A stretch of 47,396 bases of DNA from a virus, in the IMG/VR virus record IMGVR_UViG_3300035228_001740, positions 1 through 47,396 of that record. One strand, given 5' to 3'. The notes under the pieces were generated by a model. It worked only from the letters and a program-made list of their open reading frames with translations. It did not search any database and had not been told where the DNA came from. Of this stretch, positions 1 to 47,396 are shown in pieces. How positions within the stretch are numbered: the first letter of the stretch is position 1; each line of letters starts with the position of its first letter. Both the position numbers and the translations under genes were made by a program.

Positions 1-167
1 TTTTTTGTGTTGTAGAATCCCCAGATGGAGACGATAGGGTCATTAGTGTAACTATACCTAGCGTGATTCCTAATCCAAATGCCAATGACGTTGGTCTTAT
101 GCTCTTTAACATAGTATGTGAAACCTTGTGGTGGTTGATGTGGGAAATCAGTTGGCAGTTCTTTCAA
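1..167 (-). CDS. hypothetical protein, C-terminus beyond window edge (partial)
   Basis: An open frame of 55 full codons runs off the left end. It has the composition of a soluble protein rich in aromatic residues and includes the segments DFPHQPPQGFTYYV and WGFYNT. Two in-frame TGA codons lie just upstream and there is no ATG, so the start must be a rare codon; I chose TTG at 165-167, giving MKELPTDF. It overlaps the end of the small membrane gene upstream by 20 bases, as is common in this genome. The function is unknown. The reading frame is credible, but the start is uncertain. Confidence 0.55.
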   Translation of the reverse strand, partial: MKELPTDFPHQPPQGFTYYVKEHKTNVIGIWIRNHARYSYTNDPIVSIWGFYNTK

Positions 168-282
168 TAGTTGAATCGTAGTAGTTCATCATTTTTGTGT
201 CACGCTCTGCTAAGAATAGCAGGTAGCAGGTGATAGTGACAATAGCAAAGATGCCGCTTAGGAGATATTGGGTGAATTTCAT
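148..282 (-). CDS. small single-pass membrane protein (44 aa)
   Basis: The ATG at 280-282 opens a 44-residue protein whose residues 4-24 (starting TQYLLSGIFAIV) form one hydrophobic helix, followed by a charged tail. Its ATG overlaps the TGA of the preceding gene in an ATGA arrangement, which supports translational coupling. Small membrane proteins like this are frequent in cyanophage accessory regions. The specific role is unknown. Confidence 0.6.
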   Translation of the reverse strand: MKFTQYLLSGIFAIVTITCYLLFLAERDTKMMNYYDSTIERTAN

Positions 283-482
283 TGTTGAACTGCGGCAATT
301 ACGTGATAAAACAAGTAGACACCGAATGATAGAAGAGGAAGAGGAATAATAACTCCATGTAAGATAGGATTTTTAATCATATGGACACAAAACATAACCC
401 ATCCGACTAAAATACCAGTCGCGGCAACAATGAATGCCATGACACCAATTGCCGTAAGAAGAATACCGAAATCCATGATCAA
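279..482 (-). CDS. small membrane protein (67 aa), hypothetical
   Basis: The 67-residue protein has two or three hydrophobic stretches (roughly residues 5-32 and 40-62) and almost no charged residues, so it is probably an inner-membrane protein. Both ends use ATGA overlaps with the neighbouring genes, showing it belongs to one polycistronic unit. A second ATG two codons in could be the true start. No family is recognised. Confidence 0.65.
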   Translation of the reverse strand: MIMDFGILLTAIGVMAFIVAATGILVGWVMFCVHMIKNPILHGVIIPLPLLSFGVYLFYHVIAAVQQ

Positions 483-814
483 CCCACTGCCATGGGAGCA
501 TACTCGGAGCGTGGCATCTGCTCAAGGTTAAGGTCAGTCACCTCAGCACCATTAGCAATGCGCTCTGACCACTCATGACGTGCTGTGAGTGCTGTGATGG
601 TGCTGTAGGACTTGAGACCATTAGAGTTGAAGGTGACACGCTTCTGGAAACGCTTGACGATCACACCATCTTCTTCAGCAATGAATGCTTCAGGAAAGAA
701 ATCAACGGTGGTGACGAGTGTAGTGAGTTGCATGGGGTGCGTTTCTTTGACTCTCTTAATATACATGGTTTTGGGGTGCTGTGCCACAATAGTGGACACT
801 ACGCGCAGTGGCAC
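479..814 (-). CDS. hypothetical protein (about 111 aa)
   Basis: This soluble-looking protein contains TTVDFFPEAFIAEEDG and a Ser/Thr-rich middle. The longest version starts with GTG at 812-814, four bases from the upstream stop. ATG codons at 764-766 (MYIKRV) and 731-733 (MQLTTL) are alternatives, and none has a clear ribosome-binding site. The strongest protein-like composition begins near MQLTTL. No known domain is recognised; it is a typical uncharacterised small gene of a T4-like cyanophage early region. Confidence 0.6.
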   Translation of the reverse strand: MPLRVVSTIVAQHPKTMYIKRVKETHPMQLTTLVTTVDFFPEAFIAEEDGVIVKRFQKRVTFNSNGLKSYSTITALTARHEWSERIANGAEVTDLNLEQMPRSEYAPMAVG

Positions 815-817
815 ACG

Positions 818-1009
818 TTATTTGCGCTTGCGCTTCTTGGGTGTATAGTCGTGAACAATGACTGCTTGATTAGTGATAGGAATATTAAACCAATGTGCTC
901 TTAGGTGTTCATAATCATCAAATCTTTTGTTATCGATAGTGTAGTAATGTCTATCATATGGTTTGTCTGATGTACATGTGAACCAGTTACTATTTGTTGT
1001 TGGTGTCAT
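818..1009 (-). CDS. hypothetical protein (63 aa)
   Basis: The 63-residue protein is rich in Tyr, His and Asp and has a strongly basic C-terminus (KKRKRK). It overlaps the preceding gene by 20 bases and is followed four bases later by the next. The basic tail could contact nucleic acid, but this is only a guess from composition. No family is recognised. Confidence 0.6.
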   Translation of the reverse strand: MTPTTNSNWFTCTSDKPYDRHYYTIDNKRFDDYEHLRAHWFNIPITNQAVIVHDYTPKKRKRK

Positions 1010-1199
1010 ACTCTTTCTTTGTTTTGAAATACAATTTGTAGTAAGGTTTCTTTAATTGATCTATTGTATGCATATCATCTTCAAACCCCATATATTTGAG
1101 GAGTTGATATGATCCCTCTAATTCGCTAATCAATCTGAGTATATTTGCTGGATGACGTTCTAATCCACCAAAATCATACTTACTTAGATCCTGTGTCAT
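990..1199 (-). CDS. hypothetical protein (69 aa)
   Basis: The 69-residue protein starts MTQDLSKYDFGG and looks largely helical and charged. It overlaps the neighbouring genes on both sides by about 20 bases. No motif points to a function. Confidence 0.6.
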   Translation of the reverse strand: MTQDLSKYDFGGLERHPANILRLISELEGSYQLLKYMGFEDDMHTIDQLKKPYYKLYFKTKKEYDTNNK

Positions 1200-1338
1200 A
1201 GTTTAATTGATCATCTTGCTCTTTCATCTTACGTTGACGAATACCCGCATGAAGTGCTGCGATTGCTGCTTTAGTTTCAGGAGTTTCTTCATACTCCCAC
1301 TGATCATTCTTCTTATTCTTAAATGATTTCTTACTCAT
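1180..1338 (-). CDS. hypothetical small basic protein (52 aa)
   Basis: The ATG at 1336-1338 gives a 52-residue protein starting MSKKSFKNKKND, with a central helix-like stretch ETPETKAAIAALHAGIR and a Lys/Arg-rich composition. It overlaps the upstream gene as ATGA and the downstream gene by 20 bases. The position and coupling support it as a real gene. The function is unknown. Confidence 0.6.
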   Translation of the reverse strand: MSKKSFKNKKNDQWEYEETPETKAAIAALHAGIRQRKMKEQDDQLNYDTGSK

Positions 1339-1655
1339 GATGCCTGCTCAACTAGTTTGTATTGTAGTTTTGTAAGTTTATAACGTCGAATATACTTTAC
1401 TGCATGATCATAGCACACAAACCAACATCTCTTGTCATCCTTACGATCTTCTAGAAACCAAGGAAATGTGTCACCATGTGGAAAGAGTGAACTCTTGTGT
1501 GATCGTGTGAACTTAATCTCATCGAGTTTTGTACTCTTTGCCTTCGCTTTCGCTGTTGTACCAGAAGTCTTGGTAATCTTCTTCTGTGGCGTTTGAGATG
1601 TTAGTTTCTTGAGATTGTTGTCTAGATTCTGTTGAACTGATTTTGATCTCGTCTT
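1335..1655 (-). CDS. hypothetical protein; start unclear, overlaps the AbrB-like gene
   Basis: The last 60 codons, from about 1517 down, look like a real compact protein: KFTRSHKSSLFPHGDTFPW, then FLEDRKDDKRCWFVCYDHA. The frame stays open upstream through the AbrB-like gene in a different frame, but that part is low-complexity Ser/Lys/Gln and is probably a shadow. The only standard starts (ATG 1751, ATG 1685, GTG 1655) lie inside the overlap, so I give the shortest. An ATT at 1515-1517, one base after the AbrB-like TGA, would start exactly at the conserved-looking part. A +1 frameshift at that stop is another possibility. Confidence 0.55.
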   Translation of the reverse strand, partial: KTRSKSVQQNLDNNLKKLTSQTPQKKITKTSGTTAKAKAKSTKLDEIKFTRSHKSSLFPHGDTFPWFLEDRKDDKRCWFVCYDHAVKYIRRYKLTKLQYKLVEQAS

Positions 1656-1785
1656 CACTGGTTTCCCATTTGAGTTCTGTACCTTCTTCCCACCCAAGTT
1701 CTTGGATGAGTTCATCTGGGATTTCGATGAAGAGTTCTTCTGTATCGCCATATTCTTGAATAGTGGTAATATACTTCTTAGACAT
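1519..1785 (-). CDS. AbrB/SpoVT-like DNA-binding domain protein
   Basis: The first 50 residues read as a swapped-hairpin AbrB/MazE-type domain: MSKKYITTIQE, then the signature LFIEIPDELIQELGWEEGTE and a following strand LKWET. Family members bind DNA as dimers and act as transition-state regulators or antitoxins. Small phage versions are commonly found without a toxin. The C-terminal 38 residues are acidic and probably disordered. The start forms TAATG with the stop of the metalloprotease gene. Its 3' half overlaps another open frame by more than 100 bases. No toxin-like partner is visible. Confidence 0.7.
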   Translation of the reverse strand: MSKKYITTIQEYGDTEELFIEIPDELIQELGWEEGTELKWETSEDEIKISSTESRQQSQETNISNATEEDYQDFWYNSESEGKEYKTR

Positions 1786-2468
1786 TATTCTACAATATAA
1801 CCAGCATCGATTAGATATTGACGAGTGAGTGGTGTTGGATCATATACTTCCCACATATTACCACCAGCACATGCTGCTAATGCATTCATTGTCATGTTCT
1901 CAGTTCTACCTGCCCAACCTGCTTCTGCTTCCCAAGGTAATGCTGACTTAGGATATGTACGCTCTGCTAATACACGCCAGATCATTGGAACTTCATCCTC
2001 TGGCATAATAATAGCAATGAGTGAGTTATCAATAGTTCCCGCCATACAATCTTGTGCAGCGTGCCACCCTTCGTGTCTCATGACCATCATAAGCGTGCCA
2101 GGTGCTCCCATGTAGTCCTTATTCAGGAAGAAGTTGTTTGATACTGTATGATAGACACCACGATGACCTGATGGGAAATACTTACTATCAGCAAGGAATA
2201 CATTCACACCAACTTGATTGAGTGAGTGCAACATATTATGAAACTCACCAGTGACACTAGTGAATTCTTCCGTGTTATCATATTGTGATGAGATATCAAG
2301 CATCGAGAATACTTTCACGACACCATCAGTACACTCACCTAACAGCATACAACCAAGAGAATCCATGGTGTTATAACCCTGAGTGATCTTACTATCATCA
2401 GCAAGCGCAAGTGGTGCGCTAGTGAGTGAGAATGTAGTCAGGAGTGCTAGAAGTGTTGAGCGAATCAT
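1785..2468 (-). CDS. exported HExxH putative zinc metalloprotease
   Basis: The 227-residue protein begins with a signal peptide: MIRS, a hydrophobic core, then the likely cleavage site ALA|DDS near residue 23. The motif MRHEGWHAAQD places HEGWH at residues 132-136, the HExxH zinc-binding signature of metalloproteases. Acidic residues in PWEAEAGW (180-182) could supply the third zinc ligand, as in gluzincins. Several cysteines (40, 46, 141, 200) fit a disulphide-bonded periplasmic protein. Known biology does not say what such a phage protease cuts; a periplasmic or envelope target is an inference. It sits among early-type small genes and is coupled to the AbrB-like gene by TAATG. Confidence 0.65.
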   Translation of the reverse strand: MIRSTLLALLTTFSLTSAPLALADDSKITQGYNTMDSLGCMLLGECTDGVVKVFSMLDISSQYDNTEEFTSVTGEFHNMLHSLNQVGVNVFLADSKYFPSGHRGVYHTVSNNFFLNKDYMGAPGTLMMVMRHEGWHAAQDCMAGTIDNSLIAIIMPEDEVPMIWRVLAERTYPKSALPWEAEAGWAGRTENMTMNALAACAGGNMWEVYDPTPLTRQYLIDAGYIVE

Positions 2469-2480
2469 AATTGTAAAATA

Positions 2481-2675
2481 CTAAATGGTTTTCTTTGCTA
2501 ATGAATCAGCAATAATGTGTGATAGACGTGATTCTAACCCTACATCATTGACATTATGTCTAAATGCAAGTGCTTGAGTGTCATGTCTTGAATGTCCCCA
2601 CATACAATCGATGAGAAATTGTAGTTCATCAGTTGTTAATTCAATGGATAACATTTCGGGGTCATCAGAATTCAT
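2481..2675 (-). CDS. hypothetical protein (64 aa)
   Basis: I chose the ATG at 2673-2675 (MNSDDPEMLSIELTTDELQF) because upstream codons in this frame only mirror the neighbouring gene 2665-2805. The 64-residue protein is acidic at the front and has a His/Arg-rich middle (WGHSRHDTQALAFRHN). It overlaps the upstream gene by 11 bases. No family is recognised. Confidence 0.6.
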   Translation of the reverse strand: MNSDDPEMLSIELTTDELQFLIDCMWGHSRHDTQALAFRHNVNDVGLESRLSHIIADSLAKKTI

Positions 2676-2805
2676 CGAGGAGATCTTGGGGGAGGACTTC
2701 ATAGATTTCATTACTTGGCATGTAATACTCTGCCATATGTAGAGTCTTTTGACGCTCTTCATACTCAAGTACTTCGTTGTAGTCAATGTCAAGAGTGTAG
2801 TTCAT
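2665..2805 (-). CDS. hypothetical small acidic protein (46 aa)
   Basis: The ATG at 2803-2805 overlaps the TGA of the methylase gene (ATGA) and opens 46 codons: MNYTLDIDYNEVLEYEE, ending in LPQDLLDEF. It is acidic and probably helical. The translational coupling to dam and the overlap with the following gene argue that it is real. The function is unknown. Confidence 0.6.
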   Translation of the reverse strand: MNYTLDIDYNEVLEYEERQKTLHMAEYYMPSNEIYEVLPQDLLDEF

Positions 2806-3689
2806 CGTTTGATAATAAGGATTTCGTGTGATTCTTTGGTGTTGTCAGTGTTATTGGCGATACGATTGTCACCAATACGTGTCTCACCTAGTTGGTAAGA
2901 GTAGTGCCACTCAGGATAGTGTAACTCGAAGTCACCATACCACTCGCGAATCGTCTCACAATTGTTGTATGAGAGAATGAATGGACCTTTGTGCGAGTGG
3001 AGCAGGTCTCTCAGTATAGCATGATTGAACCCAGTGTGGTGGACATCAATGTTACAATTTGGATACATGCCCTTGAGCATCTTGTTATCCTTATCTTTCT
3101 TGAGATAATATGGTGGATCAAGATACAAGAAGTCAGTATCATATGAAGGAATGACATCTTCAAAAGATGCCTCATACACACTGAGATTCGGATTCTTGTA
3201 GTTACGAATCTTCGTGACCATGTTATCCCACTTCTTTTGATCTTGGTAGATCTTACTCATCCATCCCAGGTACATTGGACCATAGGATAGATTGTGGTTG
3301 TAATAGTAATATGCTGCGGAAGTAATGTTGTCAAGACGGATTGGATCACGCTTGTAATAGTCTGTCTTCCAGTCCTTGAGCATTTCCTGAGTATAATCCC
3401 AGCAAACTAGTTGCTCTTTGATCTCAGCATACTTCTCTTTAGTTGGTGCAATGAGTTGTAGAGCGTCTGCTAATTCATCTGGTTGATTCAATAGAACAAC
3501 CCAGAAGTTAACTAACGCGGGAAATACATCAAATCCAACGACATCCTTACCTAATTCGGTTGACCAGCGTGATTCTAATGAACCACCACCGATGAATGGA
3601 GACACAATACGATCTGTCTCAGGTAATTGTTGCGTGATGATCTTGTATGCTTTACTTTTACCGCCAGCATAGCGAATAGGTGTCTTCAT
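2802..3689 (-). CDS. dam: DNA adenine methyltransferase, Dam/D12 class
   Basis: The protein transfers a methyl group from S-adenosylmethionine to N6 of adenine in DNA. Its 295 residues match the usual size of D12-class (alpha) N6-adenine methylases. The N-terminal IRYAGGK and PFIGGGSLES (residues 31-40) form the SAM-binding motif I, and LYLDPPYYL (DPPY at 191-194) is the catalytic motif IV. Between them lies a variable target-recognition region. The start overlaps the stop of the upstream nuclease-like gene as ATGA, so the two are made together. GATC specificity as in T4 Dam is likely but cannot be read from the sequence. A role in protecting phage DNA from nucleases is an inference from the neighbour. 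Confidence 0.92.
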   Translation of the reverse strand: MKTPIRYAGGKSKAYKIITQQLPETDRIVSPFIGGGSLESRWSTELGKDVVGFDVFPALVNFWVVLLNQPDELADALQLIAPTKEKYAEIKEQLVCWDYTQEMLKDWKTDYYKRDPIRLDNITSAAYYYYNHNLSYGPMYLGWMSKIYQDQKKWDNMVTKIRNYKNPNLSVYEASFEDVIPSYDTDFLYLDPPYYLKKDKDNKMLKGMYPNCNIDVHHTGFNHAILRDLLHSHKGPFILSYNNCETIREWYGDFELHYPEWHYSYQLGETRIGDNRIANNTDNTKESHEILIIKR

Positions 3690-4219
3690 TTGCTCTTCAA
3701 TAGTTCACGATGTGCTTCTTGGATGTGAGTTGGCCACGCTTCTGCTGATTCTTGCATGTTCCAAGCGGGGTTCTTACCCTCCATTCTAACATAATCACTC
3801 ACACATTTGCTCTCCATCTCCTTGAATGCAGCAACATCCATGATTTCATTGTCATACAATCCCTGAACTGGTGCTGGCACACGCTTAGAGTTGATCATAT
3901 AAATCTCAACCTCATTACCTGCTTGAATCTCATCCCACACATATTGATTAATACCAAAGGTACGAATCGATGGGCGACCAGTGGTGCCACCACAATAGAA
4001 TCCCATGGTTGTTTTAATACCACCATCACATTGACTGCCGCCAATCTTCATAACAATGCCATTGACACATAGAAGATAGACACGACCAGCATTATCTTTG
4101 AGTGTTATCTTTGTTACAGACTTGTCCCACTCAACCTTGATACGTGCTTTGACTTTAGGATTGGTGTGCTCTACGAACTTACCAACACGTTTGGCAACTT
4201 TGATGGTTGAGATTTCCAT
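3686..4219 (-). CDS. putative GIY-YIG-like endonuclease
   Basis: I chose the ATG at 4217-4219 (MEISTIKVAK, 177 aa) because the upstream extension runs into a promoter and terminator. Residues 47-63 (VYLLCVNGIVMKIGGSQ) resemble the paired GIY and YIG strands, with GVY/YIG changed to RVY/KIG as in several divergent members. A conserved-looking RPSIRTFGI (82-90) can supply the arginine. A helix with E134/E136 followed by GKNPAWN (148-154) fits the terminal Glu and P-x-N of that nuclease fold. If correct it would cut DNA. It lies directly before and overlaps dam, which suggests a nuclease-methylase pair. The call is motif-based and tentative. Confidence 0.5.
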   Translation of the reverse strand: MEISTIKVAKRVGKFVEHTNPKVKARIKVEWDKSVTKITLKDNAGRVYLLCVNGIVMKIGGSQCDGGIKTTMGFYCGGTTGRPSIRTFGINQYVWDEIQAGNEVEIYMINSKRVPAPVQGLYDNEIMDVAAFKEMESKCVSDYVRMEGKNPAWNMQESAEAWPTHIQEAHRELLKSK

Positions 4220-4241
4220 GTGTGATTGACTCGATACAAGT

Positions 4242-4270
4242 AGTATGGCATAAAAAAAGGAGGGTGTCAA
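4242..4270 (-). promoter_or_regulatory. sigma70-like promoter with -35 box in a terminator loop
   Basis: The minus strand reads TTGACA (4265-4270), a 17-base spacer, then CATACT (4242-4247), preceded by TGC as an extended -10. The start codon of the nuclease-like gene is about 22 bases downstream. The -35 box is exactly the six-base loop of the terminator hairpin at 4258-4277. The -10 matches consensus at four of six positions, so strength is uncertain. Confidence 0.6.
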
Positions 4271-4277
4271 CCCTCCT
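4251..4277 (-). terminator. Rho-independent terminator
   Basis: A perfect 7-bp stem, AGGAGGG/CCCTCCT on the minus strand (4258-4264 with 4271-4277), and a 6-base loop are followed by a run of seven T (4252-4258). It lies just after the stop of gene 4289-4447 and ends the small-gene operon transcribed from 5397. Confidence 0.85.
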
Positions 4278-4288
4278 GAACCAGTTCA

Positions 4289-4447
4289 TTAAGTGTCACT
4301 AAAGATCGGGATAATGTTAGTTTTCAAGTGTAATGTCTTATTGATGTGTTGTTCCCACATACTTGCGTCTTCAAGATTGTAAAAGATTGCTTCTTGGGGC
4401 GATTTTGCATTCTTCTTCTGTTTTTGGTAAACAACTTTGAATTTCAT
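4289..4447 (-). CDS. hypothetical conserved-type small protein (52 aa)
   Basis: The ATG at 4445-4447 gives MKFKVVYQKQKKNAKSPQEA, then a segment rich in Trp, Glu and His, and ends in IPIFSDT. It starts inside the 3' end of the preceding gene (77-base overlap) and ends 11 bases before the terminator. The composition and terminator position make it more convincing than its overlap suggests. I recall similar small proteins from T4-like cyanophages, but that is memory rather than a search. The function is unknown. Confidence 0.6.
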   Translation of the reverse strand: MKFKVVYQKQKKNAKSPQEAIFYNLEDASMWEQHINKTLHLKTNIIPIFSDT

Positions 4448-4607
4448 GCCAATAATTACGATAAACTACGATATTTGTTTTGTATCTACCCCAACGACAT
4501 GTTGGGTCAGGTCGGTCAATAAAACATATGGAGATATACTCTTCACACATGAACGAGATGTAACCTTTTGTGTTGCTATAAGTTACTGGTTCAAGTATTT
4601 CAAACAT
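4371..4607 (-). CDS. hypothetical protein (78 aa)
   Basis: The protein has a compact, aromatic and Cys-containing sequence (MFEILEPVTYSNTKGYISF; later RPDPTCRWGRYKTN). AAGGAG lies just upstream. Two adjacent ATGs are possible, and I prefer the second (4605-4607) for better spacing. The last 25 codons overlap gene 4289-4447 in another frame. It resembles small conserved cyanophage proteins of unknown function. Confidence 0.65.
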   Translation of the reverse strand: MFEILEPVTYSNTKGYISFMCEEYISICFIDRPDPTCRWGRYKTNIVVYRNYWHEIQSCLPKTEEECKIAPRSNLLQS

Positions 4608-4773
4608 CATACTCCTTGTTTACCATGTCACTGATTTCTTGATTGAGTTCAACAATATATGCAGACATACTTTCAACTTTCTTTTCTAGGTGTTGGTTGC
4701 GATCTTGAAGATCTTTAACAAGATCTTTAACCTCATCGTTAAGTGCGTCAGCAGCGTCTCGACTATGTGCCAT
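4600..4773 (-). CDS. small coiled-coil protein (57 aa)
   Basis: The ATG at 4771-4773 opens 57 codons: MAHSRDAADALNDEVKDLV, continuing as a charged heptad-like helix to the C-terminus (KEYDV). Almost the entire sequence is predicted coiled coil by eye (Leu/Val every 3-4 residues among Asp, Glu and Lys). Its end overlaps the next gene by 8 bases and includes that gene's AAGGAG ribosome site. The function is unknown. Confidence 0.65.
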   Translation of the reverse strand: MAHSRDAADALNDEVKDLVKDLQDRNQHLEKKVESMSAYIVELNQEISDMVNKEYDV

Positions 4774-4786
4774 ATTTACTAGTAAA

Positions 4787-5038
4787 TTAGAATGATGTTT
4801 TATCTAGTTGAATAATAGTCTCAGCAACTTCATCTGCTTGATTTTGAAGAGACTCTTGTGTGAGATCGATGACAGGAGCAAATCCATTTCCGAATCCATC
4901 ACCTTTATTCATATCATATTTGATCTTATAAAGATCACGGAGACGACGCTTCATACGAATAAGTTCCTCATCACTATAAAGATACTCTTTTTTGAGAGCA
5001 GTCTTTACCCATTTAATTTCTCTTGCTGGTGTCCACAT
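4787..5038 (-). CDS. hypothetical protein (83 aa)
   Basis: The start is the ATG at 5036-5038 (MWTPAREIKWVKTALKK), because AAAGGAGAA lies at ideal spacing before it; an in-frame codon 27 bases upstream would place that ribosome site inside the gene. The protein is charged and helical, with a Gly-rich turn (GDGFGNGF) and a helical C-terminus. No family is recognised. Confidence 0.65.
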   Translation of the reverse strand: MWTPAREIKWVKTALKKEYLYSDEELIRMKRRLRDLYKIKYDMNKGDGFGNGFAPVIDLTQESLQNQADEVAETIIQLDKTSF

Positions 5039-5039
5039 A

Positions 5040-5351
5040 TTATTCTCCTTTAAAATCTTCTTCACAACGCGCCTTCTCTGCTAGAAACTCCGCACGACCA
5101 AGAGTCTCAGGAATATTACCAACACATGTAATCAGTTCTACTCCACGATTACCCATCATAAGAGATTTGAGTTCATTTGCACGATCCATATTCTGTTTAT
5201 GATAAACGATCAAATCGTCGATACAAGATAAAATCTCTTCATATGTTTGACGTGCTGGCACTTTATCATCGTTAAGATAATCATCGATTGCATCTTGCAT
5301 ACGATCTTTGCGTTGCTTTGCATATTCTGCTGTCCAATCGGTGTCTGTCAT
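5040..5351 (-). CDS. hypothetical helical protein (103 aa)
   Basis: I start it at ATG 5349-5351 (MTDTDWTAEYAKQRKDR), with AGGAA seven bases upstream. A longer frame exists, but its first 34 codons cover a consensus promoter and are unlikely to be translated from that transcript. The protein is highly charged and helical, with a C-terminal stretch that has two Cys (TCVGNIPETLGRAEF, then KARCEEDF). It is the first gene behind the 5397-5425 promoter. The function is unknown. Confidence 0.65.
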   Translation of the reverse strand: MTDTDWTAEYAKQRKDRMQDAIDDYLNDDKVPARQTYEEILSCIDDLIVYHKQNMDRANELKSLMMGNRGVELITCVGNIPETLGRAEFLAEKARCEEDFKGE

Positions 5352-5396
5352 AAGAAGTTCCTGAGAGTGGTCTAGAAGGCGCTGTAAGCATCCTCT

Positions 5397-5425
5397 ATTA
5401 TAGTTTATATGTATTTGCTTGTCAA
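5397..5425 (-). promoter_or_regulatory. consensus sigma70-type early promoter
   Basis: The minus strand carries TTGACA (5420-5425), a 17-base spacer and TATAAT (5397-5402), a perfect match to the bacterial housekeeping promoter. It lies 46 bases before the first ATG of the 5351-4289 gene group and overlaps only the final codons of the gene before it. It is most likely read by host RNA polymerase early in infection. Confidence 0.85.
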
Positions 5426-5607
5426 GTAGAAAACTCTTGGTTTCTACGCTCATCTAGATATGTGATGATTTCAGAACGCCATTCCATTAATTCATTGAAA
5501 CATTCTTGGTTGTGAGCACATGATCTAAGTTTGCTATCTGGTTTCAATACGCTTTCATAAAAAAGTCCCAGTGCATCTTTACGTTTTTGATACTTATTGG
5601 TTTCCAT
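5422..5607 (-). CDS. hypothetical protein (61 aa)
   Basis: The 61-residue charged protein (METNKYQKRKDALGLFYESV) is followed by a Cys/His-containing helix and an Arg-rich C-terminus. Its stop region overlaps the -35 box of the next promoter. No family is recognised. Confidence 0.6.
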   Translation of the reverse strand: METNKYQKRKDALGLFYESVLKPDSKLRSCAHNQECFNELMEWRSEIITYLDERRNQEFST

Positions 5608-5644
5608 GAATGAAGATGATGAAGTGTTCAGTTAATATAGGTGA

Positions 5645-6886
5645 TCAGACAACTAGACTTGTAGCAGGTTGTCCTTCAACAAAAATAGTGTCTACAATGC
5701 GCTGGAGTCTCTTAATAGTCTGAGCACCATAATTCTTGAATACAGGCACTGTCACAAACCCAGTGGGTTTACGATAGAATTGTACTTGACCAGCAACTAG
5801 TTTACCAGATGCAATATCAGCAGCATCATCCTTGTTCATGCGAATGACACGACCAATTGTCTGTGCCATCTCAATGATGTCAAGATTGCGAAGCATGATA
5901 GTATGTGTTAGACCATGCACGTTGATACCTTCAGACAGAATGCTGTAGTGGAAGATAATAAACTTTTTGTTAGGATCTTTACCCCAAGCATCAAATGTGT
6001 TGAAGAATTCTTGACGATTGACTTTCTGATCATCAACATAAGCACCAAACTTACTGGTGATATGAAGAACGCTGTACCCACGTTCTTTCAGTTCGTGAAG
6101 AATATCTGTCTTGAATAGCAAAGCACCCATGATCTTGCTAGCAGGAGACGCTACAAGGATCTTAGATGCCTGTGATTCAGGCAGGGAGTCTACGACACCT
6201 AGAAGCATGGCACGATCGCCTGTGCAGGCAGCAGCGCCCTTCTCACGGGTGATGTCAACCTCAAAAGGAATAACAGTTGGAGGAAGAATACTGCCACTAT
6301 TGACTAGTTCTGGTGCTGGCACGTTGCAGAGCACAGAACCATAGATCTCGCTATTGTTCATACCACGATTAGACTTACGTGTATGCTTAGGAGTAGCAGT
6401 AAAGAAGTATGATGCGCGTGAACTTAGACTAGCAGCAGCAACACCAATAAAATGGTTGCGCTGGACTGCATTGTGCGCCTCATCAAAGTAGCAGCAATCG
6501 ATGTCGATACCAGAATCAATGATACGTCCGAGTGAATGATACGTAGTGAAGATGATTACATGCTCACCAACATGATGGCACATACGAGTGAATAAGTTGA
6601 TACGATCAGACTTAGTAGTACTGAAATGCTTTGTCTCACCACTATGAACATGGAGGACGTTAGCATTAGTGATACACTCAAGGTATTCAGAAGATAGTTG
6701 AGTTGCTAGCATAATGCGAGGAGCAACAACAACAATAGTCTGCGGAGTCTCTGCGGAACAGAGACGCCTCACTACATCCATAATAGCAATGAGAGTCTTG
6801 CCACCACCAGTAGGAACAAGGATTTGACCCTTACTAGCAAACTGCATCGCATCTAGAGCGCGTTGCTGGTGAGCTCGGAGTTGCAT
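5645..6886 (-). CDS. SF2 DEAD/DEAH-box helicase (UvsW-like)
   Basis: This ATP-dependent nucleic-acid helicase has 413 residues from the ATG at 6884-6886. The longer frame runs through a promoter and terminator and is rejected. Motifs in order: PTGGGKT (Walker A, 25-31), FDEAH (motif II, 134-138), FTATP (motif III, 162-166) and QTIGRVIRM (motif VI, 342-350). T4 UvsW drives branch migration and unwinds R-loops during the switch to recombination-dependent replication. This protein is shorter than T4 UvsW and could instead be the second SF2 helicase known from cyanophages, so I give no gene symbol. It is transcribed from its own extended -10 promoter. Confidence 0.82.
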   Translation of the reverse strand: MQLRAHQQRALDAMQFASKGQILVPTGGGKTLIAIMDVVRRLCSAETPQTIVVVAPRIMLATQLSSEYLECITNANVLHVHSGETKHFSTTKSDRINLFTRMCHHVGEHVIIFTTYHSLGRIIDSGIDIDCCYFDEAHNAVQRNHFIGVAAASLSSRASYFFTATPKHTRKSNRGMNNSEIYGSVLCNVPAPELVNSGSILPPTVIPFEVDITREKGAAACTGDRAMLLGVVDSLPESQASKILVASPASKIMGALLFKTDILHELKERGYSVLHITSKFGAYVDDQKVNRQEFFNTFDAWGKDPNKKFIIFHYSILSEGINVHGLTHTIMLRNLDIIEMAQTIGRVIRMNKDDAADIASGKLVAGQVQFYRKPTGFVTVPVFKNYGAQTIKRLQRIVDTIFVEGQPATSLVV

Positions 6887-6914
6887 TACGAGGTGTGGTG
6901 CTGACGACTCAATA

Positions 6915-6924
6915 ATTATAGCAT
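6915..6924 (-). promoter_or_regulatory. extended -10 promoter for helicase gene
   Basis: The minus strand reads ATGC then TATAAT (6915-6920), giving a TGn extended -10 element, 29 bases before the helicase ATG. No good -35 box is visible at 17 bases, where the terminator stem lies. It sits immediately after the T-run of the upstream terminator. Confidence 0.6.
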
Positions 6925-6947
6925 AAAAAAGGGGCGTTGCCGCCCCC
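6925..6947 (-). terminator. Rho-independent terminator
   Basis: A GC-only stem GGGGCG/CGCCCC (6931-6936 with 6941-6946) has a GCAA tetraloop and is followed on the minus strand by TTTTTT (6925-6930). It lies 20 bases after the stop of gene 6968-7828 and ends the oxygenase/unknown gene group. Confidence 0.88.
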
Positions 6948-6967
6948 TGTGACACTTATTTAATTGG

Positions 6968-7828
6968 TCATGCTCGCCAGATTTTAAATTCTTTCACTTC
7001 ACGCTTGTATACTAGCACATCTATCAACGTCTTGTCTCCATCAAATACAAAAGACAGATCAATTTCTTGTTTTTGATGATCAATCAAACTTTTAATCCAC
7101 ACAACATCATCGTCTGTTATTAAATTGAACGTAGTTGCTGTCTTCAACCAGTAATTTACATACTCTTGCTTATCTCTTTCTACTTTTTGTAGATCGAAAT
7201 CTATGATCTTACGCTCTTTATCATTAGAAGACGGAAGACTATAGTTTCTTAAAGCATAAGATCTAGATGTGTGAGCAATTATATTATCAGTATTCTTTTG
7301 ATGCTCTATCACCATCTTACAATCTGAAGTAGCAGTATTGTTAGATAAGTTTTTATATAACTGACCAATTGCAGTAGTTTCGTGAGCAGGATTCAAATTT
7401 ATCTTATTAGTGGTAAATCCTGTTGTATTACCATCCACGTCCAATATAATATTTTGTATCCAACCAAATTCACCAGCATGAAGATCATCTAATGTCTCTC
7501 TAATGTCAGAATTAACATCTAATTCTGCTAATAGATTAATCCACTCCGCATTATCATATAGCATCTTTGTAGATTGACCAAATGTAACACCAATACTCTC
7601 GATAGCATCAGTATAACAAATATCAATAAACTTTGTTATATTGCGTTCTCTATTATAATCGTTAATGAATCTATATTCTAATATTTTTTGTATCTGTGTA
7701 TTTGCTTCAGATGTGAATATACCATCATATCCCTCCGTACATGCTGCCCACATCCTAGAATGTGTATGTAATAGTTCTCTACTACTGAGACTATAAACTT
7801 TAGATACGTTTACTTCTTCTGAAAACAT
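6968..7828 (-). CDS. hypothetical protein (286 aa)
   Basis: I do not recognise this protein. It has no signal peptide or membrane segment. It is mixed alpha/beta in composition, rich in Asn, Asp and Ile, with a charged region around residues 205-225 (DKERKIIDFDLQKVERDK). Its ATG touches the last base of the previous stop. It is the last gene of the group that includes three 2OG oxygenases and lies just before a terminator, so it may be a late virion-related or fibre-modification factor; that is inference only. Confidence 0.75.
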   Translation of the reverse strand: MFSEEVNVSKVYSLSSRELLHTHSRMWAACTEGYDGIFTSEANTQIQKILEYRFINDYNRERNITKFIDICYTDAIESIGVTFGQSTKMLYDNAEWINLLAELDVNSDIRETLDDLHAGEFGWIQNIILDVDGNTTGFTTNKINLNPAHETTAIGQLYKNLSNNTATSDCKMVIEHQKNTDNIIAHTSRSYALRNYSLPSSNDKERKIIDFDLQKVERDKQEYVNYWLKTATTFNLITDDDVVWIKSLIDHQKQEIDLSFVFDGDKTLIDVLVYKREVKEFKIWRA

Positions 7829-8181
7829 TATTCGTTATCCGCTAGAATTTGTCCATTAGGACCATATACAGCATAAAAAATATAATCCTCAGGTGTGGTT
7901 ACTGCTGATTGACTAGAGGGGAAAGCATCTTCACAAAACTCTAATGCTTCTTCCACATTGTCATTTACAATGAAATTAAATTCAGATTGCTGTAATGCTG
8001 TAAGAATATCTGTAGGCAATACTAGTCTATATTTTGCTACAGATGCATTAATGGCATCAACATCACTACTACTGTTCCACCCAGTAGAACGTAAGAATAT
8101 CACACTTTTCTCTTGTGTCAGTGCAGACTGACCAATAAAATCGGCAAGATAATCAATATCGTAGTTCGCGTTTAGCTCCAT
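7828..8181 (-). CDS. hypothetical protein (117 aa)
   Basis: The acidic 117-residue protein (MELNANYDIDYLADFIGQSA) has no recognisable motif. It overlaps the end of the oxygenase gene by 29 bases and abuts gene 6968-7828, so all three are likely co-translated. Function unknown. Confidence 0.7.
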   Translation of the reverse strand: MELNANYDIDYLADFIGQSALTQEKSVIFLRSTGWNSSSDVDAINASVAKYRLVLPTDILTALQQSEFNFIVNDNVEEALEFCEDAFPSSQSAVTTPEDYIFYAVYGPNGQILADNE

Positions 8182-8668
8182 TTAACTTCCAAGCAATTGT
8201 TGTTCTTAGTGAGGTGAATGTTCTAGAAACTTCTTCAGCATAATGTTTTCTTTGACCAGGAAAGAATACTGCCTTATTAGGTTCTGGATTCACATAAGTG
8301 TATGTGTTATCACGATTGAAGAAGCATGTTTTTCCTCCCCAGAGATGACTCCATTCAGGATTAGAATAAAGTAGAAAAGTTCTACAATCATCATAATGTC
8401 CATCAACATGTGGTAATGCTTTATCAGCAAATACATGTCCATTGGCATAGACACGCTCTAACACAAGATCTGGTTCATTTGTGACATCTCTTATAATATT
8501 TAGTAAATAGTCATTAAAGAATTCACTATCGTTCAATTCCATTTGCCAAAATGGTATGCCACTAGTGGGAGATACAGAACCATGACCATACATCCATTTT
8601 GGTTCTGCCATTGTTTTCAAAATTTCCATGAAATCAATATCACTGAACACATTATTATAAATCTCCAT
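8153..8668 (-). CDS. 2OG-Fe(II) oxygenase
   Basis: Members of this superfamily use 2-oxoglutarate, O2 and Fe(II) to hydroxylate proteins or small molecules. The 171-residue protein shows the facial triad: ALPHVDGH (H87, D89) with a distal histidine at RKHYAEE (H142), and an arginine 13 residues later (SLRTTIAW, R155) to bind 2-oxoglutarate. The core strand order fits the double-stranded beta-helix fold. It overlaps the next oxygenase gene by 14 bases. The target is unknown. The location beside fibre genes suggests tail-protein hydroxylation, but nothing in the sequence proves it. Confidence 0.82.
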   Translation of the reverse strand: MEIYNNVFSDIDFMEILKTMAEPKWMYGHGSVSPTSGIPFWQMELNDSEFFNDYLLNIIRDVTNEPDLVLERVYANGHVFADKALPHVDGHYDDCRTFLLYSNPEWSHLWGGKTCFFNRDNTYTYVNPEPNKAVFFPGQRKHYAEEVSRTFTSLRTTIAWKLNGAKRELRY

Positions 8669-9326
8669 ATTCCCTCATAAAGTTTGCTCTAATCTGTTCA
8701 AATGGAAGGAATACCTCATCATTATCGGGAAATGCTTTCATTCCTTTAATAATAGAATTAGATAAGTCTATCAATTGATATCTTAAGAAACTCTCACGAA
8801 CTATACTACTTCCCCACATAAGTGCAACTCGTCTTCTCCCTGAAATAACAGGTTCTACATGATGTAGCAATCCTGTAGGATATATTAAGGCAGTTCCTGC
8901 TTTGCACTTATAAGCATATTCTTGATCTCCAAACCTAACAACTAATTGCCCACCTTCGTACTCATCAGGAGAACTTAAAAATAAACTAATACTATGATGA
9001 GTAGTGAGTCCTGATATCTTTATATCATCAATATGTTTATCATAAAAACCTCCTTCACGATATTCAGAAAAAATAGGAACAGTTAAGTCCTTAAACATAT
9101 ATGTTGCTGAGAACTCATTGCAATCTTTCAATGCAGTGTTCACAATGTCTAATGATTTCCTAAATTGTGAAGAAGTTTGTTCCATTGCGAAACTCTTCTT
9201 TTGAGTTTCGTCTACATCATTATGACCTCTTTTGCTAACTAGTCCTTGTCTTACTGGTGCTAGATCGAATAAGTCATTGATATGTTTCACATTTTTTTCA
9301 TTAAGTATCTCACATTCATAAATCAT
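8655..9326 (-). CDS. 2OG-Fe(II) oxygenase, PKHD-type hydroxylase-like
   Basis: The 223-residue protein resembles PiuC/YbiX-type prolyl-hydroxylase-fold enzymes. YDKHIDD gives H98 and D100, GLLHHVEPV gives the distal His (155 or 156), and SGRRRVALMWGSSIVR supplies the 2-oxoglutarate-binding Arg and the family's typical WxxSxVR ending. EYEGGQLVV in the core is also characteristic. The N-terminal part matches the usual capping helices. It overlaps the next oxygenase by 14 bases and follows the tail-chaperone-like gene by 3 bases. Confidence 0.85.
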   Translation of the reverse strand: MIYECEILNEKNVKHINDLFDLAPVRQGLVSKRGHNDVDETQKKSFAMEQTSSQFRKSLDIVNTALKDCNEFSATYMFKDLTVPIFSEYREGGFYDKHIDDIKISGLTTHHSISLFLSSPDEYEGGQLVVRFGDQEYAYKCKAGTALIYPTGLLHHVEPVISGRRRVALMWGSSIVRESFLRYQLIDLSNSIIKGMKAFPDNDEVFLPFEQIRANFMREYGDL

Positions 9327-9329
9327 ATT

Positions 9330-10271
9330 CTATTCCTCTTCTTCGGTAAACAAGTTAATATCGAAATCTGGATATATTGCTTCAATATCCATTGACTTAA
9401 TAATATCAAGAAAATCTTTCTTGATTTGTCTAGCAGTAGATGCTCGCTGTCTGGTATATACCAATTTATTAATCATTCTATTATTAAGGAAATCGGATGA
9501 TGCATCATCATCATAATTTGTCCACTGATCAGCATCATTAGCATCCATATATGCAGGTGCATCAGTTACACCATCTGCCAATTTACCATTTGGATATAGT
9601 TTAAGATAGTTTTTAGGATCAATAGGAAATACATTTTCATATAAACTTTTCATGAAGTCTAATGTAGTATCATAAGTATCAGGATTAGGCATAGCAACAG
9701 ATCTAATCTTTACTCTCCAATCAATCCAACGCTGCTTCTCGCCTTCGTAACTATCATCAACATCAGGAAGAACACGCCAGTCAGATGCTGACAGAATCAT
9801 ATTTTTCTCTCTAAGTCTCTTAAACCACTTTGCCTCAACAAAAGCATAGTCTTTGTCGAAAGCTTCAAGTTTTTTCTTTGCAGCAATATTCTTAACAGCA
9901 GTTTGAATAAGGAATATTGCTGTTCCTAAATTATATACTGCTTTTGCCTGTTCTGCATTACCCCCTTTAAACTGATAGTCATTCCAATACACAGAATCTG
10001 AACCAAAGTCATATTTCTGTCTATTACGTTGAGCATAATATGTGCCATCATTATAATAAGCAAAAAATTGTAACTCATCCTCCGCTGTGTGCCAAAAAGA
10101 ATCAATTTTAGAAAAGAATTCTGCAATTAATTCATCAGAAACTTGTGCTTTAAGTAAACTTGAAGGGTTGATAATTAATGCATTTTCTGCAGGAGCAATT
10201 AAAATATTTTTATTCACCAAATCCATTTGAAGGATGGGTTTTCTTACTAAAGTATCTGTAGATGAAGTCAT
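9330..10271 (-). CDS. virion/tail protein with phage tail-assembly-chaperone-like domain
   Basis: The central part (about residues 148-225) reads RLREKNMILSASDWRVLPD, then a spacer, WIDWRVKIRS and PNPDTY. This matches the pattern of the Phage_tail_APC domain (SDW, LPDV, W..YR..LR, FP..P) found in tail-fibre assembly proteins and fibre C-termini. The first 140 residues and the acidic C-terminus (ending LFTEEEE) are not recognised. It lies between two oxygenase genes, two bases from one. The domain and position suggest a role in assembling or capping a fibre. The domain call is by eye. Confidence 0.65.
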   Translation of the reverse strand: MTSSTDTLVRKPILQMDLVNKNILIAPAENALIINPSSLLKAQVSDELIAEFFSKIDSFWHTAEDELQFFAYYNDGTYYAQRNRQKYDFGSDSVYWNDYQFKGGNAEQAKAVYNLGTAIFLIQTAVKNIAAKKKLEAFDKDYAFVEAKWFKRLREKNMILSASDWRVLPDVDDSYEGEKQRWIDWRVKIRSVAMPNPDTYDTTLDFMKSLYENVFPIDPKNYLKLYPNGKLADGVTDAPAYMDANDADQWTNYDDDASSDFLNNRMINKLVYTRQRASTARQIKKDFLDIIKSMDIEAIYPDFDINLFTEEEE

Positions 10272-10272
10272 A

Positions 10273-10995
10273 CTAGTTAAGGTGTGTTTTTATATACCAT
10301 CCTGTCAAAATATATTTATCACCTTTTAGCACCATGTTTCCTTTATGAACATGGGTATATCCTGCAGGGAAGATAACAACTGTTCCTTTAGTGGGACGAA
10401 TACGTTTTAATTGGTACATAAATTCTGTTTCTCCACCACCATCTTCTTCTAGATCATTAAGGTAAATCATCCAAACAACTTCTCTCTGGGCATGTGATGC
10501 AGCAGAGTTTTCATAATGCCAAGCATGATATCCACCACCTGGAGATGTTCTCTGTACTTTGATATCAGTAGATATCATAGGAACTTGCTTTAATTGACCA
10601 AATTCACTCATATAATGTTTTAAGCAAGATTTCAAATATTGATTGGTTTGATATGTTAAACCATCATTACAATAATTTGCAAGAAGGGACTTGTCCTTTC
10701 TATTCATATTACTATAATATTGCATCTCACCATCTATGAGAGTACTTGATGCATCATCTATATTTGTAGGTCCAAAAGATTCTTCAAAATCACTAGGGTC
10801 GATAGTAGAACCACCACCACCTTCTGATATATGATCAAACCATTTTACAACTTGATCACAAAATGATTCTGGAACAAAATTTTCCCATATACCAATAAAA
10901 TCGTCACATTTAAAATCTGTTATCTTGGAGTCTCTCATTAATTCTAACGGACGCCACTCTTGTACACCCTTACTTGGATTAGTTCCTGGTTTCAT
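10273..10995 (-). CDS. 2OG-Fe(II) oxygenase, prolyl-hydroxylase-like
   Basis: The 240-residue protein has the core GGGYHAWHYENS (H160 with E162 in place of the usual Asp), the strand MIYLNDLEEDGGGETEF, RPTKGTVVIFPAGYTHVH (distal H215 or H217), and GDKYILTGWY with a Lys as likely 2-oxoglutarate binder. This is the standard order for P4H-type enzymes, and HxE variants are known. Enzymes of this type are common beside cyanophage tail genes. It starts 14 bases after the stop of the collar fibre gene. Confidence 0.86.
   Translation of the reverse strand: MKPGTNPSKGVQEWRPLELMRDSKITDFKCDDFIGIWENFVPESFCDQVVKWFDHISEGGGGSTIDPSDFEESFGPTNIDDASSTLIDGEMQYYSNMNRKDKSLLANYCNDGLTYQTNQYLKSCLKHYMSEFGQLKQVPMISTDIKVQRTSPGGGYHAWHYENSAASHAQREVVWMIYLNDLEEDGGGETEFMYQLKRIRPTKGTVVIFPAGYTHVHKGNMVLKGDKYILTGWYIKTHLN
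10313..10320 (-). promoter_or_regulatory. possible late promoter box
   Basis: GATAAATA on the minus strand fits the T4-like cyanophage late motif NATAAATA, 42 bases before the ATG of gene 9330-10271. It lies inside the coding end of the oxygenase gene, so it may be chance. Confidence 0.35.
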
Positions 10996-11008
10996 AATGA
11001 TTTATAAT

Positions 11009-14000
11009 TTAATATGCCTTTATTATATATTTGATTTTATGGAAGGGAGTTACGACAGGAACTTTACGTTGAGGATCTAAACTTGCAGTTGGAATTGGTT
11101 TAGTTGAGTTATTCCATGTAAATATCCCCTCATTTAGTTCAATTTGAACTTCACTTTGATTAAAGATTACATCTGTATTGAGTCCAAAGTTTGCCAATCC
11201 TTGCTTATATGCAAGTCCAGCACCATTAACATTACCGAAAGTATAATCTAAATTAGGATTTAATACAGGATCTTGACCAAGTAAATGTGAGTGAGTTAAC
11301 GTTCCATAAATTGATTGATAAGAATCAATTCTTCCTCTACCTTCTTCTGTATCAATTACGCCAGCATCTGAGGGAGTTCCTGATCCAGAAAAATGTTGAG
11401 CTATAGTTCCTGGTACTAAAGCTTCGAGGTTTGACACTGGAGATCCCCAATAATTACCAAATGAAACAGTACTTTCACCATTTCCGGGTAATAAATCTTC
11501 TGCATCGCCAAGATCACTCTTAGAAACTTGACTACTAAAATCAGCAAATCCATCTCTCCAATTCAACAAACTTGTCCAATATCCATCATCAACTGCATCA
11601 TCCTTATCATCATCCTGATTTTGTCCCGTTGATCCAGATTCTGATACATTAGTTCTGTAATATGCATATGTGAACCAAGGGATACAAGGATCTCCACCAT
11701 CTCCCTCAGGTTTTCCTGTAACTAGTACATGTTCATGCTGAGGAACTTGTACCGTTACACTACTAACTGGACCAATTGTTGCAGCAACAGAACCTGTAAT
11801 AAGAAATGGAACATCAGTTGTTACGAGTTCTGTTCCAAATGTTCTTGGAGTTCCTAATGTAAAGTATTCCGATTCTGTTCCTGAAGTTGATCCTGCAGGA
11901 GCAATAACTTGTTCCTCTGGATCAGGACCAGCAACATCTACATCATCAACAAACCACCATCCACCAGTAGATCCAGGTTCTTCAAAAGTACCACCAGGAC
12001 TAGTTACTGGAACAATAGCAGATGATCCTCTGTTGGAATCCACTCTACCCGCACCAACCAATCTAACATTACGATAGTCAGGTACATTAAAATTACCACT
12101 ATATGTTTTAGTTGCCGAAACATATACAGCACTTCCACCATATTGATTACCAATTGAATTCCATAACCATGGATAATCTGCTGCAGCATATGATCCACCA
12201 TCACAAGGCAAGAATCCGGGGAATCTATCCTCAATAGAACCATATCCAAAATTATTTCCCGAGGTAGCAATTGCTTCTTTAGGAACAGGTAAAATAGTTC
12301 CTAATGCATAACCATCAAATTTGGGTGCTCTGTAGTAGGATGCTGCATTATTAGGATCTTCTCCTGCTGCGATCCATCCATCCTCATCAAAAGATTCATT
12401 TTTATTAGAATACCACACCGATTTATATGCTGGTGGGATAGGTTTTACAGCATAATTAATTGATCTAAGTTGAAAAGAAGATGCATCACCAAAAGTAATA
12501 TTAGTTTGTCCATAATTAGATAATCCAAGAACAGGATCTAGGTCAGCATTTCCTGGTTGCTGCATAATGATAGTGACAAACACTGGATCACCACCAGGAT
12601 CAGGATTAGCTGTTACTGGTCCAACAATTGCTGGTCCACCATTTACAGAGAATAAAACATTTCCTATGTTCTCACCTGTAGCAAAATTAAATTCATTAAA
12701 TGATTGAGGTGCAGTAGCACTCAGTGTAATCGGTAAATTAAAATCTGTCAACCCTATTGGACCAATAACACTATTGCCTCCGGGAGTTCTATTAATAACT
12801 TGAGTGATAGGAGTAAATGATGGTGTAGTATCTGGTGCCGTCCAATTTGTAACACTCCATGTAGGTATAATCGAATTCCCTACATTTATTCCCATTGATG
12901 CAATTCCTTGTCCAGGAATAGTGAAATCAAACACATCACTAGATCCATTCAAAACTAATTCAATAGTATCACCATTCTCTACATTGATATTAGAAACAGT
13001 ACCAGAAGATCCACCATTAATACTAATTCTGGGACTATATTGAGATGTTGTGTCTGAAGATCTTAGTGTAACTGGAACAGTAGTGTTAGGTGTTAACCCA
13101 GCAACCAATGCAATACCGCTACTAACACTACCACTTGCAGTAGATTTTATATTTACTTGACCAGGAACTTGTTCTACTAAATTATTAAAGACAAAACTAT
13201 TTGGTATTGTATCAATACCATTACCTGTTGTGACATTCCATCCAGAAATACCAGCACCATCCCCAACAGTAACATTATAAGTTTTAAGGAAATTTGTTTG
13301 AGTAGTAGTAGTTGCTCTTAGTTGTACATATTGACCATTACTTACTGTTAAATTATTTCCCCATCCAGACACAATATTAGATAAGACATCAAATCCATTT
13401 GTATTGGTAAATGTACTATTACTATTAGATACTGCAACCTGCGCTCCACCATCAACACTTATAGTAGCACTAGTTGTGAGTCCTAGAATTTGAGGTCTTG
13501 CACTATAAACTAAAGCATTAATTTCTTGATTATTTAAACTACCAAAATTAGGTGCTGGATTTGGTGTATTAATAGGAATAGTGCCAGTGGTGATCTCCCA
13601 TTTCGCATCTCCAGTACCAATACTAACACTGACATCTTTTTTATCAGCTGGTGCTGCAGAAGATCTTAACCTGAGTTGAATTTGATCAAAGTTACTGACT
13701 GTTACATTTACAGCTTTTGTCCATGCACCCCAAGAACCATAAGAACTAGTTCCATTATCGTATATTCTTAATCTATAGTCATAATCATTAGGATCAACGA
13801 CATTAGATGTTACTAACAAGGGTGCTTGTGTACTAGTATCAAGACCTGTAACAGTAACAACTTGCTCTCCTTGTCTTAATGCAGCAGCATCTGTTGATAA
13901 TCCAGTATAAGGATCTGCGTTTGGACCATTAGCAGTTTCAGCAAAAGTAAATAATGTATCTACTTCAACATCTTCAATATTTTGAAAGAAGAACGGATCA

Positions 14001-14170
14001 GGTTCAAAATCTTCTATTCTAGTTTCAATAATCCAAAATACAGTAAGTTCGCCAATATTAATGGTAACTTGTACAATTTCAGAAAATCCACCAGGTGCTT
14101 CATAACGAAACTGGATAGATTGATTCTCTTCAACATACAGCGGTGATGAACTATACTCGTATATCGGCAT
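11009..14170 (-). CDS. long tail fibre protein with collar domain
   Basis: The 1053-residue structural protein has an N-terminal half built of about four beta-rich repeats of roughly 100 residues, each with an NGD/VSNGQ-type turn, an L-R-S/A-T strand and a V-x-V-G-x-G step. A phage tail collar domain follows at about 620-700 (GTILPVP, later FLPCDGGSY, then NFNVPDYRNV). The C-terminal region has two HxH motifs (QHEHVL and LTHSHLL) and ends in a typical collar-protein tail (HKIKYIIKAY). It probably forms a trimeric fibre at the baseplate that contacts the cell surface. A late promoter box lies 27 bases upstream. Confidence 0.82.
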   Translation of the reverse strand: MPIYEYSSSPLYVEENQSIQFRYEAPGGFSEIVQVTINIGELTVFWIIETRIEDFEPDPFFFQNIEDVEVDTLFTFAETANGPNADPYTGLSTDAAALRQGEQVVTVTGLDTSTQAPLLVTSNVVDPNDYDYRLRIYDNGTSSYGSWGAWTKAVNVTVSNFDQIQLRLRSSAAPADKKDVSVSIGTGDAKWEITTGTIPINTPNPAPNFGSLNNQEINALVYSARPQILGLTTSATISVDGGAQVAVSNSNSTFTNTNGFDVLSNIVSGWGNNLTVSNGQYVQLRATTTTQTNFLKTYNVTVGDGAGISGWNVTTGNGIDTIPNSFVFNNLVEQVPGQVNIKSTASGSVSSGIALVAGLTPNTTVPVTLRSSDTTSQYSPRISINGGSSGTVSNINVENGDTIELVLNGSSDVFDFTIPGQGIASMGINVGNSIIPTWSVTNWTAPDTTPSFTPITQVINRTPGGNSVIGPIGLTDFNLPITLSATAPQSFNEFNFATGENIGNVLFSVNGGPAIVGPVTANPDPGGDPVFVTIIMQQPGNADLDPVLGLSNYGQTNITFGDASSFQLRSINYAVKPIPPAYKSVWYSNKNESFDEDGWIAAGEDPNNAASYYRAPKFDGYALGTILPVPKEAIATSGNNFGYGSIEDRFPGFLPCDGGSYAAADYPWLWNSIGNQYGGSAVYVSATKTYSGNFNVPDYRNVRLVGAGRVDSNRGSSAIVPVTSPGGTFEEPGSTGGWWFVDDVDVAGPDPEEQVIAPAGSTSGTESEYFTLGTPRTFGTELVTTDVPFLITGSVAATIGPVSSVTVQVPQHEHVLVTGKPEGDGGDPCIPWFTYAYYRTNVSESGSTGQNQDDDKDDAVDDGYWTSLLNWRDGFADFSSQVSKSDLGDAEDLLPGNGESTVSFGNYWGSPVSNLEALVPGTIAQHFSGSGTPSDAGVIDTEEGRGRIDSYQSIYGTLTHSHLLGQDPVLNPNLDYTFGNVNGAGLAYKQGLANFGLNTDVIFNQSEVQIELNEGIFTWNNSTKPIPTASLDPQRKVPVVTPFHKIKYIIKAY

Positions 14171-14196
14171 TTGAAGTTGATCTTTTTCCCTTAGTT

Positions 14197-14204
14197 GTAT
14201 TTAT
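14197..14204 (-). promoter_or_regulatory. late promoter box
   Basis: The minus strand carries GATAAATA, matching the T4-like cyanophage late motif NATAAATA, 27 bases before the collar-fibre ATG. It overlaps the stop of the preceding adhesin gene (TGATAAATA). Confidence 0.65.
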
Positions 14205-15010
14205 CACATTGGTCGAACATTGTTCCAACTTGATTCAATGTCTGGATCGGCATTATCAAATCGAACCTGAATTGGTTCATTTGCTGTAATTTCTACAGCA
14301 ACATCAATATCAGTAACTATAAGTGGATCACTAAGTACTGTCTCGAAATTCGGCGCTTCTACATCATCAGAAGGAGTTTCTTCCGTATTATTTGGAACAT
14401 TAACATTATCAGGCAACTCGTCAACAATAACATTAATATTACTTGGCACATTAACAGCACCTCCACCACCGCTAGCAGTTAATGATAACGCAATATTAAA
14501 TGCCCCAAATGAGGTCCATGGAATATTAGGTGTAAATGTATTTGTTACAGCAGCACCACTTTCATCCGATGCTGTTCCTGGTAAACTAATATTTTGAGTA
14601 ATAGTAGTTGTATTTCCATTACTAGGGTTTTTCATAGTGTAAACTGCTGTTCCGTTAACCCCACCTGTTGCATATCTGTATGTTATAGGGTAACTTTGGG
14701 TCGTATCACCATAATCAATATTTGCTGGAGTACTATAACTTAGTTGAGGTATTTGATTTACATTTACAGTAATAGTATCAGAATCGCTACCACCTGGACC
14801 ACTAGCAGCTAAAGTATAAGTTGTACTACTAGATGGGGAAACTGGTTTACTACTACTAAACAGAACATTACCAACTCCCTGATTAATAGTAGCAGGAGTA
14901 GTGGCAGAACCAGTAACGACCCAGGTTAACGTTGATGTTTGACCAACAGTAATAGGGTTTGGAGATGCACTAATGAATTGAGCAACAACAGGTTGATATA
15001 CAGTTAAATT
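14204..15010 (-). repeat. duplicated adhesin 3' half, copy 1
   Basis: This segment is very similar at DNA level to 15713-16515 and more distantly to 17458-18260. It encodes the shared Ig-like domain (YQPVVAQFISASPNPITVGQ onward) and the common C-terminal domain. Long near-identical stretches with mostly third-position changes indicate fairly recent duplication or gene conversion. Confidence 0.85.
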
Positions 15011-15706
15011 TACAGTCTGACTATTACTAGTGATTCCATAGTAGGATGCATTTAATGTATAGGCTGTATTAATACTGGGAGATACTGTAATACCACCAGG
15101 AGGACTTGAAGAACCAACACTTCCTTGACCTGTTAGAGTTCGTGATGTGGAATTAGAAACCGACCAAGTTAATTTAGCAGATCCAGGTGCAATATAACTA
15201 TTAGGACTAACATTTAAAACGATACCTGGCGTAGGATATACACAAGTTCCATTATCAACATCTGCGCTTGCATTATAATTTGAAGCACGAGAGTCTGTAC
15301 ATCCAGGAACAGGTGGGGGAGGAATAAATCCAACCCAATCTATAGCAATACCCCAAGGTCCACCACCACTATTATTAGCATTAGCACTAAGAGTATATGT
15401 TCCTGGTCCATAATAATTTGTGGTAGTGACTAAACTTTGCGTTCCAAATCCACCCATTCCCATTTCATAATTGCCATTAATATAAATTGCACCATTATCA
15501 TCACAATTGGCATAGAATCGTTGTCTACCATAATTTGCAAAAGTGATAGTCCAATAATAAAATCTATTGAGACCAGGAGTGCCACTGGCGTCGGCACCAC
15601 CAATATTATATCCGTTCATGAAACCAGACCAGTTTGGCTCAAAATACTGGCCAGTAAAACCTGCACTATTAGGAGATCTACTTGTAAAACTAGAGTCTTG
15701 TGTCAT
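14204..15706 (-). CDS. tail adhesin paralogue 1: jelly-roll-like head plus Ig-like stalk
   Basis: In 500 residues, the N-terminal part to about 130 resembles a PA14 or galactose-binding beta-sandwich (RFYANCDDNGAIYINGNY; later GTYTLSANANNSGGG). A Pro linker and a GCTDSRASNYNASADVDNGT module (135-154) follow, of the Cys-Asp-x-x-Ala-x-Asn-Tyr type seen in marine surface proteins. Residues 160-330 are two Ig-like domains. The last 170 residues are shared with the next two genes (DELPDNVNVPNN, later ETVLSDP and ANEPIQVRF). The gene overlaps a late promoter at its stop. It probably forms a host-binding fibre part, inferred from architecture. Confidence 0.75.
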   Translation of the reverse strand: MTQDSSFTSRSPNSAGFTGQYFEPNWSGFMNGYNIGGADASGTPGLNRFYYWTITFANYGRQRFYANCDDNGAIYINGNYEMGMGGFGTQSLVTTTNYYGPGTYTLSANANNSGGGPWGIAIDWVGFIPPPPVPGCTDSRASNYNASADVDNGTCVYPTPGIVLNVSPNSYIAPGSAKLTWSVSNSTSRTLTGQGSVGSSSPPGGITVSPSINTAYTLNASYYGITSNSQTVNLTVYQPVVAQFISASPNPITVGQTSTLTWVVTGSATTPATINQGVGNVLFSSSKPVSPSSSTTYTLAASGPGGSDSDTITVNVNQIPQLSYSTPANIDYGDTTQSYPITYRYATGGVNGTAVYTMKNPSNGNTTTITQNISLPGTASDESGAAVTNTFTPNIPWTSFGAFNIALSLTASGGGGAVNVPSNINVIVDELPDNVNVPNNTEETPSDDVEAPNFETVLSDPLIVTDIDVAVEITANEPIQVRFDNADPDIESSWNNVRPM

Positions 15707-15712
15707 TTTATT

Positions 15713-16515
15713 TTATATCGGTCTAACGTTGTTCCAATTTGCTTCAATGTCTGGGTCATCATCATCAAATCGAACTTGAATTGGTTCATTTGCTGTAATT
15801 TCTACAGCTACATCAATATCAGTAATTGTAATAGGATCACTAAGTACTGTCTCAAAATCAGGTGCTTCTACATCATCTGAGGGAGTTTCTCCCATATTAT
15901 TTGGAATATTTATAGAATCAGGTAACTGGTCAACAATAACGTTGATATATTTTGGTATATTAACAGAACCTCCGCCACCACTAGCAGTTAATGATAACGC
16001 AATACCAAATACCCCATATGATGACCACGGAATATTTAAAGTAACAGATGATGTTACAGCAGCACCACTTTCATCTGATGTTGTTCCTGGTAAACTAATA
16101 TTTTGTATACTAGTAAAAGTAGCACCAGTAGCAGGATTTGTTATCGAATACAACGCGGTTCCGTTAACTCCACCTGTTGCATACCTATATGTTACATCAA
16201 AAGTAACAGAATCTCCATAATCGATATTTACCGGAGTACTATAACTTAGTTGAGGTATTTGATATACTACTACGGTGATTTGATCTGAATCACTACCGCC
16301 TGGACCACTGGCAGCTAAAGTATAAGTTGTACTACTAGATGGCGATACACTTTTTGCACTACTAAACAGAACATTACCAACTCCCTGATTAATAGTAGCA
16401 GGAGTATTAGCACTACCTGTTACAACCCAAGTTAATGTTGATGATTGTCCAACAGTAATAGGGTTTGGAGATGCACTGATAAATTGAGCAACAACAGGTT
16501 GATATACAGTTATAG
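15713..16515 (-). repeat. duplicated adhesin 3' half, copy 2
   Basis: This copy is nearly identical over long stretches to 14204-15010. It encodes the same Ig-like domain and C-terminal domain, while the sequence upstream in the two genes is unrelated. A third, more diverged copy is at 17458-18260. Confidence 0.85.
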
Positions 16516-17458
16516 ATGCACTTGCAGAATCATTACCACCTGAACCAATAGCAGTTATTGTATAAGTCCTGCTAGTAGGTGGATTTATGGTAGTAGAACC
16601 AGATACACCTACTGCTCCAATACCTTGATTAATGCTTTGAGATGTAGAATCGCTTACAGACCAAGACAAAGTTGCCTGAGTGACACCCGCAATTATACTA
16701 CTAGGAGAAATTGTAAAACTATTAACTTCAGCAATTATTATTGTATAATAAAGGATAGCATAACCCTGTCCACCATTCTCACCTTGACTACTGATAGATA
16801 CAAGACCATTATTATATCTTGAAGTTCCACCTCCACCGCCGCCACCGCCGAAACTATTGTCTTCACCAGCACCGCCGCCACCGCCACCAGTGTGACCACC
16901 GCCACCACCGCCGCCTCCGCCGCCGTCTCCACCACCTTTATTTCCACCAGCGCCGCCATTACCAGCTGATACTCCACCAGTAGACCAACCTCCAGCGGTG
17001 CTAGCGTTACCACCGGCTCTATTAAGAGATCCACCTCCACCACCGCCGCCGCCTCCGGCATTAACAGCTACTGAACCATTAAGATAAAAATATGAGCAAG
17101 CACCTCCACCTCCTCCACATCCAGACCATCCACTAGTTCCATCATCACCACCTTTACCACCATCGCCGTTACCTACAACGCTTCCACCATTTCCACCTAC
17201 AGCTGCTCCAGTTCCGCCAGGACCAGTGGCACCTTGAGTGCCAGGAAGTAATGAAAAACTACGATTAGAACTGCTTGTAGGAATACTAAAAACACCAGTT
17301 CTCCCGTTTCCATTACTTCCTCCTGGTCCGCCACCATCAAAACCTCCACCGCCACCACGAGCACCACCAATACTTAATTGTATATTAACAGCACCTCCAG
17401 GAAGAGTGCCATTTGTGCCACTATATCCACCGGTTATTTGAACGTTTTGTGATGACAT
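15713..17458 (-). CDS. tail adhesin paralogue 2: glycine-rich head plus Ig-like stalk
   Basis: In 581 residues, positions 1-225 form a glycine-rich sheet-like domain with long Gly runs (for example GGARGGGGGFDGGGPGG). Such domains appear in T4-like gp38-type adhesins, where stacked polyglycine helices bear receptor-binding loops. Ig-like domains follow (NSFTISPSSIIAGVTQ; YQPVVAQFISASPNP), then the same C-terminal domain as the flanking paralogues (ETVLSDPITITDIDV). Unlike gp38, the Gly-rich part is at the N-terminus. It is separated by 6 bases from paralogue 1 and shares its start base with the stop of paralogue 3. High GC in the Gly region reflects GGN codons. Confidence 0.75.
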   Translation of the reverse strand: MSSQNVQITGGYSGTNGTLPGGAVNIQLSIGGARGGGGGFDGGGPGGSNGNGRTGVFSIPTSSSNRSFSLLPGTQGATGPGGTGAAVGGNGGSVVGNGDGGKGGDDGTSGWSGCGGGGGACSYFYLNGSVAVNAGGGGGGGGGSLNRAGGNASTAGGWSTGGVSAGNGGAGGNKGGGDGGGGGGGGGGHTGGGGGGAGEDNSFGGGGGGGGTSRYNNGLVSISSQGENGGQGYAILYYTIIIAEVNSFTISPSSIIAGVTQATLSWSVSDSTSQSINQGIGAVGVSGSTTINPPTSRTYTITAIGSGGNDSASASITVYQPVVAQFISASPNPITVGQSSTLTWVVTGSANTPATINQGVGNVLFSSAKSVSPSSSTTYTLAASGPGGSDSDQITVVVYQIPQLSYSTPVNIDYGDSVTFDVTYRYATGGVNGTALYSITNPATGATFTSIQNISLPGTTSDESGAAVTSSVTLNIPWSSYGVFGIALSLTASGGGGSVNIPKYINVIVDQLPDSINIPNNMGETPSDDVEAPDFETVLSDPITITDIDVAVEITANEPIQVRFDDDDPDIEANWNNVRPI

Positions 17459-18260
17459 TAGTCTATTATCTCTCTAACGTTTTTCCAATTTGCTTCAATG
17501 TCTGGATCATCATTATCAAATCGAACCTGAATTGGTTCATTTGCTCTAATTTCTACTGGTATATCTATATCAGTAATTGTAATCGGATCGCTAACTGCTG
17601 TTTCAAAATCAGGTGCTTCTACATCATCAGAAGGAATTTCGTCTAGACTATCTGGAATATTAACAGCATCAGGCAACTGATCGATATAAACAAGTGTTTG
17701 AGGACTTATTACTGGAGAAATAGATCCTCCACAACCATTTGCAAATAGTGTCCATTGAATAGTAAGAGGACCAAAATCGTCCCATGGTATATTGGGACTA
17801 AAAGTTACTGTCGATGAAACATTTGTTTCGTCACTAATACTAGGAGGGAAATTATATGTAACAGATGATGTTACTGCATTAACCCCAGTAAATGTACCTA
17901 TAGCACCAGCAGCTCCAGCAGCATTAGCATATGTTATTTCAGTACTAATAGTATCACCATAATTAATATTTACAGGAAAATTTCCAGAAATTTGAGGACT
18001 TTGACAAACCTGCACTGTTACTTGGTCAAAATCAGAACCACCTGGACCATTAGCAGATAGAGTATAAGTTGTACTAGTAGTTGGCGACACACTAGCAGAA
18101 CTACTAAGAAGAACTGTTCCAGTTGCATTAACAGCAGGAGAAATTGTTGCTATATCAGCACTACCCGATACAACCCAAGTTAATGTTGATGATTGACCAA
18201 CACTAATAGGGTTTGGGGATACACTAACAAATTGGGCATCGGTTGGTTGATAAACAGTTA
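17458..18260 (-). repeat. duplicated adhesin 3' half, diverged copy 3
   Basis: This is the third copy of the shared Ig-like domain (YQPTDAQFVSVSPNPISVGQ onward) and common C-terminal domain. It is recognisably related to 14204-15010 and 15713-16515. The extreme 3' end is the best conserved. The middle has diverged at protein level. Confidence 0.75.
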
Positions 18261-19320
18261 TTCCTACACTTTTAGTAGTAGTTGCTCCACCAATACCACC
18301 TTCATTATCAGCAGTTAAAGTATAGTTTGTTGACAACGTAGGACTAACTTGGATAGAACCTGTACCTACTCCAGAAGAATTAAATGTTGTACTGGATAGA
18401 ACACTACCAATTCCTTGGTTAATATCAATAGATGTAATATTAGTTCCACTAACTGTCCAAGATAATACAGCGAGTCCTGGACTAATATAAGATGACGGAC
18501 TAACTGAAAATACTACAGTTGGTGGTGGTGGTGGTAAAACTTGAACCTGTACATTTTTTGATGATGATCCTACTGGTCCAACTGCTGTTAAAGTATAAGT
18601 TGTTGTTGCTGTTGGACTTACAGTTATAGTTCCAGATGGGTCAGAAACTGCTCCTACTCCACCATTAATACTTGCGCTAGTAGTATCTCCAAACACAATC
18701 CAAGATAATGTAGTAGACCCGTTAAATGGTATCTGAACTATACTATCTACATTAAAATTTGTTAGAAAATTTGGATCTCCAGAGAAAGATGCGCTTGGTA
18801 GAAAATCAGTACGTTGATCTTGAGACCATCTCTCACCTTGATCACTCTCTTCAAAAACAATATTAATACCAGCTGCAGCACATCGTTGAAAGAAATAATT
18901 ATATGATGCTAGTACGGTACTCTTTTTCATCGAACCCGAAATATCTAACCACAATGACACATAAGATCCAGGTGGTTGAGAATCTAGATTACAAATAGCA
19001 TACCAATCAGATCTATTTGCAACACTACCATTATCTCTGTTAACTGTAACTGTATGCGTTAAAGAATCACTGATGTAATTTGATGGTCTTAATAGGTCAG
19101 GAAAAGTTCTACCTGGTTGTAACAACCAAAACTCTCTACCATTGCCTCCATTATTAGGATATTCTGCTCTAAATCTATTCCAATCATGCTGAATAACTTG
19201 AGCACTACTAGAATAACTACCTGGATATCCTGCTTCTGGATTATTATTATAGTTATTTCTTGCCTGGTTACCTATCGATTCATCGATAATCGATATGCAT
19301 TGAGTTCTTGGTAATACCAT
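17458..19320 (-). CDS. tail adhesin paralogue 3: VWA-like segment plus Ig-like stalk
   Basis: In 620 residues, the first 110 residues are unrecognised (MVLPRTQCISIIDESIGNQA). Residues 120-165 look like the start of a von Willebrand factor A domain: SYVSLWLDISGSMKKSTVL with the MIDAS motif DISGS (126-130), the following helix, and the next strand AGINIVFEE. The rest of a full VWA domain is missing. Four Ig-like repeats follow, each ending in Thr-Tyr-Thr-Leu-type strands (TTYTLTAVGPVGSSS and similar), then the shared C-terminal domain (AVSDPITITDIDIPVEI). It is the most diverged of the three paralogues. A MIDAS site would bind a divalent metal and a ligand; that role is inferred. Confidence 0.75.
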   Translation of the reverse strand: MVLPRTQCISIIDESIGNQARNNYNNNPEAGYPGSYSSSAQVIQHDWNRFRAEYPNNGGNGREFWLLQPGRTFPDLLRPSNYISDSLTHTVTVNRDNGSVANRSDWYAICNLDSQPPGSYVSLWLDISGSMKKSTVLASYNYFFQRCAAAGINIVFEESDQGERWSQDQRTDFLPSASFSGDPNFLTNFNVDSIVQIPFNGSTTLSWIVFGDTTSASINGGVGAVSDPSGTITVSPTATTTYTLTAVGPVGSSSKNVQVQVLPPPPPTVVFSVSPSSYISPGLAVLSWTVSGTNITSIDINQGIGSVLSSTTFNSSGVGTGSIQVSPTLSTNYTLTADNEGGIGGATTTKSVGITVYQPTDAQFVSVSPNPISVGQSSTLTWVVSGSADIATISPAVNATGTVLLSSSASVSPTTSTTYTLSANGPGGSDFDQVTVQVCQSPQISGNFPVNINYGDTISTEITYANAAGAAGAIGTFTGVNAVTSSVTYNFPPSISDETNVSSTVTFSPNIPWDDFGPLTIQWTLFANGCGGSISPVISPQTLVYIDQLPDAVNIPDSLDEIPSDDVEAPDFETAVSDPITITDIDIPVEIRANEPIQVRFDNDDPDIEANWKNVREIID

Positions 19321-19329
19321 TTTTTAACC

Positions 19330-20214
19330 TCAAATTTTAATGATGTATGTAACAATAATAAATGGCGTTACCACTTCATTAAATGCATTAATGTTTTCAA
19401 CAGAAACGTTAAGTGTTGTATTTACATTATCTGCAGGGATTGGGAAATTTACATGAGAATAAGCAAAACTAGATGAATATGTAATTGGTTTGCCAATTTT
19501 ATGAGCATGTTGAGAAAGTGAAGATGTGTTTAAATTACTTACTTCAAGTTCATTACCAGATCCACTATTTGCACTCTGCTGACCATTATCTTTACCATCT
19601 CCACCTGTTTGATGATTTGCTGTAAAGTTTAAAACATTTGTATTAGAATTATGAGCATGACCTTGAAAATTTTCAATGTCTAACAATGTGCTAGTTGATT
19701 GGGTATCAAAAGAATATTTTGGATTAGATTTCATAGCATAATTTGTTAATACCGGTATCCCTTCAAAATTACCAAGAAAGTCACATGTTAACTGAGTTCC
19801 TTCATTACATATAACTTCAACAGCAGGACCAACTCTAGTTTCGTCAGTATCTCCAACAAAAATATTTAAATAATCGCCTGTCGATCTGTTGGGTGTAACA
19901 ACTTTAGATCCCAAATCAGGTAATTGAAATTGACCTAAATCACCTGTATCTTCATCTGGTTCTCTTAGTACCACATTATCTTTTTTAAACTTACAATTGG
20001 TTCCAACACCAATTACTTGAGATAATGCATAAAAATCTGAAGCATTTTTAACGCTGCCATCACATTTTAAAAATCCACCTGGTATATTATCAATAAAATC
20101 CGAAGAATTTGGATCATTAGTATTTGAAATATATGGTGTAGAATGAACTTGAATGGATCCTATGTATCCACCAAATTTTGCTCTTACTTGTGAATAATTG
20201 TTATTTAATGCCAT
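19330..20214 (-). CDS. short tail fibre protein with collar domain
   Basis: The 294-residue protein has a collar domain at its N-terminus (IPGGFLKCDGSVKNASDFYA at 44-63, FQLPDLGSKV later), two HxH motifs (FQGHAHNS and LSQHAHKIG), and the typical collar-protein end VTPFIIVTYIIKI. T4 gp12 and cyanophage homologues of this shape form trimeric short fibres at the baseplate that fix the phage to the cell. The gene lies 9 bases after the stop of adhesin paralogue 3 in map order and 2 bases from the next collar gene. Confidence 0.82.
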   Translation of the reverse strand: MALNNNYSQVRAKFGGYIGSIQVHSTPYISNTNDPNSSDFIDNIPGGFLKCDGSVKNASDFYALSQVIGVGTNCKFKKDNVVLREPDEDTGDLGQFQLPDLGSKVVTPNRSTGDYLNIFVGDTDETRVGPAVEVICNEGTQLTCDFLGNFEGIPVLTNYAMKSNPKYSFDTQSTSTLLDIENFQGHAHNSNTNVLNFTANHQTGGDGKDNGQQSANSGSGNELEVSNLNTSSLSQHAHKIGKPITYSSSFAYSHVNFPIPADNVNTTLNVSVENINAFNEVVTPFIIVTYIIKI

Positions 20215-20215
20215 T

Positions 20216-21913
20216 TTAATATGCTCTGATTACGTAAACACAAGTCATTCCAGGTTGAGTAGTATTGAAATTAATTTGGAATACTCCGACATTTCGTGCA
20301 TTATCTAAACTTAAATTAGCATTAGGTGCAGTAACATACACGTTTAATGTATTTAATGGTCTCAAACCTGATAATTCAAAATTAACATCAAATTCATCAT
20401 GACTATGTGATTGAATTGTATCTTGCACACCACCACTTGGCACCTCTTTAGTAAAATCCCAACCAGGATTACTATTTAAAGTGTCATAAGATACAAATGA
20501 AGTGGGTGATGCTAAACCGGACAATGATCCTCCCGCATATTCTACTAAGTCTGGATAAAAATTAGTTTGTCCTGTTGAAATATTTAAAAGATTTCCTCCT
20601 TGCCCATATGCAACTGTTCTTGCTTCTCCTTGACCTGCATTAAATCCTGTAATACCACCAGATATTGCATTACCACTATAAGCTGTACTAGTGCCAGTAA
20701 AAGTTCGTAAATTTTGCGATTGAGTTAATTCTGCTTTAATAGGATTCCAAATAACATTTTTTGGAGTCCAGTTAACTGGAGGATTTTCCGCATTAATTCC
20801 AGCTACTGTTCGTCCTGGTTGTCCACCACCAAAACCATTTTCACCTCTATCATAATCACTCATTTCATATTCTACAATAAAACGATTATCATCAGTAATA
20901 AAAATATCATCATCAGATGTCTCAACTTGAGCATTAAAAGTATAAGTTAAATTACTCCAAGGAACAACACCCTCTCCTGGTTGAGATTGAGGAGTTGCTT
21001 TAATTGTTTCAATATTACCACTATGACTATGAGTTTTAACATGTCCCCTACCTAATTTTCTAGGTCCAAAATAGCATATTTTGGAAAATTGACCGGAACC
21101 TTCAACAATAGTATTTCCTGATAATTTTCCACTATAAAAGTAACTAAGAGATCCACTATCGCCACCTGAAGTAAATGTTCTTTCATTTAACTCAAATACT
21201 ACATCAGTAGCAACATCATTGAAAGAAGTAGGTACACCAACATCAGTATTCACTCCAATATATGGTACAACTTCAGATATTGCATCAGCTTGTTGGTCAA
21301 ATGCTCTTTGAGTAGGAGTTGCCGGACCAAAATAATTAATTTCTTGATCAACTAAAGGTCTATTAATTAATGCAGGAAGTACAATCTCTCCTAGATAATT
21401 TGGAAATTGTCCTTGAAATGTAGATACCGATCCTTGCTCTACAGAATTAATAGTAACACTAATATCAGAACCATTACCAGAATTTCCACTCGGAATAGTT
21501 AAAATATCTCCTGGCAAATAGTTAATTCCTTGCTGCAGCAAAGCAACAGTGACTGAACCTCCAACACCATTAGGAGCGCCACCCCCAGTTGTTCCTTGGT
21601 CTGCCACTACAATAGAAAAAGTTGCACCGGCACCACTACCATTATCTGGAGAAGAAGTATATATTCCAGGAGTTCTACCAGTTTCAATTGATGCACCAGA
21701 AGAAAAACTAAGGATTAACCCTTCAGTAACTGCTGTAGAAAGATTATATGTATCTCCAATTGCTCTTGCTAACAGAGGGAAATCACCAGCAGATATTAAT
21801 GTTCCATCACAAGGAATCCACCCATCGGGGATATCTGATATACCCCCAGTCCATGGCATAATTGTTCCTATGGCAGCTGCCTTAGCAGTCTTGATTTCTT
21901 GATAGAATGACAT
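20216..21913 (-). CDS. tail fibre protein with N-terminal collar domain
   Basis: In 565 residues, IGTIMPWTGGISDIPDGWIP and CDGTLISAGDFPLLARAIG (16-55) are a clear collar domain. A Gly/Ser-rich insertion (SNPDNGSGAG-like region, 87-150) and LGEIVLPALINRP follow. The C-terminal half has two HxH motifs (VKTHSHSGN and IQSHSHDEF) and ends in TCVYVIRAY. It is probably a trimeric fibre. The insertion with NGxGGS repeats resembles ones seen in other cyanophage collar proteins. It starts 4 bases after the giant gene's stop. Confidence 0.82.
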   Translation of the reverse strand: MSFYQEIKTAKAAAIGTIMPWTGGISDIPDGWIPCDGTLISAGDFPLLARAIGDTYNLSTAVTEGLILSFSSGASIETGRTPGIYTSSPDNGSGAGATFSIVVADQGTTGGGAPNGVGGSVTVALLQQGINYLPGDILTIPSGNSGNGSDISVTINSVEQGSVSTFQGQFPNYLGEIVLPALINRPLVDQEINYFGPATPTQRAFDQQADAISEVVPYIGVNTDVGVPTSFNDVATDVVFELNERTFTSGGDSGSLSYFYSGKLSGNTIVEGSGQFSKICYFGPRKLGRGHVKTHSHSGNIETIKATPQSQPGEGVVPWSNLTYTFNAQVETSDDDIFITDDNRFIVEYEMSDYDRGENGFGGGQPGRTVAGINAENPPVNWTPKNVIWNPIKAELTQSQNLRTFTGTSTAYSGNAISGGITGFNAGQGEARTVAYGQGGNLLNISTGQTNFYPDLVEYAGGSLSGLASPTSFVSYDTLNSNPGWDFTKEVPSGGVQDTIQSHSHDEFDVNFELSGLRPLNTLNVYVTAPNANLSLDNARNVGVFQINFNTTQPGMTCVYVIRAY

Positions 21914-21916
21914 CTC

Positions 21917-24900
21917 TTATACGTCCATTAAATACCAACCCTCTCGGTTTGGATTAACTCCAGGTCCTCCATCTACATCAGAAGTTCCAGCATACACTAG
22001 ACCAAATGATGCATTAGGTGTTTGAACAACTAGTTCGCCGCCATTATGTGTCAAAGTGAAATTCTCACCAAGTGTATTACCTGTTACGATTGTTCCAGTG
22101 TTACTAATTGATCCTTGAATTCTTACGAGATTAGGAGCTCGAACAACCAAAGATTTGTCGTAAGATAGATTACCACTTATATCTATAACGCGAATCATAT
22201 CACCCATTTGAGCATTTGGTGGAAGTTTTAATAGTGATGTACCGGAAACATCAACGAAACAACCAACATTTGCTTCTGCATTAATAATATTTGTATTATA
22301 ACATTTCCACTTAGTACCACCAGTGGACGAGAAGTAGTTACTGATGCCAGCAATATTAACCGAACCATCATCATCAACTGCAAAGACTTCAATGCCGTTT
22401 TGGTTAACAACTAAGTCTCCACCATTGACTGTTAGGTCACCAGCAATTTGAACAGGACCACCGAATTCAGATAGTCCATCACCTTCAGCAGATAGAGAAC
22501 CAAAAACTGTAAGATCGCCGCCATCGATTAATGTTAGACGTGGTGTAGTACCATCTACAGCATAGATGTTAAGGTTACCCCCGTTCATCGTTACATTGCC
22601 ATTAGCAGTATCGATTTCAAATGTAGTTCTTAAAGGCGTTGCAATTGTTGTGCCGTCGTCCTCGAAGGCAGGACCACCATTAGTAATAGTGAAGAACTCT
22701 TGATTAACAACTGTGGATCCATTAATGGTTAATGTATTTTCAGTTGTTAATGTTCCTGCAATATTGGTATTACCATTCTGTCCATTAATAGTAAACTGAT
22801 TGAATCCAAGTCCAATACCAACATTACCTGCAATAGTAGTGTCCCCAGTAGTAGAGTTAACTCTAAAGTTTTCTACAGCAGGTGATCCACCATCGTTAAC
22901 AATCAATGCTTGAATATCGGTGCTAATAACATCAGCAATACCAACAATTTCAGATCCATCTAGTCTCAAATAATCTAGAGTACTCAGGATACCACCAAAT
23001 TCGGCAACACCAATTCTTACATTAGCAGTAGAGTTGTTAATACCAGACTTGGGTTCATCAAGAATATCATCTAGATTAATATCTTTACCAGTGATAAACG
23101 ATGCTGCAGGTTGCTTATCGAGTTTAGCAATAACACAACCATCAGGGTGATCTATCCAACCTTGACGTTGACCAGCAACTTCAGTTGAAGGATCTCCAGT
23201 ACCTTCTTGAGCTCTTGTAACAGAGATTCTAAATCCTTCAGAAGAAGTTGGATCACTTACATTATCAAGACCAACAACACGCATGATCTCGGACTTTGCT
23301 TGATCTCTCAATCCAAGAACAGATCCACCACCAGTAACAATAATGGAATCAGGTGATGCAAGATTACCACGATCCAGAAGAATTAAATCACCAATACTAA
23401 AATCAGTTGCAGACGGGGTACTAATAGGTAAGATGTAAACATCACTCGAATCTGTGACTCCATTAATATCTAAAGTAATATCTGGAGCTCCACCACCACC
23501 AACTAAAGAGTCGCTAATAATTAATGTTTGGTTATCACTATAACCAGTACCAGTAGAAACAATTTCTACTGTCACCGTTCCGTCAAATGCAACATTAATA
23601 TCAAATGCTGCACCACTACCACTACCACCTGAAGCAAATCTAAATGTATATGTTCCAGCAACACGTAAAGATGATGGATCAGATGCTTGCAAGTTATCAT
23701 AGTCGGAAATTCTTCCTCCTCCTGCAAGGTATTGAGATCCACCCCATAGATTTACACCTTGAGTATCAATTACTTTACCAGTAGTAGAATATTTGTAGAA
23801 GTCAATGTTTGGAGTATCAAGACTTCCTAAGTTGTGAAGATTTATAGGAGTAGAGAATCTTTCTCTTATAATCTCAATAATACCTGCTGTTGTGCCACCA
23901 TCAAGAATGATGCTAGAATCAACTGTTGCAGATGCCTGAACTTTCAGGGAGTTTCTAATGGTAGTTTTACCACCAAGAGAACCAAAAGTGATGTTGTTTG
24001 ATTTAGTAAATGCATTTACAATTTGATTTCTGTCATCATCAAATAGTCTAACTTGATTTGTTTGGGAGAAGATTCTTGATTGTCCAGTACCAGCGGCAAC
24101 TTTATTACCAACCTCTAATGTTCCTGAAGCAATTGTTTGAGCAGAACCCAAAATAACTTTAGAATCTAAGTTCGCCCATGCTCCACCAATAGCTACTTGT
24201 GATACATTAGATGCATCATCAGCAACTGAAGCAATGTCTACAAAAGCATTTGTAGAATTAGGATGAATACTTAATATAGATTGTGCAGAATTATTACCAA
24301 TTCTTACTGTAGAGAAGTTAGCAGAACTACCAATAGAAATTGTTTGGTCGTTAGTTGTATTATCAAACAAGTTGATAAGTTGAGCATCACCTGCTACATT
24401 CAAAATAGTAGCATTATTATTGATGAGATTAAATGTCTGAGAAGTAGTATTAATATCACCACCATCTACACTAATATCATCTTCGATTTTAAAGTTGCCT
24501 GAGATTCTACCATCACCAATAACCACAAGGTTACGATCAAGTTCATCTTCTGCTAATAATCCCAGAGTTGTATTAACACCGAGTCTACCACCATTTCTAT
24601 ATGTTATACTCGGATTAGTAGTATTATCAGTTGTTGCAACACGTAAAGTTGCACGTTCATCTACATCATTACTATCTCCACCAACCAAGAGAGCATTATC
24701 TTGATTAATAAATCCTTGAGTTTGAAGTGAACTACCATTCAAACCTTCTCTTTGGTCAGAATTAAGGTTAAAGAGATCGTAACGATTTTGCGTTAAAATA
24801 CCACCAGATGTATAGGTAGCAAGAGTCTTACCACTAATAAATGCCGTACCAACAATATCCAAGTTTGCTCTTGGTGTTGTAAAATCATCAACGTTGCCAG

Positions 24901-27900
24901 TTAGAGCGGCACTATGTGCTGCTCTTGCAATAGTATTAATACCTAGGCGATAGTCTCCTCTTTCTGCAGAATACGTTCTTAATGTCTCAGCACCAATTAC
25001 ACCCCATTCTTTCCAATTCTTAACAGAAACTAAAATGTCTCCGTTTGTCCAATCAGCAGAAGTATAAGTTGTACCATTAGTAATTGCAGTTGATATCTGG
25101 AATTGTACTGTAACACCAGTTTCAGTCCAACTACTAGAAACTACATTCCAAGTACCATTGAATACAGGATTAGAGAAGTTAATGATTCTAATATTAGAAT
25201 CTGCCAGAACGTTTTGATTCTGGTTAGTGAATGTTGCACCCCAATTAATAGTGATGGTATTTGTACCATCAGCAGTCATTGTAAAGATGCTTGCAGCAAT
25301 AGAATCAAATCTATTAGTTAAGATCCATCCAAGAGAACCAGATTCACCAACAGAATCACCTTTATAAAGGATATCACCAGCTTCTGGAGCATTACCACCA
25401 TAAGTTACATTTTGAGAAGCATAGAAAGTATCTGCTTTTTGCCATGGAACAATATTAGAAGGTTCTCCAGCAGCAAAATGTGTTCTAAATGTGTATGACT
25501 GACCATACTGAGCACCAGGTTTTGGACGGGCATTAAGAATAAAGACTGCAGATCTAATCTTATTACGTGCAATAAGAATATCACCCTCAGATTGCTGTTG
25601 CCAGGAACCATTGAATAGAGTAGGATCGTCTCCTGCAGCGATGTTAGAAATAACTCTTAAAGCATCACCCTCGGAAGCTTCAACATTAATTTCAACAGGT
25701 CCGTTGAGTGAAGATTTACCTGCAACAACGATTGTAGAATTAAACGTTACGGGTGAATCGAACGTCGTAACAAGGGTGCCGATATCCTCATCATCATCCT
25801 CAGAATCAATTAGACCTGCAGATTCAAGGAATGTTTCTTCACCAGTGATAGCATTAACTTTCTTATTACCGATATACAGATCACCATTGCTGTTCAGACC
25901 CGTGTAGAAGACGATACCGCCGTCTTCACGCTTCGCTTGAGCATAGAAGTCCTGTTTGTCAGTTAAGACCACTTCCTGACGAAGTGGGAAACCAGTTGAG
26001 TAGTTACCTGGACCGAATCCAAGATACTCAAATGTGTGGTTACCAGATCTAGCAATAGAAGGTCTACGAAGTTCGACGTAAAGTTTACGCTCTGTTGGGA
26101 ACTGAGAGTCACCAGAGATAGGAATTAATCTATCTTCAGAACCAGAGGTAGCATTACCTTCTTGTCCTCTAATTCTATTATCAATGATGTTACCATTTGA
26201 ATCTGTTGTACTATTTGTAAACGTATTTTTACTTAGTACAGAATTAAGAATAACATCATTAACTGCCTCCTTAGTTTCACTACCCTTAGCATCATTAACT
26301 GTTACCAATCCATGGACATAGTTGTCAGCAGCAGATAGAGTTTGAGGAACGTCAACAATAGAAGTATCTCTAGTACCTGTAGTTCCGTCAACTTGGAACC
26401 AAAGAGGATCATTCTTGTAGTTGATAGGATACAACTGAGAGATAGGTTGAGAGAACTTAAAGTTTCTAAAGTTCTCACCAACACCAGATCCAGTTGGGAA
26501 TGGAGAGATGTTACCACGTAGGCAAGTTAGGTAGTAGATACCATCTTGCTGGTTGGCAATACGTTCCTGTAGTGTATCGATATCAAAGATATAGAATGTA
26601 TCCTCAAATGTTCCTTGATCTTCAATCGTAGCAACATAGTAAGAGTTACCATTATCATCAGTGATAGTATCACCAGGGCAAGCACTATAAACATTTGCGC
26701 CTTCAATTCTATACAAGAAGTTATCTCTTAAAGACTTATCTTTAGGACTTAAAGTATTAGGATCACCAAAAGAGTTAGGTACATCTACAAGTTGAATATT
26801 TACATCTCCTTGTTCAAATGTAGTGATCACACCAGGAGTATACGAAAGAGTTCCGGTTACTTCTTTAATAACAAGAGTCTGTTGTGCATTTTCTAGATCA
26901 ATAAATGTTGCCTGAAGATAACCTTCTCCCTGAGCATTACCGCCACCAGCAGTAGACCAGGTAATCTTGTTAGAATCGTTACTTGCAGTAGCATTAGCAG
27001 TGAAGAATCCACCTTGTAAGAAACTACAACGTACAACTGAGAAAATTTCATTCTTAACCGACTGATTGACAATCGTATGATCGAATAAAGTTACTTCAAG
27101 GTAAGTATCTCCACCAAATTGTGGTACAACTTTTCTTGCAGATTGAATCGTACCAGCAATCTTAGAATCGAATTCAATTACTTTTGGTCCAAGATATGGA
27201 TCATAAAGGTTCTGCTGTTCAGGTAATAGATCGACAACTGATGGGTCAATTGTTCTAATTTGATCAGCAATCAGTTCTGCCTTATTAAGACCGATTTGCT
27301 CTCCTGCATCATTAGGATTATAGAAAGCAGCAAGTGAATTAGGATTACCGGGAATTGGTTTTAATACAACTCTTTGTGGTACTAAACGACGCTTATCATC
27401 CGTTCTTGTTTTGATGACAAAACCATTGAGAGGATCGCGTACTGTCTCCAAATAAGATGGAACAACATAACGCAGTCTATAGACTCTATCTTCTTTTTCT
27501 CTTGGATCTTCAACACGAAGATATCTTGTATCAAGAGTTGGATCAGTCTTAGTCTGATAATCATCAGATTGTTCGGCACCACCATGGAACCTAGACAAAA
27601 TACTATAACGATCATAATTAGATCCACCAATACTAGATTGATCCTGAACGTTAAGATACCACAAACCAGTAGTATTACCAGTAGCAGTATATTCTGGATC
27701 ATATAGTAGTGGAGAAGGACGTTTGTTTGCATAAACGTAGAAGTTATTGCCTGTTCCATTGACAAATGTCAGTGCTCTATCACCAGATTCTGCATCTGAT
27801 GCAGATTCGTGAAGTGTGATACGCTTATTAGAAACATATCTAACAAAATACAGAGTATTTGTGGAGATATTAGCAGATGTTCCACTTAGTTCTGGTAATG

Positions 27901-30900
27901 TGGAACCTTGAATATCAGATGCAATTCTGATGAATACTCGCTGAGGAGTTGTATTTGCAGCAGGAACATCAAAGATATGAGCAACATTTGTCTCAATTTC
28001 AGATGCACCAACAACGTTAGACTTGTACTTATGAAGATCGTACTTACCATCTAACACATACTGCTCAATAAAGATTTCAACATCGGGATCAACCGAATCA
28101 GTTTCTGAAGAGTACTTGTAAATACCGGCAGCTGCATTCTCTGGAGAAGTTGCAAGCATCAACTTATTAGTTTCAGTTCCATCAAAGACACCAGGATATA
28201 CAGCAGAAGAAACTGCAGTAATTTCAATTTCGATATCAGGAGCACCAGATCCTCCTAATTGTGCATCAGTAATAACAACAATGTCTCCTGCATTATATCT
28301 AGAACCACCTGTTGCAATACCAAGAAGAGATGCACCATCACCAAGTTGTAGTGAACCATCAGCATTGACTTGAATATTAAATCTCAATCCAGTACCAGAT
28401 GCTAGTGCAGTACCATCTACATCAACCTTAGGTTGGGCGACTAGTGAACGATAAATTCCATTAACACCTGCTCTAGTTGCATTAGCAGTACTAAATGACG
28501 TTCCAGAAGCTTCAGATACTGTGATAACTTGCTGACTTAGAGAGAAGTTCTCTGGGTAAAGATTTCTTCCAGGAGCAATTACATAATATTTGGTATTAGT
28601 GTTAAATCCATCAGGAAGACGAATAACACGCTTATCAGGATTAGTGCCTGACTTAGCTCTTGGAACCAATCTAACAGCAGTTCCTGTCTCTAAATCATGC
28701 GGATTAGGATTACCACTTACGCTGCCTGTTGCCAGAGTGAACAACGTTGCTCTAGAAGATAGACCTGAGAGATCAGAATTAGGTTCAACGCGAGTTACAG
28801 AAGCAAAATTAGGTGTTGTAATAGAACCTAATGATGTTCCATTAATACCTGAAGTGATCAGTGCAGTAAGAGTAGTAATAGTATTAGCAACTGATACACA
28901 AGGAGGTGTTACTAAGTTGCCATTCGCATCATACTCAGGAATGACTGTTCCATCAATAGTCTGTGTAAGACCATGAGTTCCATTAACTGTAACTGCTTCT
29001 TGGCGCATTACCTGAATGGCAATGTCTCTTGCCATATTAAATACTGCCGAAGATTCAGATTCTTCTCCTTGAACATGAGCACCAGAAACATAAAGTTCTG
29101 CAGCAGCATATACTCTATTGTTACCACCAAACTTAACGTTATATGCAATTTCAGAAATTACAGTTTCAACGTCATCAACACAAGCATCTTCGATAGTTTC
29201 GCCAGTAGATGCTAATAAACCTTGTCCAAGCGATGTTCCTGCATATGTTGCGTCATTCGCAATTCTATAAACTGCTTCTGCAGCAATAAAGCGTTTGTTA
29301 GCAATCAATGCGTTATGAGCATCAACTTCTGTTCCGCCTAATGCTGTATATCCAGTGTTAAGGACTAAGAAAATTTGCTCGAAGTATCCTTCAATAGTCG
29401 TTGCAATATTATAGCATTCGGGAAGAGGATCGCCATTGCCATCAACTTGAGTATCCTGAGTAATTGTAGGATCAGATGTTGGAGTAATTGAAGACCAAGC
29501 AGCATTTGGTAATGTAAAGTATAACCAAGCACTATTGTTTGCAGTACCAACAGCGTTTCTAACAGATCCTTGATCTAACCTAGCACCAGGAATTCCAAGT
29601 TCAATCTGACTATCACTAATAATTTGCTTAATGAAAGTATTTGCTGGAATGTTATTATTTAAAGGTACAGGTCCACCAGAATTTAATAAACCATTGGTAA
29701 AGTCTGCGGGTGCATATTCGTCAACTCTCATACCAACGACAAGACCGCTAGTATCTCCTACATTAACAATCGCACTACCAGTAGTTGTACTGCAGTCACG
29801 AATCAAGTAATCGAAATTACGCATTGCTGCGATCATTAGATTTTTGACGTAATCATATGCATCAATAGACTCATTAAGTTCGCCGGAGATATATTCCAGA
29901 TTACCAGAGATATAATAACCTTCTGCTGCCTGAATAGAATTAATGTTTCCACCAACTCTTAAATCATTTACAACAGCATCAACAAAGTATCCGATATCTC
30001 TTTCACACTTACCAATCGTGATATTTGGTTTGGTAAGTAAAGCAGGATATTTAGCAATGATATACTGATAACCTTCATTTTGAATGAGTTCTTTATTATC
30101 TTCAATTCTATTAGCAGCATCTTGTGCATAGTTATCAACTGCTGCACTTGCTGGTGTTAGAGTTTCAATGCCAACTGTATAAGATTTAAATCCACTTGGT
30201 TCTATTTGAGCAGAGAACTCAATGGGACCAGTTGGTTCTGTCGCATATCTTGCGAGATCCACAAGTAATTCTTCGCCAGATTTAGCACCAATTCTAAATC
30301 CATTGATAGAAGATGCTGGACGATCGTCAGGATCGGTGATATTATCACCAGCAAGATAAAGTTTATTATGGTTAGTTCTGGCATTAGATGCGGGAACATC
30401 TAAAGTATACCACTGATTAATGGTGGTAGTGCTAGCGTTAATAGTAGCTGGAGGAATAATATCAGTAACATATCCGCCTTTATCCTGGTTAAAGGAGAAT
30501 CCTTTGAAACCAATAGAGTGAAGTGAGGTATTACCGAAGTTAGAGTTCGAGTTGGTGATGGACATATCGCCACCACTTTCCATTAAGAAGTGATCGAAGA
30601 AACCAACAGCGAAGACCGAGACGCACTGAACGAAAGAGTCATCCGAAGCACGGATGTGGAAGTTTCTCCAGTCATCTTTCCAGTATGCATCACCCTTAGT
30701 ATGGTAAGGAATGGTAGCAAATGCGTCAGTAAGTGATGCTTGGTTCCAAGTATTAGTAAGTCTGTCGTAACGAATGAACGCACGATCATCTTTTTGAAGG
30801 CTCACCCCAGTATATTGAGCTACGACCATTGACTTGAATCCAGTTGCCTTGGATCCATCCGCCCACATGCCGCACTGACCCCAGGTAGAGCGGATCGAGC

Positions 30901-33900
30901 AGTTGAAAACATAAGGAGAAGCAGACTCAACAGAGTCAATTTCCGCAAGAACTACCGCATTAGAAGAAACTCCACCAACTTCACCAGAGAAGTAAGTTTG
31001 TCCAGATACTAAACCAAGACTAGCTGCGGTATTATTATATACTTCATACTCAAAGATTTTAGGATTTACGCCATCGATCTTGGTAACCTTCCAGGTTCCA
31101 TTAACTTCATCAGACAATCCAGAGTTGATGATAGCAACATACTGACCTTCAAAGTATCCATGATCAATTTTCGTTTGAACTGTTATATTAGTGTAACCAA
31201 ACTGAGCAACGAATGAGACCGAACCAGATCCAGAAATTGCTTGGTTAAGAACAACTGTATTTCCAGCAACACTTTCAATCCTAGTATTAGGATTAATAGT
31301 TATGTTTACATCACTAGTAGTGATTTCTGCGCCAATGTTTAATTTGCTAGTATCAGATACATTAGTAAGAGTTATTGTAGAATTAGCAGTTGCAGTAAAT
31401 GTTGTTGAATCTTCAACCTTCATGCTTTCGATGGTTCTGCTATCAGATAGCGGACCAACGATTCTATTTTCTTGAACAAGTGCTTCCAGTCCACCATCAT
31501 CAATTGTTGGTTGGAACTGCTGGAAAGATCTACCTACCTTTTGATAATAGTTGTCAAGATCTTTAGAGTCTGCATACTCCATGATGCAGATTTTGTGGTG
31601 AGAATACTCAGGAATTGCTAGTTCGGTAGAACCTTTCTTGTAGTAAACTTTACCAACACCAGCAGTTGAATCATATAGAGGAGATTGTGCAGAAAGATCA
31701 CCATCTTTAATAGTGAACTGCCAGATATAACAACCACCAGTTAGATTGAAGATACAAGTTCTATCTTGTGTAGTATCAGCAGGATCGGGTACATACAGCG
31801 GACGAACAACTGTACGACGTAAATCATAACCAATTAGAGAACAACCTCTAGGAACGATACATCCGCCTTTCTCGGCGTTAAACTTATAAAGAACATTATC
31901 TGGATTAGAAAGATCAACAATAGAATTATCTTGCCACTCTTCGAGTGCTCTATTGTAGTTGAAAGAAGGAAGGACACCTGTTACAATAACAGATGCTAGA
32001 CCATCCAAATTACCTTGTGAAATTACTGAGGTAATAATATTAACAAGAGTGTCGATAGTTCCTTGAACATCCTGACATGTCTCGATATTACCAGAACCAG
32101 TATAAGGAATAACTGCTGTATTAGCACCGGCAACAGCAGGTCCAGGAGAAATGGTTAGATCTTTAGCAAATAATCTGTTGGTAACTGCTCTCTTTGCCCA
32201 ATATGCAATTGCATTAAATGCAGTGACAGACTCGTTTTCTTCTCCTAAGAGACCATTAGTAATAGGATTACCGAAGCGATCAAAATATGCCTTAGCATTA
32301 GTAATGGTGTTTGCATTACCTTCAGTTGAGAGGTCATCGACAATACCATCAACAATGATGGCAGCATCGCGCTTACACTTAGCATGACCAGTAGAGACTT
32401 GAGTGGAAGTTGTCTCGGAAGGAAGTTGTGATAGATTTTCATCTTGAACAGATGTAATGATGATTGCACCTAAAGTATCAATCGCAGATTGAACGTCAGC
32501 ACATGCAGCAGGGTTACCAGACAGAAGATTTTCCTGAGGATTATTGCTGTTTCCGTAGATTGCATCACCAGGAGTGATACCATTAGGACCAGAATCTTTG
32601 AAGTAAAGCTGATTAGTAATCGCTTTCTTCATCTCACCGATTGCAAAATTAAATGCAGTCAATGACTCGTTAGTTTCTCCTTGAAGACCATTAGAAACCC
32701 AATTGTTTCCAGTTACATCAAAATAGTTTTGTGCTAATTTTCTGGTATATACATTTCCACCTGCTTCATGAACATCAAGGGCAATAGCATCAATAAATTG
32801 ACCAATGTCACGCTTACACTTAATCTCTCCAGCGGGAAGAATTGTAGAACTAGTTTCTGCTGGTAAAAGAGAACTGAGGAGAAAATTACCATTATTTGAT
32901 GCTAGGTTTGCATCATCAAAAATAGTGTCAATGATAGCATACAGAGTATCTACCATGTTCTGAATATCAGTACAGGCATTAACAGAAGTATTAGCAACTG
33001 TTCCGAGACCATCACCATAAACTGCTTCACCAGGAGTTACTGTCAGATCCTGATACTCATTACCAGGAGAAGATGAAGAGGTGTAGTTATTAGTCATTGC
33101 TAACTTCATCAACTCAACTGCTTTAGAAAATGCAGTTAGAGAAGAAGTTTCTTCGCCACGAAGACCACTGGTTGCATCATGAACAAGACCATTTGCTAAT
33201 GCACTAACGAATGCATGTGTAGATTGTGGTTCGTGCTTGATTGCTTGAGCAGTTGCACTAATGAAGGTATGAACAGAGGTATCAGAAGAAACACCCACGT
33301 TGATGGTAAAAGTGCCATCTTGACGCTTGACACCATCAGCAGTTGCACTTACGAAAGTATGAGTTCCAGTGTACTCAGAAGCACCAATATTGACAGAGAT
33401 GTTATCACTATCAATAACATTGATCTCCAACCAGCGACCTGATGGATAATCATAACCTGCGCGAGGATATGCCTTAACTTCAGTGTCACCATCTAGTACG
33501 CAAGTATAAGATAGAGACTCATCCTCAATCAGGATGTAGTCGCCATTAGAGAAACCATGACTAGCAATCTCTAGACTAACACTACCAGATGATGCATCGT
33601 AAACAGAATCAGTTGCAGTGTGTGATGTAGAACCAACTGCAGAAATCTCAATAGACTTACCTGCTTGTGGATCAGTTCCAGCACGAGGATAAGTCTTTTG
33701 CTCTACGTTTCCGTCTAAAGCACATGTGAAGGTTAAAGAATTGTTCTCCAGAACAACGCTGCGACCAACACCTAGACCATGCTGACCAACATTGACAACC
33801 ATATCACCCGTTGCAGGGTTGTAGTTTGCAGCACTTGGTTGGAAATACTTATTGGGACCAGAAACACCACCATTGAATGTGATAGTATTATTAGTAGTCT

Positions 33901-34906
33901 GAGTTACAGAGTATCCCTTAACAGCACCAGGATCAATGCCAGTACGAGGGTAAGATTTAACTGACTGATCACCATCCATATCGCAAGTGAATGACAAAGC
34001 ACCTGCTTCTAGGAATACTCTATCATTAACAGCAATATTATGATCATTAGCAAAGGTAATCGTGGTGCTACCATTTGCAGGATTGTATGATGCATCAGTT
34101 GGGGTGTAAGGAACTCTACCTCCTACCCAATCTGTACCAGCATCATTAAAGTAGTTGCTGATATACTTTCTTGTGTACTTATTACCACCACCTTGCTTAA
34201 CGTCAAGGGAGATGGAATCAATCAGGATTTTAATGTCACGAACACAACTGGTATTATAACCAGGTGGAATGGGATCAGGACGAACAATAGCATCCATATG
34301 ATCGAATGCATCTTGTGCAATCAGATCCTTGTTTCTTTGAATGAGATTATATCCATCATTAAATCTAGACCACTCGCCAGTAGCAGCATCATTAGGATAT
34401 ACAAAATCTGGGTGTTGAACAGAAATTTCAGCAGCAGATCTATCAATGATCTCTTCTCTGTTTTTTTGAATCAGACGATATGCGTCCTTATAACGAGACC
34501 ATGCCCCTGTTTGTGGATCGCCAGGATAGAAGAAGTCTGGATGTTGTACTGATACTTCCGCTACTCCACGATCAATAACTTCCTGACGATTCGCTTTCAG
34601 GAGGTTAGATGCATCATAATATCTTGCTTCTACAGCAGTTTCAGTAACTAAACCCGGACGATTATCAATATAGTGATTACCAGGCATCAGCATAATGCTG
34701 AACTGGTCAAATCTGTCATTATTAGCACCAGGAAGATAAGAATATCTTGATACTTCTATAAATGCCCTTTGAATCGTCTTGAACGGACGTAAAGGTGAGT
34801 TTCCTCGGTTGTTTAGTTCATCAGTTGCATTAAAATCGTCCGGCGAAACATAAAGATATTTACCAGTCTTACTTGAATACAAGTTATCAAGTCTTGTTAG
34901 CGGCAT
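21917..34906 (-). CDS. giant virion fibre protein (4329 aa)
   Basis: This gene takes up 27% of the window. The N-terminus (KYLYVSPDDFNATDELNNRG, then SPLRPFKTIQRAFIEVSR) is a DUF1565/pectate-lyase-like opening seen in large cyanophage structural proteins. Residues 230-1050 and 1600-2050 contain at least five copies of a helical module (a C-x-R-D-x-(G/A) start, D-V/L-x-x-G-G-N, then YF or YY and GE-x-(N/S)ES). Residues 270-500 hold three copies of a beta module with (F/Y)TC-x-x-DG-(D/N) and YPR-x-G. Later parts are beta-rich with collagen-free fibre-like repeats (VNGGDL, NGNTN). It most likely forms a long fibre or baseplate-attached fibre; no enzyme motif is seen. A late promoter lies 34 bases upstream. 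Confidence 0.85.
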   Translation of the reverse strand: MPLTRLDNLYSSKTGKYLYVSPDDFNATDELNNRGNSPLRPFKTIQRAFIEVSRYSYLPGANNDRFDQFSIMLMPGNHYIDNRPGLVTETAVEARYYDASNLLKANRQEVIDRGVAEVSVQHPDFFYPGDPQTGAWSRYKDAYRLIQKNREEIIDRSAAEISVQHPDFVYPNDAATGEWSRFNDGYNLIQRNKDLIAQDAFDHMDAIVRPDPIPPGYNTSCVRDIKILIDSISLDVKQGGGNKYTRKYISNYFNDAGTDWVGGRVPYTPTDASYNPANGSTTITFANDHNIAVNDRVFLEAGALSFTCDMDGDQSVKSYPRTGIDPGAVKGYSVTQTTNNTITFNGGVSGPNKYFQPSAANYNPATGDMVVNVGQHGLGVGRSVVLENNSLTFTCALDGNVEQKTYPRAGTDPQAGKSIEISAVGSTSHTATDSVYDASSGSVSLEIASHGFSNGDYILIEDESLSYTCVLDGDTEVKAYPRAGYDYPSGRWLEINVIDSDNISVNIGASEYTGTHTFVSATADGVKRQDGTFTINVGVSSDTSVHTFISATAQAIKHEPQSTHAFVSALANGLVHDATSGLRGEETSSLTAFSKAVELMKLAMTNNYTSSSSPGNEYQDLTVTPGEAVYGDGLGTVANTSVNACTDIQNMVDTLYAIIDTIFDDANLASNNGNFLLSSLLPAETSSTILPAGEIKCKRDIGQFIDAIALDVHEAGGNVYTRKLAQNYFDVTGNNWVSNGLQGETNESLTAFNFAIGEMKKAITNQLYFKDSGPNGITPGDAIYGNSNNPQENLLSGNPAACADVQSAIDTLGAIIITSVQDENLSQLPSETTSTQVSTGHAKCKRDAAIIVDGIVDDLSTEGNANTITNAKAYFDRFGNPITNGLLGEENESVTAFNAIAYWAKRAVTNRLFAKDLTISPGPAVAGANTAVIPYTGSGNIETCQDVQGTIDTLVNIITSVISQGNLDGLASVIVTGVLPSFNYNRALEEWQDNSIVDLSNPDNVLYKFNAEKGGCIVPRGCSLIGYDLRRTVVRPLYVPDPADTTQDRTCIFNLTGGCYIWQFTIKDGDLSAQSPLYDSTAGVGKVYYKKGSTELAIPEYSHHKICIMEYADSKDLDNYYQKVGRSFQQFQPTIDDGGLEALVQENRIVGPLSDSRTIESMKVEDSTTFTATANSTITLTNVSDTSKLNIGAEITTSDVNITINPNTRIESVAGNTVVLNQAISGSGSVSFVAQFGYTNITVQTKIDHGYFEGQYVAIINSGLSDEVNGTWKVTKIDGVNPKIFEYEVYNNTAASLGLVSGQTYFSGEVGGVSSNAVVLAEIDSVESASPYVFNCSIRSTWGQCGMWADGSKATGFKSMVVAQYTGVSLQKDDRAFIRYDRLTNTWNQASLTDAFATIPYHTKGDAYWKDDWRNFHIRASDDSFVQCVSVFAVGFFDHFLMESGGDMSITNSNSNFGNTSLHSIGFKGFSFNQDKGGYVTDIIPPATINASTTTINQWYTLDVPASNARTNHNKLYLAGDNITDPDDRPASSINGFRIGAKSGEELLVDLARYATEPTGPIEFSAQIEPSGFKSYTVGIETLTPASAAVDNYAQDAANRIEDNKELIQNEGYQYIIAKYPALLTKPNITIGKCERDIGYFVDAVVNDLRVGGNINSIQAAEGYYISGNLEYISGELNESIDAYDYVKNLMIAAMRNFDYLIRDCSTTTGSAIVNVGDTSGLVVGMRVDEYAPADFTNGLLNSGGPVPLNNNIPANTFIKQIISDSQIELGIPGARLDQGSVRNAVGTANNSAWLYFTLPNAAWSSITPTSDPTITQDTQVDGNGDPLPECYNIATTIEGYFEQIFLVLNTGYTALGGTEVDAHNALIANKRFIAAEAVYRIANDATYAGTSLGQGLLASTGETIEDACVDDVETVISEIAYNVKFGGNNRVYAAAELYVSGAHVQGEESESSAVFNMARDIAIQVMRQEAVTVNGTHGLTQTIDGTVIPEYDANGNLVTPPCVSVANTITTLTALITSGINGTSLGSITTPNFASVTRVEPNSDLSGLSSRATLFTLATGSVSGNPNPHDLETGTAVRLVPRAKSGTNPDKRVIRLPDGFNTNTKYYVIAPGRNLYPENFSLSQQVITVSEASGTSFSTANATRAGVNGIYRSLVAQPKVDVDGTALASGTGLRFNIQVNADGSLQLGDGASLLGIATGGSRYNAGDIVVITDAQLGGSGAPDIEIEITAVSSAVYPGVFDGTETNKLMLATSPENAAAGIYKYSSETDSVDPDVEIFIEQYVLDGKYDLHKYKSNVVGASEIETNVAHIFDVPAANTTPQRVFIRIASDIQGSTLPELSGTSANISTNTLYFVRYVSNKRITLHESASDAESGDRALTFVNGTGNNFYVYANKRPSPLLYDPEYTATGNTTGLWYLNVQDQSSIGGSNYDRYSILSRFHGGAEQSDDYQTKTDPTLDTRYLRVEDPREKEDRVYRLRYVVPSYLETVRDPLNGFVIKTRTDDKRRLVPQRVVLKPIPGNPNSLAAFYNPNDAGEQIGLNKAELIADQIRTIDPSVVDLLPEQQNLYDPYLGPKVIEFDSKIAGTIQSARKVVPQFGGDTYLEVTLFDHTIVNQSVKNEIFSVVRCSFLQGGFFTANATASNDSNKITWSTAGGGNAQGEGYLQATFIDLENAQQTLVIKEVTGTLSYTPGVITTFEQGDVNIQLVDVPNSFGDPNTLSPKDKSLRDNFLYRIEGANVYSACPGDTITDDNGNSYYVATIEDQGTFEDTFYIFDIDTLQERIANQQDGIYYLTCLRGNISPFPTGSGVGENFRNFKFSQPISQLYPINYKNDPLWFQVDGTTGTRDTSIVDVPQTLSAADNYVHGLVTVNDAKGSETKEAVNDVILNSVLSKNTFTNSTTDSNGNIIDNRIRGQEGNATSGSEDRLIPISGDSQFPTERKLYVELRRPSIARSGNHTFEYLGFGPGNYSTGFPLRQEVVLTDKQDFYAQAKREDGGIVFYTGLNSNGDLYIGNKKVNAITGEETFLESAGLIDSEDDDEDIGTLVTTFDSPVTFNSTIVVAGKSSLNGPVEINVEASEGDALRVISNIAAGDDPTLFNGSWQQQSEGDILIARNKIRSAVFILNARPKPGAQYGQSYTFRTHFAAGEPSNIVPWQKADTFYASQNVTYGGNAPEAGDILYKGDSVGESGSLGWILTNRFDSIAASIFTMTADGTNTITINWGATFTNQNQNVLADSNIRIINFSNPVFNGTWNVVSSSWTETGVTVQFQISTAITNGTTYTSADWTNGDILVSVKNWKEWGVIGAETLRTYSAERGDYRLGINTIARAAHSAALTGNVDDFTTPRANLDIVGTAFISGKTLATYTSGGILTQNRYDLFNLNSDQREGLNGSSLQTQGFINQDNALLVGGDSNDVDERATLRVATTDNTTNPSITYRNGGRLGVNTTLGLLAEDELDRNLVVIGDGRISGNFKIEDDISVDGGDINTTSQTFNLINNNATILNVAGDAQLINLFDNTTNDQTISIGSSANFSTVRIGNNSAQSILSIHPNSTNAFVDIASVADDASNVSQVAIGGAWANLDSKVILGSAQTIASGTLEVGNKVAAGTGQSRIFSQTNQVRLFDDDRNQIVNAFTKSNNITFGSLGGKTTIRNSLKVQASATVDSSIILDGGTTAGIIEIIRERFSTPINLHNLGSLDTPNIDFYKYSTTGKVIDTQGVNLWGGSQYLAGGGRISDYDNLQASDPSSLRVAGTYTFRFASGGSGSGAAFDINVAFDGTVTVEIVSTGTGYSDNQTLIISDSLVGGGGAPDITLDINGVTDSSDVYILPISTPSATDFSIGDLILLDRGNLASPDSIIVTGGGSVLGLRDQAKSEIMRVVGLDNVSDPTSSEGFRISVTRAQEGTGDPSTEVAGQRQGWIDHPDGCVIAKLDKQPAASFITGKDINLDDILDEPKSGINNSTANVRIGVAEFGGILSTLDYLRLDGSEIVGIADVISTDIQALIVNDGGSPAVENFRVNSTTGDTTIAGNVGIGLGFNQFTINGQNGNTNIAGTLTTENTLTINGSTVVNQEFFTITNGGPAFEDDGTTIATPLRTTFEIDTANGNVTMNGGNLNIYAVDGTTPRLTLIDGGDLTVFGSLSAEGDGLSEFGGPVQIAGDLTVNGGDLVVNQNGIEVFAVDDDGSVNIAGISNYFSSTGGTKWKCYNTNIINAEANVGCFVDVSGTSLLKLPPNAQMGDMIRVIDISGNLSYDKSLVVRAPNLVRIQGSISNTGTIVTGNTLGENFTLTHNGGELVVQTPNASFGLVYAGTSDVDGGPGVNPNREGWYLMDV
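33440..34080 (-). repeat. three tandem beta modules within the giant gene
   Basis: The coded motifs SFTCDMDGD, TFTCALDGN and SYTCVLDGD, each followed about 8 residues later by YPR-x-G, recur at spacings of roughly 245-265 bases. Shorter units (HTFVSATADG, HTFISATAQA, HAFVSALANG) follow immediately downstream around 33190-33370. Confidence 0.75.
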
Positions 34907-34939
34907 AACTACCCGAGCTTATTGTCGTTTTCCTAGATT

Positions 34940-34947
34940 TATTTATA
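34940..34947 (-). promoter_or_regulatory. late promoter box for giant fibre gene
   Basis: The minus strand reads TATAAATA, identical to the T4 late core, 34 bases before the ATG of the giant gene and 6 bases after the 3' end of tRNA-Leu(UAG). It separates the tRNA block from the structural genes. Confidence 0.75.
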
Positions 34948-34952
34948 CACCA

Positions 34953-35033
34953 TGCCTATGAAAGGACTCGAACCTTCATGCTAATAGCACAAGTTCCTAA
35001 GACTTGCGTGTCTACCAATTCCACCACATAGGC
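34953..35033 (-). tRNA. tRNA-Leu (anticodon UAG)
   Basis: The acceptor stem GCCTATG/CATAGGC pairs fully. The D-arm has GGTGGAATTGGTAGACAC, the anticodon loop is CTTAGGA with anticodon TAG, a long variable arm (TGCT/AGCA stem) marks it as class II, and the T-arm is GGTTCGAGTCC. CCA is not encoded. It reads CUA-type leucine codons. Confidence 0.92.
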
Positions 35034-35079
35034 AAAAGGGGCGCTGCTTCTAAATGCAGATCTTTTGTACTCCCCTTTA
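35034..35079 (-). other. structured spacer between tRNAs, possible terminator or processing hairpin
   Basis: On the minus strand AAAGGGG (35070-35076 region) can pair with CCCCTTTT next to tRNA-Leu, enclosing an inner CTGC/GCAG hairpin. The GC stem followed by TTTT could act as a weak terminator, or as a cleavage guide for tRNA processing. No tRNA can be folded from it. Confidence 0.4.
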
Positions 35080-35152
35080 AGCCACTCACAGGACTTGAAC
35101 CTGCGACCTGAGCTTTACAAAAGCCCTGCTCTACCAGCTGAGCTAGAGTGGC
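35080..35152 (-). tRNA. tRNA-Thr (anticodon UGU)
   Basis: The acceptor GCCACTC/GAGTGGC, D-arm AGCTCAGCTGGTAGAGCA, anticodon stem GGGCT/AGCTC with loop TTTGTAA (anticodon TGT) and T-arm GCAGGTTCAAGTCCTGT all pair. CCA is not encoded. It begins one base after the stop of cpeT, so it is likely processed from the same transcript. Confidence 0.93.
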
Positions 35153-35153
35153 A

Positions 35154-35675
35154 TTATTTTACAAAAGTGAATTGACCATGTGTACTGCCCCAAACCTGTT
35201 GATTTGTTTCAGGATCAAATCCTTTATCTTCTACATTATACCACCCATTACCCAAAATTGCAGAATTTTCAAGATATGTATTGTTTTCACCTTGTTTTAC
35301 GATACAATTACATCCTTCCTGAATTTTACCTACGTAAGAATTATTTTCCCACTTAAATATTGTATCACATCCTTCTTTATATGTCAAATGATTTTCGTTA
35401 AAATTCTCATTTAATTTTTGAAATCCACGAAACGATATTTTATTTGGATGATCAAAATTTTTCACGATAATACTATTATCTTTTTCTGATATATGAATAA
35501 AAAATTGACGATATGGCGTTAAAGTTTTATTAAAGTATGCTTGCTCTCCATAAAAAATATTATCAGTAATTTTTTTATGTTGTACTACAATATATGCATA
35601 TCGAGAAGGATAGGTAAATGCTTGTATTTTATTATTAAATTTACCTTCAAACCATTCTAAAAAAGTTTCAATCAT
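35154..35675 (-). CDS. cpeT: CpeT/CpcT-type phycobilin lyase-like protein
   Basis: This is a host-derived auxiliary metabolic gene. T-type lyases attach phycobilin to a cysteine of phycobiliproteins or, in phage versions, may handle bilins in other ways. The 173-residue protein has the family pattern: FLEWFEGKFNNKIQAF at the start, TYKEGCDTIFKWENNSYVGK in the middle (98-117), CNCIVKQGENNTYL (122-135), and the diagnostic GFDPETNQQVWGSTHGQF near the end. Length fits the family. The start overlaps the upstream gene by 8 bases and the stop is one base from tRNA-Thr. It strongly points to a cyanobacterial host with phycobilisomes or relics of them. Confidence 0.9.
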   Translation of the reverse strand: MIETFLEWFEGKFNNKIQAFTYPSRYAYIVVQHKKITDNIFYGEQAYFNKTLTPYRQFFIHISEKDNSIIVKNFDHPNKISFRGFQKLNENFNENHLTYKEGCDTIFKWENNSYVGKIQEGCNCIVKQGENNTYLENSAILGNGWYNVEDKGFDPETNQQVWGSTHGQFTFVK

Positions 35676-35937
35676 CTTGTGGTAATAATTGTGGATCGTT
35701 TATTGCAATGTCAAATACTAATGGATGACATTCTTCTTCAATTAAATATGAAGAATATAGATATAAATCATCCATATCCCAATCTTTTCCTTCTAATGCT
35801 TCAGTTTGAATCGAAGGATGATCTTGGATTATGGGCGGCAACTCGTCAAATGTATAAGGAATATTTTGAATGAAATACATTCTTACCACATTCCCTTCTA
35901 AAAAACAATACCTTTGTGAGAGAATATATGGAGTCAT
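35668..35937 (-). CDS. hypothetical acidic protein (89 aa)
   Basis: The 89-residue acidic protein starts MTPYILSQRYCFLEGNVV, with a C-terminal DPQLLPQDD. It overlaps cpeT by 8 bases, so the two are coupled, and a late-type promoter box lies 21 bases upstream. No family is recognised. A role linked to CpeT is possible only by position. Confidence 0.6.
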   Translation of the reverse strand: MTPYILSQRYCFLEGNVVRMYFIQNIPYTFDELPPIIQDHPSIQTEALEGKDWDMDDLYLYSSYLIEEECHPLVFDIAINDPQLLPQDD

Positions 35938-35957
35938 TTAACTTTTGCAGTCTGAAA

Positions 35958-35965
35958 TATTTATT
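35958..35965 (-). promoter_or_regulatory. possible late promoter box
   Basis: AATAAATA on the minus strand fits NATAAATA and lies 21 bases before the ATG of gene 35668-35937. Its TAA is the stop codon of the upstream oxygenase gene. Confidence 0.45.
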
Positions 35966-36599
35966 CTTCTTTTAAATAATCATATTCCGAGACAGATATG
36001 TTTGATATCGAATCATGCATTCCAAATATCCCATTTGGTAATATATTAAATGCAATAGAGTGTCTGTTTGTATTGGTCTTATTGAGAGAAACTTGGTGTA
36101 CTAAATGACTTGGAAAAAGTAATAACGATCCTTTTGCTGGTTCAAAAATTATTTCATTTGAATTGTCAATTTCTACCTCATCTTCACGTTGATCTAATAC
36201 AATTTGACTCAATATTGGTTTATGAAATAAAATAGGATTTGTATAATTAGCAAAATACAAACAACCGGACCAAAAAGAATTGCAATGACTATGTTTATTT
36301 GACATGCCACCTGGAGGAGTCAGGGTAGACCATGAACCCATGATTTTAAAATCACATGTTTTTCGTACTGTGAGTGTATTATATGCAAACTCAGTAAATG
36401 TAGACTCTATTGTTTTTTTTAGTTCTGGAAAATATTTTCCTAAAACATTACGTTCGTTTGATCGATATGATTTTACTTCCGTTGTTTTTTTATAGTATTC
36501 AAGTTTTTCACTTACCTCTGCCAACTTCACACAATTTTTTTCTGACAAAAAATTTTCCTGTTTTGTGATAAGTATTGGGAAAATTCCTAAAGTATCCAT
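35961..36599 (-). CDS. 2OG-Fe(II) oxygenase, TIGR02466-type
   Basis: The 212-residue protein starts with the typical IFP (GIFPILITK) opening of this family. NKHSHCNSFWSGCLYFANY gives the metal histidines (H103/H105) and the SG-x-x-YF strand. GSLLLFPSHLVHQV gives the distal His (H168), and NRHSIAFNILP gives the 2-oxoglutarate Arg (R179) and the FN ending. This type is common in cyanophages; substrates are unknown. It lies directly after tRNA-Leu(UAA) and is probably read through from the tRNA promoter at 36784-36812. It is separate from the three oxygenases near the fibre genes. Confidence 0.85.
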   Translation of the reverse strand: MDTLGIFPILITKQENFLSEKNCVKLAEVSEKLEYYKKTTEVKSYRSNERNVLGKYFPELKKTIESTFTEFAYNTLTVRKTCDFKIMGSWSTLTPPGGMSNKHSHCNSFWSGCLYFANYTNPILFHKPILSQIVLDQREDEVEIDNSNEIIFEPAKGSLLLFPSHLVHQVSLNKTNTNRHSIAFNILPNGIFGMHDSISNISVSEYDYLKEE

Positions 36600-36615
36600 A
36601 ATTACAAATTAACAA

Positions 36616-36699
36616 TGCGAGAAGGGGGACTTGAACCCCCACGAGATTGCTCTCAACAGATTTTAAGTCTGGTGCGTCTACCGATTCCGCCACACTCGC
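36616..36699 (-). tRNA. tRNA-Leu (anticodon UAA)
   Basis: A class II tRNA: acceptor GCGAGTG against TTCTCGC with one mismatch and one wobble, D-arm GGCGGAATCGGTAGACGC, anticodon stem CAGA/TCTG with loop CTTAAAA (anticodon TAA), long variable arm, and T-arm GGGGGTTCAAGTCCCCC. CCA is not encoded. Confidence 0.92.
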
Positions 36700-36702
36700 A
36701 GA

Positions 36703-36775
36703 TGCTTCCTGAGAGGATCGAACTCTCCTTAGGCAAATTATGAGTTTGCTGCATTCACCAGATTGCTAAGGAAGC
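36703..36775 (-). tRNA. tRNA-Met (anticodon CAU)
   Basis: Acceptor GCTTCCT/AGGAAGC, a short D-stem GCA/TGC, anticodon stem GCAAA/TTTGC with loop CTCATAA (anticodon CAT) and T-arm GAGAGTTCGATCCTCTC fold well. Anticodon CAT could also belong to tRNA-Ile2 after lysidine modification; elongator Met is my preferred call. It is the first product of the promoter at 36784-36812. Confidence 0.85.
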
Positions 36776-36783
36776 TTCACTAC

Positions 36784-36812
36784 ATTATATCACACAAGTA
36801 GACCTTTGTCAC
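36784..36812 (-). promoter_or_regulatory. sigma70-like promoter of the tRNA/oxygenase unit
   Basis: The minus strand reads GTGACA (36807-36812), a 17-base spacer and TATAAT (36784-36789), 11/12 matches to consensus. The first tRNA begins 9 bases after the -10, so it starts nearly at the mature tRNA end. It overlaps the end of the glutaredoxin gene. Confidence 0.75.
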
Positions 36813-37026
36813 TCATGTAATGAAGTGTATCATGCATGTTACCAAGATGCTTGGCACCAATAGCAACCTGAGGATAAGTTGCTTCAGATCCAAACTCTGC
36901 CTCAAATGCTCTTTGAGTAAAGTGCTCGTTCAGTTTATACTCTAGAAATTCTCCACCTAAAGATTTAAGTAGTGAGGTCATACGCTCACACTCTTGACTG
37001 CCGTTAGAATAAATTACTGCTTGCAT
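36790..37026 (-). CDS. glutaredoxin-like protein
   Basis: The 78-residue thioredoxin-fold protein starts with strand MQAVIYSNGSQECERMTSLL. The usual CxxC is replaced by SQEC (S10-C13), leaving only the second cysteine. The cis-Pro loop TYPQVAIG (50-57) and the following GNMHDTL fit glutaredoxins. Phage glutaredoxins usually supply electrons to ribonucleotide reductase, but loss of the first Cys would prevent the normal dithiol cycle, so a monothiol or binding role is more likely. It overlaps the upstream gene by 13 bases. Confidence 0.8.
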   Translation of the reverse strand: MQAVIYSNGSQECERMTSLLKSLGGEFLEYKLNEHFTQRAFEAEFGSEATYPQVAIGAKHLGNMHDTLHYMSDKGLLV

Positions 37027-37217
37027 GGGGGTTCTTTATATGTGATAGTGATTTGTTTGTATACTTCATCTCTGTTGTCGCTGTTATAAACATGACATCG
37101 TTCGATTTCAGCATCTAATATATTTACAATATTATCCAGTTGCCATTCAACCGCATACTTCTTGAATCCATCATCCATCCAAGATTTATTAGATCCTGGT
37201 GTGTTAAAATCATCCAT
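37014..37217 (-). CDS. hypothetical protein (67 aa)
   Basis: The 67-residue protein (MDDFNTPGSNKSWMDDGFKK) has a helical middle and basic end. It starts in a TAATG overlap with the purS stop and overlaps the glutaredoxin start by 13 bases. Its function is unknown. Confidence 0.6.
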   Translation of the reverse strand: MDDFNTPGSNKSWMDDGFKKYAVEWQLDNIVNILDAEIERCHVYNSDNRDEVYKQITITYKEPPCKQ

Positions 37218-37492
37218 TATTCAATACCTGGTGGAAAAGTGTCAATCTCAGTCAATTCATAGTCCCAGTCTTCCATGACTGTATTAGCAAGGAATCTATC
37301 AGATAGCATTTCAAGTTCCTTCTCAGCATACTCTCTGCTCTCTGCTTCCAACCATACATCAATCACCTTACCAAGTCTAAGTTTCTTGATATTGAGTTCT
37401 GACAATCTCTTACATGCATCTCTTACAGCATTACCAGGAGAGTCATCAACCTGTGATCGTAGACGGATGAATACTAATGCTTTAAATTTCAT
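37217..37492 (-). CDS. purS: PurS, phosphoribosylformylglycinamidine synthase subunit
   Basis: The 91-residue protein has the PurS fold pattern: a first strand MKFKALVFIRLRSQVDDSPG, helix AVRDACKRLSELN, strand KKLRLGKVIDVWLEAES, helix, and the signature LANTVMEDWDYEL. PurS is the small subunit that lets PurL and PurQ pass ammonia to FGAR in purine synthesis. Cyanophages carry it, with other pur genes, to boost nucleotide supply. PurL/PurQ are not in this window, so host subunits are the likely partners. It is part of the early-type operon downstream of the 38701-38729 promoter. Confidence 0.88.
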   Translation of the reverse strand: MKFKALVFIRLRSQVDDSPGNAVRDACKRLSELNIKKLRLGKVIDVWLEAESREYAEKELEMLSDRFLANTVMEDWDYELTEIDTFPPGIE

Positions 37493-37631
37493 TTTTAGAT
37501 TTTATCCAGCATGGTTTACATAACGAATTTTTGTATCTTTTCTCGGACTGGACATAGCATCCAACCTGAGGACATTCATTCGCTGGTGTCATTTTACCAC
37601 ATCCAACGCATTTTGTCTCCCACATCTTCAT
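37482..37631 (-). CDS. zinc-ribbon-like mini-protein (49 aa)
   Basis: The ATG at 37629-37631 opens a 49-residue protein with Cys pairs CVGC (8-11) and CKPC (38-41) plus C20 and C25, a pattern expected for a zinc ribbon. It overlaps the upstream gene as ATGA and purS by 11 bases. Small zinc-ribbon proteins may bind nucleic acid or protein partners; no specific function can be given. Confidence 0.65.
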   Translation of the reverse strand: MKMWETKCVGCGKMTPANECPQVGCYVQSEKRYKNSLCKPCWIKSKNEI

Positions 37632-37927
37632 AATGTTCTCTCAAGTCTATTCGTTGCTTGGTCTGGAAAATCTCTTGGTCTGCTATCAGTAGCATTATCA
37701 GTCTTAGGAGAACCTTCATTCGCCTTCATAGTATGCTGATAATTAGGTCTTGGATATCTAATACAGAATGGATCAGGCATCCAATAGGTTACTTGCCATT
37801 CTTGTTCAGGACATAATTCAAGGTGCTTCTCTACACTATGGGAGAAAATACCAATTTGAATGTATCCATCGTGACTGACACATCTACCATTGCCAATGTC
37901 AACTAGGAATAGCATCTTACTACTCAT
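37628..37927 (-). CDS. hypothetical protein (99 aa)
   Basis: The N-terminal two thirds look folded (MSSKMLFLVDIGNGRCVSHD; later WQVTYWMPDPFCIRYPR) and the C-terminal 35 residues are Ser/Asp/Arg-rich and probably disordered. ATGA overlaps exist at both ends, so it is part of a tightly coupled operon. No family is recognised. Confidence 0.65.
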   Translation of the reverse strand: MSSKMLFLVDIGNGRCVSHDGYIQIGIFSHSVEKHLELCPEQEWQVTYWMPDPFCIRYPRPNYQHTMKANEGSPKTDNATDSRPRDFPDQATNRLERTL

Positions 37928-38055
37928 AGCACTTCTTGCTCTGGGTTGAGATTTTCGACAAATTGCACTGGATCCTTTTCAGACTTGTGTACCCAATGAT
38001 AGCGCATCATCTCGTAAATAGGGTCCCACATGGGGATACAGACATAATCCTTCAT
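37924..38055 (-). CDS. hypothetical small protein (43 aa)
   Basis: The ATG at 38053-38055 gives MKDYVCIPMWDPIYEMMRYH, ending NLNPEQEVL. Both ends use ATGA overlaps with neighbours, which supports translation. It is rich in Met and Trp. The function is unknown. Confidence 0.6.
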   Translation of the reverse strand: MKDYVCIPMWDPIYEMMRYHWVHKSEKDPVQFVENLNPEQEVL

Positions 38056-38156
38056 GTATGCCTCGAAGCAAGTTCTTTGAGTTCCTTTGCTGTGAGTTTA
38101 TTCAACTGCTCTGTGAAGTGATCTAGCAGTAATTGTTTATATTCTTTCTTAGTCAT
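38052..38156 (-). CDS. hypothetical small helical protein (34 aa)
   Basis: The ATG at 38154-38156 opens only 34 codons (MTKKEYKQLLLDHFTEQL), a charged amphipathic helix. It fills the gap between two coupled genes with an ATGA overlap on one side and an 8-base overlap on the other. It is short but consistent with the operon layout. Confidence 0.5.
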   Translation of the reverse strand: MTKKEYKQLLLDHFTEQLNKLTAKELKELASRHT

Positions 38157-38325
38157 GATATTGTTTAATTAATCGTGCAACTTGTTTCCTATCAGTTCCT
38201 TCAGGGGCATTATTCAAACATCGTAAAATACACTCTTTATCACTGATAGTAGGTTTAATAGTAAACCCCCATTTGTCAACTTCACCACCAACAGGTGCTT
38301 CGCATGGGTCAAATTCATGTGGCAT
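38149..38325 (-). CDS. hypothetical protein (58 aa)
   Basis: I chose the ATG at 38323-38325 (MPHEFDPCEAPVGGEVDKWG) because it forms TAATG with the upstream stop; a codon 18 bases earlier is possible. The C-terminal half reads like a small helical domain (SDKECILRCLNNAPEGTDRK). No family is recognised. Confidence 0.6.
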   Translation of the reverse strand: MPHEFDPCEAPVGGEVDKWGFTIKPTISDKECILRCLNNAPEGTDRKQVARLIKQYHD

Positions 38326-38639
38326 TAGTCTCGCTGTCTCCAATCACTAGGTTTATCTTGCTGAAACCAATCTTTAATATCATCAGCATCAGTAAATCCC
38401 TTTTTATGGTTGGATGGATCGGGATCTCCTAAACCCATCCTATTCAGAAAATCGTCTGTGCTACCCTCTTCAATCTGTTGTGTTATTTGGCGTCTTGCCA
38501 TCTTCAACATTTCATTGGCAGATGTATTTGCCTTAGCAAGTTTATTTGCCCAGATCATATCAGACAATTTTACTTCTTCACCATTAGCAATACATTTACA
38601 AATAAATTCCAGTCGTAGTCTGTATTGTGTAGATAACAT
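38325..38639 (-). CDS. hypothetical protein (104 aa), first gene of early-type operon
   Basis: The start is ATG 38637-38639 (MLSTQYRLRLEFICKCIANG); a TTG 12 bases upstream is less likely because AAGGA would sit too close to it. The N-terminal 65 residues are helical and charged (DMIWANKLAKANTSANEML). The C-terminus is acidic and likely disordered. This pattern is familiar from T4-like cyanophages, but its function is not known. Confidence 0.68.
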   Translation of the reverse strand: MLSTQYRLRLEFICKCIANGEEVKLSDMIWANKLAKANTSANEMLKMARRQITQQIEEGSTDDFLNRMGLGDPDPSNHKKGFTDADDIKDWFQQDKPSDWRQRD

Positions 38640-38700
38640 ACTCTCACTCAATTTCCTTAAGTATTTAGAGATACTATAACCTTTGAACCCTTACAGAGTC

Positions 38701-38729
38701 ATCCTACTAGGATATTTGAGTTTTGTCAA
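38701..38729 (-). promoter_or_regulatory. sigma70-like early promoter
   Basis: TTGACA (38724-38729), a 17-base spacer and TAGGAT (38701-38706; four of six consensus matches) lie on the minus strand just after the stop of the needle-like gene and 62 bases before the ATG of the 104-aa gene. A second -10-like TATAGT lies around 38673-38678. It would switch transcription from late structural to early genes. Confidence 0.6.
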
Positions 38730-38730
38730 G

Positions 38731-39825
38731 TTAATTCAAGAAGATTGTTTTACCTGTCATAGTAACTGCTGCTTTACCTATAATATTAATATTAGTACTG
38801 CTTATTACTGTTGGACCAACTGCTTTTACATTTACAAAAGATGCAGCATTGATATCTAAAGATCCTGATGTTGATGTGCCCAATTTCATTCCATATGCTG
38901 CTGGAGGATCGCCATCAGCATTGACACTTTTACCTGTTACAGTTAATTTCTTTATTCCACCAACTCTATCAATATCATCGCCAGTTAAGACTCTTGCAGA
39001 TCCACCTCGTGTTGCATTAAATAAGAAATGACCAGTATCAGAAGTGATTTGATAATTTCCAGTAACTCTCTGTAAGTAATTACCAGTAGCAACGTTATTA
39101 ATATCACCAATAGTATTAATAGATGCTGATGCACCAATCTGATCTTTCTGATTGACTGAAAACTCTCCACTTCCATCAATATAGAAACCGCCACTAGTTG
39201 TAAATCTAGTAAATGAGGTGTCAGCATTAAAATCGGTGGCAACTAAATTAACTTTACCTTGACCTTCACCTGCTTCAAAATTAATTGCTTCTCCAGATTT
39301 TAAAGTTAATGTATTCAGTGCATTAATTGTAACGTTATCTCCTTTCAATCCAACATCACCACCTTGTGATTCAATAGCAACATCACCTTCTACGTAAATA
39401 GAGAACGGAGCGGATTTTTTAACACCAGCACCAGATTCTTTAGAACCTTCTTGTTCAGACTCATCATCATTTCCACGAACATGTAGATTATATGTGTCAG
39501 TTTTTTCGTGATGATCTTTTGCATGGATTACAACTTTGCCTCCACAACCTGATTGTCCAGGTTTACCTGTTGCTAATATAATATTACCATTGACATCAAA
39601 ATGGAACATAGACTGACCATTAGTCAGGATAAATCCTGTAGTGCTATCTTCATTCTTATAGGAACCCATCGTCCAACCATGTTTTTTCGCTATAACATGG
39701 AAATCATCATTAGTAAACTGACCTTCTTCTAACTTATCAGATCCTTCCGGTCTAGCAGCACCTTTAGTTTGTAATTTTTTCTGACTATCACTCTGCTGGT
39801 GAGTGGTTGCATTTTCTATTGACAT
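38731..39825 (-). CDS. baseplate hub needle-like protein (gp5 C-terminal-like beta-helix)
   Basis: The start is ATG 39823-39825 (MSIENATTHQQ), in TAATG with the previous stop; the residues upstream come from a TTG and are not used. It has 364 residues. After a soluble N-terminal part (HVIAKKHGWTMGSYKNED), the rest is a long run of short beta repeats such as FSIYVEGDVAIESQGGDVGL, then NVTINALNTLTLKSG and similar, ending TVISSTNINIIGKAAV. This is typical of VgrG/gp5-type beta-prism spikes. In T4 the gp5 C-terminal needle is on the same chain as the OB domain; here it is a separate gene next to the OB protein. Confidence 0.7.
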   Translation of the reverse strand: MSIENATTHQQSDSQKKLQTKGAARPEGSDKLEEGQFTNDDFHVIAKKHGWTMGSYKNEDSTTGFILTNGQSMFHFDVNGNIILATGKPGQSGCGGKVVIHAKDHHEKTDTYNLHVRGNDDESEQEGSKESGAGVKKSAPFSIYVEGDVAIESQGGDVGLKGDNVTINALNTLTLKSGEAINFEAGEGQGKVNLVATDFNADTSFTRFTTSGGFYIDGSGEFSVNQKDQIGASASINTIGDINNVATGNYLQRVTGNYQITSDTGHFLFNATRGGSARVLTGDDIDRVGGIKKLTVTGKSVNADGDPPAAYGMKLGTSTSGSLDINAASFVNVKAVGPTVISSTNINIIGKAAVTMTGKTIFLN

Positions 39826-42758
39826 TACGGGCAATCAACATAGGAACCGGTTCCAATCTTGGCATAACCCTTACGCTCAAGATCATTATTATCTAGGCAA
39901 GTCACGTTTGCTAAGAAACGAGCACCACCACCGCCTCCACCAATGATAGTGACTTTTGGCATTTTTTTGTAACGTAGTGATCTGTCTAAAGTTCTAATAC
40001 TAACAACAAATCCTCTCTCATCAATTTCGGCAGCTGCAACATTTTCTTTTCCGTCAACTAAAACTTGAGGTATGGAAGTATAACCGACACCTGGAGATAG
40101 CATTGTGAATGAATCAACGATACATCTCAGGTTATTTGAATCCGCAGTATTAGGTAGATAATTTACACCTTGTCTAGTAACTCTAACTTCTGTCACAAAC
40201 CCTCTAGAATCGAGCAGAGCAAGTGCTCCGGCACCATATCCATTTCCGGTCACAATAACTTGCGGTGCCTTCTGATAGGGTCCTCCAGGCGTCTTTATTG
40301 GAATATCTATGATAGATCCATCTTCATCAGTAATAGGAGTACCTACAATTGGTTTAATTGGAGTAAATGATTCTCCGGGGTCTTCACCACCGATAGGAGG
40401 ATTATCATTTTCATCAACTAAGATAGAAAATTCTGTACTAACACCTTTACCTGATAGAATGATAGTTACATTTTCTGTTAACTCATTTTCAGTATCATCT
40501 TCAATACCAATAGCAATTTGAGATTTATTATTGACAATAGTGAATTGACCTGTTAAACTATTACTAACAAAATCACTTGGAGTTACATTAATTCCGATCA
40601 AATAATAATCAATTATTGTTCCATCAGAAACATTTTGTGTAGTAACTGTTGCAATAACGTCTTCGCCTTCTTTGTATTGTGACTTATCTGTAGTAATAGA
40701 ATATGCAGGTACTGCATCTGTAGTATCATCGAAGTCTTCAGGTGTTTCAGTATTATTTTCCGAATCAATAAGAACTTCTTCAATGGCGATCAGTGCTGTT
40801 TCTGTAGTAACTGCATCTTGGGTTACTGATGCTGTACCAGTAGCTTCAAATAATACAAGTTCTGGTGTTAGATCCACCACACCATCATCTAAAGTTAAGA
40901 TGCTTACTGATGCTGTATTACCAATCATAGTAACAGAATCATTTAATTTGGATAGATCTTCTGCTGTAATTGTTGGACCACTAAGCGCATAATTAATAAT
41001 TGTTCCATCAGGGACATTTAATCCTGTAATTGTGTATAAAATTGAATCCCCTTCTTGATATACACTCTTATCTGCACTTACAGATATAAATGGCGTGTCA
41101 TCTCCTGGTGTAGGAATGCCTTCATTAGGATCATCTGGAAACTCAGGAACTGGAGATCCACCGCCGTCATCTATTTCATCATCAGGAAATTCGATTTCAT
41201 TATCAGGATCTAAAGGTGTCAATGGAAAATCAACAATTGCATCCGATGGAGGTGTTTCATTAGCAGGAGAGTTTGTAGGATCATCGTAAATACCCCCAAT
41301 AAAACTAATGGAAGTTGGATCTTTCTTAGGCACTTGTTTTGCTTCATCACATACAAACAGACCTTGATCTCCAATTCCATCTTCAATTTGCTCTAATAGT
41401 TTATCAAGATCATCTCCACCATCATTAGTACCACAATCAACACATTTTTCTTGGATTGGTTCACATTTCTGTCCAGGACCAGTACAAGAAATTCCAAGTA
41501 ACTTCATAAATTTGTTGAGGATTCCTCCAATAATATTGAGAGGTACAGCAGCTGCTTCTAAGATTGCCTGAATAGGAGCAAGAATTTTTGCAACGATCTC
41601 ATCAAATCCTGCTAAAATTTCATTTAGAATTCCATCAACAACAACGTCAATAAAACATGCAGCTGCACTAAACACATCAGTGAGATAACCTAAAATCAAA
41701 TCAGTAATAAATTTAGCGATAGTGTCAGTAAAGTCTGCAATACTACATCCTAATTCTTTAAATATATCATCAAATATTTCTTTTACTTTTTTCAGTTTGT
41801 TGCTTCGTTCTTTAATTGGTACAAATGCTTCTTCTGGGTTAGCAAATGGTCCTTGAGCAACATATCCTACAGTTTTTTCCGTCGTTAAAATAGATTTATT
41901 GAGGAAATCAATCGCACCACGTAGTGCCTTAGTAATTTCTGTTTTTCCTCTAGCAATGAAACTCTTTGCTAATCTAATAACACGTCCTACATGATAACGA
42001 CCGATTGCAACACCATCATAAAGCAATCCATTCACTTTACTTACATAATAATCTCCAATATTTCCTCCAGATGCTTGGTTTGCTGCTAGTAAATCTCCTA
42101 TAATTCTAGTAAGACCATTTTTTAAATTATTTTCAGAACCACAATTAGGATTAGCAATAGTTACACAACTTTTTCCTCCAGTAGGATTAGATTCGCTGTG
42201 TTTTGCATATGCTGCTAATAATACAGGTGGAGCTCCATTTTTTAAATCTGATTTATCAGCATCGATAACACCTTTATCTGTATTGGCATTGTTATCATTC
42301 TTGCCACTTTGTGTATCAGTAGATCTATCTTGCTTTGGATTAGTATCTGGATCTAATACTGCTTTAAAATTTAACGAACCCGAACCAGTATCTTGATTAA
42401 CTATTTCAGTGGCACCTTTGACACCACCAACTGAACCCATAATTATAGGTTTTTGCTTATCATTGTCAAGGTAAAACCCAATAACAAAACAACCACGCTT
42501 AAGTCCTGGAGATGCCCCGCCAGTACCACCTTCAATAAAAGGTGTAGTTACAGGCATCATTAAATGCGCCCATGGCAACTCTTCAGTACTAGTAGCATTT
42601 TCACCTGTTTTTAAGTGCTGTCCAATAATACGCACACGAAAACGACCAGATCTCTTAGGATCATCTTTTTTATCAGATTCTACTTGACCGACCCACCAAG
42701 AGAATCCGTCAGAACCAATTTGATGTATGGGATATAGCGATGATAATGATTGATCCAT
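39825..42758 (-). CDS. gp5-like baseplate hub protein with OB domain and Ig/Calx-beta-like inserts
   Basis: The 977-residue protein opens with a gp5 OB-fold: DGFSWWVGQVESDKKDDPKR, RFRVRIIGQH, ELPWAHLMMP, then CFVIGFYLDNDKQKPIIMGS. A helical region (about 320-440, with AIDFLNKSILTTEK and later amphipathic helices) and a Cys-rich patch (SCTGPGQKCEP, then CVDCG) follow. Two Calx-beta/Ig-like repeats come next (SADKSVYQEGDSILYTITGL and TTDKSQYKEGEDVIATVTTQ). The C-terminal 170 residues are Gly-rich beta (KAPQVIVTGNGYGAGALAL). No lysozyme domain is present, unlike T4 gp5; peptidoglycan cleavage is carried by two neighbours. Confidence 0.8.
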   Translation of the reverse strand: MDQSLSSLYPIHQIGSDGFSWWVGQVESDKKDDPKRSGRFRVRIIGQHLKTGENATSTEELPWAHLMMPVTTPFIEGGTGGASPGLKRGCFVIGFYLDNDKQKPIIMGSVGGVKGATEIVNQDTGSGSLNFKAVLDPDTNPKQDRSTDTQSGKNDNNANTDKGVIDADKSDLKNGAPPVLLAAYAKHSESNPTGGKSCVTIANPNCGSENNLKNGLTRIIGDLLAANQASGGNIGDYYVSKVNGLLYDGVAIGRYHVGRVIRLAKSFIARGKTEITKALRGAIDFLNKSILTTEKTVGYVAQGPFANPEEAFVPIKERSNKLKKVKEIFDDIFKELGCSIADFTDTIAKFITDLILGYLTDVFSAAACFIDVVVDGILNEILAGFDEIVAKILAPIQAILEAAAVPLNIIGGILNKFMKLLGISCTGPGQKCEPIQEKCVDCGTNDGGDDLDKLLEQIEDGIGDQGLFVCDEAKQVPKKDPTSISFIGGIYDDPTNSPANETPPSDAIVDFPLTPLDPDNEIEFPDDEIDDGGGSPVPEFPDDPNEGIPTPGDDTPFISVSADKSVYQEGDSILYTITGLNVPDGTIINYALSGPTITAEDLSKLNDSVTMIGNTASVSILTLDDGVVDLTPELVLFEATGTASVTQDAVTTETALIAIEEVLIDSENNTETPEDFDDTTDAVPAYSITTDKSQYKEGEDVIATVTTQNVSDGTIIDYYLIGINVTPSDFVSNSLTGQFTIVNNKSQIAIGIEDDTENELTENVTIILSGKGVSTEFSILVDENDNPPIGGEDPGESFTPIKPIVGTPITDEDGSIIDIPIKTPGGPYQKAPQVIVTGNGYGAGALALLDSRGFVTEVRVTRQGVNYLPNTADSNNLRCIVDSFTMLSPGVGYTSIPQVLVDGKENVAAAEIDERGFVVSIRTLDRSLRYKKMPKVTIIGGGGGGARFLANVTCLDNNDLERKGYAKIGTGSYVDCP

Positions 42759-42777
42759 CTTTTAATAACTCCTACTC

Positions 42778-44166
42778 CTATTTAACATTAGACTCATATT
42801 CTTTAATACCCATAGTATCACGAATTAATTCTAATCTACTAACAAATTCTGGAGTTCCAGACTCATGAACAAAAAGATAATTGTGAGATAACTTAGAAAT
42901 TAAATATGTACCACTATTTTCTTCATCATATGGTTGAACCTTTCTAATCTCTTCTGCTGCCATATTAGGAAGAAAAATATTAATTTTATCACCAACTATT
43001 AAGTCTGAATTGCCTGGAATGGTAATTTCAACTTTTTGATTTTCCATCAAGTATCTTCTACCAATGGATTGAGCAGTATAATACTTTGCATAATCGGGAA
43101 ATTCTGCATCACCATCTTCTTCTGGATTAGCAATCTGATCTCCCTGATACCACACTTCATTATCTAATAAGATTGTCATAATTCTAGTTGGACGACTAGA
43201 CAAATCTTTTTGATACTTGGGAAGAGAAGATTGACTACCCAGATGAGACATGTTATTAAATGTCTTTGCCATATCATACTTATACTCTTCATATTTCTGT
43301 GATGCCATATCAAAATAACATATATGAGTAGAGTATATTCCATTGTTTAACTTATCCATCATATCAATTTCATCCATAAACTCGTATTCCTCTATAGTAT
43401 TAAATGCAATTTCACTTGATTTACCAACAACTGGTCTTGAGATATAATCGGCAACTGGTTCAGATCCACCAAAACCATCAGAACCATCGGAACATAACAG
43501 ATCCATAGACTTAAATACAAACCCAGATTTATTCTCGAAGAATAAATAACCAGCTGTTCCTGATGCCTTAGTCGCATTATTACCGAGTTCTCCATTTGGT
43601 AGTGTTTCTTCTGGTTGTACACCTTTTTTAAAAGTAGAAGATTTGGGAACAGATTTTGCCATCAATGATTGAATAAATGCATGACACTTTCTCCCATTAG
43701 GAAATACGCTTGTCTTGTATTTACATGTTTCTGTAAAAATATCTTTTTTAGTTCCTAACGTATTTTTCAATATATTAGATACAATTTGATCAGGAGATGC
43801 TTTAAATTTTTCCGTAACTCTTGCACCTTCATTTATTAATGCCTCTTCCGATAAGAGAGCAAGGTTGTACACTTGCTTATTTTGATATGCACTTCTGTTG
43901 TATACATTCCAAACACATAACTCATATTCAACTAATTCTTTTTTTACGTTCTCTACTACAATTTTAACTTTTTCTCCACCTTGTATTGGTAAAGATCCAT
44001 AAAAGTTTACACCACTATCAAGTATCGCGATATTAGCACTGACAAATGGTCTGTAGATATCTTCAAAATATGATATAGCAGCAATAGTTTTAGTAATATT
44101 ATGCTCTACACCAGAAACATCAGTCAATGTTACTTTGATTGGATTAAAAAATTTAGAACTTGACAT
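42778..44166 (-). CDS. gp27-like baseplate hub protein
   Basis: In 462 residues, the N-terminal KVTLTDVSGVEHNITKTIAA and YFEDIYRPFVSANIAILDSG match the first tail-tube-like domain of T4-type gp27 hubs. QVYNLALLSEEALINEG and the C-terminal NSDLIVGDKINIFLPN and GTYLISKLSHNY fit the second. In T4, the gp27 trimer joins the tail tube to the gp5 spike. Its position between gp5-like and the peptidase proteins is the expected hub order. The stop is 19 bases before the gp5-like start, and it shares one base with the next gene. Confidence 0.82.
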   Translation of the reverse strand: MSSSKFFNPIKVTLTDVSGVEHNITKTIAAISYFEDIYRPFVSANIAILDSGVNFYGSLPIQGGEKVKIVVENVKKELVEYELCVWNVYNRSAYQNKQVYNLALLSEEALINEGARVTEKFKASPDQIVSNILKNTLGTKKDIFTETCKYKTSVFPNGRKCHAFIQSLMAKSVPKSSTFKKGVQPEETLPNGELGNNATKASGTAGYLFFENKSGFVFKSMDLLCSDGSDGFGGSEPVADYISRPVVGKSSEIAFNTIEEYEFMDEIDMMDKLNNGIYSTHICYFDMASQKYEEYKYDMAKTFNNMSHLGSQSSLPKYQKDLSSRPTRIMTILLDNEVWYQGDQIANPEEDGDAEFPDYAKYYTAQSIGRRYLMENQKVEITIPGNSDLIVGDKINIFLPNMAAEEIRKVQPYDEENSGTYLISKLSHNYLFVHESGTPEFVSRLELIRDTMGIKEYESNVK

Positions 44167-46286
44167 CAGAAGTTGCTTCCTGTGATTGGATATAGTGGAT
44201 TAACTGTTGCCCATGGGGATAGTTGGGTAGATTCTGTAGGCATTTTAAACATCGCACTCGGTGTACCCGGCATAGTTATCCCTGGTAAAATTACCGGAGA
44301 TCCCATTCCGGGGGTTGGCGAAGCAGCAGGTGCTGCTGAAGGAGGTGCTGCTGGAGATATAGAGGGTGTAACAGATGGAGTTATTGTACCATTAGCACTA
44401 AGACCAACAGTAAAGTATGAATCTGCAAGTCCCGCACCATCCATCACTGTACCATCTTTATAATATTCCCAATGTAAATGTGCTCCAGTAGAACCACCAC
44501 CACCAGGATTTCCAGGAACACCACCTACTTTACCAACCATTGTTCCGACCTGAACTGTCTCACCATTACTCACATTAACTGAACTCAAGTGAACATATCT
44601 TGACGAAGTTCCATCATCATGATCAATCTTAACAATACCAGAAACTTGAGATCCTGTATTAGGAGCCATAACTTCGGATACTTTTCCACCTTTTTTTAAT
44701 GCAATTTCTTTACCTTCTGGTATAGAATAATCAATGCCATAATGCATTGTTCTTTTACCTGTTATGGGATGCGCTTCCCTCATACCAAAACCATCACTAG
44801 ATGAGTAGTCACCAACAGATCCTCCATTGGTAATCATTGCTCCAGGACTAATTCCTTTAGATCCAGGTGTTGAAGATGCATTAGTTGCATTACCTGAACC
44901 AGTTTTTCCTTGTCCACCAGAACTATTAATACCATTCATTGGTAATCCTTTAGCTTGACTAGGACCACCAAAAAAGGATCCCACTAATGTGGATGGAATT
45001 CCAAAAGCAGCTGCAGCAGGAGTAAATAATCTTTGAACAACTGGACGGAATACTGCACCGACTCCTCCCATATTCTTGATGACACTGCCTGCAGTAGAAA
45101 GCATTAATGCTCCTGCTGCCATTGTTGGTAATTGTAATGCTTTGGCAAATGGAGTAGATTTCTTCTGATTTTCTGGATTTGTTTTTACTGCACTCGTCAT
45201 CTTTCCCTTAGGAATGATTGCAGATGATCCTGATACTGCAGTGGGATTATCTAATATCCCTCCAGATGCTAATTTACGGCGACCAGGGAGTGCTCTCGAT
45301 TGTAATCGAGGCATAAACCCATTAATTCCACCACTTTGACCACGACTTCTCGCCCAAGGAGAAGATGATCCCATTGGTTGTGGTCCGATAGGTCTAGTAT
45401 ATGCTCTAGATCTAGACATTCGTGGCATTTTGTTTCTGCCACCACGCATTCCTAATAATCTTCTTCCTAATAATCTACCACCAAAACCTAAAAGACGACC
45501 TAAAATACCTCCACGACCACCTTTACCTCCACCTAATCCTAGTCCATCGCGATCATTATCAAAAGGACTTAATCCTGACGAGTTTCTTCTTGAAGATGTA
45601 GCTAAAGAAGTTGCTCTAACTTCTGCATCATCTGCCGATTCTTTTTGTTGCTGTAATTGCTGTTTAGCTATATTAACTTGCTTTTCTTCTAAAGAAGAAT
45701 TTTTAGTAAAAAATGATTTAACAGAACTCAAACTACTAGTCAATCTAGTAGCAAGAACAGGAGTCTTATCTTGATCTTCTTTTTGTTTTAACTGATCAAC
45801 TTTTGTCCCAAGAATATTAAATTTTTCTGCAATACTTGCAGCAAATTTGCCTAATGCTCCTTGTTCTTTATATCCAGCACCAGAAAGATCAAGTTCAGTT
45901 TGTGTAACTCTTTGTACACCTGTTGATTGAGCAGCAACTAATGCTTCAAATCTTTTTTGTTTAGTTAATGATGGATCATTTTGCTCTGGAGGATTTTGTT
46001 GGAAGAACCCCATGGTTCTTCTTTTCATATCCCCACCAAATTCAGTTCCTAATGCTTTCTTAGCAAAGAATCCTTTACCTTGATCAGTTTTCTGTGCTTT
46101 TAGATCAGCTAAACGTTCATTCTCTTCTGGTGTTCTTACCTCTAAAGATTCGAGCTCTTCAATTTCTTCATTTTGCTTACGCCTAGCAGTTGCTGCCATT
46201 CCAATGGCACTACCAATTTTCTCGCCAAGAGCACCAGCAAGACTTCCATATTGGGGTTTTTCGTAACTTTGGGTGCCTGCTGCCAT
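44166..46286 (-). CDS. virion protein with C-terminal M23 peptidase domain
   Basis: In 706 residues, the N-terminal 280 residues are charged, helical and coiled-coil-like (RRKQNEEIEELESLEVRTPE; VDQLKQKEDQDK). A Gly/Arg-rich linker (GGGKGGRGGILGRLLGFGG) follows. Residues about 500-620 carry an M23/LytM-type zinc peptidase: HYGIDY (HxxxD) and GAHLHWEYY (HxH). The Pro/Ala-rich C-terminus is probably disordered. The domain cleaves peptide bridges of peptidoglycan, presumably during DNA entry. It lies between the gp27-like gene and the tail-lysozyme gene and is transcribed from a late promoter. Confidence 0.85.
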   Translation of the reverse strand: MAAGTQSYEKPQYGSLAGALGEKIGSAIGMAATARRKQNEEIEELESLEVRTPEENERLADLKAQKTDQGKGFFAKKALGTEFGGDMKRRTMGFFQQNPPEQNDPSLTKQKRFEALVAAQSTGVQRVTQTELDLSGAGYKEQGALGKFAASIAEKFNILGTKVDQLKQKEDQDKTPVLATRLTSSLSSVKSFFTKNSSLEEKQVNIAKQQLQQQKESADDAEVRATSLATSSRRNSSGLSPFDNDRDGLGLGGGKGGRGGILGRLLGFGGRLLGRRLLGMRGGRNKMPRMSRSRAYTRPIGPQPMGSSSPWARSRGQSGGINGFMPRLQSRALPGRRKLASGGILDNPTAVSGSSAIIPKGKMTSAVKTNPENQKKSTPFAKALQLPTMAAGALMLSTAGSVIKNMGGVGAVFRPVVQRLFTPAAAAFGIPSTLVGSFFGGPSQAKGLPMNGINSSGGQGKTGSGNATNASSTPGSKGISPGAMITNGGSVGDYSSSDGFGMREAHPITGKRTMHYGIDYSIPEGKEIALKKGGKVSEVMAPNTGSQVSGIVKIDHDDGTSSRYVHLSSVNVSNGETVQVGTMVGKVGGVPGNPGGGGSTGAHLHWEYYKDGTVMDGAGLADSYFTVGLSANGTITPSVTPSISPAAPPSAAPAASPTPGMGSPVILPGITMPGTPSAMFKMPTESTQLSPWATVNPLYPITGSNF

Positions 46287-46338
46287 GCTCGACTTTTTTT
46301 ACTAAAAATTAGCGGAGAATTTTTTTCGGAATTCTGGT

Positions 46339-46354
46339 AATCGAATATTCGATT
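46339..46354. other. 16-bp perfect palindrome
   Basis: AATCGAAT is followed immediately by its reverse complement ATTCGATT. It lies between the late promoter and the peptidase-gene start, in the leader region. It could form a short hairpin without a loop or be a protein-binding site; no function is known. Confidence 0.6.
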
Positions 46355-46368
46355 TAGTTTCACTTATA

Positions 46369-46376
46369 TATTTATC
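46369..46376 (-). promoter_or_regulatory. late promoter box
   Basis: GATAAATA on the minus strand fits NATAAATA and lies about 83 bases before the ATG of the M23 protein. It overlaps the TGA stop of the tail-lysozyme gene (TGATAAATA), as at 14197-14204. Confidence 0.6.
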
Positions 46377-47396
46377 AGTTTAGTTGCAACCTTCTATTCT
46401 TTAATGAATCTAGCGTAGTAATAAAACCTGAACTATTATAATACGTTGTTTTAGTTTTGCCTTCAAAACCTTGCTGAGATCCCTTGTATCCTAAAACTTG
46501 ATTAGATCCCTGAATATAAACGGGTTGTATTGCTACACCTTTTGCTGTCTCAGCCATAAGTAATAAGTTCGGCGCTGCTGGTGTTGCTGCTTGCTGTTCA
46601 GCAGCAGGAGGAGACATAGTAGGATGTGTAGAAAGCGGAGTTGCAGGGGGTTCCTGAGGCATTACTGGACCTATATGTCCTTCAGGAACTTGAGTAGCAG
46701 AAGGTGCTGCTGCTGGTGCTGCTGGTGGTGGTGTGGTGGTGCCCTCAGAATTAAATACCGACTGAGCAGCACCAACCCTCTTAGACATAGAAGATTGCAG
46801 TTCTCCTGCACCTGCTCTCTCTACTTCATATGCAAATCCTCTTGTTTTATCAGCAACTGATGGACCATATGCCATTCCTTTCTTGAATTGTGCAGTTTCA
46901 TATTGATTGCCACCTTTAAGTTCCCATGCAATATAATCTAACTGCAATTCTAAATCACTAGCTGCTTTACCTTTCTCTGCTGCATATGTCTGCAGTCTAT
47001 CATAACGACCACCCAACCACTGCATCAAACCATATGCACCTGACTTTGGATTTCGAGCACCACTATCAAACCCAGACTCTGCCCATAGGTTACCAACAAT
47101 AGCAGCTGCTTCTTCTTTACTAAATCCTCTACTTATTAGACCAGAATGTAATTGCTTACCTGTAGCAGTATCTCCTTCACCAAGAGGTGTACCTGTAATT
47201 GTTGTATTAGATGGAGAACCATTCATTGTCTCCTGAGAATCTACACCATTACTACCTTTATTTCCACCTACTAATCCAATTTTTTGTGCAGCAGATGCAA
47301 TTGCTTCAGTTCCTCTACCAATAAAACTATTAACATTAAATCTAGCAATACCAAATAATCTTTCAAGTGGTCCAATTTCTTGTGATATAAAATTCT
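46375..47396 (-). CDS. tail lysozyme-domain protein (partial, N-terminus beyond window)
   Basis: The visible 339 codons stay open to the right edge. The part before the ATG at 47224-47226 also looks like protein (EIGPLERLFGIARFNVNSFI), so I treat the gene as cut by the window rather than starting there. Residues after that ATG contain a phage tail lysozyme domain: GFSKEEAAAIVGNLWAESGF, GAYGLMQWLGGRYDRL and a helical tail (LDYIAWELKGG). The Glu in AESGF is the likely catalytic acid. The Ala/Pro-rich linker after it is disordered. It probably cuts peptidoglycan glycan strands during injection, together with the M23 neighbour. An AGGAG three bases before the ATG leaves an internal start possible. 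Confidence 0.78.
   Translation of the reverse strand, partial: NFISQEIGPLERLFGIARFNVNSFIGRGTEAIASAAQKIGLVGGNKGSNGVDSQETMNGSPSNTTITGTPLGEGDTATGKQLHSGLISRGFSKEEAAAIVGNLWAESGFDSGARNPKSGAYGLMQWLGGRYDRLQTYAAEKGKAASDLELQLDYIAWELKGGNQYETAQFKKGMAYGPSVADKTRGFAYEVERAGAGELQSSMSKRVGAAQSVFNSEGTTTPPPAAPAAAPSATQVPEGHIGPVMPQEPPATPLSTHPTMSPPAAEQQAATPAAPNLLLMAETAKGVAIQPVYIQGSNQVLGYKGSQQGFEGKTKTTYYNSSGFITTLDSLKNRRLQLN

What the first reader, a model, noticed from the sequence alone, without database searches (positions are those of the whole stretch)
14204..19320. Three tandem adhesins share one C-terminal half but have unrelated N-terminal heads
Genes at 14204, 15713 and 17458 end in the same roughly 270-residue region (Ig-like domain plus a domain with ETVLSDP and ANEPIQVRF). 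Their heads are different: jelly-roll/PA14-like, glycine-rich, and VWA-like. Most phage fibres vary at the C-terminus while the N-terminus is anchored; here the constant part is C-terminal. Copies 1 and 2 are almost identical at DNA level, which indicates recent duplication with head replacement. This could be a modular receptor-recognition cassette in which the C-terminus docks on the virion.
Basis: partly seen in the sequence, partly recalled or inferred. Interest (0 to 1): 0.72.

Follow-up and report, generated by a model that had tools for sequence, protein, structure and literature searches.

The report
Swappable heads on shared phage anchor
A marine cyanobacterial virus carries three neighbouring genes whose proteins share one C-terminal end but have unrelated front ends, and comparison with dozens of relatives shows that the front ends are swapped like tool bits while the shared end stays with the virus, probably as the plug that holds them on its tail.

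Summary
Three tandem genes (19320-17458, 17458-15713, 15706-14204, all minus strand) of a T4-like marine cyanophage (Kyanoviridae-type) share about 270 C-terminal residues after a short Ig-like stalk, and have unrelated heads: alpha/beta with a DxSGS motif, Gly-rich, and PA14-like. The copies are not 'almost identical' (73-89% DNA identity), and the closest relative has the same three heads, so the duplication is not recent. In 56 distinct complete cassettes from isolates and IMG/VR, all lying between the tail-collar gene and the next short-tail-fibre gene, the C-terminal unit is terminal and lineage-specific. At least seven head classes occur on it. Heads 80-89% identical sit on C-termini only 33-41% identical. 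Conversely, near-identical phages differ by a whole head: two S-RIM44 isolates with 98-99% identical flanks keep only the last ~87 residues of the middle protein. AlphaFold folds head and stalk confidently but not the last ~70 residues. The best-supported reading is a modular adhesin set on the tail, with exchangeable N-terminal heads and a C-terminal lineage-specific dock. Modularity is shown; docking and receptor binding are inferred. T4 Hoc and tentaclins have a similar architecture, so this is a new variant of a known kind.

The parts
17458..19320 (-). Gene a, 620 aa: head with DxSGSM (VWA/MIDAS-like, residues ~1-193) + Ig-like repeats + C-terminal unit
   Evidence: repeats and C-terminal unit; AlphaFold model; phrog_2155 E 1.4e-173
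18742..19320 (-). Head a (alpha/beta, invariant D126-S128-G129-S130-M131)
   Evidence: A3 alignment; secondary structure; head found in 35 phage records
17461..18276 (-). C-terminal unit of gene a (residues 349-620)
   Evidence: HMM hit 349-618
15713..17458 (-). Gene b, 581 aa: Gly-rich head (residues ~1-241) + Ig-like repeat + C-terminal unit; its ATG overlaps the stop of gene a by 1 nt
   Evidence: phrog_2155 E 3.1e-170
16736..17458 (-). Head b (Gly-rich, 41% Gly)
15716..16528 (-). C-terminal unit of gene b (residues 311-581)
   Evidence: HMM hit
14204..15706 (-). Gene c, 500 aa: PA14-like beta head (residues ~1-136) + Cys linker + Ig-like repeat + C-terminal unit
   Evidence: AlphaFold model pLDDT 85.6
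15242..15706 (-). Head c with linker: the exchanged DNA module (75-92% to ACG-2014j and S-CAM4 from the start codon to the head/stalk junction, then 40-60%)
14207..15022 (-). C-terminal unit of gene c (residues 229-500)
   Evidence: HMM hit
14207..14416 (-). Terminal ~70 residues of gene c (proposed dock): low-confidence in the monomer model
   Evidence: pLDDT ~48-75 from residue 431; same in gene a from ~552; within-genome homogenised
15716..15928 (-). Terminal ~70 residues of gene b (proposed dock)
   Evidence: 86-87% DNA identity to genes a and c over the last 180 nt
17461..17673 (-). Terminal ~70 residues of gene a (proposed dock)
   Evidence: pLDDT <53
19330..20214 (-). Tail collar protein, upstream border of the cassette
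   Evidence: phrog_4714 E 2e-135
20216..21913 (-). Short tail fibre protein with Collar domain
   Evidence: PF07484 4.9e-10, phrog_4591
11009..14170 (-). Second short tail fibre protein (STF2), downstream border of the cassette; its homologues carry a domain resembling the proposed dock
   Evidence: phrog_4924
9330..10271 (-). Tail assembly chaperone
   Evidence: phrog_4697 5.9e-106

Best explanation
The three genes encode a set of tail-borne adhesins built from interchangeable parts. Each has an N-terminal head, a stalk of 1-6 Ig-like repeats and one C-terminal unit that ends in a ~70-residue tail without a stable fold of its own. Heads (DxSGS alpha/beta, PA14-like, several Gly-rich kinds, DUF4114, DUF4214-like, DUF5648) are replaced by homologous recombination. 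One crossover lies at or near the start codon or in the preceding gene. The other lies at the head/stalk junction or inside the conserved C-terminal unit, which serves as a landing platform. The terminal tail is lineage-specific and kept similar among the paralogues of one phage, as expected if all copies must fit one shared attachment site on that phage's tail tip or baseplate, possibly the short tail fibre proteins encoded on either side. Shown: modularity, exchange, constant C-terminus, locus, Ig stalk, unfolded tail in the monomer prediction. Inferred: C-terminal docking on the tail, and heads binding cell-surface molecules and so influencing adsorption.
For: Locus: 56 distinct cassettes with the C-terminal unit, all between collar and STF2, in a tail/baseplate region. 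C-terminal unit within 10 residues of the protein end in 197 of 201 distinct proteins. Exchange between lineages: 30 genome pairs with heads >=70% but C-termini <=45% identical; a sharp DNA drop at the head/stalk junction; 5 against 2 changes on trees. Exchange within lineages: S-RIM44 isolates L015/L002 with flanks 97.8% and 98.7%, whole middle head replaced, identity resuming 260 nt before the stop; S-RIM32 against L050; L002 against L033; 12 of 18 genome pairs with collar >=90% have at least one missing or <50% head match. C-terminus follows the phage, not the head: at collar identity <0.6 it is 0.36 identical whether the head family is the same or different; within-genome paralogues have more similar tails than same-head orthologues in 45 of 45 genomes at collar 0.30-0.55. 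Models. Ig stalk. In S-PM2d coevolution, the flanking genes S-PM2d218, 219, 220 and 224 (mapped) acquired mutations (PMC9910659).
Against: No direct evidence places these proteins on the tail rather than the capsid, nor shows any head binding a host. PHROGs files phrog_2155 under 'head and packaging'. The cassette is absent in ACG-2014h and S-H9-1, so it is not essential across the family. Fused genes keep internal, non-terminal copies of the tail, so a free C-terminus is not needed. The S-PM2d paper's text names no mutation in the three cassette genes S-PM2d221-223.
Confidence: 0.72

Rival explanations
1. Hoc-like capsid decoration: the C-terminal unit binds the capsid and the Ig stalk with head projects from the head shell, binding cells, polysaccharide or particles rather than the infection receptor.
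For: [quoted passage not shown] phrog_2155 carries the category 'head and packaging'.
Against: In all 56 cassettes the genes sit between tail-collar and short-tail-fibre genes, next to a tail assembly chaperone. The only non-cassette proteins resembling the dock with any consistency are the neighbouring STF2 fibres.
Confidence: 0.14
2. The C-terminal unit is a folding or oligomerisation module (trimerisation or intramolecular-chaperone type), not a dock. It is constant because any head needs it to assemble, while attachment is through some other part.
For: C-terminal chaperone domains that are swapped between unrelated fibres are an established theme (own knowledge). The unit does not fold fully as a monomer.
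Against: No Peptidase_S74 or other known chaperone domain at E<=1. The tail is lineage-specific and homogenised within genomes, which fits a phage-specific partner better than a generic folding module.
Confidence: 0.2
3. Reverse polarity: heads anchor each protein to a different virion site and the shared C-terminus recognises the host.
For: In most characterised fibres the C-terminus recognises the host (own knowledge).
Against: Heads move between phages whose collar proteins are only ~45-48% identical, which is unlikely for virion anchors. Head classes include domains typical of bacterial surface proteins (DUF4114, DUF5648). The C-terminus follows the phage backbone.
Confidence: 0.05

Closest known systems
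Tentaclins (gut phage receptor-binding proteins, PMC10743442)
   Different: Tentaclin heads are one kind (C-type lectin, varied by DGR). Here at least seven unrelated head classes are swapped by recombination, with two to six paralogues side by side, and the end of the protein is an unfolded tail after the last Ig-like domain.
T4 Hoc
   Same: Ig-like stalk with a conserved C-terminal virion-binding part (PMC13248984).
   Different: Hoc is one capsid protein; here there are several tail-locus paralogues with exchangeable heads.
phrog_2155 / T4-LIKE GC 737-739, 1047, 1048 'virion structural protein' (Sullivan et al. 2010, PMC3037559; S-PM2 S-PM2d221-223)
   Same: These are the same proteins, annotated as virion structural proteins; function unassigned.
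   Different: In the papers that could be read, the head-swapping organisation was not described.
T4-type short tail fibres / Collar-domain proteins
   Same: Same gene neighbourhood; a weak resemblance of the dock to a domain in STF2.
   Different: No Collar domain (PF07484) in the three cassette proteins.

Membership tests
phrog_2155 virion structural protein | Profile match over most of the protein | tested here: met
   E 1.5e-146, 3.1e-170 and 1.4e-173 for the three proteins
phrog_2155 virion structural protein | Presence in purified virions | not testable with these tools
   Literature only: S-SM1, S-PM2 and Syn9 proteomes underlie the annotation (PMC3037559); the peptide table for these genes could not be read
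T4 Hoc family | Ig-like stalk | tested here: met
   Foldseek and VIA-align: titin, NCAM, GhpA Ig-type chains, Z up to 10.8
T4 Hoc family | Binding to the capsid | not testable with these tools
   No localisation data; gene neighbourhood is tail
Tentaclins | N-terminal C-type lectin head | tested here: inconclusive
   Foldseek lists were filled by Ig domains, so heads were barely tested; no Pfam hit on the heads
Tentaclins | Consensus motif of the C-terminal Ig domain | not tested
   The motif was not available as a model
Intramolecular chaperone (Peptidase_S74) | Peptidase_S74 domain at the C-terminus | tested here: not met
   No such hit at E<=1
Short tail fibre / Collar proteins | Collar domain PF07484 | tested here: not met
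   Absent from P0001-P0003, present in the three flanking proteins
VWA domain (gene a head) | MIDAS DxSxS motif and alternating alpha/beta fold | tested here: inconclusive
   DxSGSM invariant in 21 proteins, alpha/beta model, but no Pfam VWA hit and the strand order places DxSGS late
PA14 (gene c head) | PA14 profile match | tested here: inconclusive
   UniProt calls the S-RIM44 homologue a PA14 domain-containing protein; no Pfam hit here

The most novel reading that the evidence does not exclude
The paralogues form one multi-headed complex, usually three different heads, held together by their shared C-terminal units. The unfolded tail is an incomplete beta-sandwich that is completed by, or completes, the related domain in the neighbouring short tail fibre STF2: a universal socket for any head. 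Hints: 38 of 56 cassettes have exactly three units; two genomes fuse all three into one chain with every internal dock kept intact; and STF2 is nearly the only other protein resembling the dock (weak).
Probability: 0.17. Interest if true: 0.8.

Novelty: new variant of a known kind. Interest (0 to 1): 0.62.

Why it matters
Marine T4-like cyanophages lack recognisable T4 long tail fibres, and the review PMC2984593 suggests that unassigned structural proteins stand in for them. This cassette is a concrete candidate set. It explains how closely related phages could change what they bind in one recombination step, and it gives a natural experiment: existing S-RIM44 isolates that differ mainly by heads within this cluster. 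If the C-terminal dock is confirmed, it is a transferable plug whose sequence predicts the phage lineage, while the heads predict binding.

Tried and rejected
Recent duplication of copies 1 and 2: rejected, since L016 has the same arrangement. Fixed head/C-terminus pairs: rejected. Peptidase_S74 chaperone: no hit. PDB sequence search with the C-terminal profile gave only weak Ig-type matches (complement C5, titin). The VWA-gene profile hit titin Ig repeats only, and the PA14-like head gave only chance antibody matches. Head folds could not be named by Foldseek or VIA-align because Ig domains filled the lists. tblastn with the Gly-rich head found little because of low-complexity filtering, so its true spread came from the C-terminal search instead. 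Gene conversion of the tail is clear for the window but not general at short distances: at collar identity >0.85 orthologues are more alike than paralogues. The STF2 resemblance is weak (HMM E about 6e-4 at best; hhalign probability 42%, E 2.6e-4 for one of ~28 tested blocks), so it is a lead only. S-PM2d mutations in 221-223 could not be confirmed: the text names 218, 219, 220 and 224; mutations 61-62, numbered between those in 220 and 224, might lie there.

Full report
What is there. The window is a 47,396-base IMG/VR virus record. Its structural genes all lie on the minus strand, and phage relatives place it with T4-like marine cyanophages (Kyanoviridae). In order of transcription near the finding: a 4329-aa tail fibre protein, a short tail fibre with a Collar domain, a tail collar protein, three 'virion structural proteins' (620, 581 and 500 aa), a second short tail fibre (STF2, 1053 aa), a 2OG-Fe(II) oxygenase and a tail assembly chaperone.

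The observation. The three proteins align over 339-355 residues in their C-terminal parts (71% for copies 1/2, 52% for copies 1/3) and not in their heads. An HMM of the C-terminal unit (267 positions) hits the end of each, preceded by one or two extra copies of its first, Ig-like segment. The nearest relative, L016, carries the same three heads in the same order, with 71-98% DNA identity along the genes, so the arrangement is older than their split.

A conserved locus with variable content. tblastn found the C-terminal unit in 49 phage records. IMG/VR scans added further loci. Among 201 distinct proteins the unit ends within 10 residues of the protein's end in 197; most of the exceptions are genes cut by contig ends or fused. 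Of 57 distinct complete intervals between collar and STF2, 56 hold one to six units; 38 hold three (32 as three genes, four as two genes, two as one fused gene), nine hold two, seven hold four, one holds six and one holds one. One interval, Sf-FR1, has heads of similar type with other C-termini. More distant relatives ACG-2014h and S-H9-1 have no gene between collar and STF2, so the cassette is an accessory set within the family.

Head classes. Clustering gave at least seven: DxSGS alpha/beta, PA14-like, Gly-rich of several kinds, DUF5648 (PF18885, 4e-11), DUF4114 (PF13448, 3.4e-4, below its cut-off), DUF4214-like (by motif only) and unassigned.

Heads travel between lineages. Over 46 dereplicated genomes, using collar protein identity as a proxy for the phage backbone, PA14-like heads 80-89% identical occur on C-termini 33-41% identical in phages with collars 45-48% identical. 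Thirty genome pairs (12 genomes) have heads >=70% and C-termini <=45% identical. DNA alignments of the window's third gene with ACG-2014j and S-CAM4 show mostly 75-92% identity starting at the start codon and ending near the head/stalk junction, with about 30-68% on both sides. On the PA14-like head tree the C-terminal type changes at least five times, against two on the C-terminal tree; for DxSGS heads the numbers are three and one.

Heads are replaced within lineages. Two S-RIM44 isolates (KU594607, NC_047734) are 97.8% identical through collar and 98.7% identical from 260 nt before the stop of the middle gene onward. In between, a 628-aa Gly-rich head faces a 152-aa PA14-like head, so only the last ~87 residues of the middle protein are shared at that level. 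S-RIM32 and L050 differ in about 230 nt of the DxSGS head with ~94.5% flanks. L002 and L033 differ in the first ~227 residues of the middle protein. In 12 of 18 genome pairs with collars >=90% identical, at least one head has no same-family counterpart or one below 50%.

The C-terminus follows the phage. When collars are below 60% identical, C-termini are 36% identical whether or not the heads belong to the same family. At collar identity 0.30-0.55, paralogues in one genome have more similar terminal tails than same-head orthologues in all 45 genomes; at 0.55-0.70 in 37 of 42; at >0.85 orthologues are more alike. In the window the last 180 nt are 86-87% identical between paralogues (copies 1/2 and 2/3) against 77-84% for the corresponding orthologues of copies 1 and 2 in L016 (80-87% for copy 3). 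Fused genes keep each internal tail motif intact.

Structure. [quoted passage not shown] The Ig stalk resembles the bacterial grappling-hook protein GhpA, titin and NCAM-type chains. The terminal motif, S-x-P-I-x-I-x-D-I-D-I-P-V-E-I, resembles a domain in homologues of the neighbouring STF2. This is weak evidence and is used only as a lead.

Mechanism. The anatomy and the exchange pattern fit a set of adhesins whose heads project and whose C-terminus plugs into a phage-specific site. Heads cross lineages whose virion proteins are only about half identical, which is unlikely for an anchor. The C-terminus does not cross with them. Attachment to the tail is inferred from the gene neighbourhood. 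Function in adsorption is inferred from head types and from the mutations that flanking genes acquire during S-PM2d-Synechococcus coevolution (S-PM2d218, 219, 220 and 224 are the homologues of the genes flanking the cassette; PMC9910659).

Comparison with the known. Sullivan et al. (PMC3037559) list such genes only as virion structural proteins needing functional assignment. The review PMC2984593 suggests that unassigned structural proteins account for missing tail fibres. T4 Hoc and tentaclins have the same N-to-C layout: binding domains, Ig stalk, C-terminal anchor. The new element is a cassette of several paralogues with many unrelated, recombined heads on a lineage-specific C-terminus. I did not find this described in the papers that could be searched; subscription papers are not covered.

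Limits. Loci were collected by C-terminal similarity, so phages with other C-termini are under-sampled. Collar identity is a one-gene proxy for the backbone. Gly-rich heads are low in complexity and their families are approximate. Only monomers were predicted.

Noticed in passing
L014:7182-12144 (Sf-FR1) and L151:4691-11137 (Sf-CH1b): Two sponge-associated Synechococcus phages have heads of similar type at the same locus but with different C-termini; Sf-FR1 c and d share their own ending (NWDVELQNPYGVQIK).
   Followed up: partly
L009:8261-13846, L012:5332-10701, L135:8001-13076, L081:5340-10445: Fused cassette genes carrying two or three heads in one chain, with intact internal docks and a recurrent linker (GTPPYVQGSSVGGNSLP...) after the internal dock.
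   Followed up: partly
window 8153-8668, 8655-9326, 10273-10995, 35961-36599: Four 2OG-Fe(II) oxygenase genes around the tail-fibre cluster; the one next to STF2 recurs at that place in most relatives, raising the question whether it hydroxylates fibre proteins.
   Followed up: no
window 18742-19320: The DxSGS head has its MIDAS-like strand after a first alpha/beta half that begins CISIIDES, as a circularly permuted VWA domain would.
   Followed up: no
window 44166-46286: 706-aa protein with a peptidase/endolysin-like stretch (residues ~490-617) next to the baseplate hub genes.
   Followed up: no
L006/L050, gene c codons ~12-88: In S-RIM32 and a near relative only part of the DxSGS head is replaced, so exchange can also occur inside a head.
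   Followed up: partly
window 34952-36775: Four tRNA genes (Leu, Thr, Leu, Met) upstream of the 4329-aa fibre gene; S-PM2d has a tRNA cluster at the matching place.
   Followed up: no
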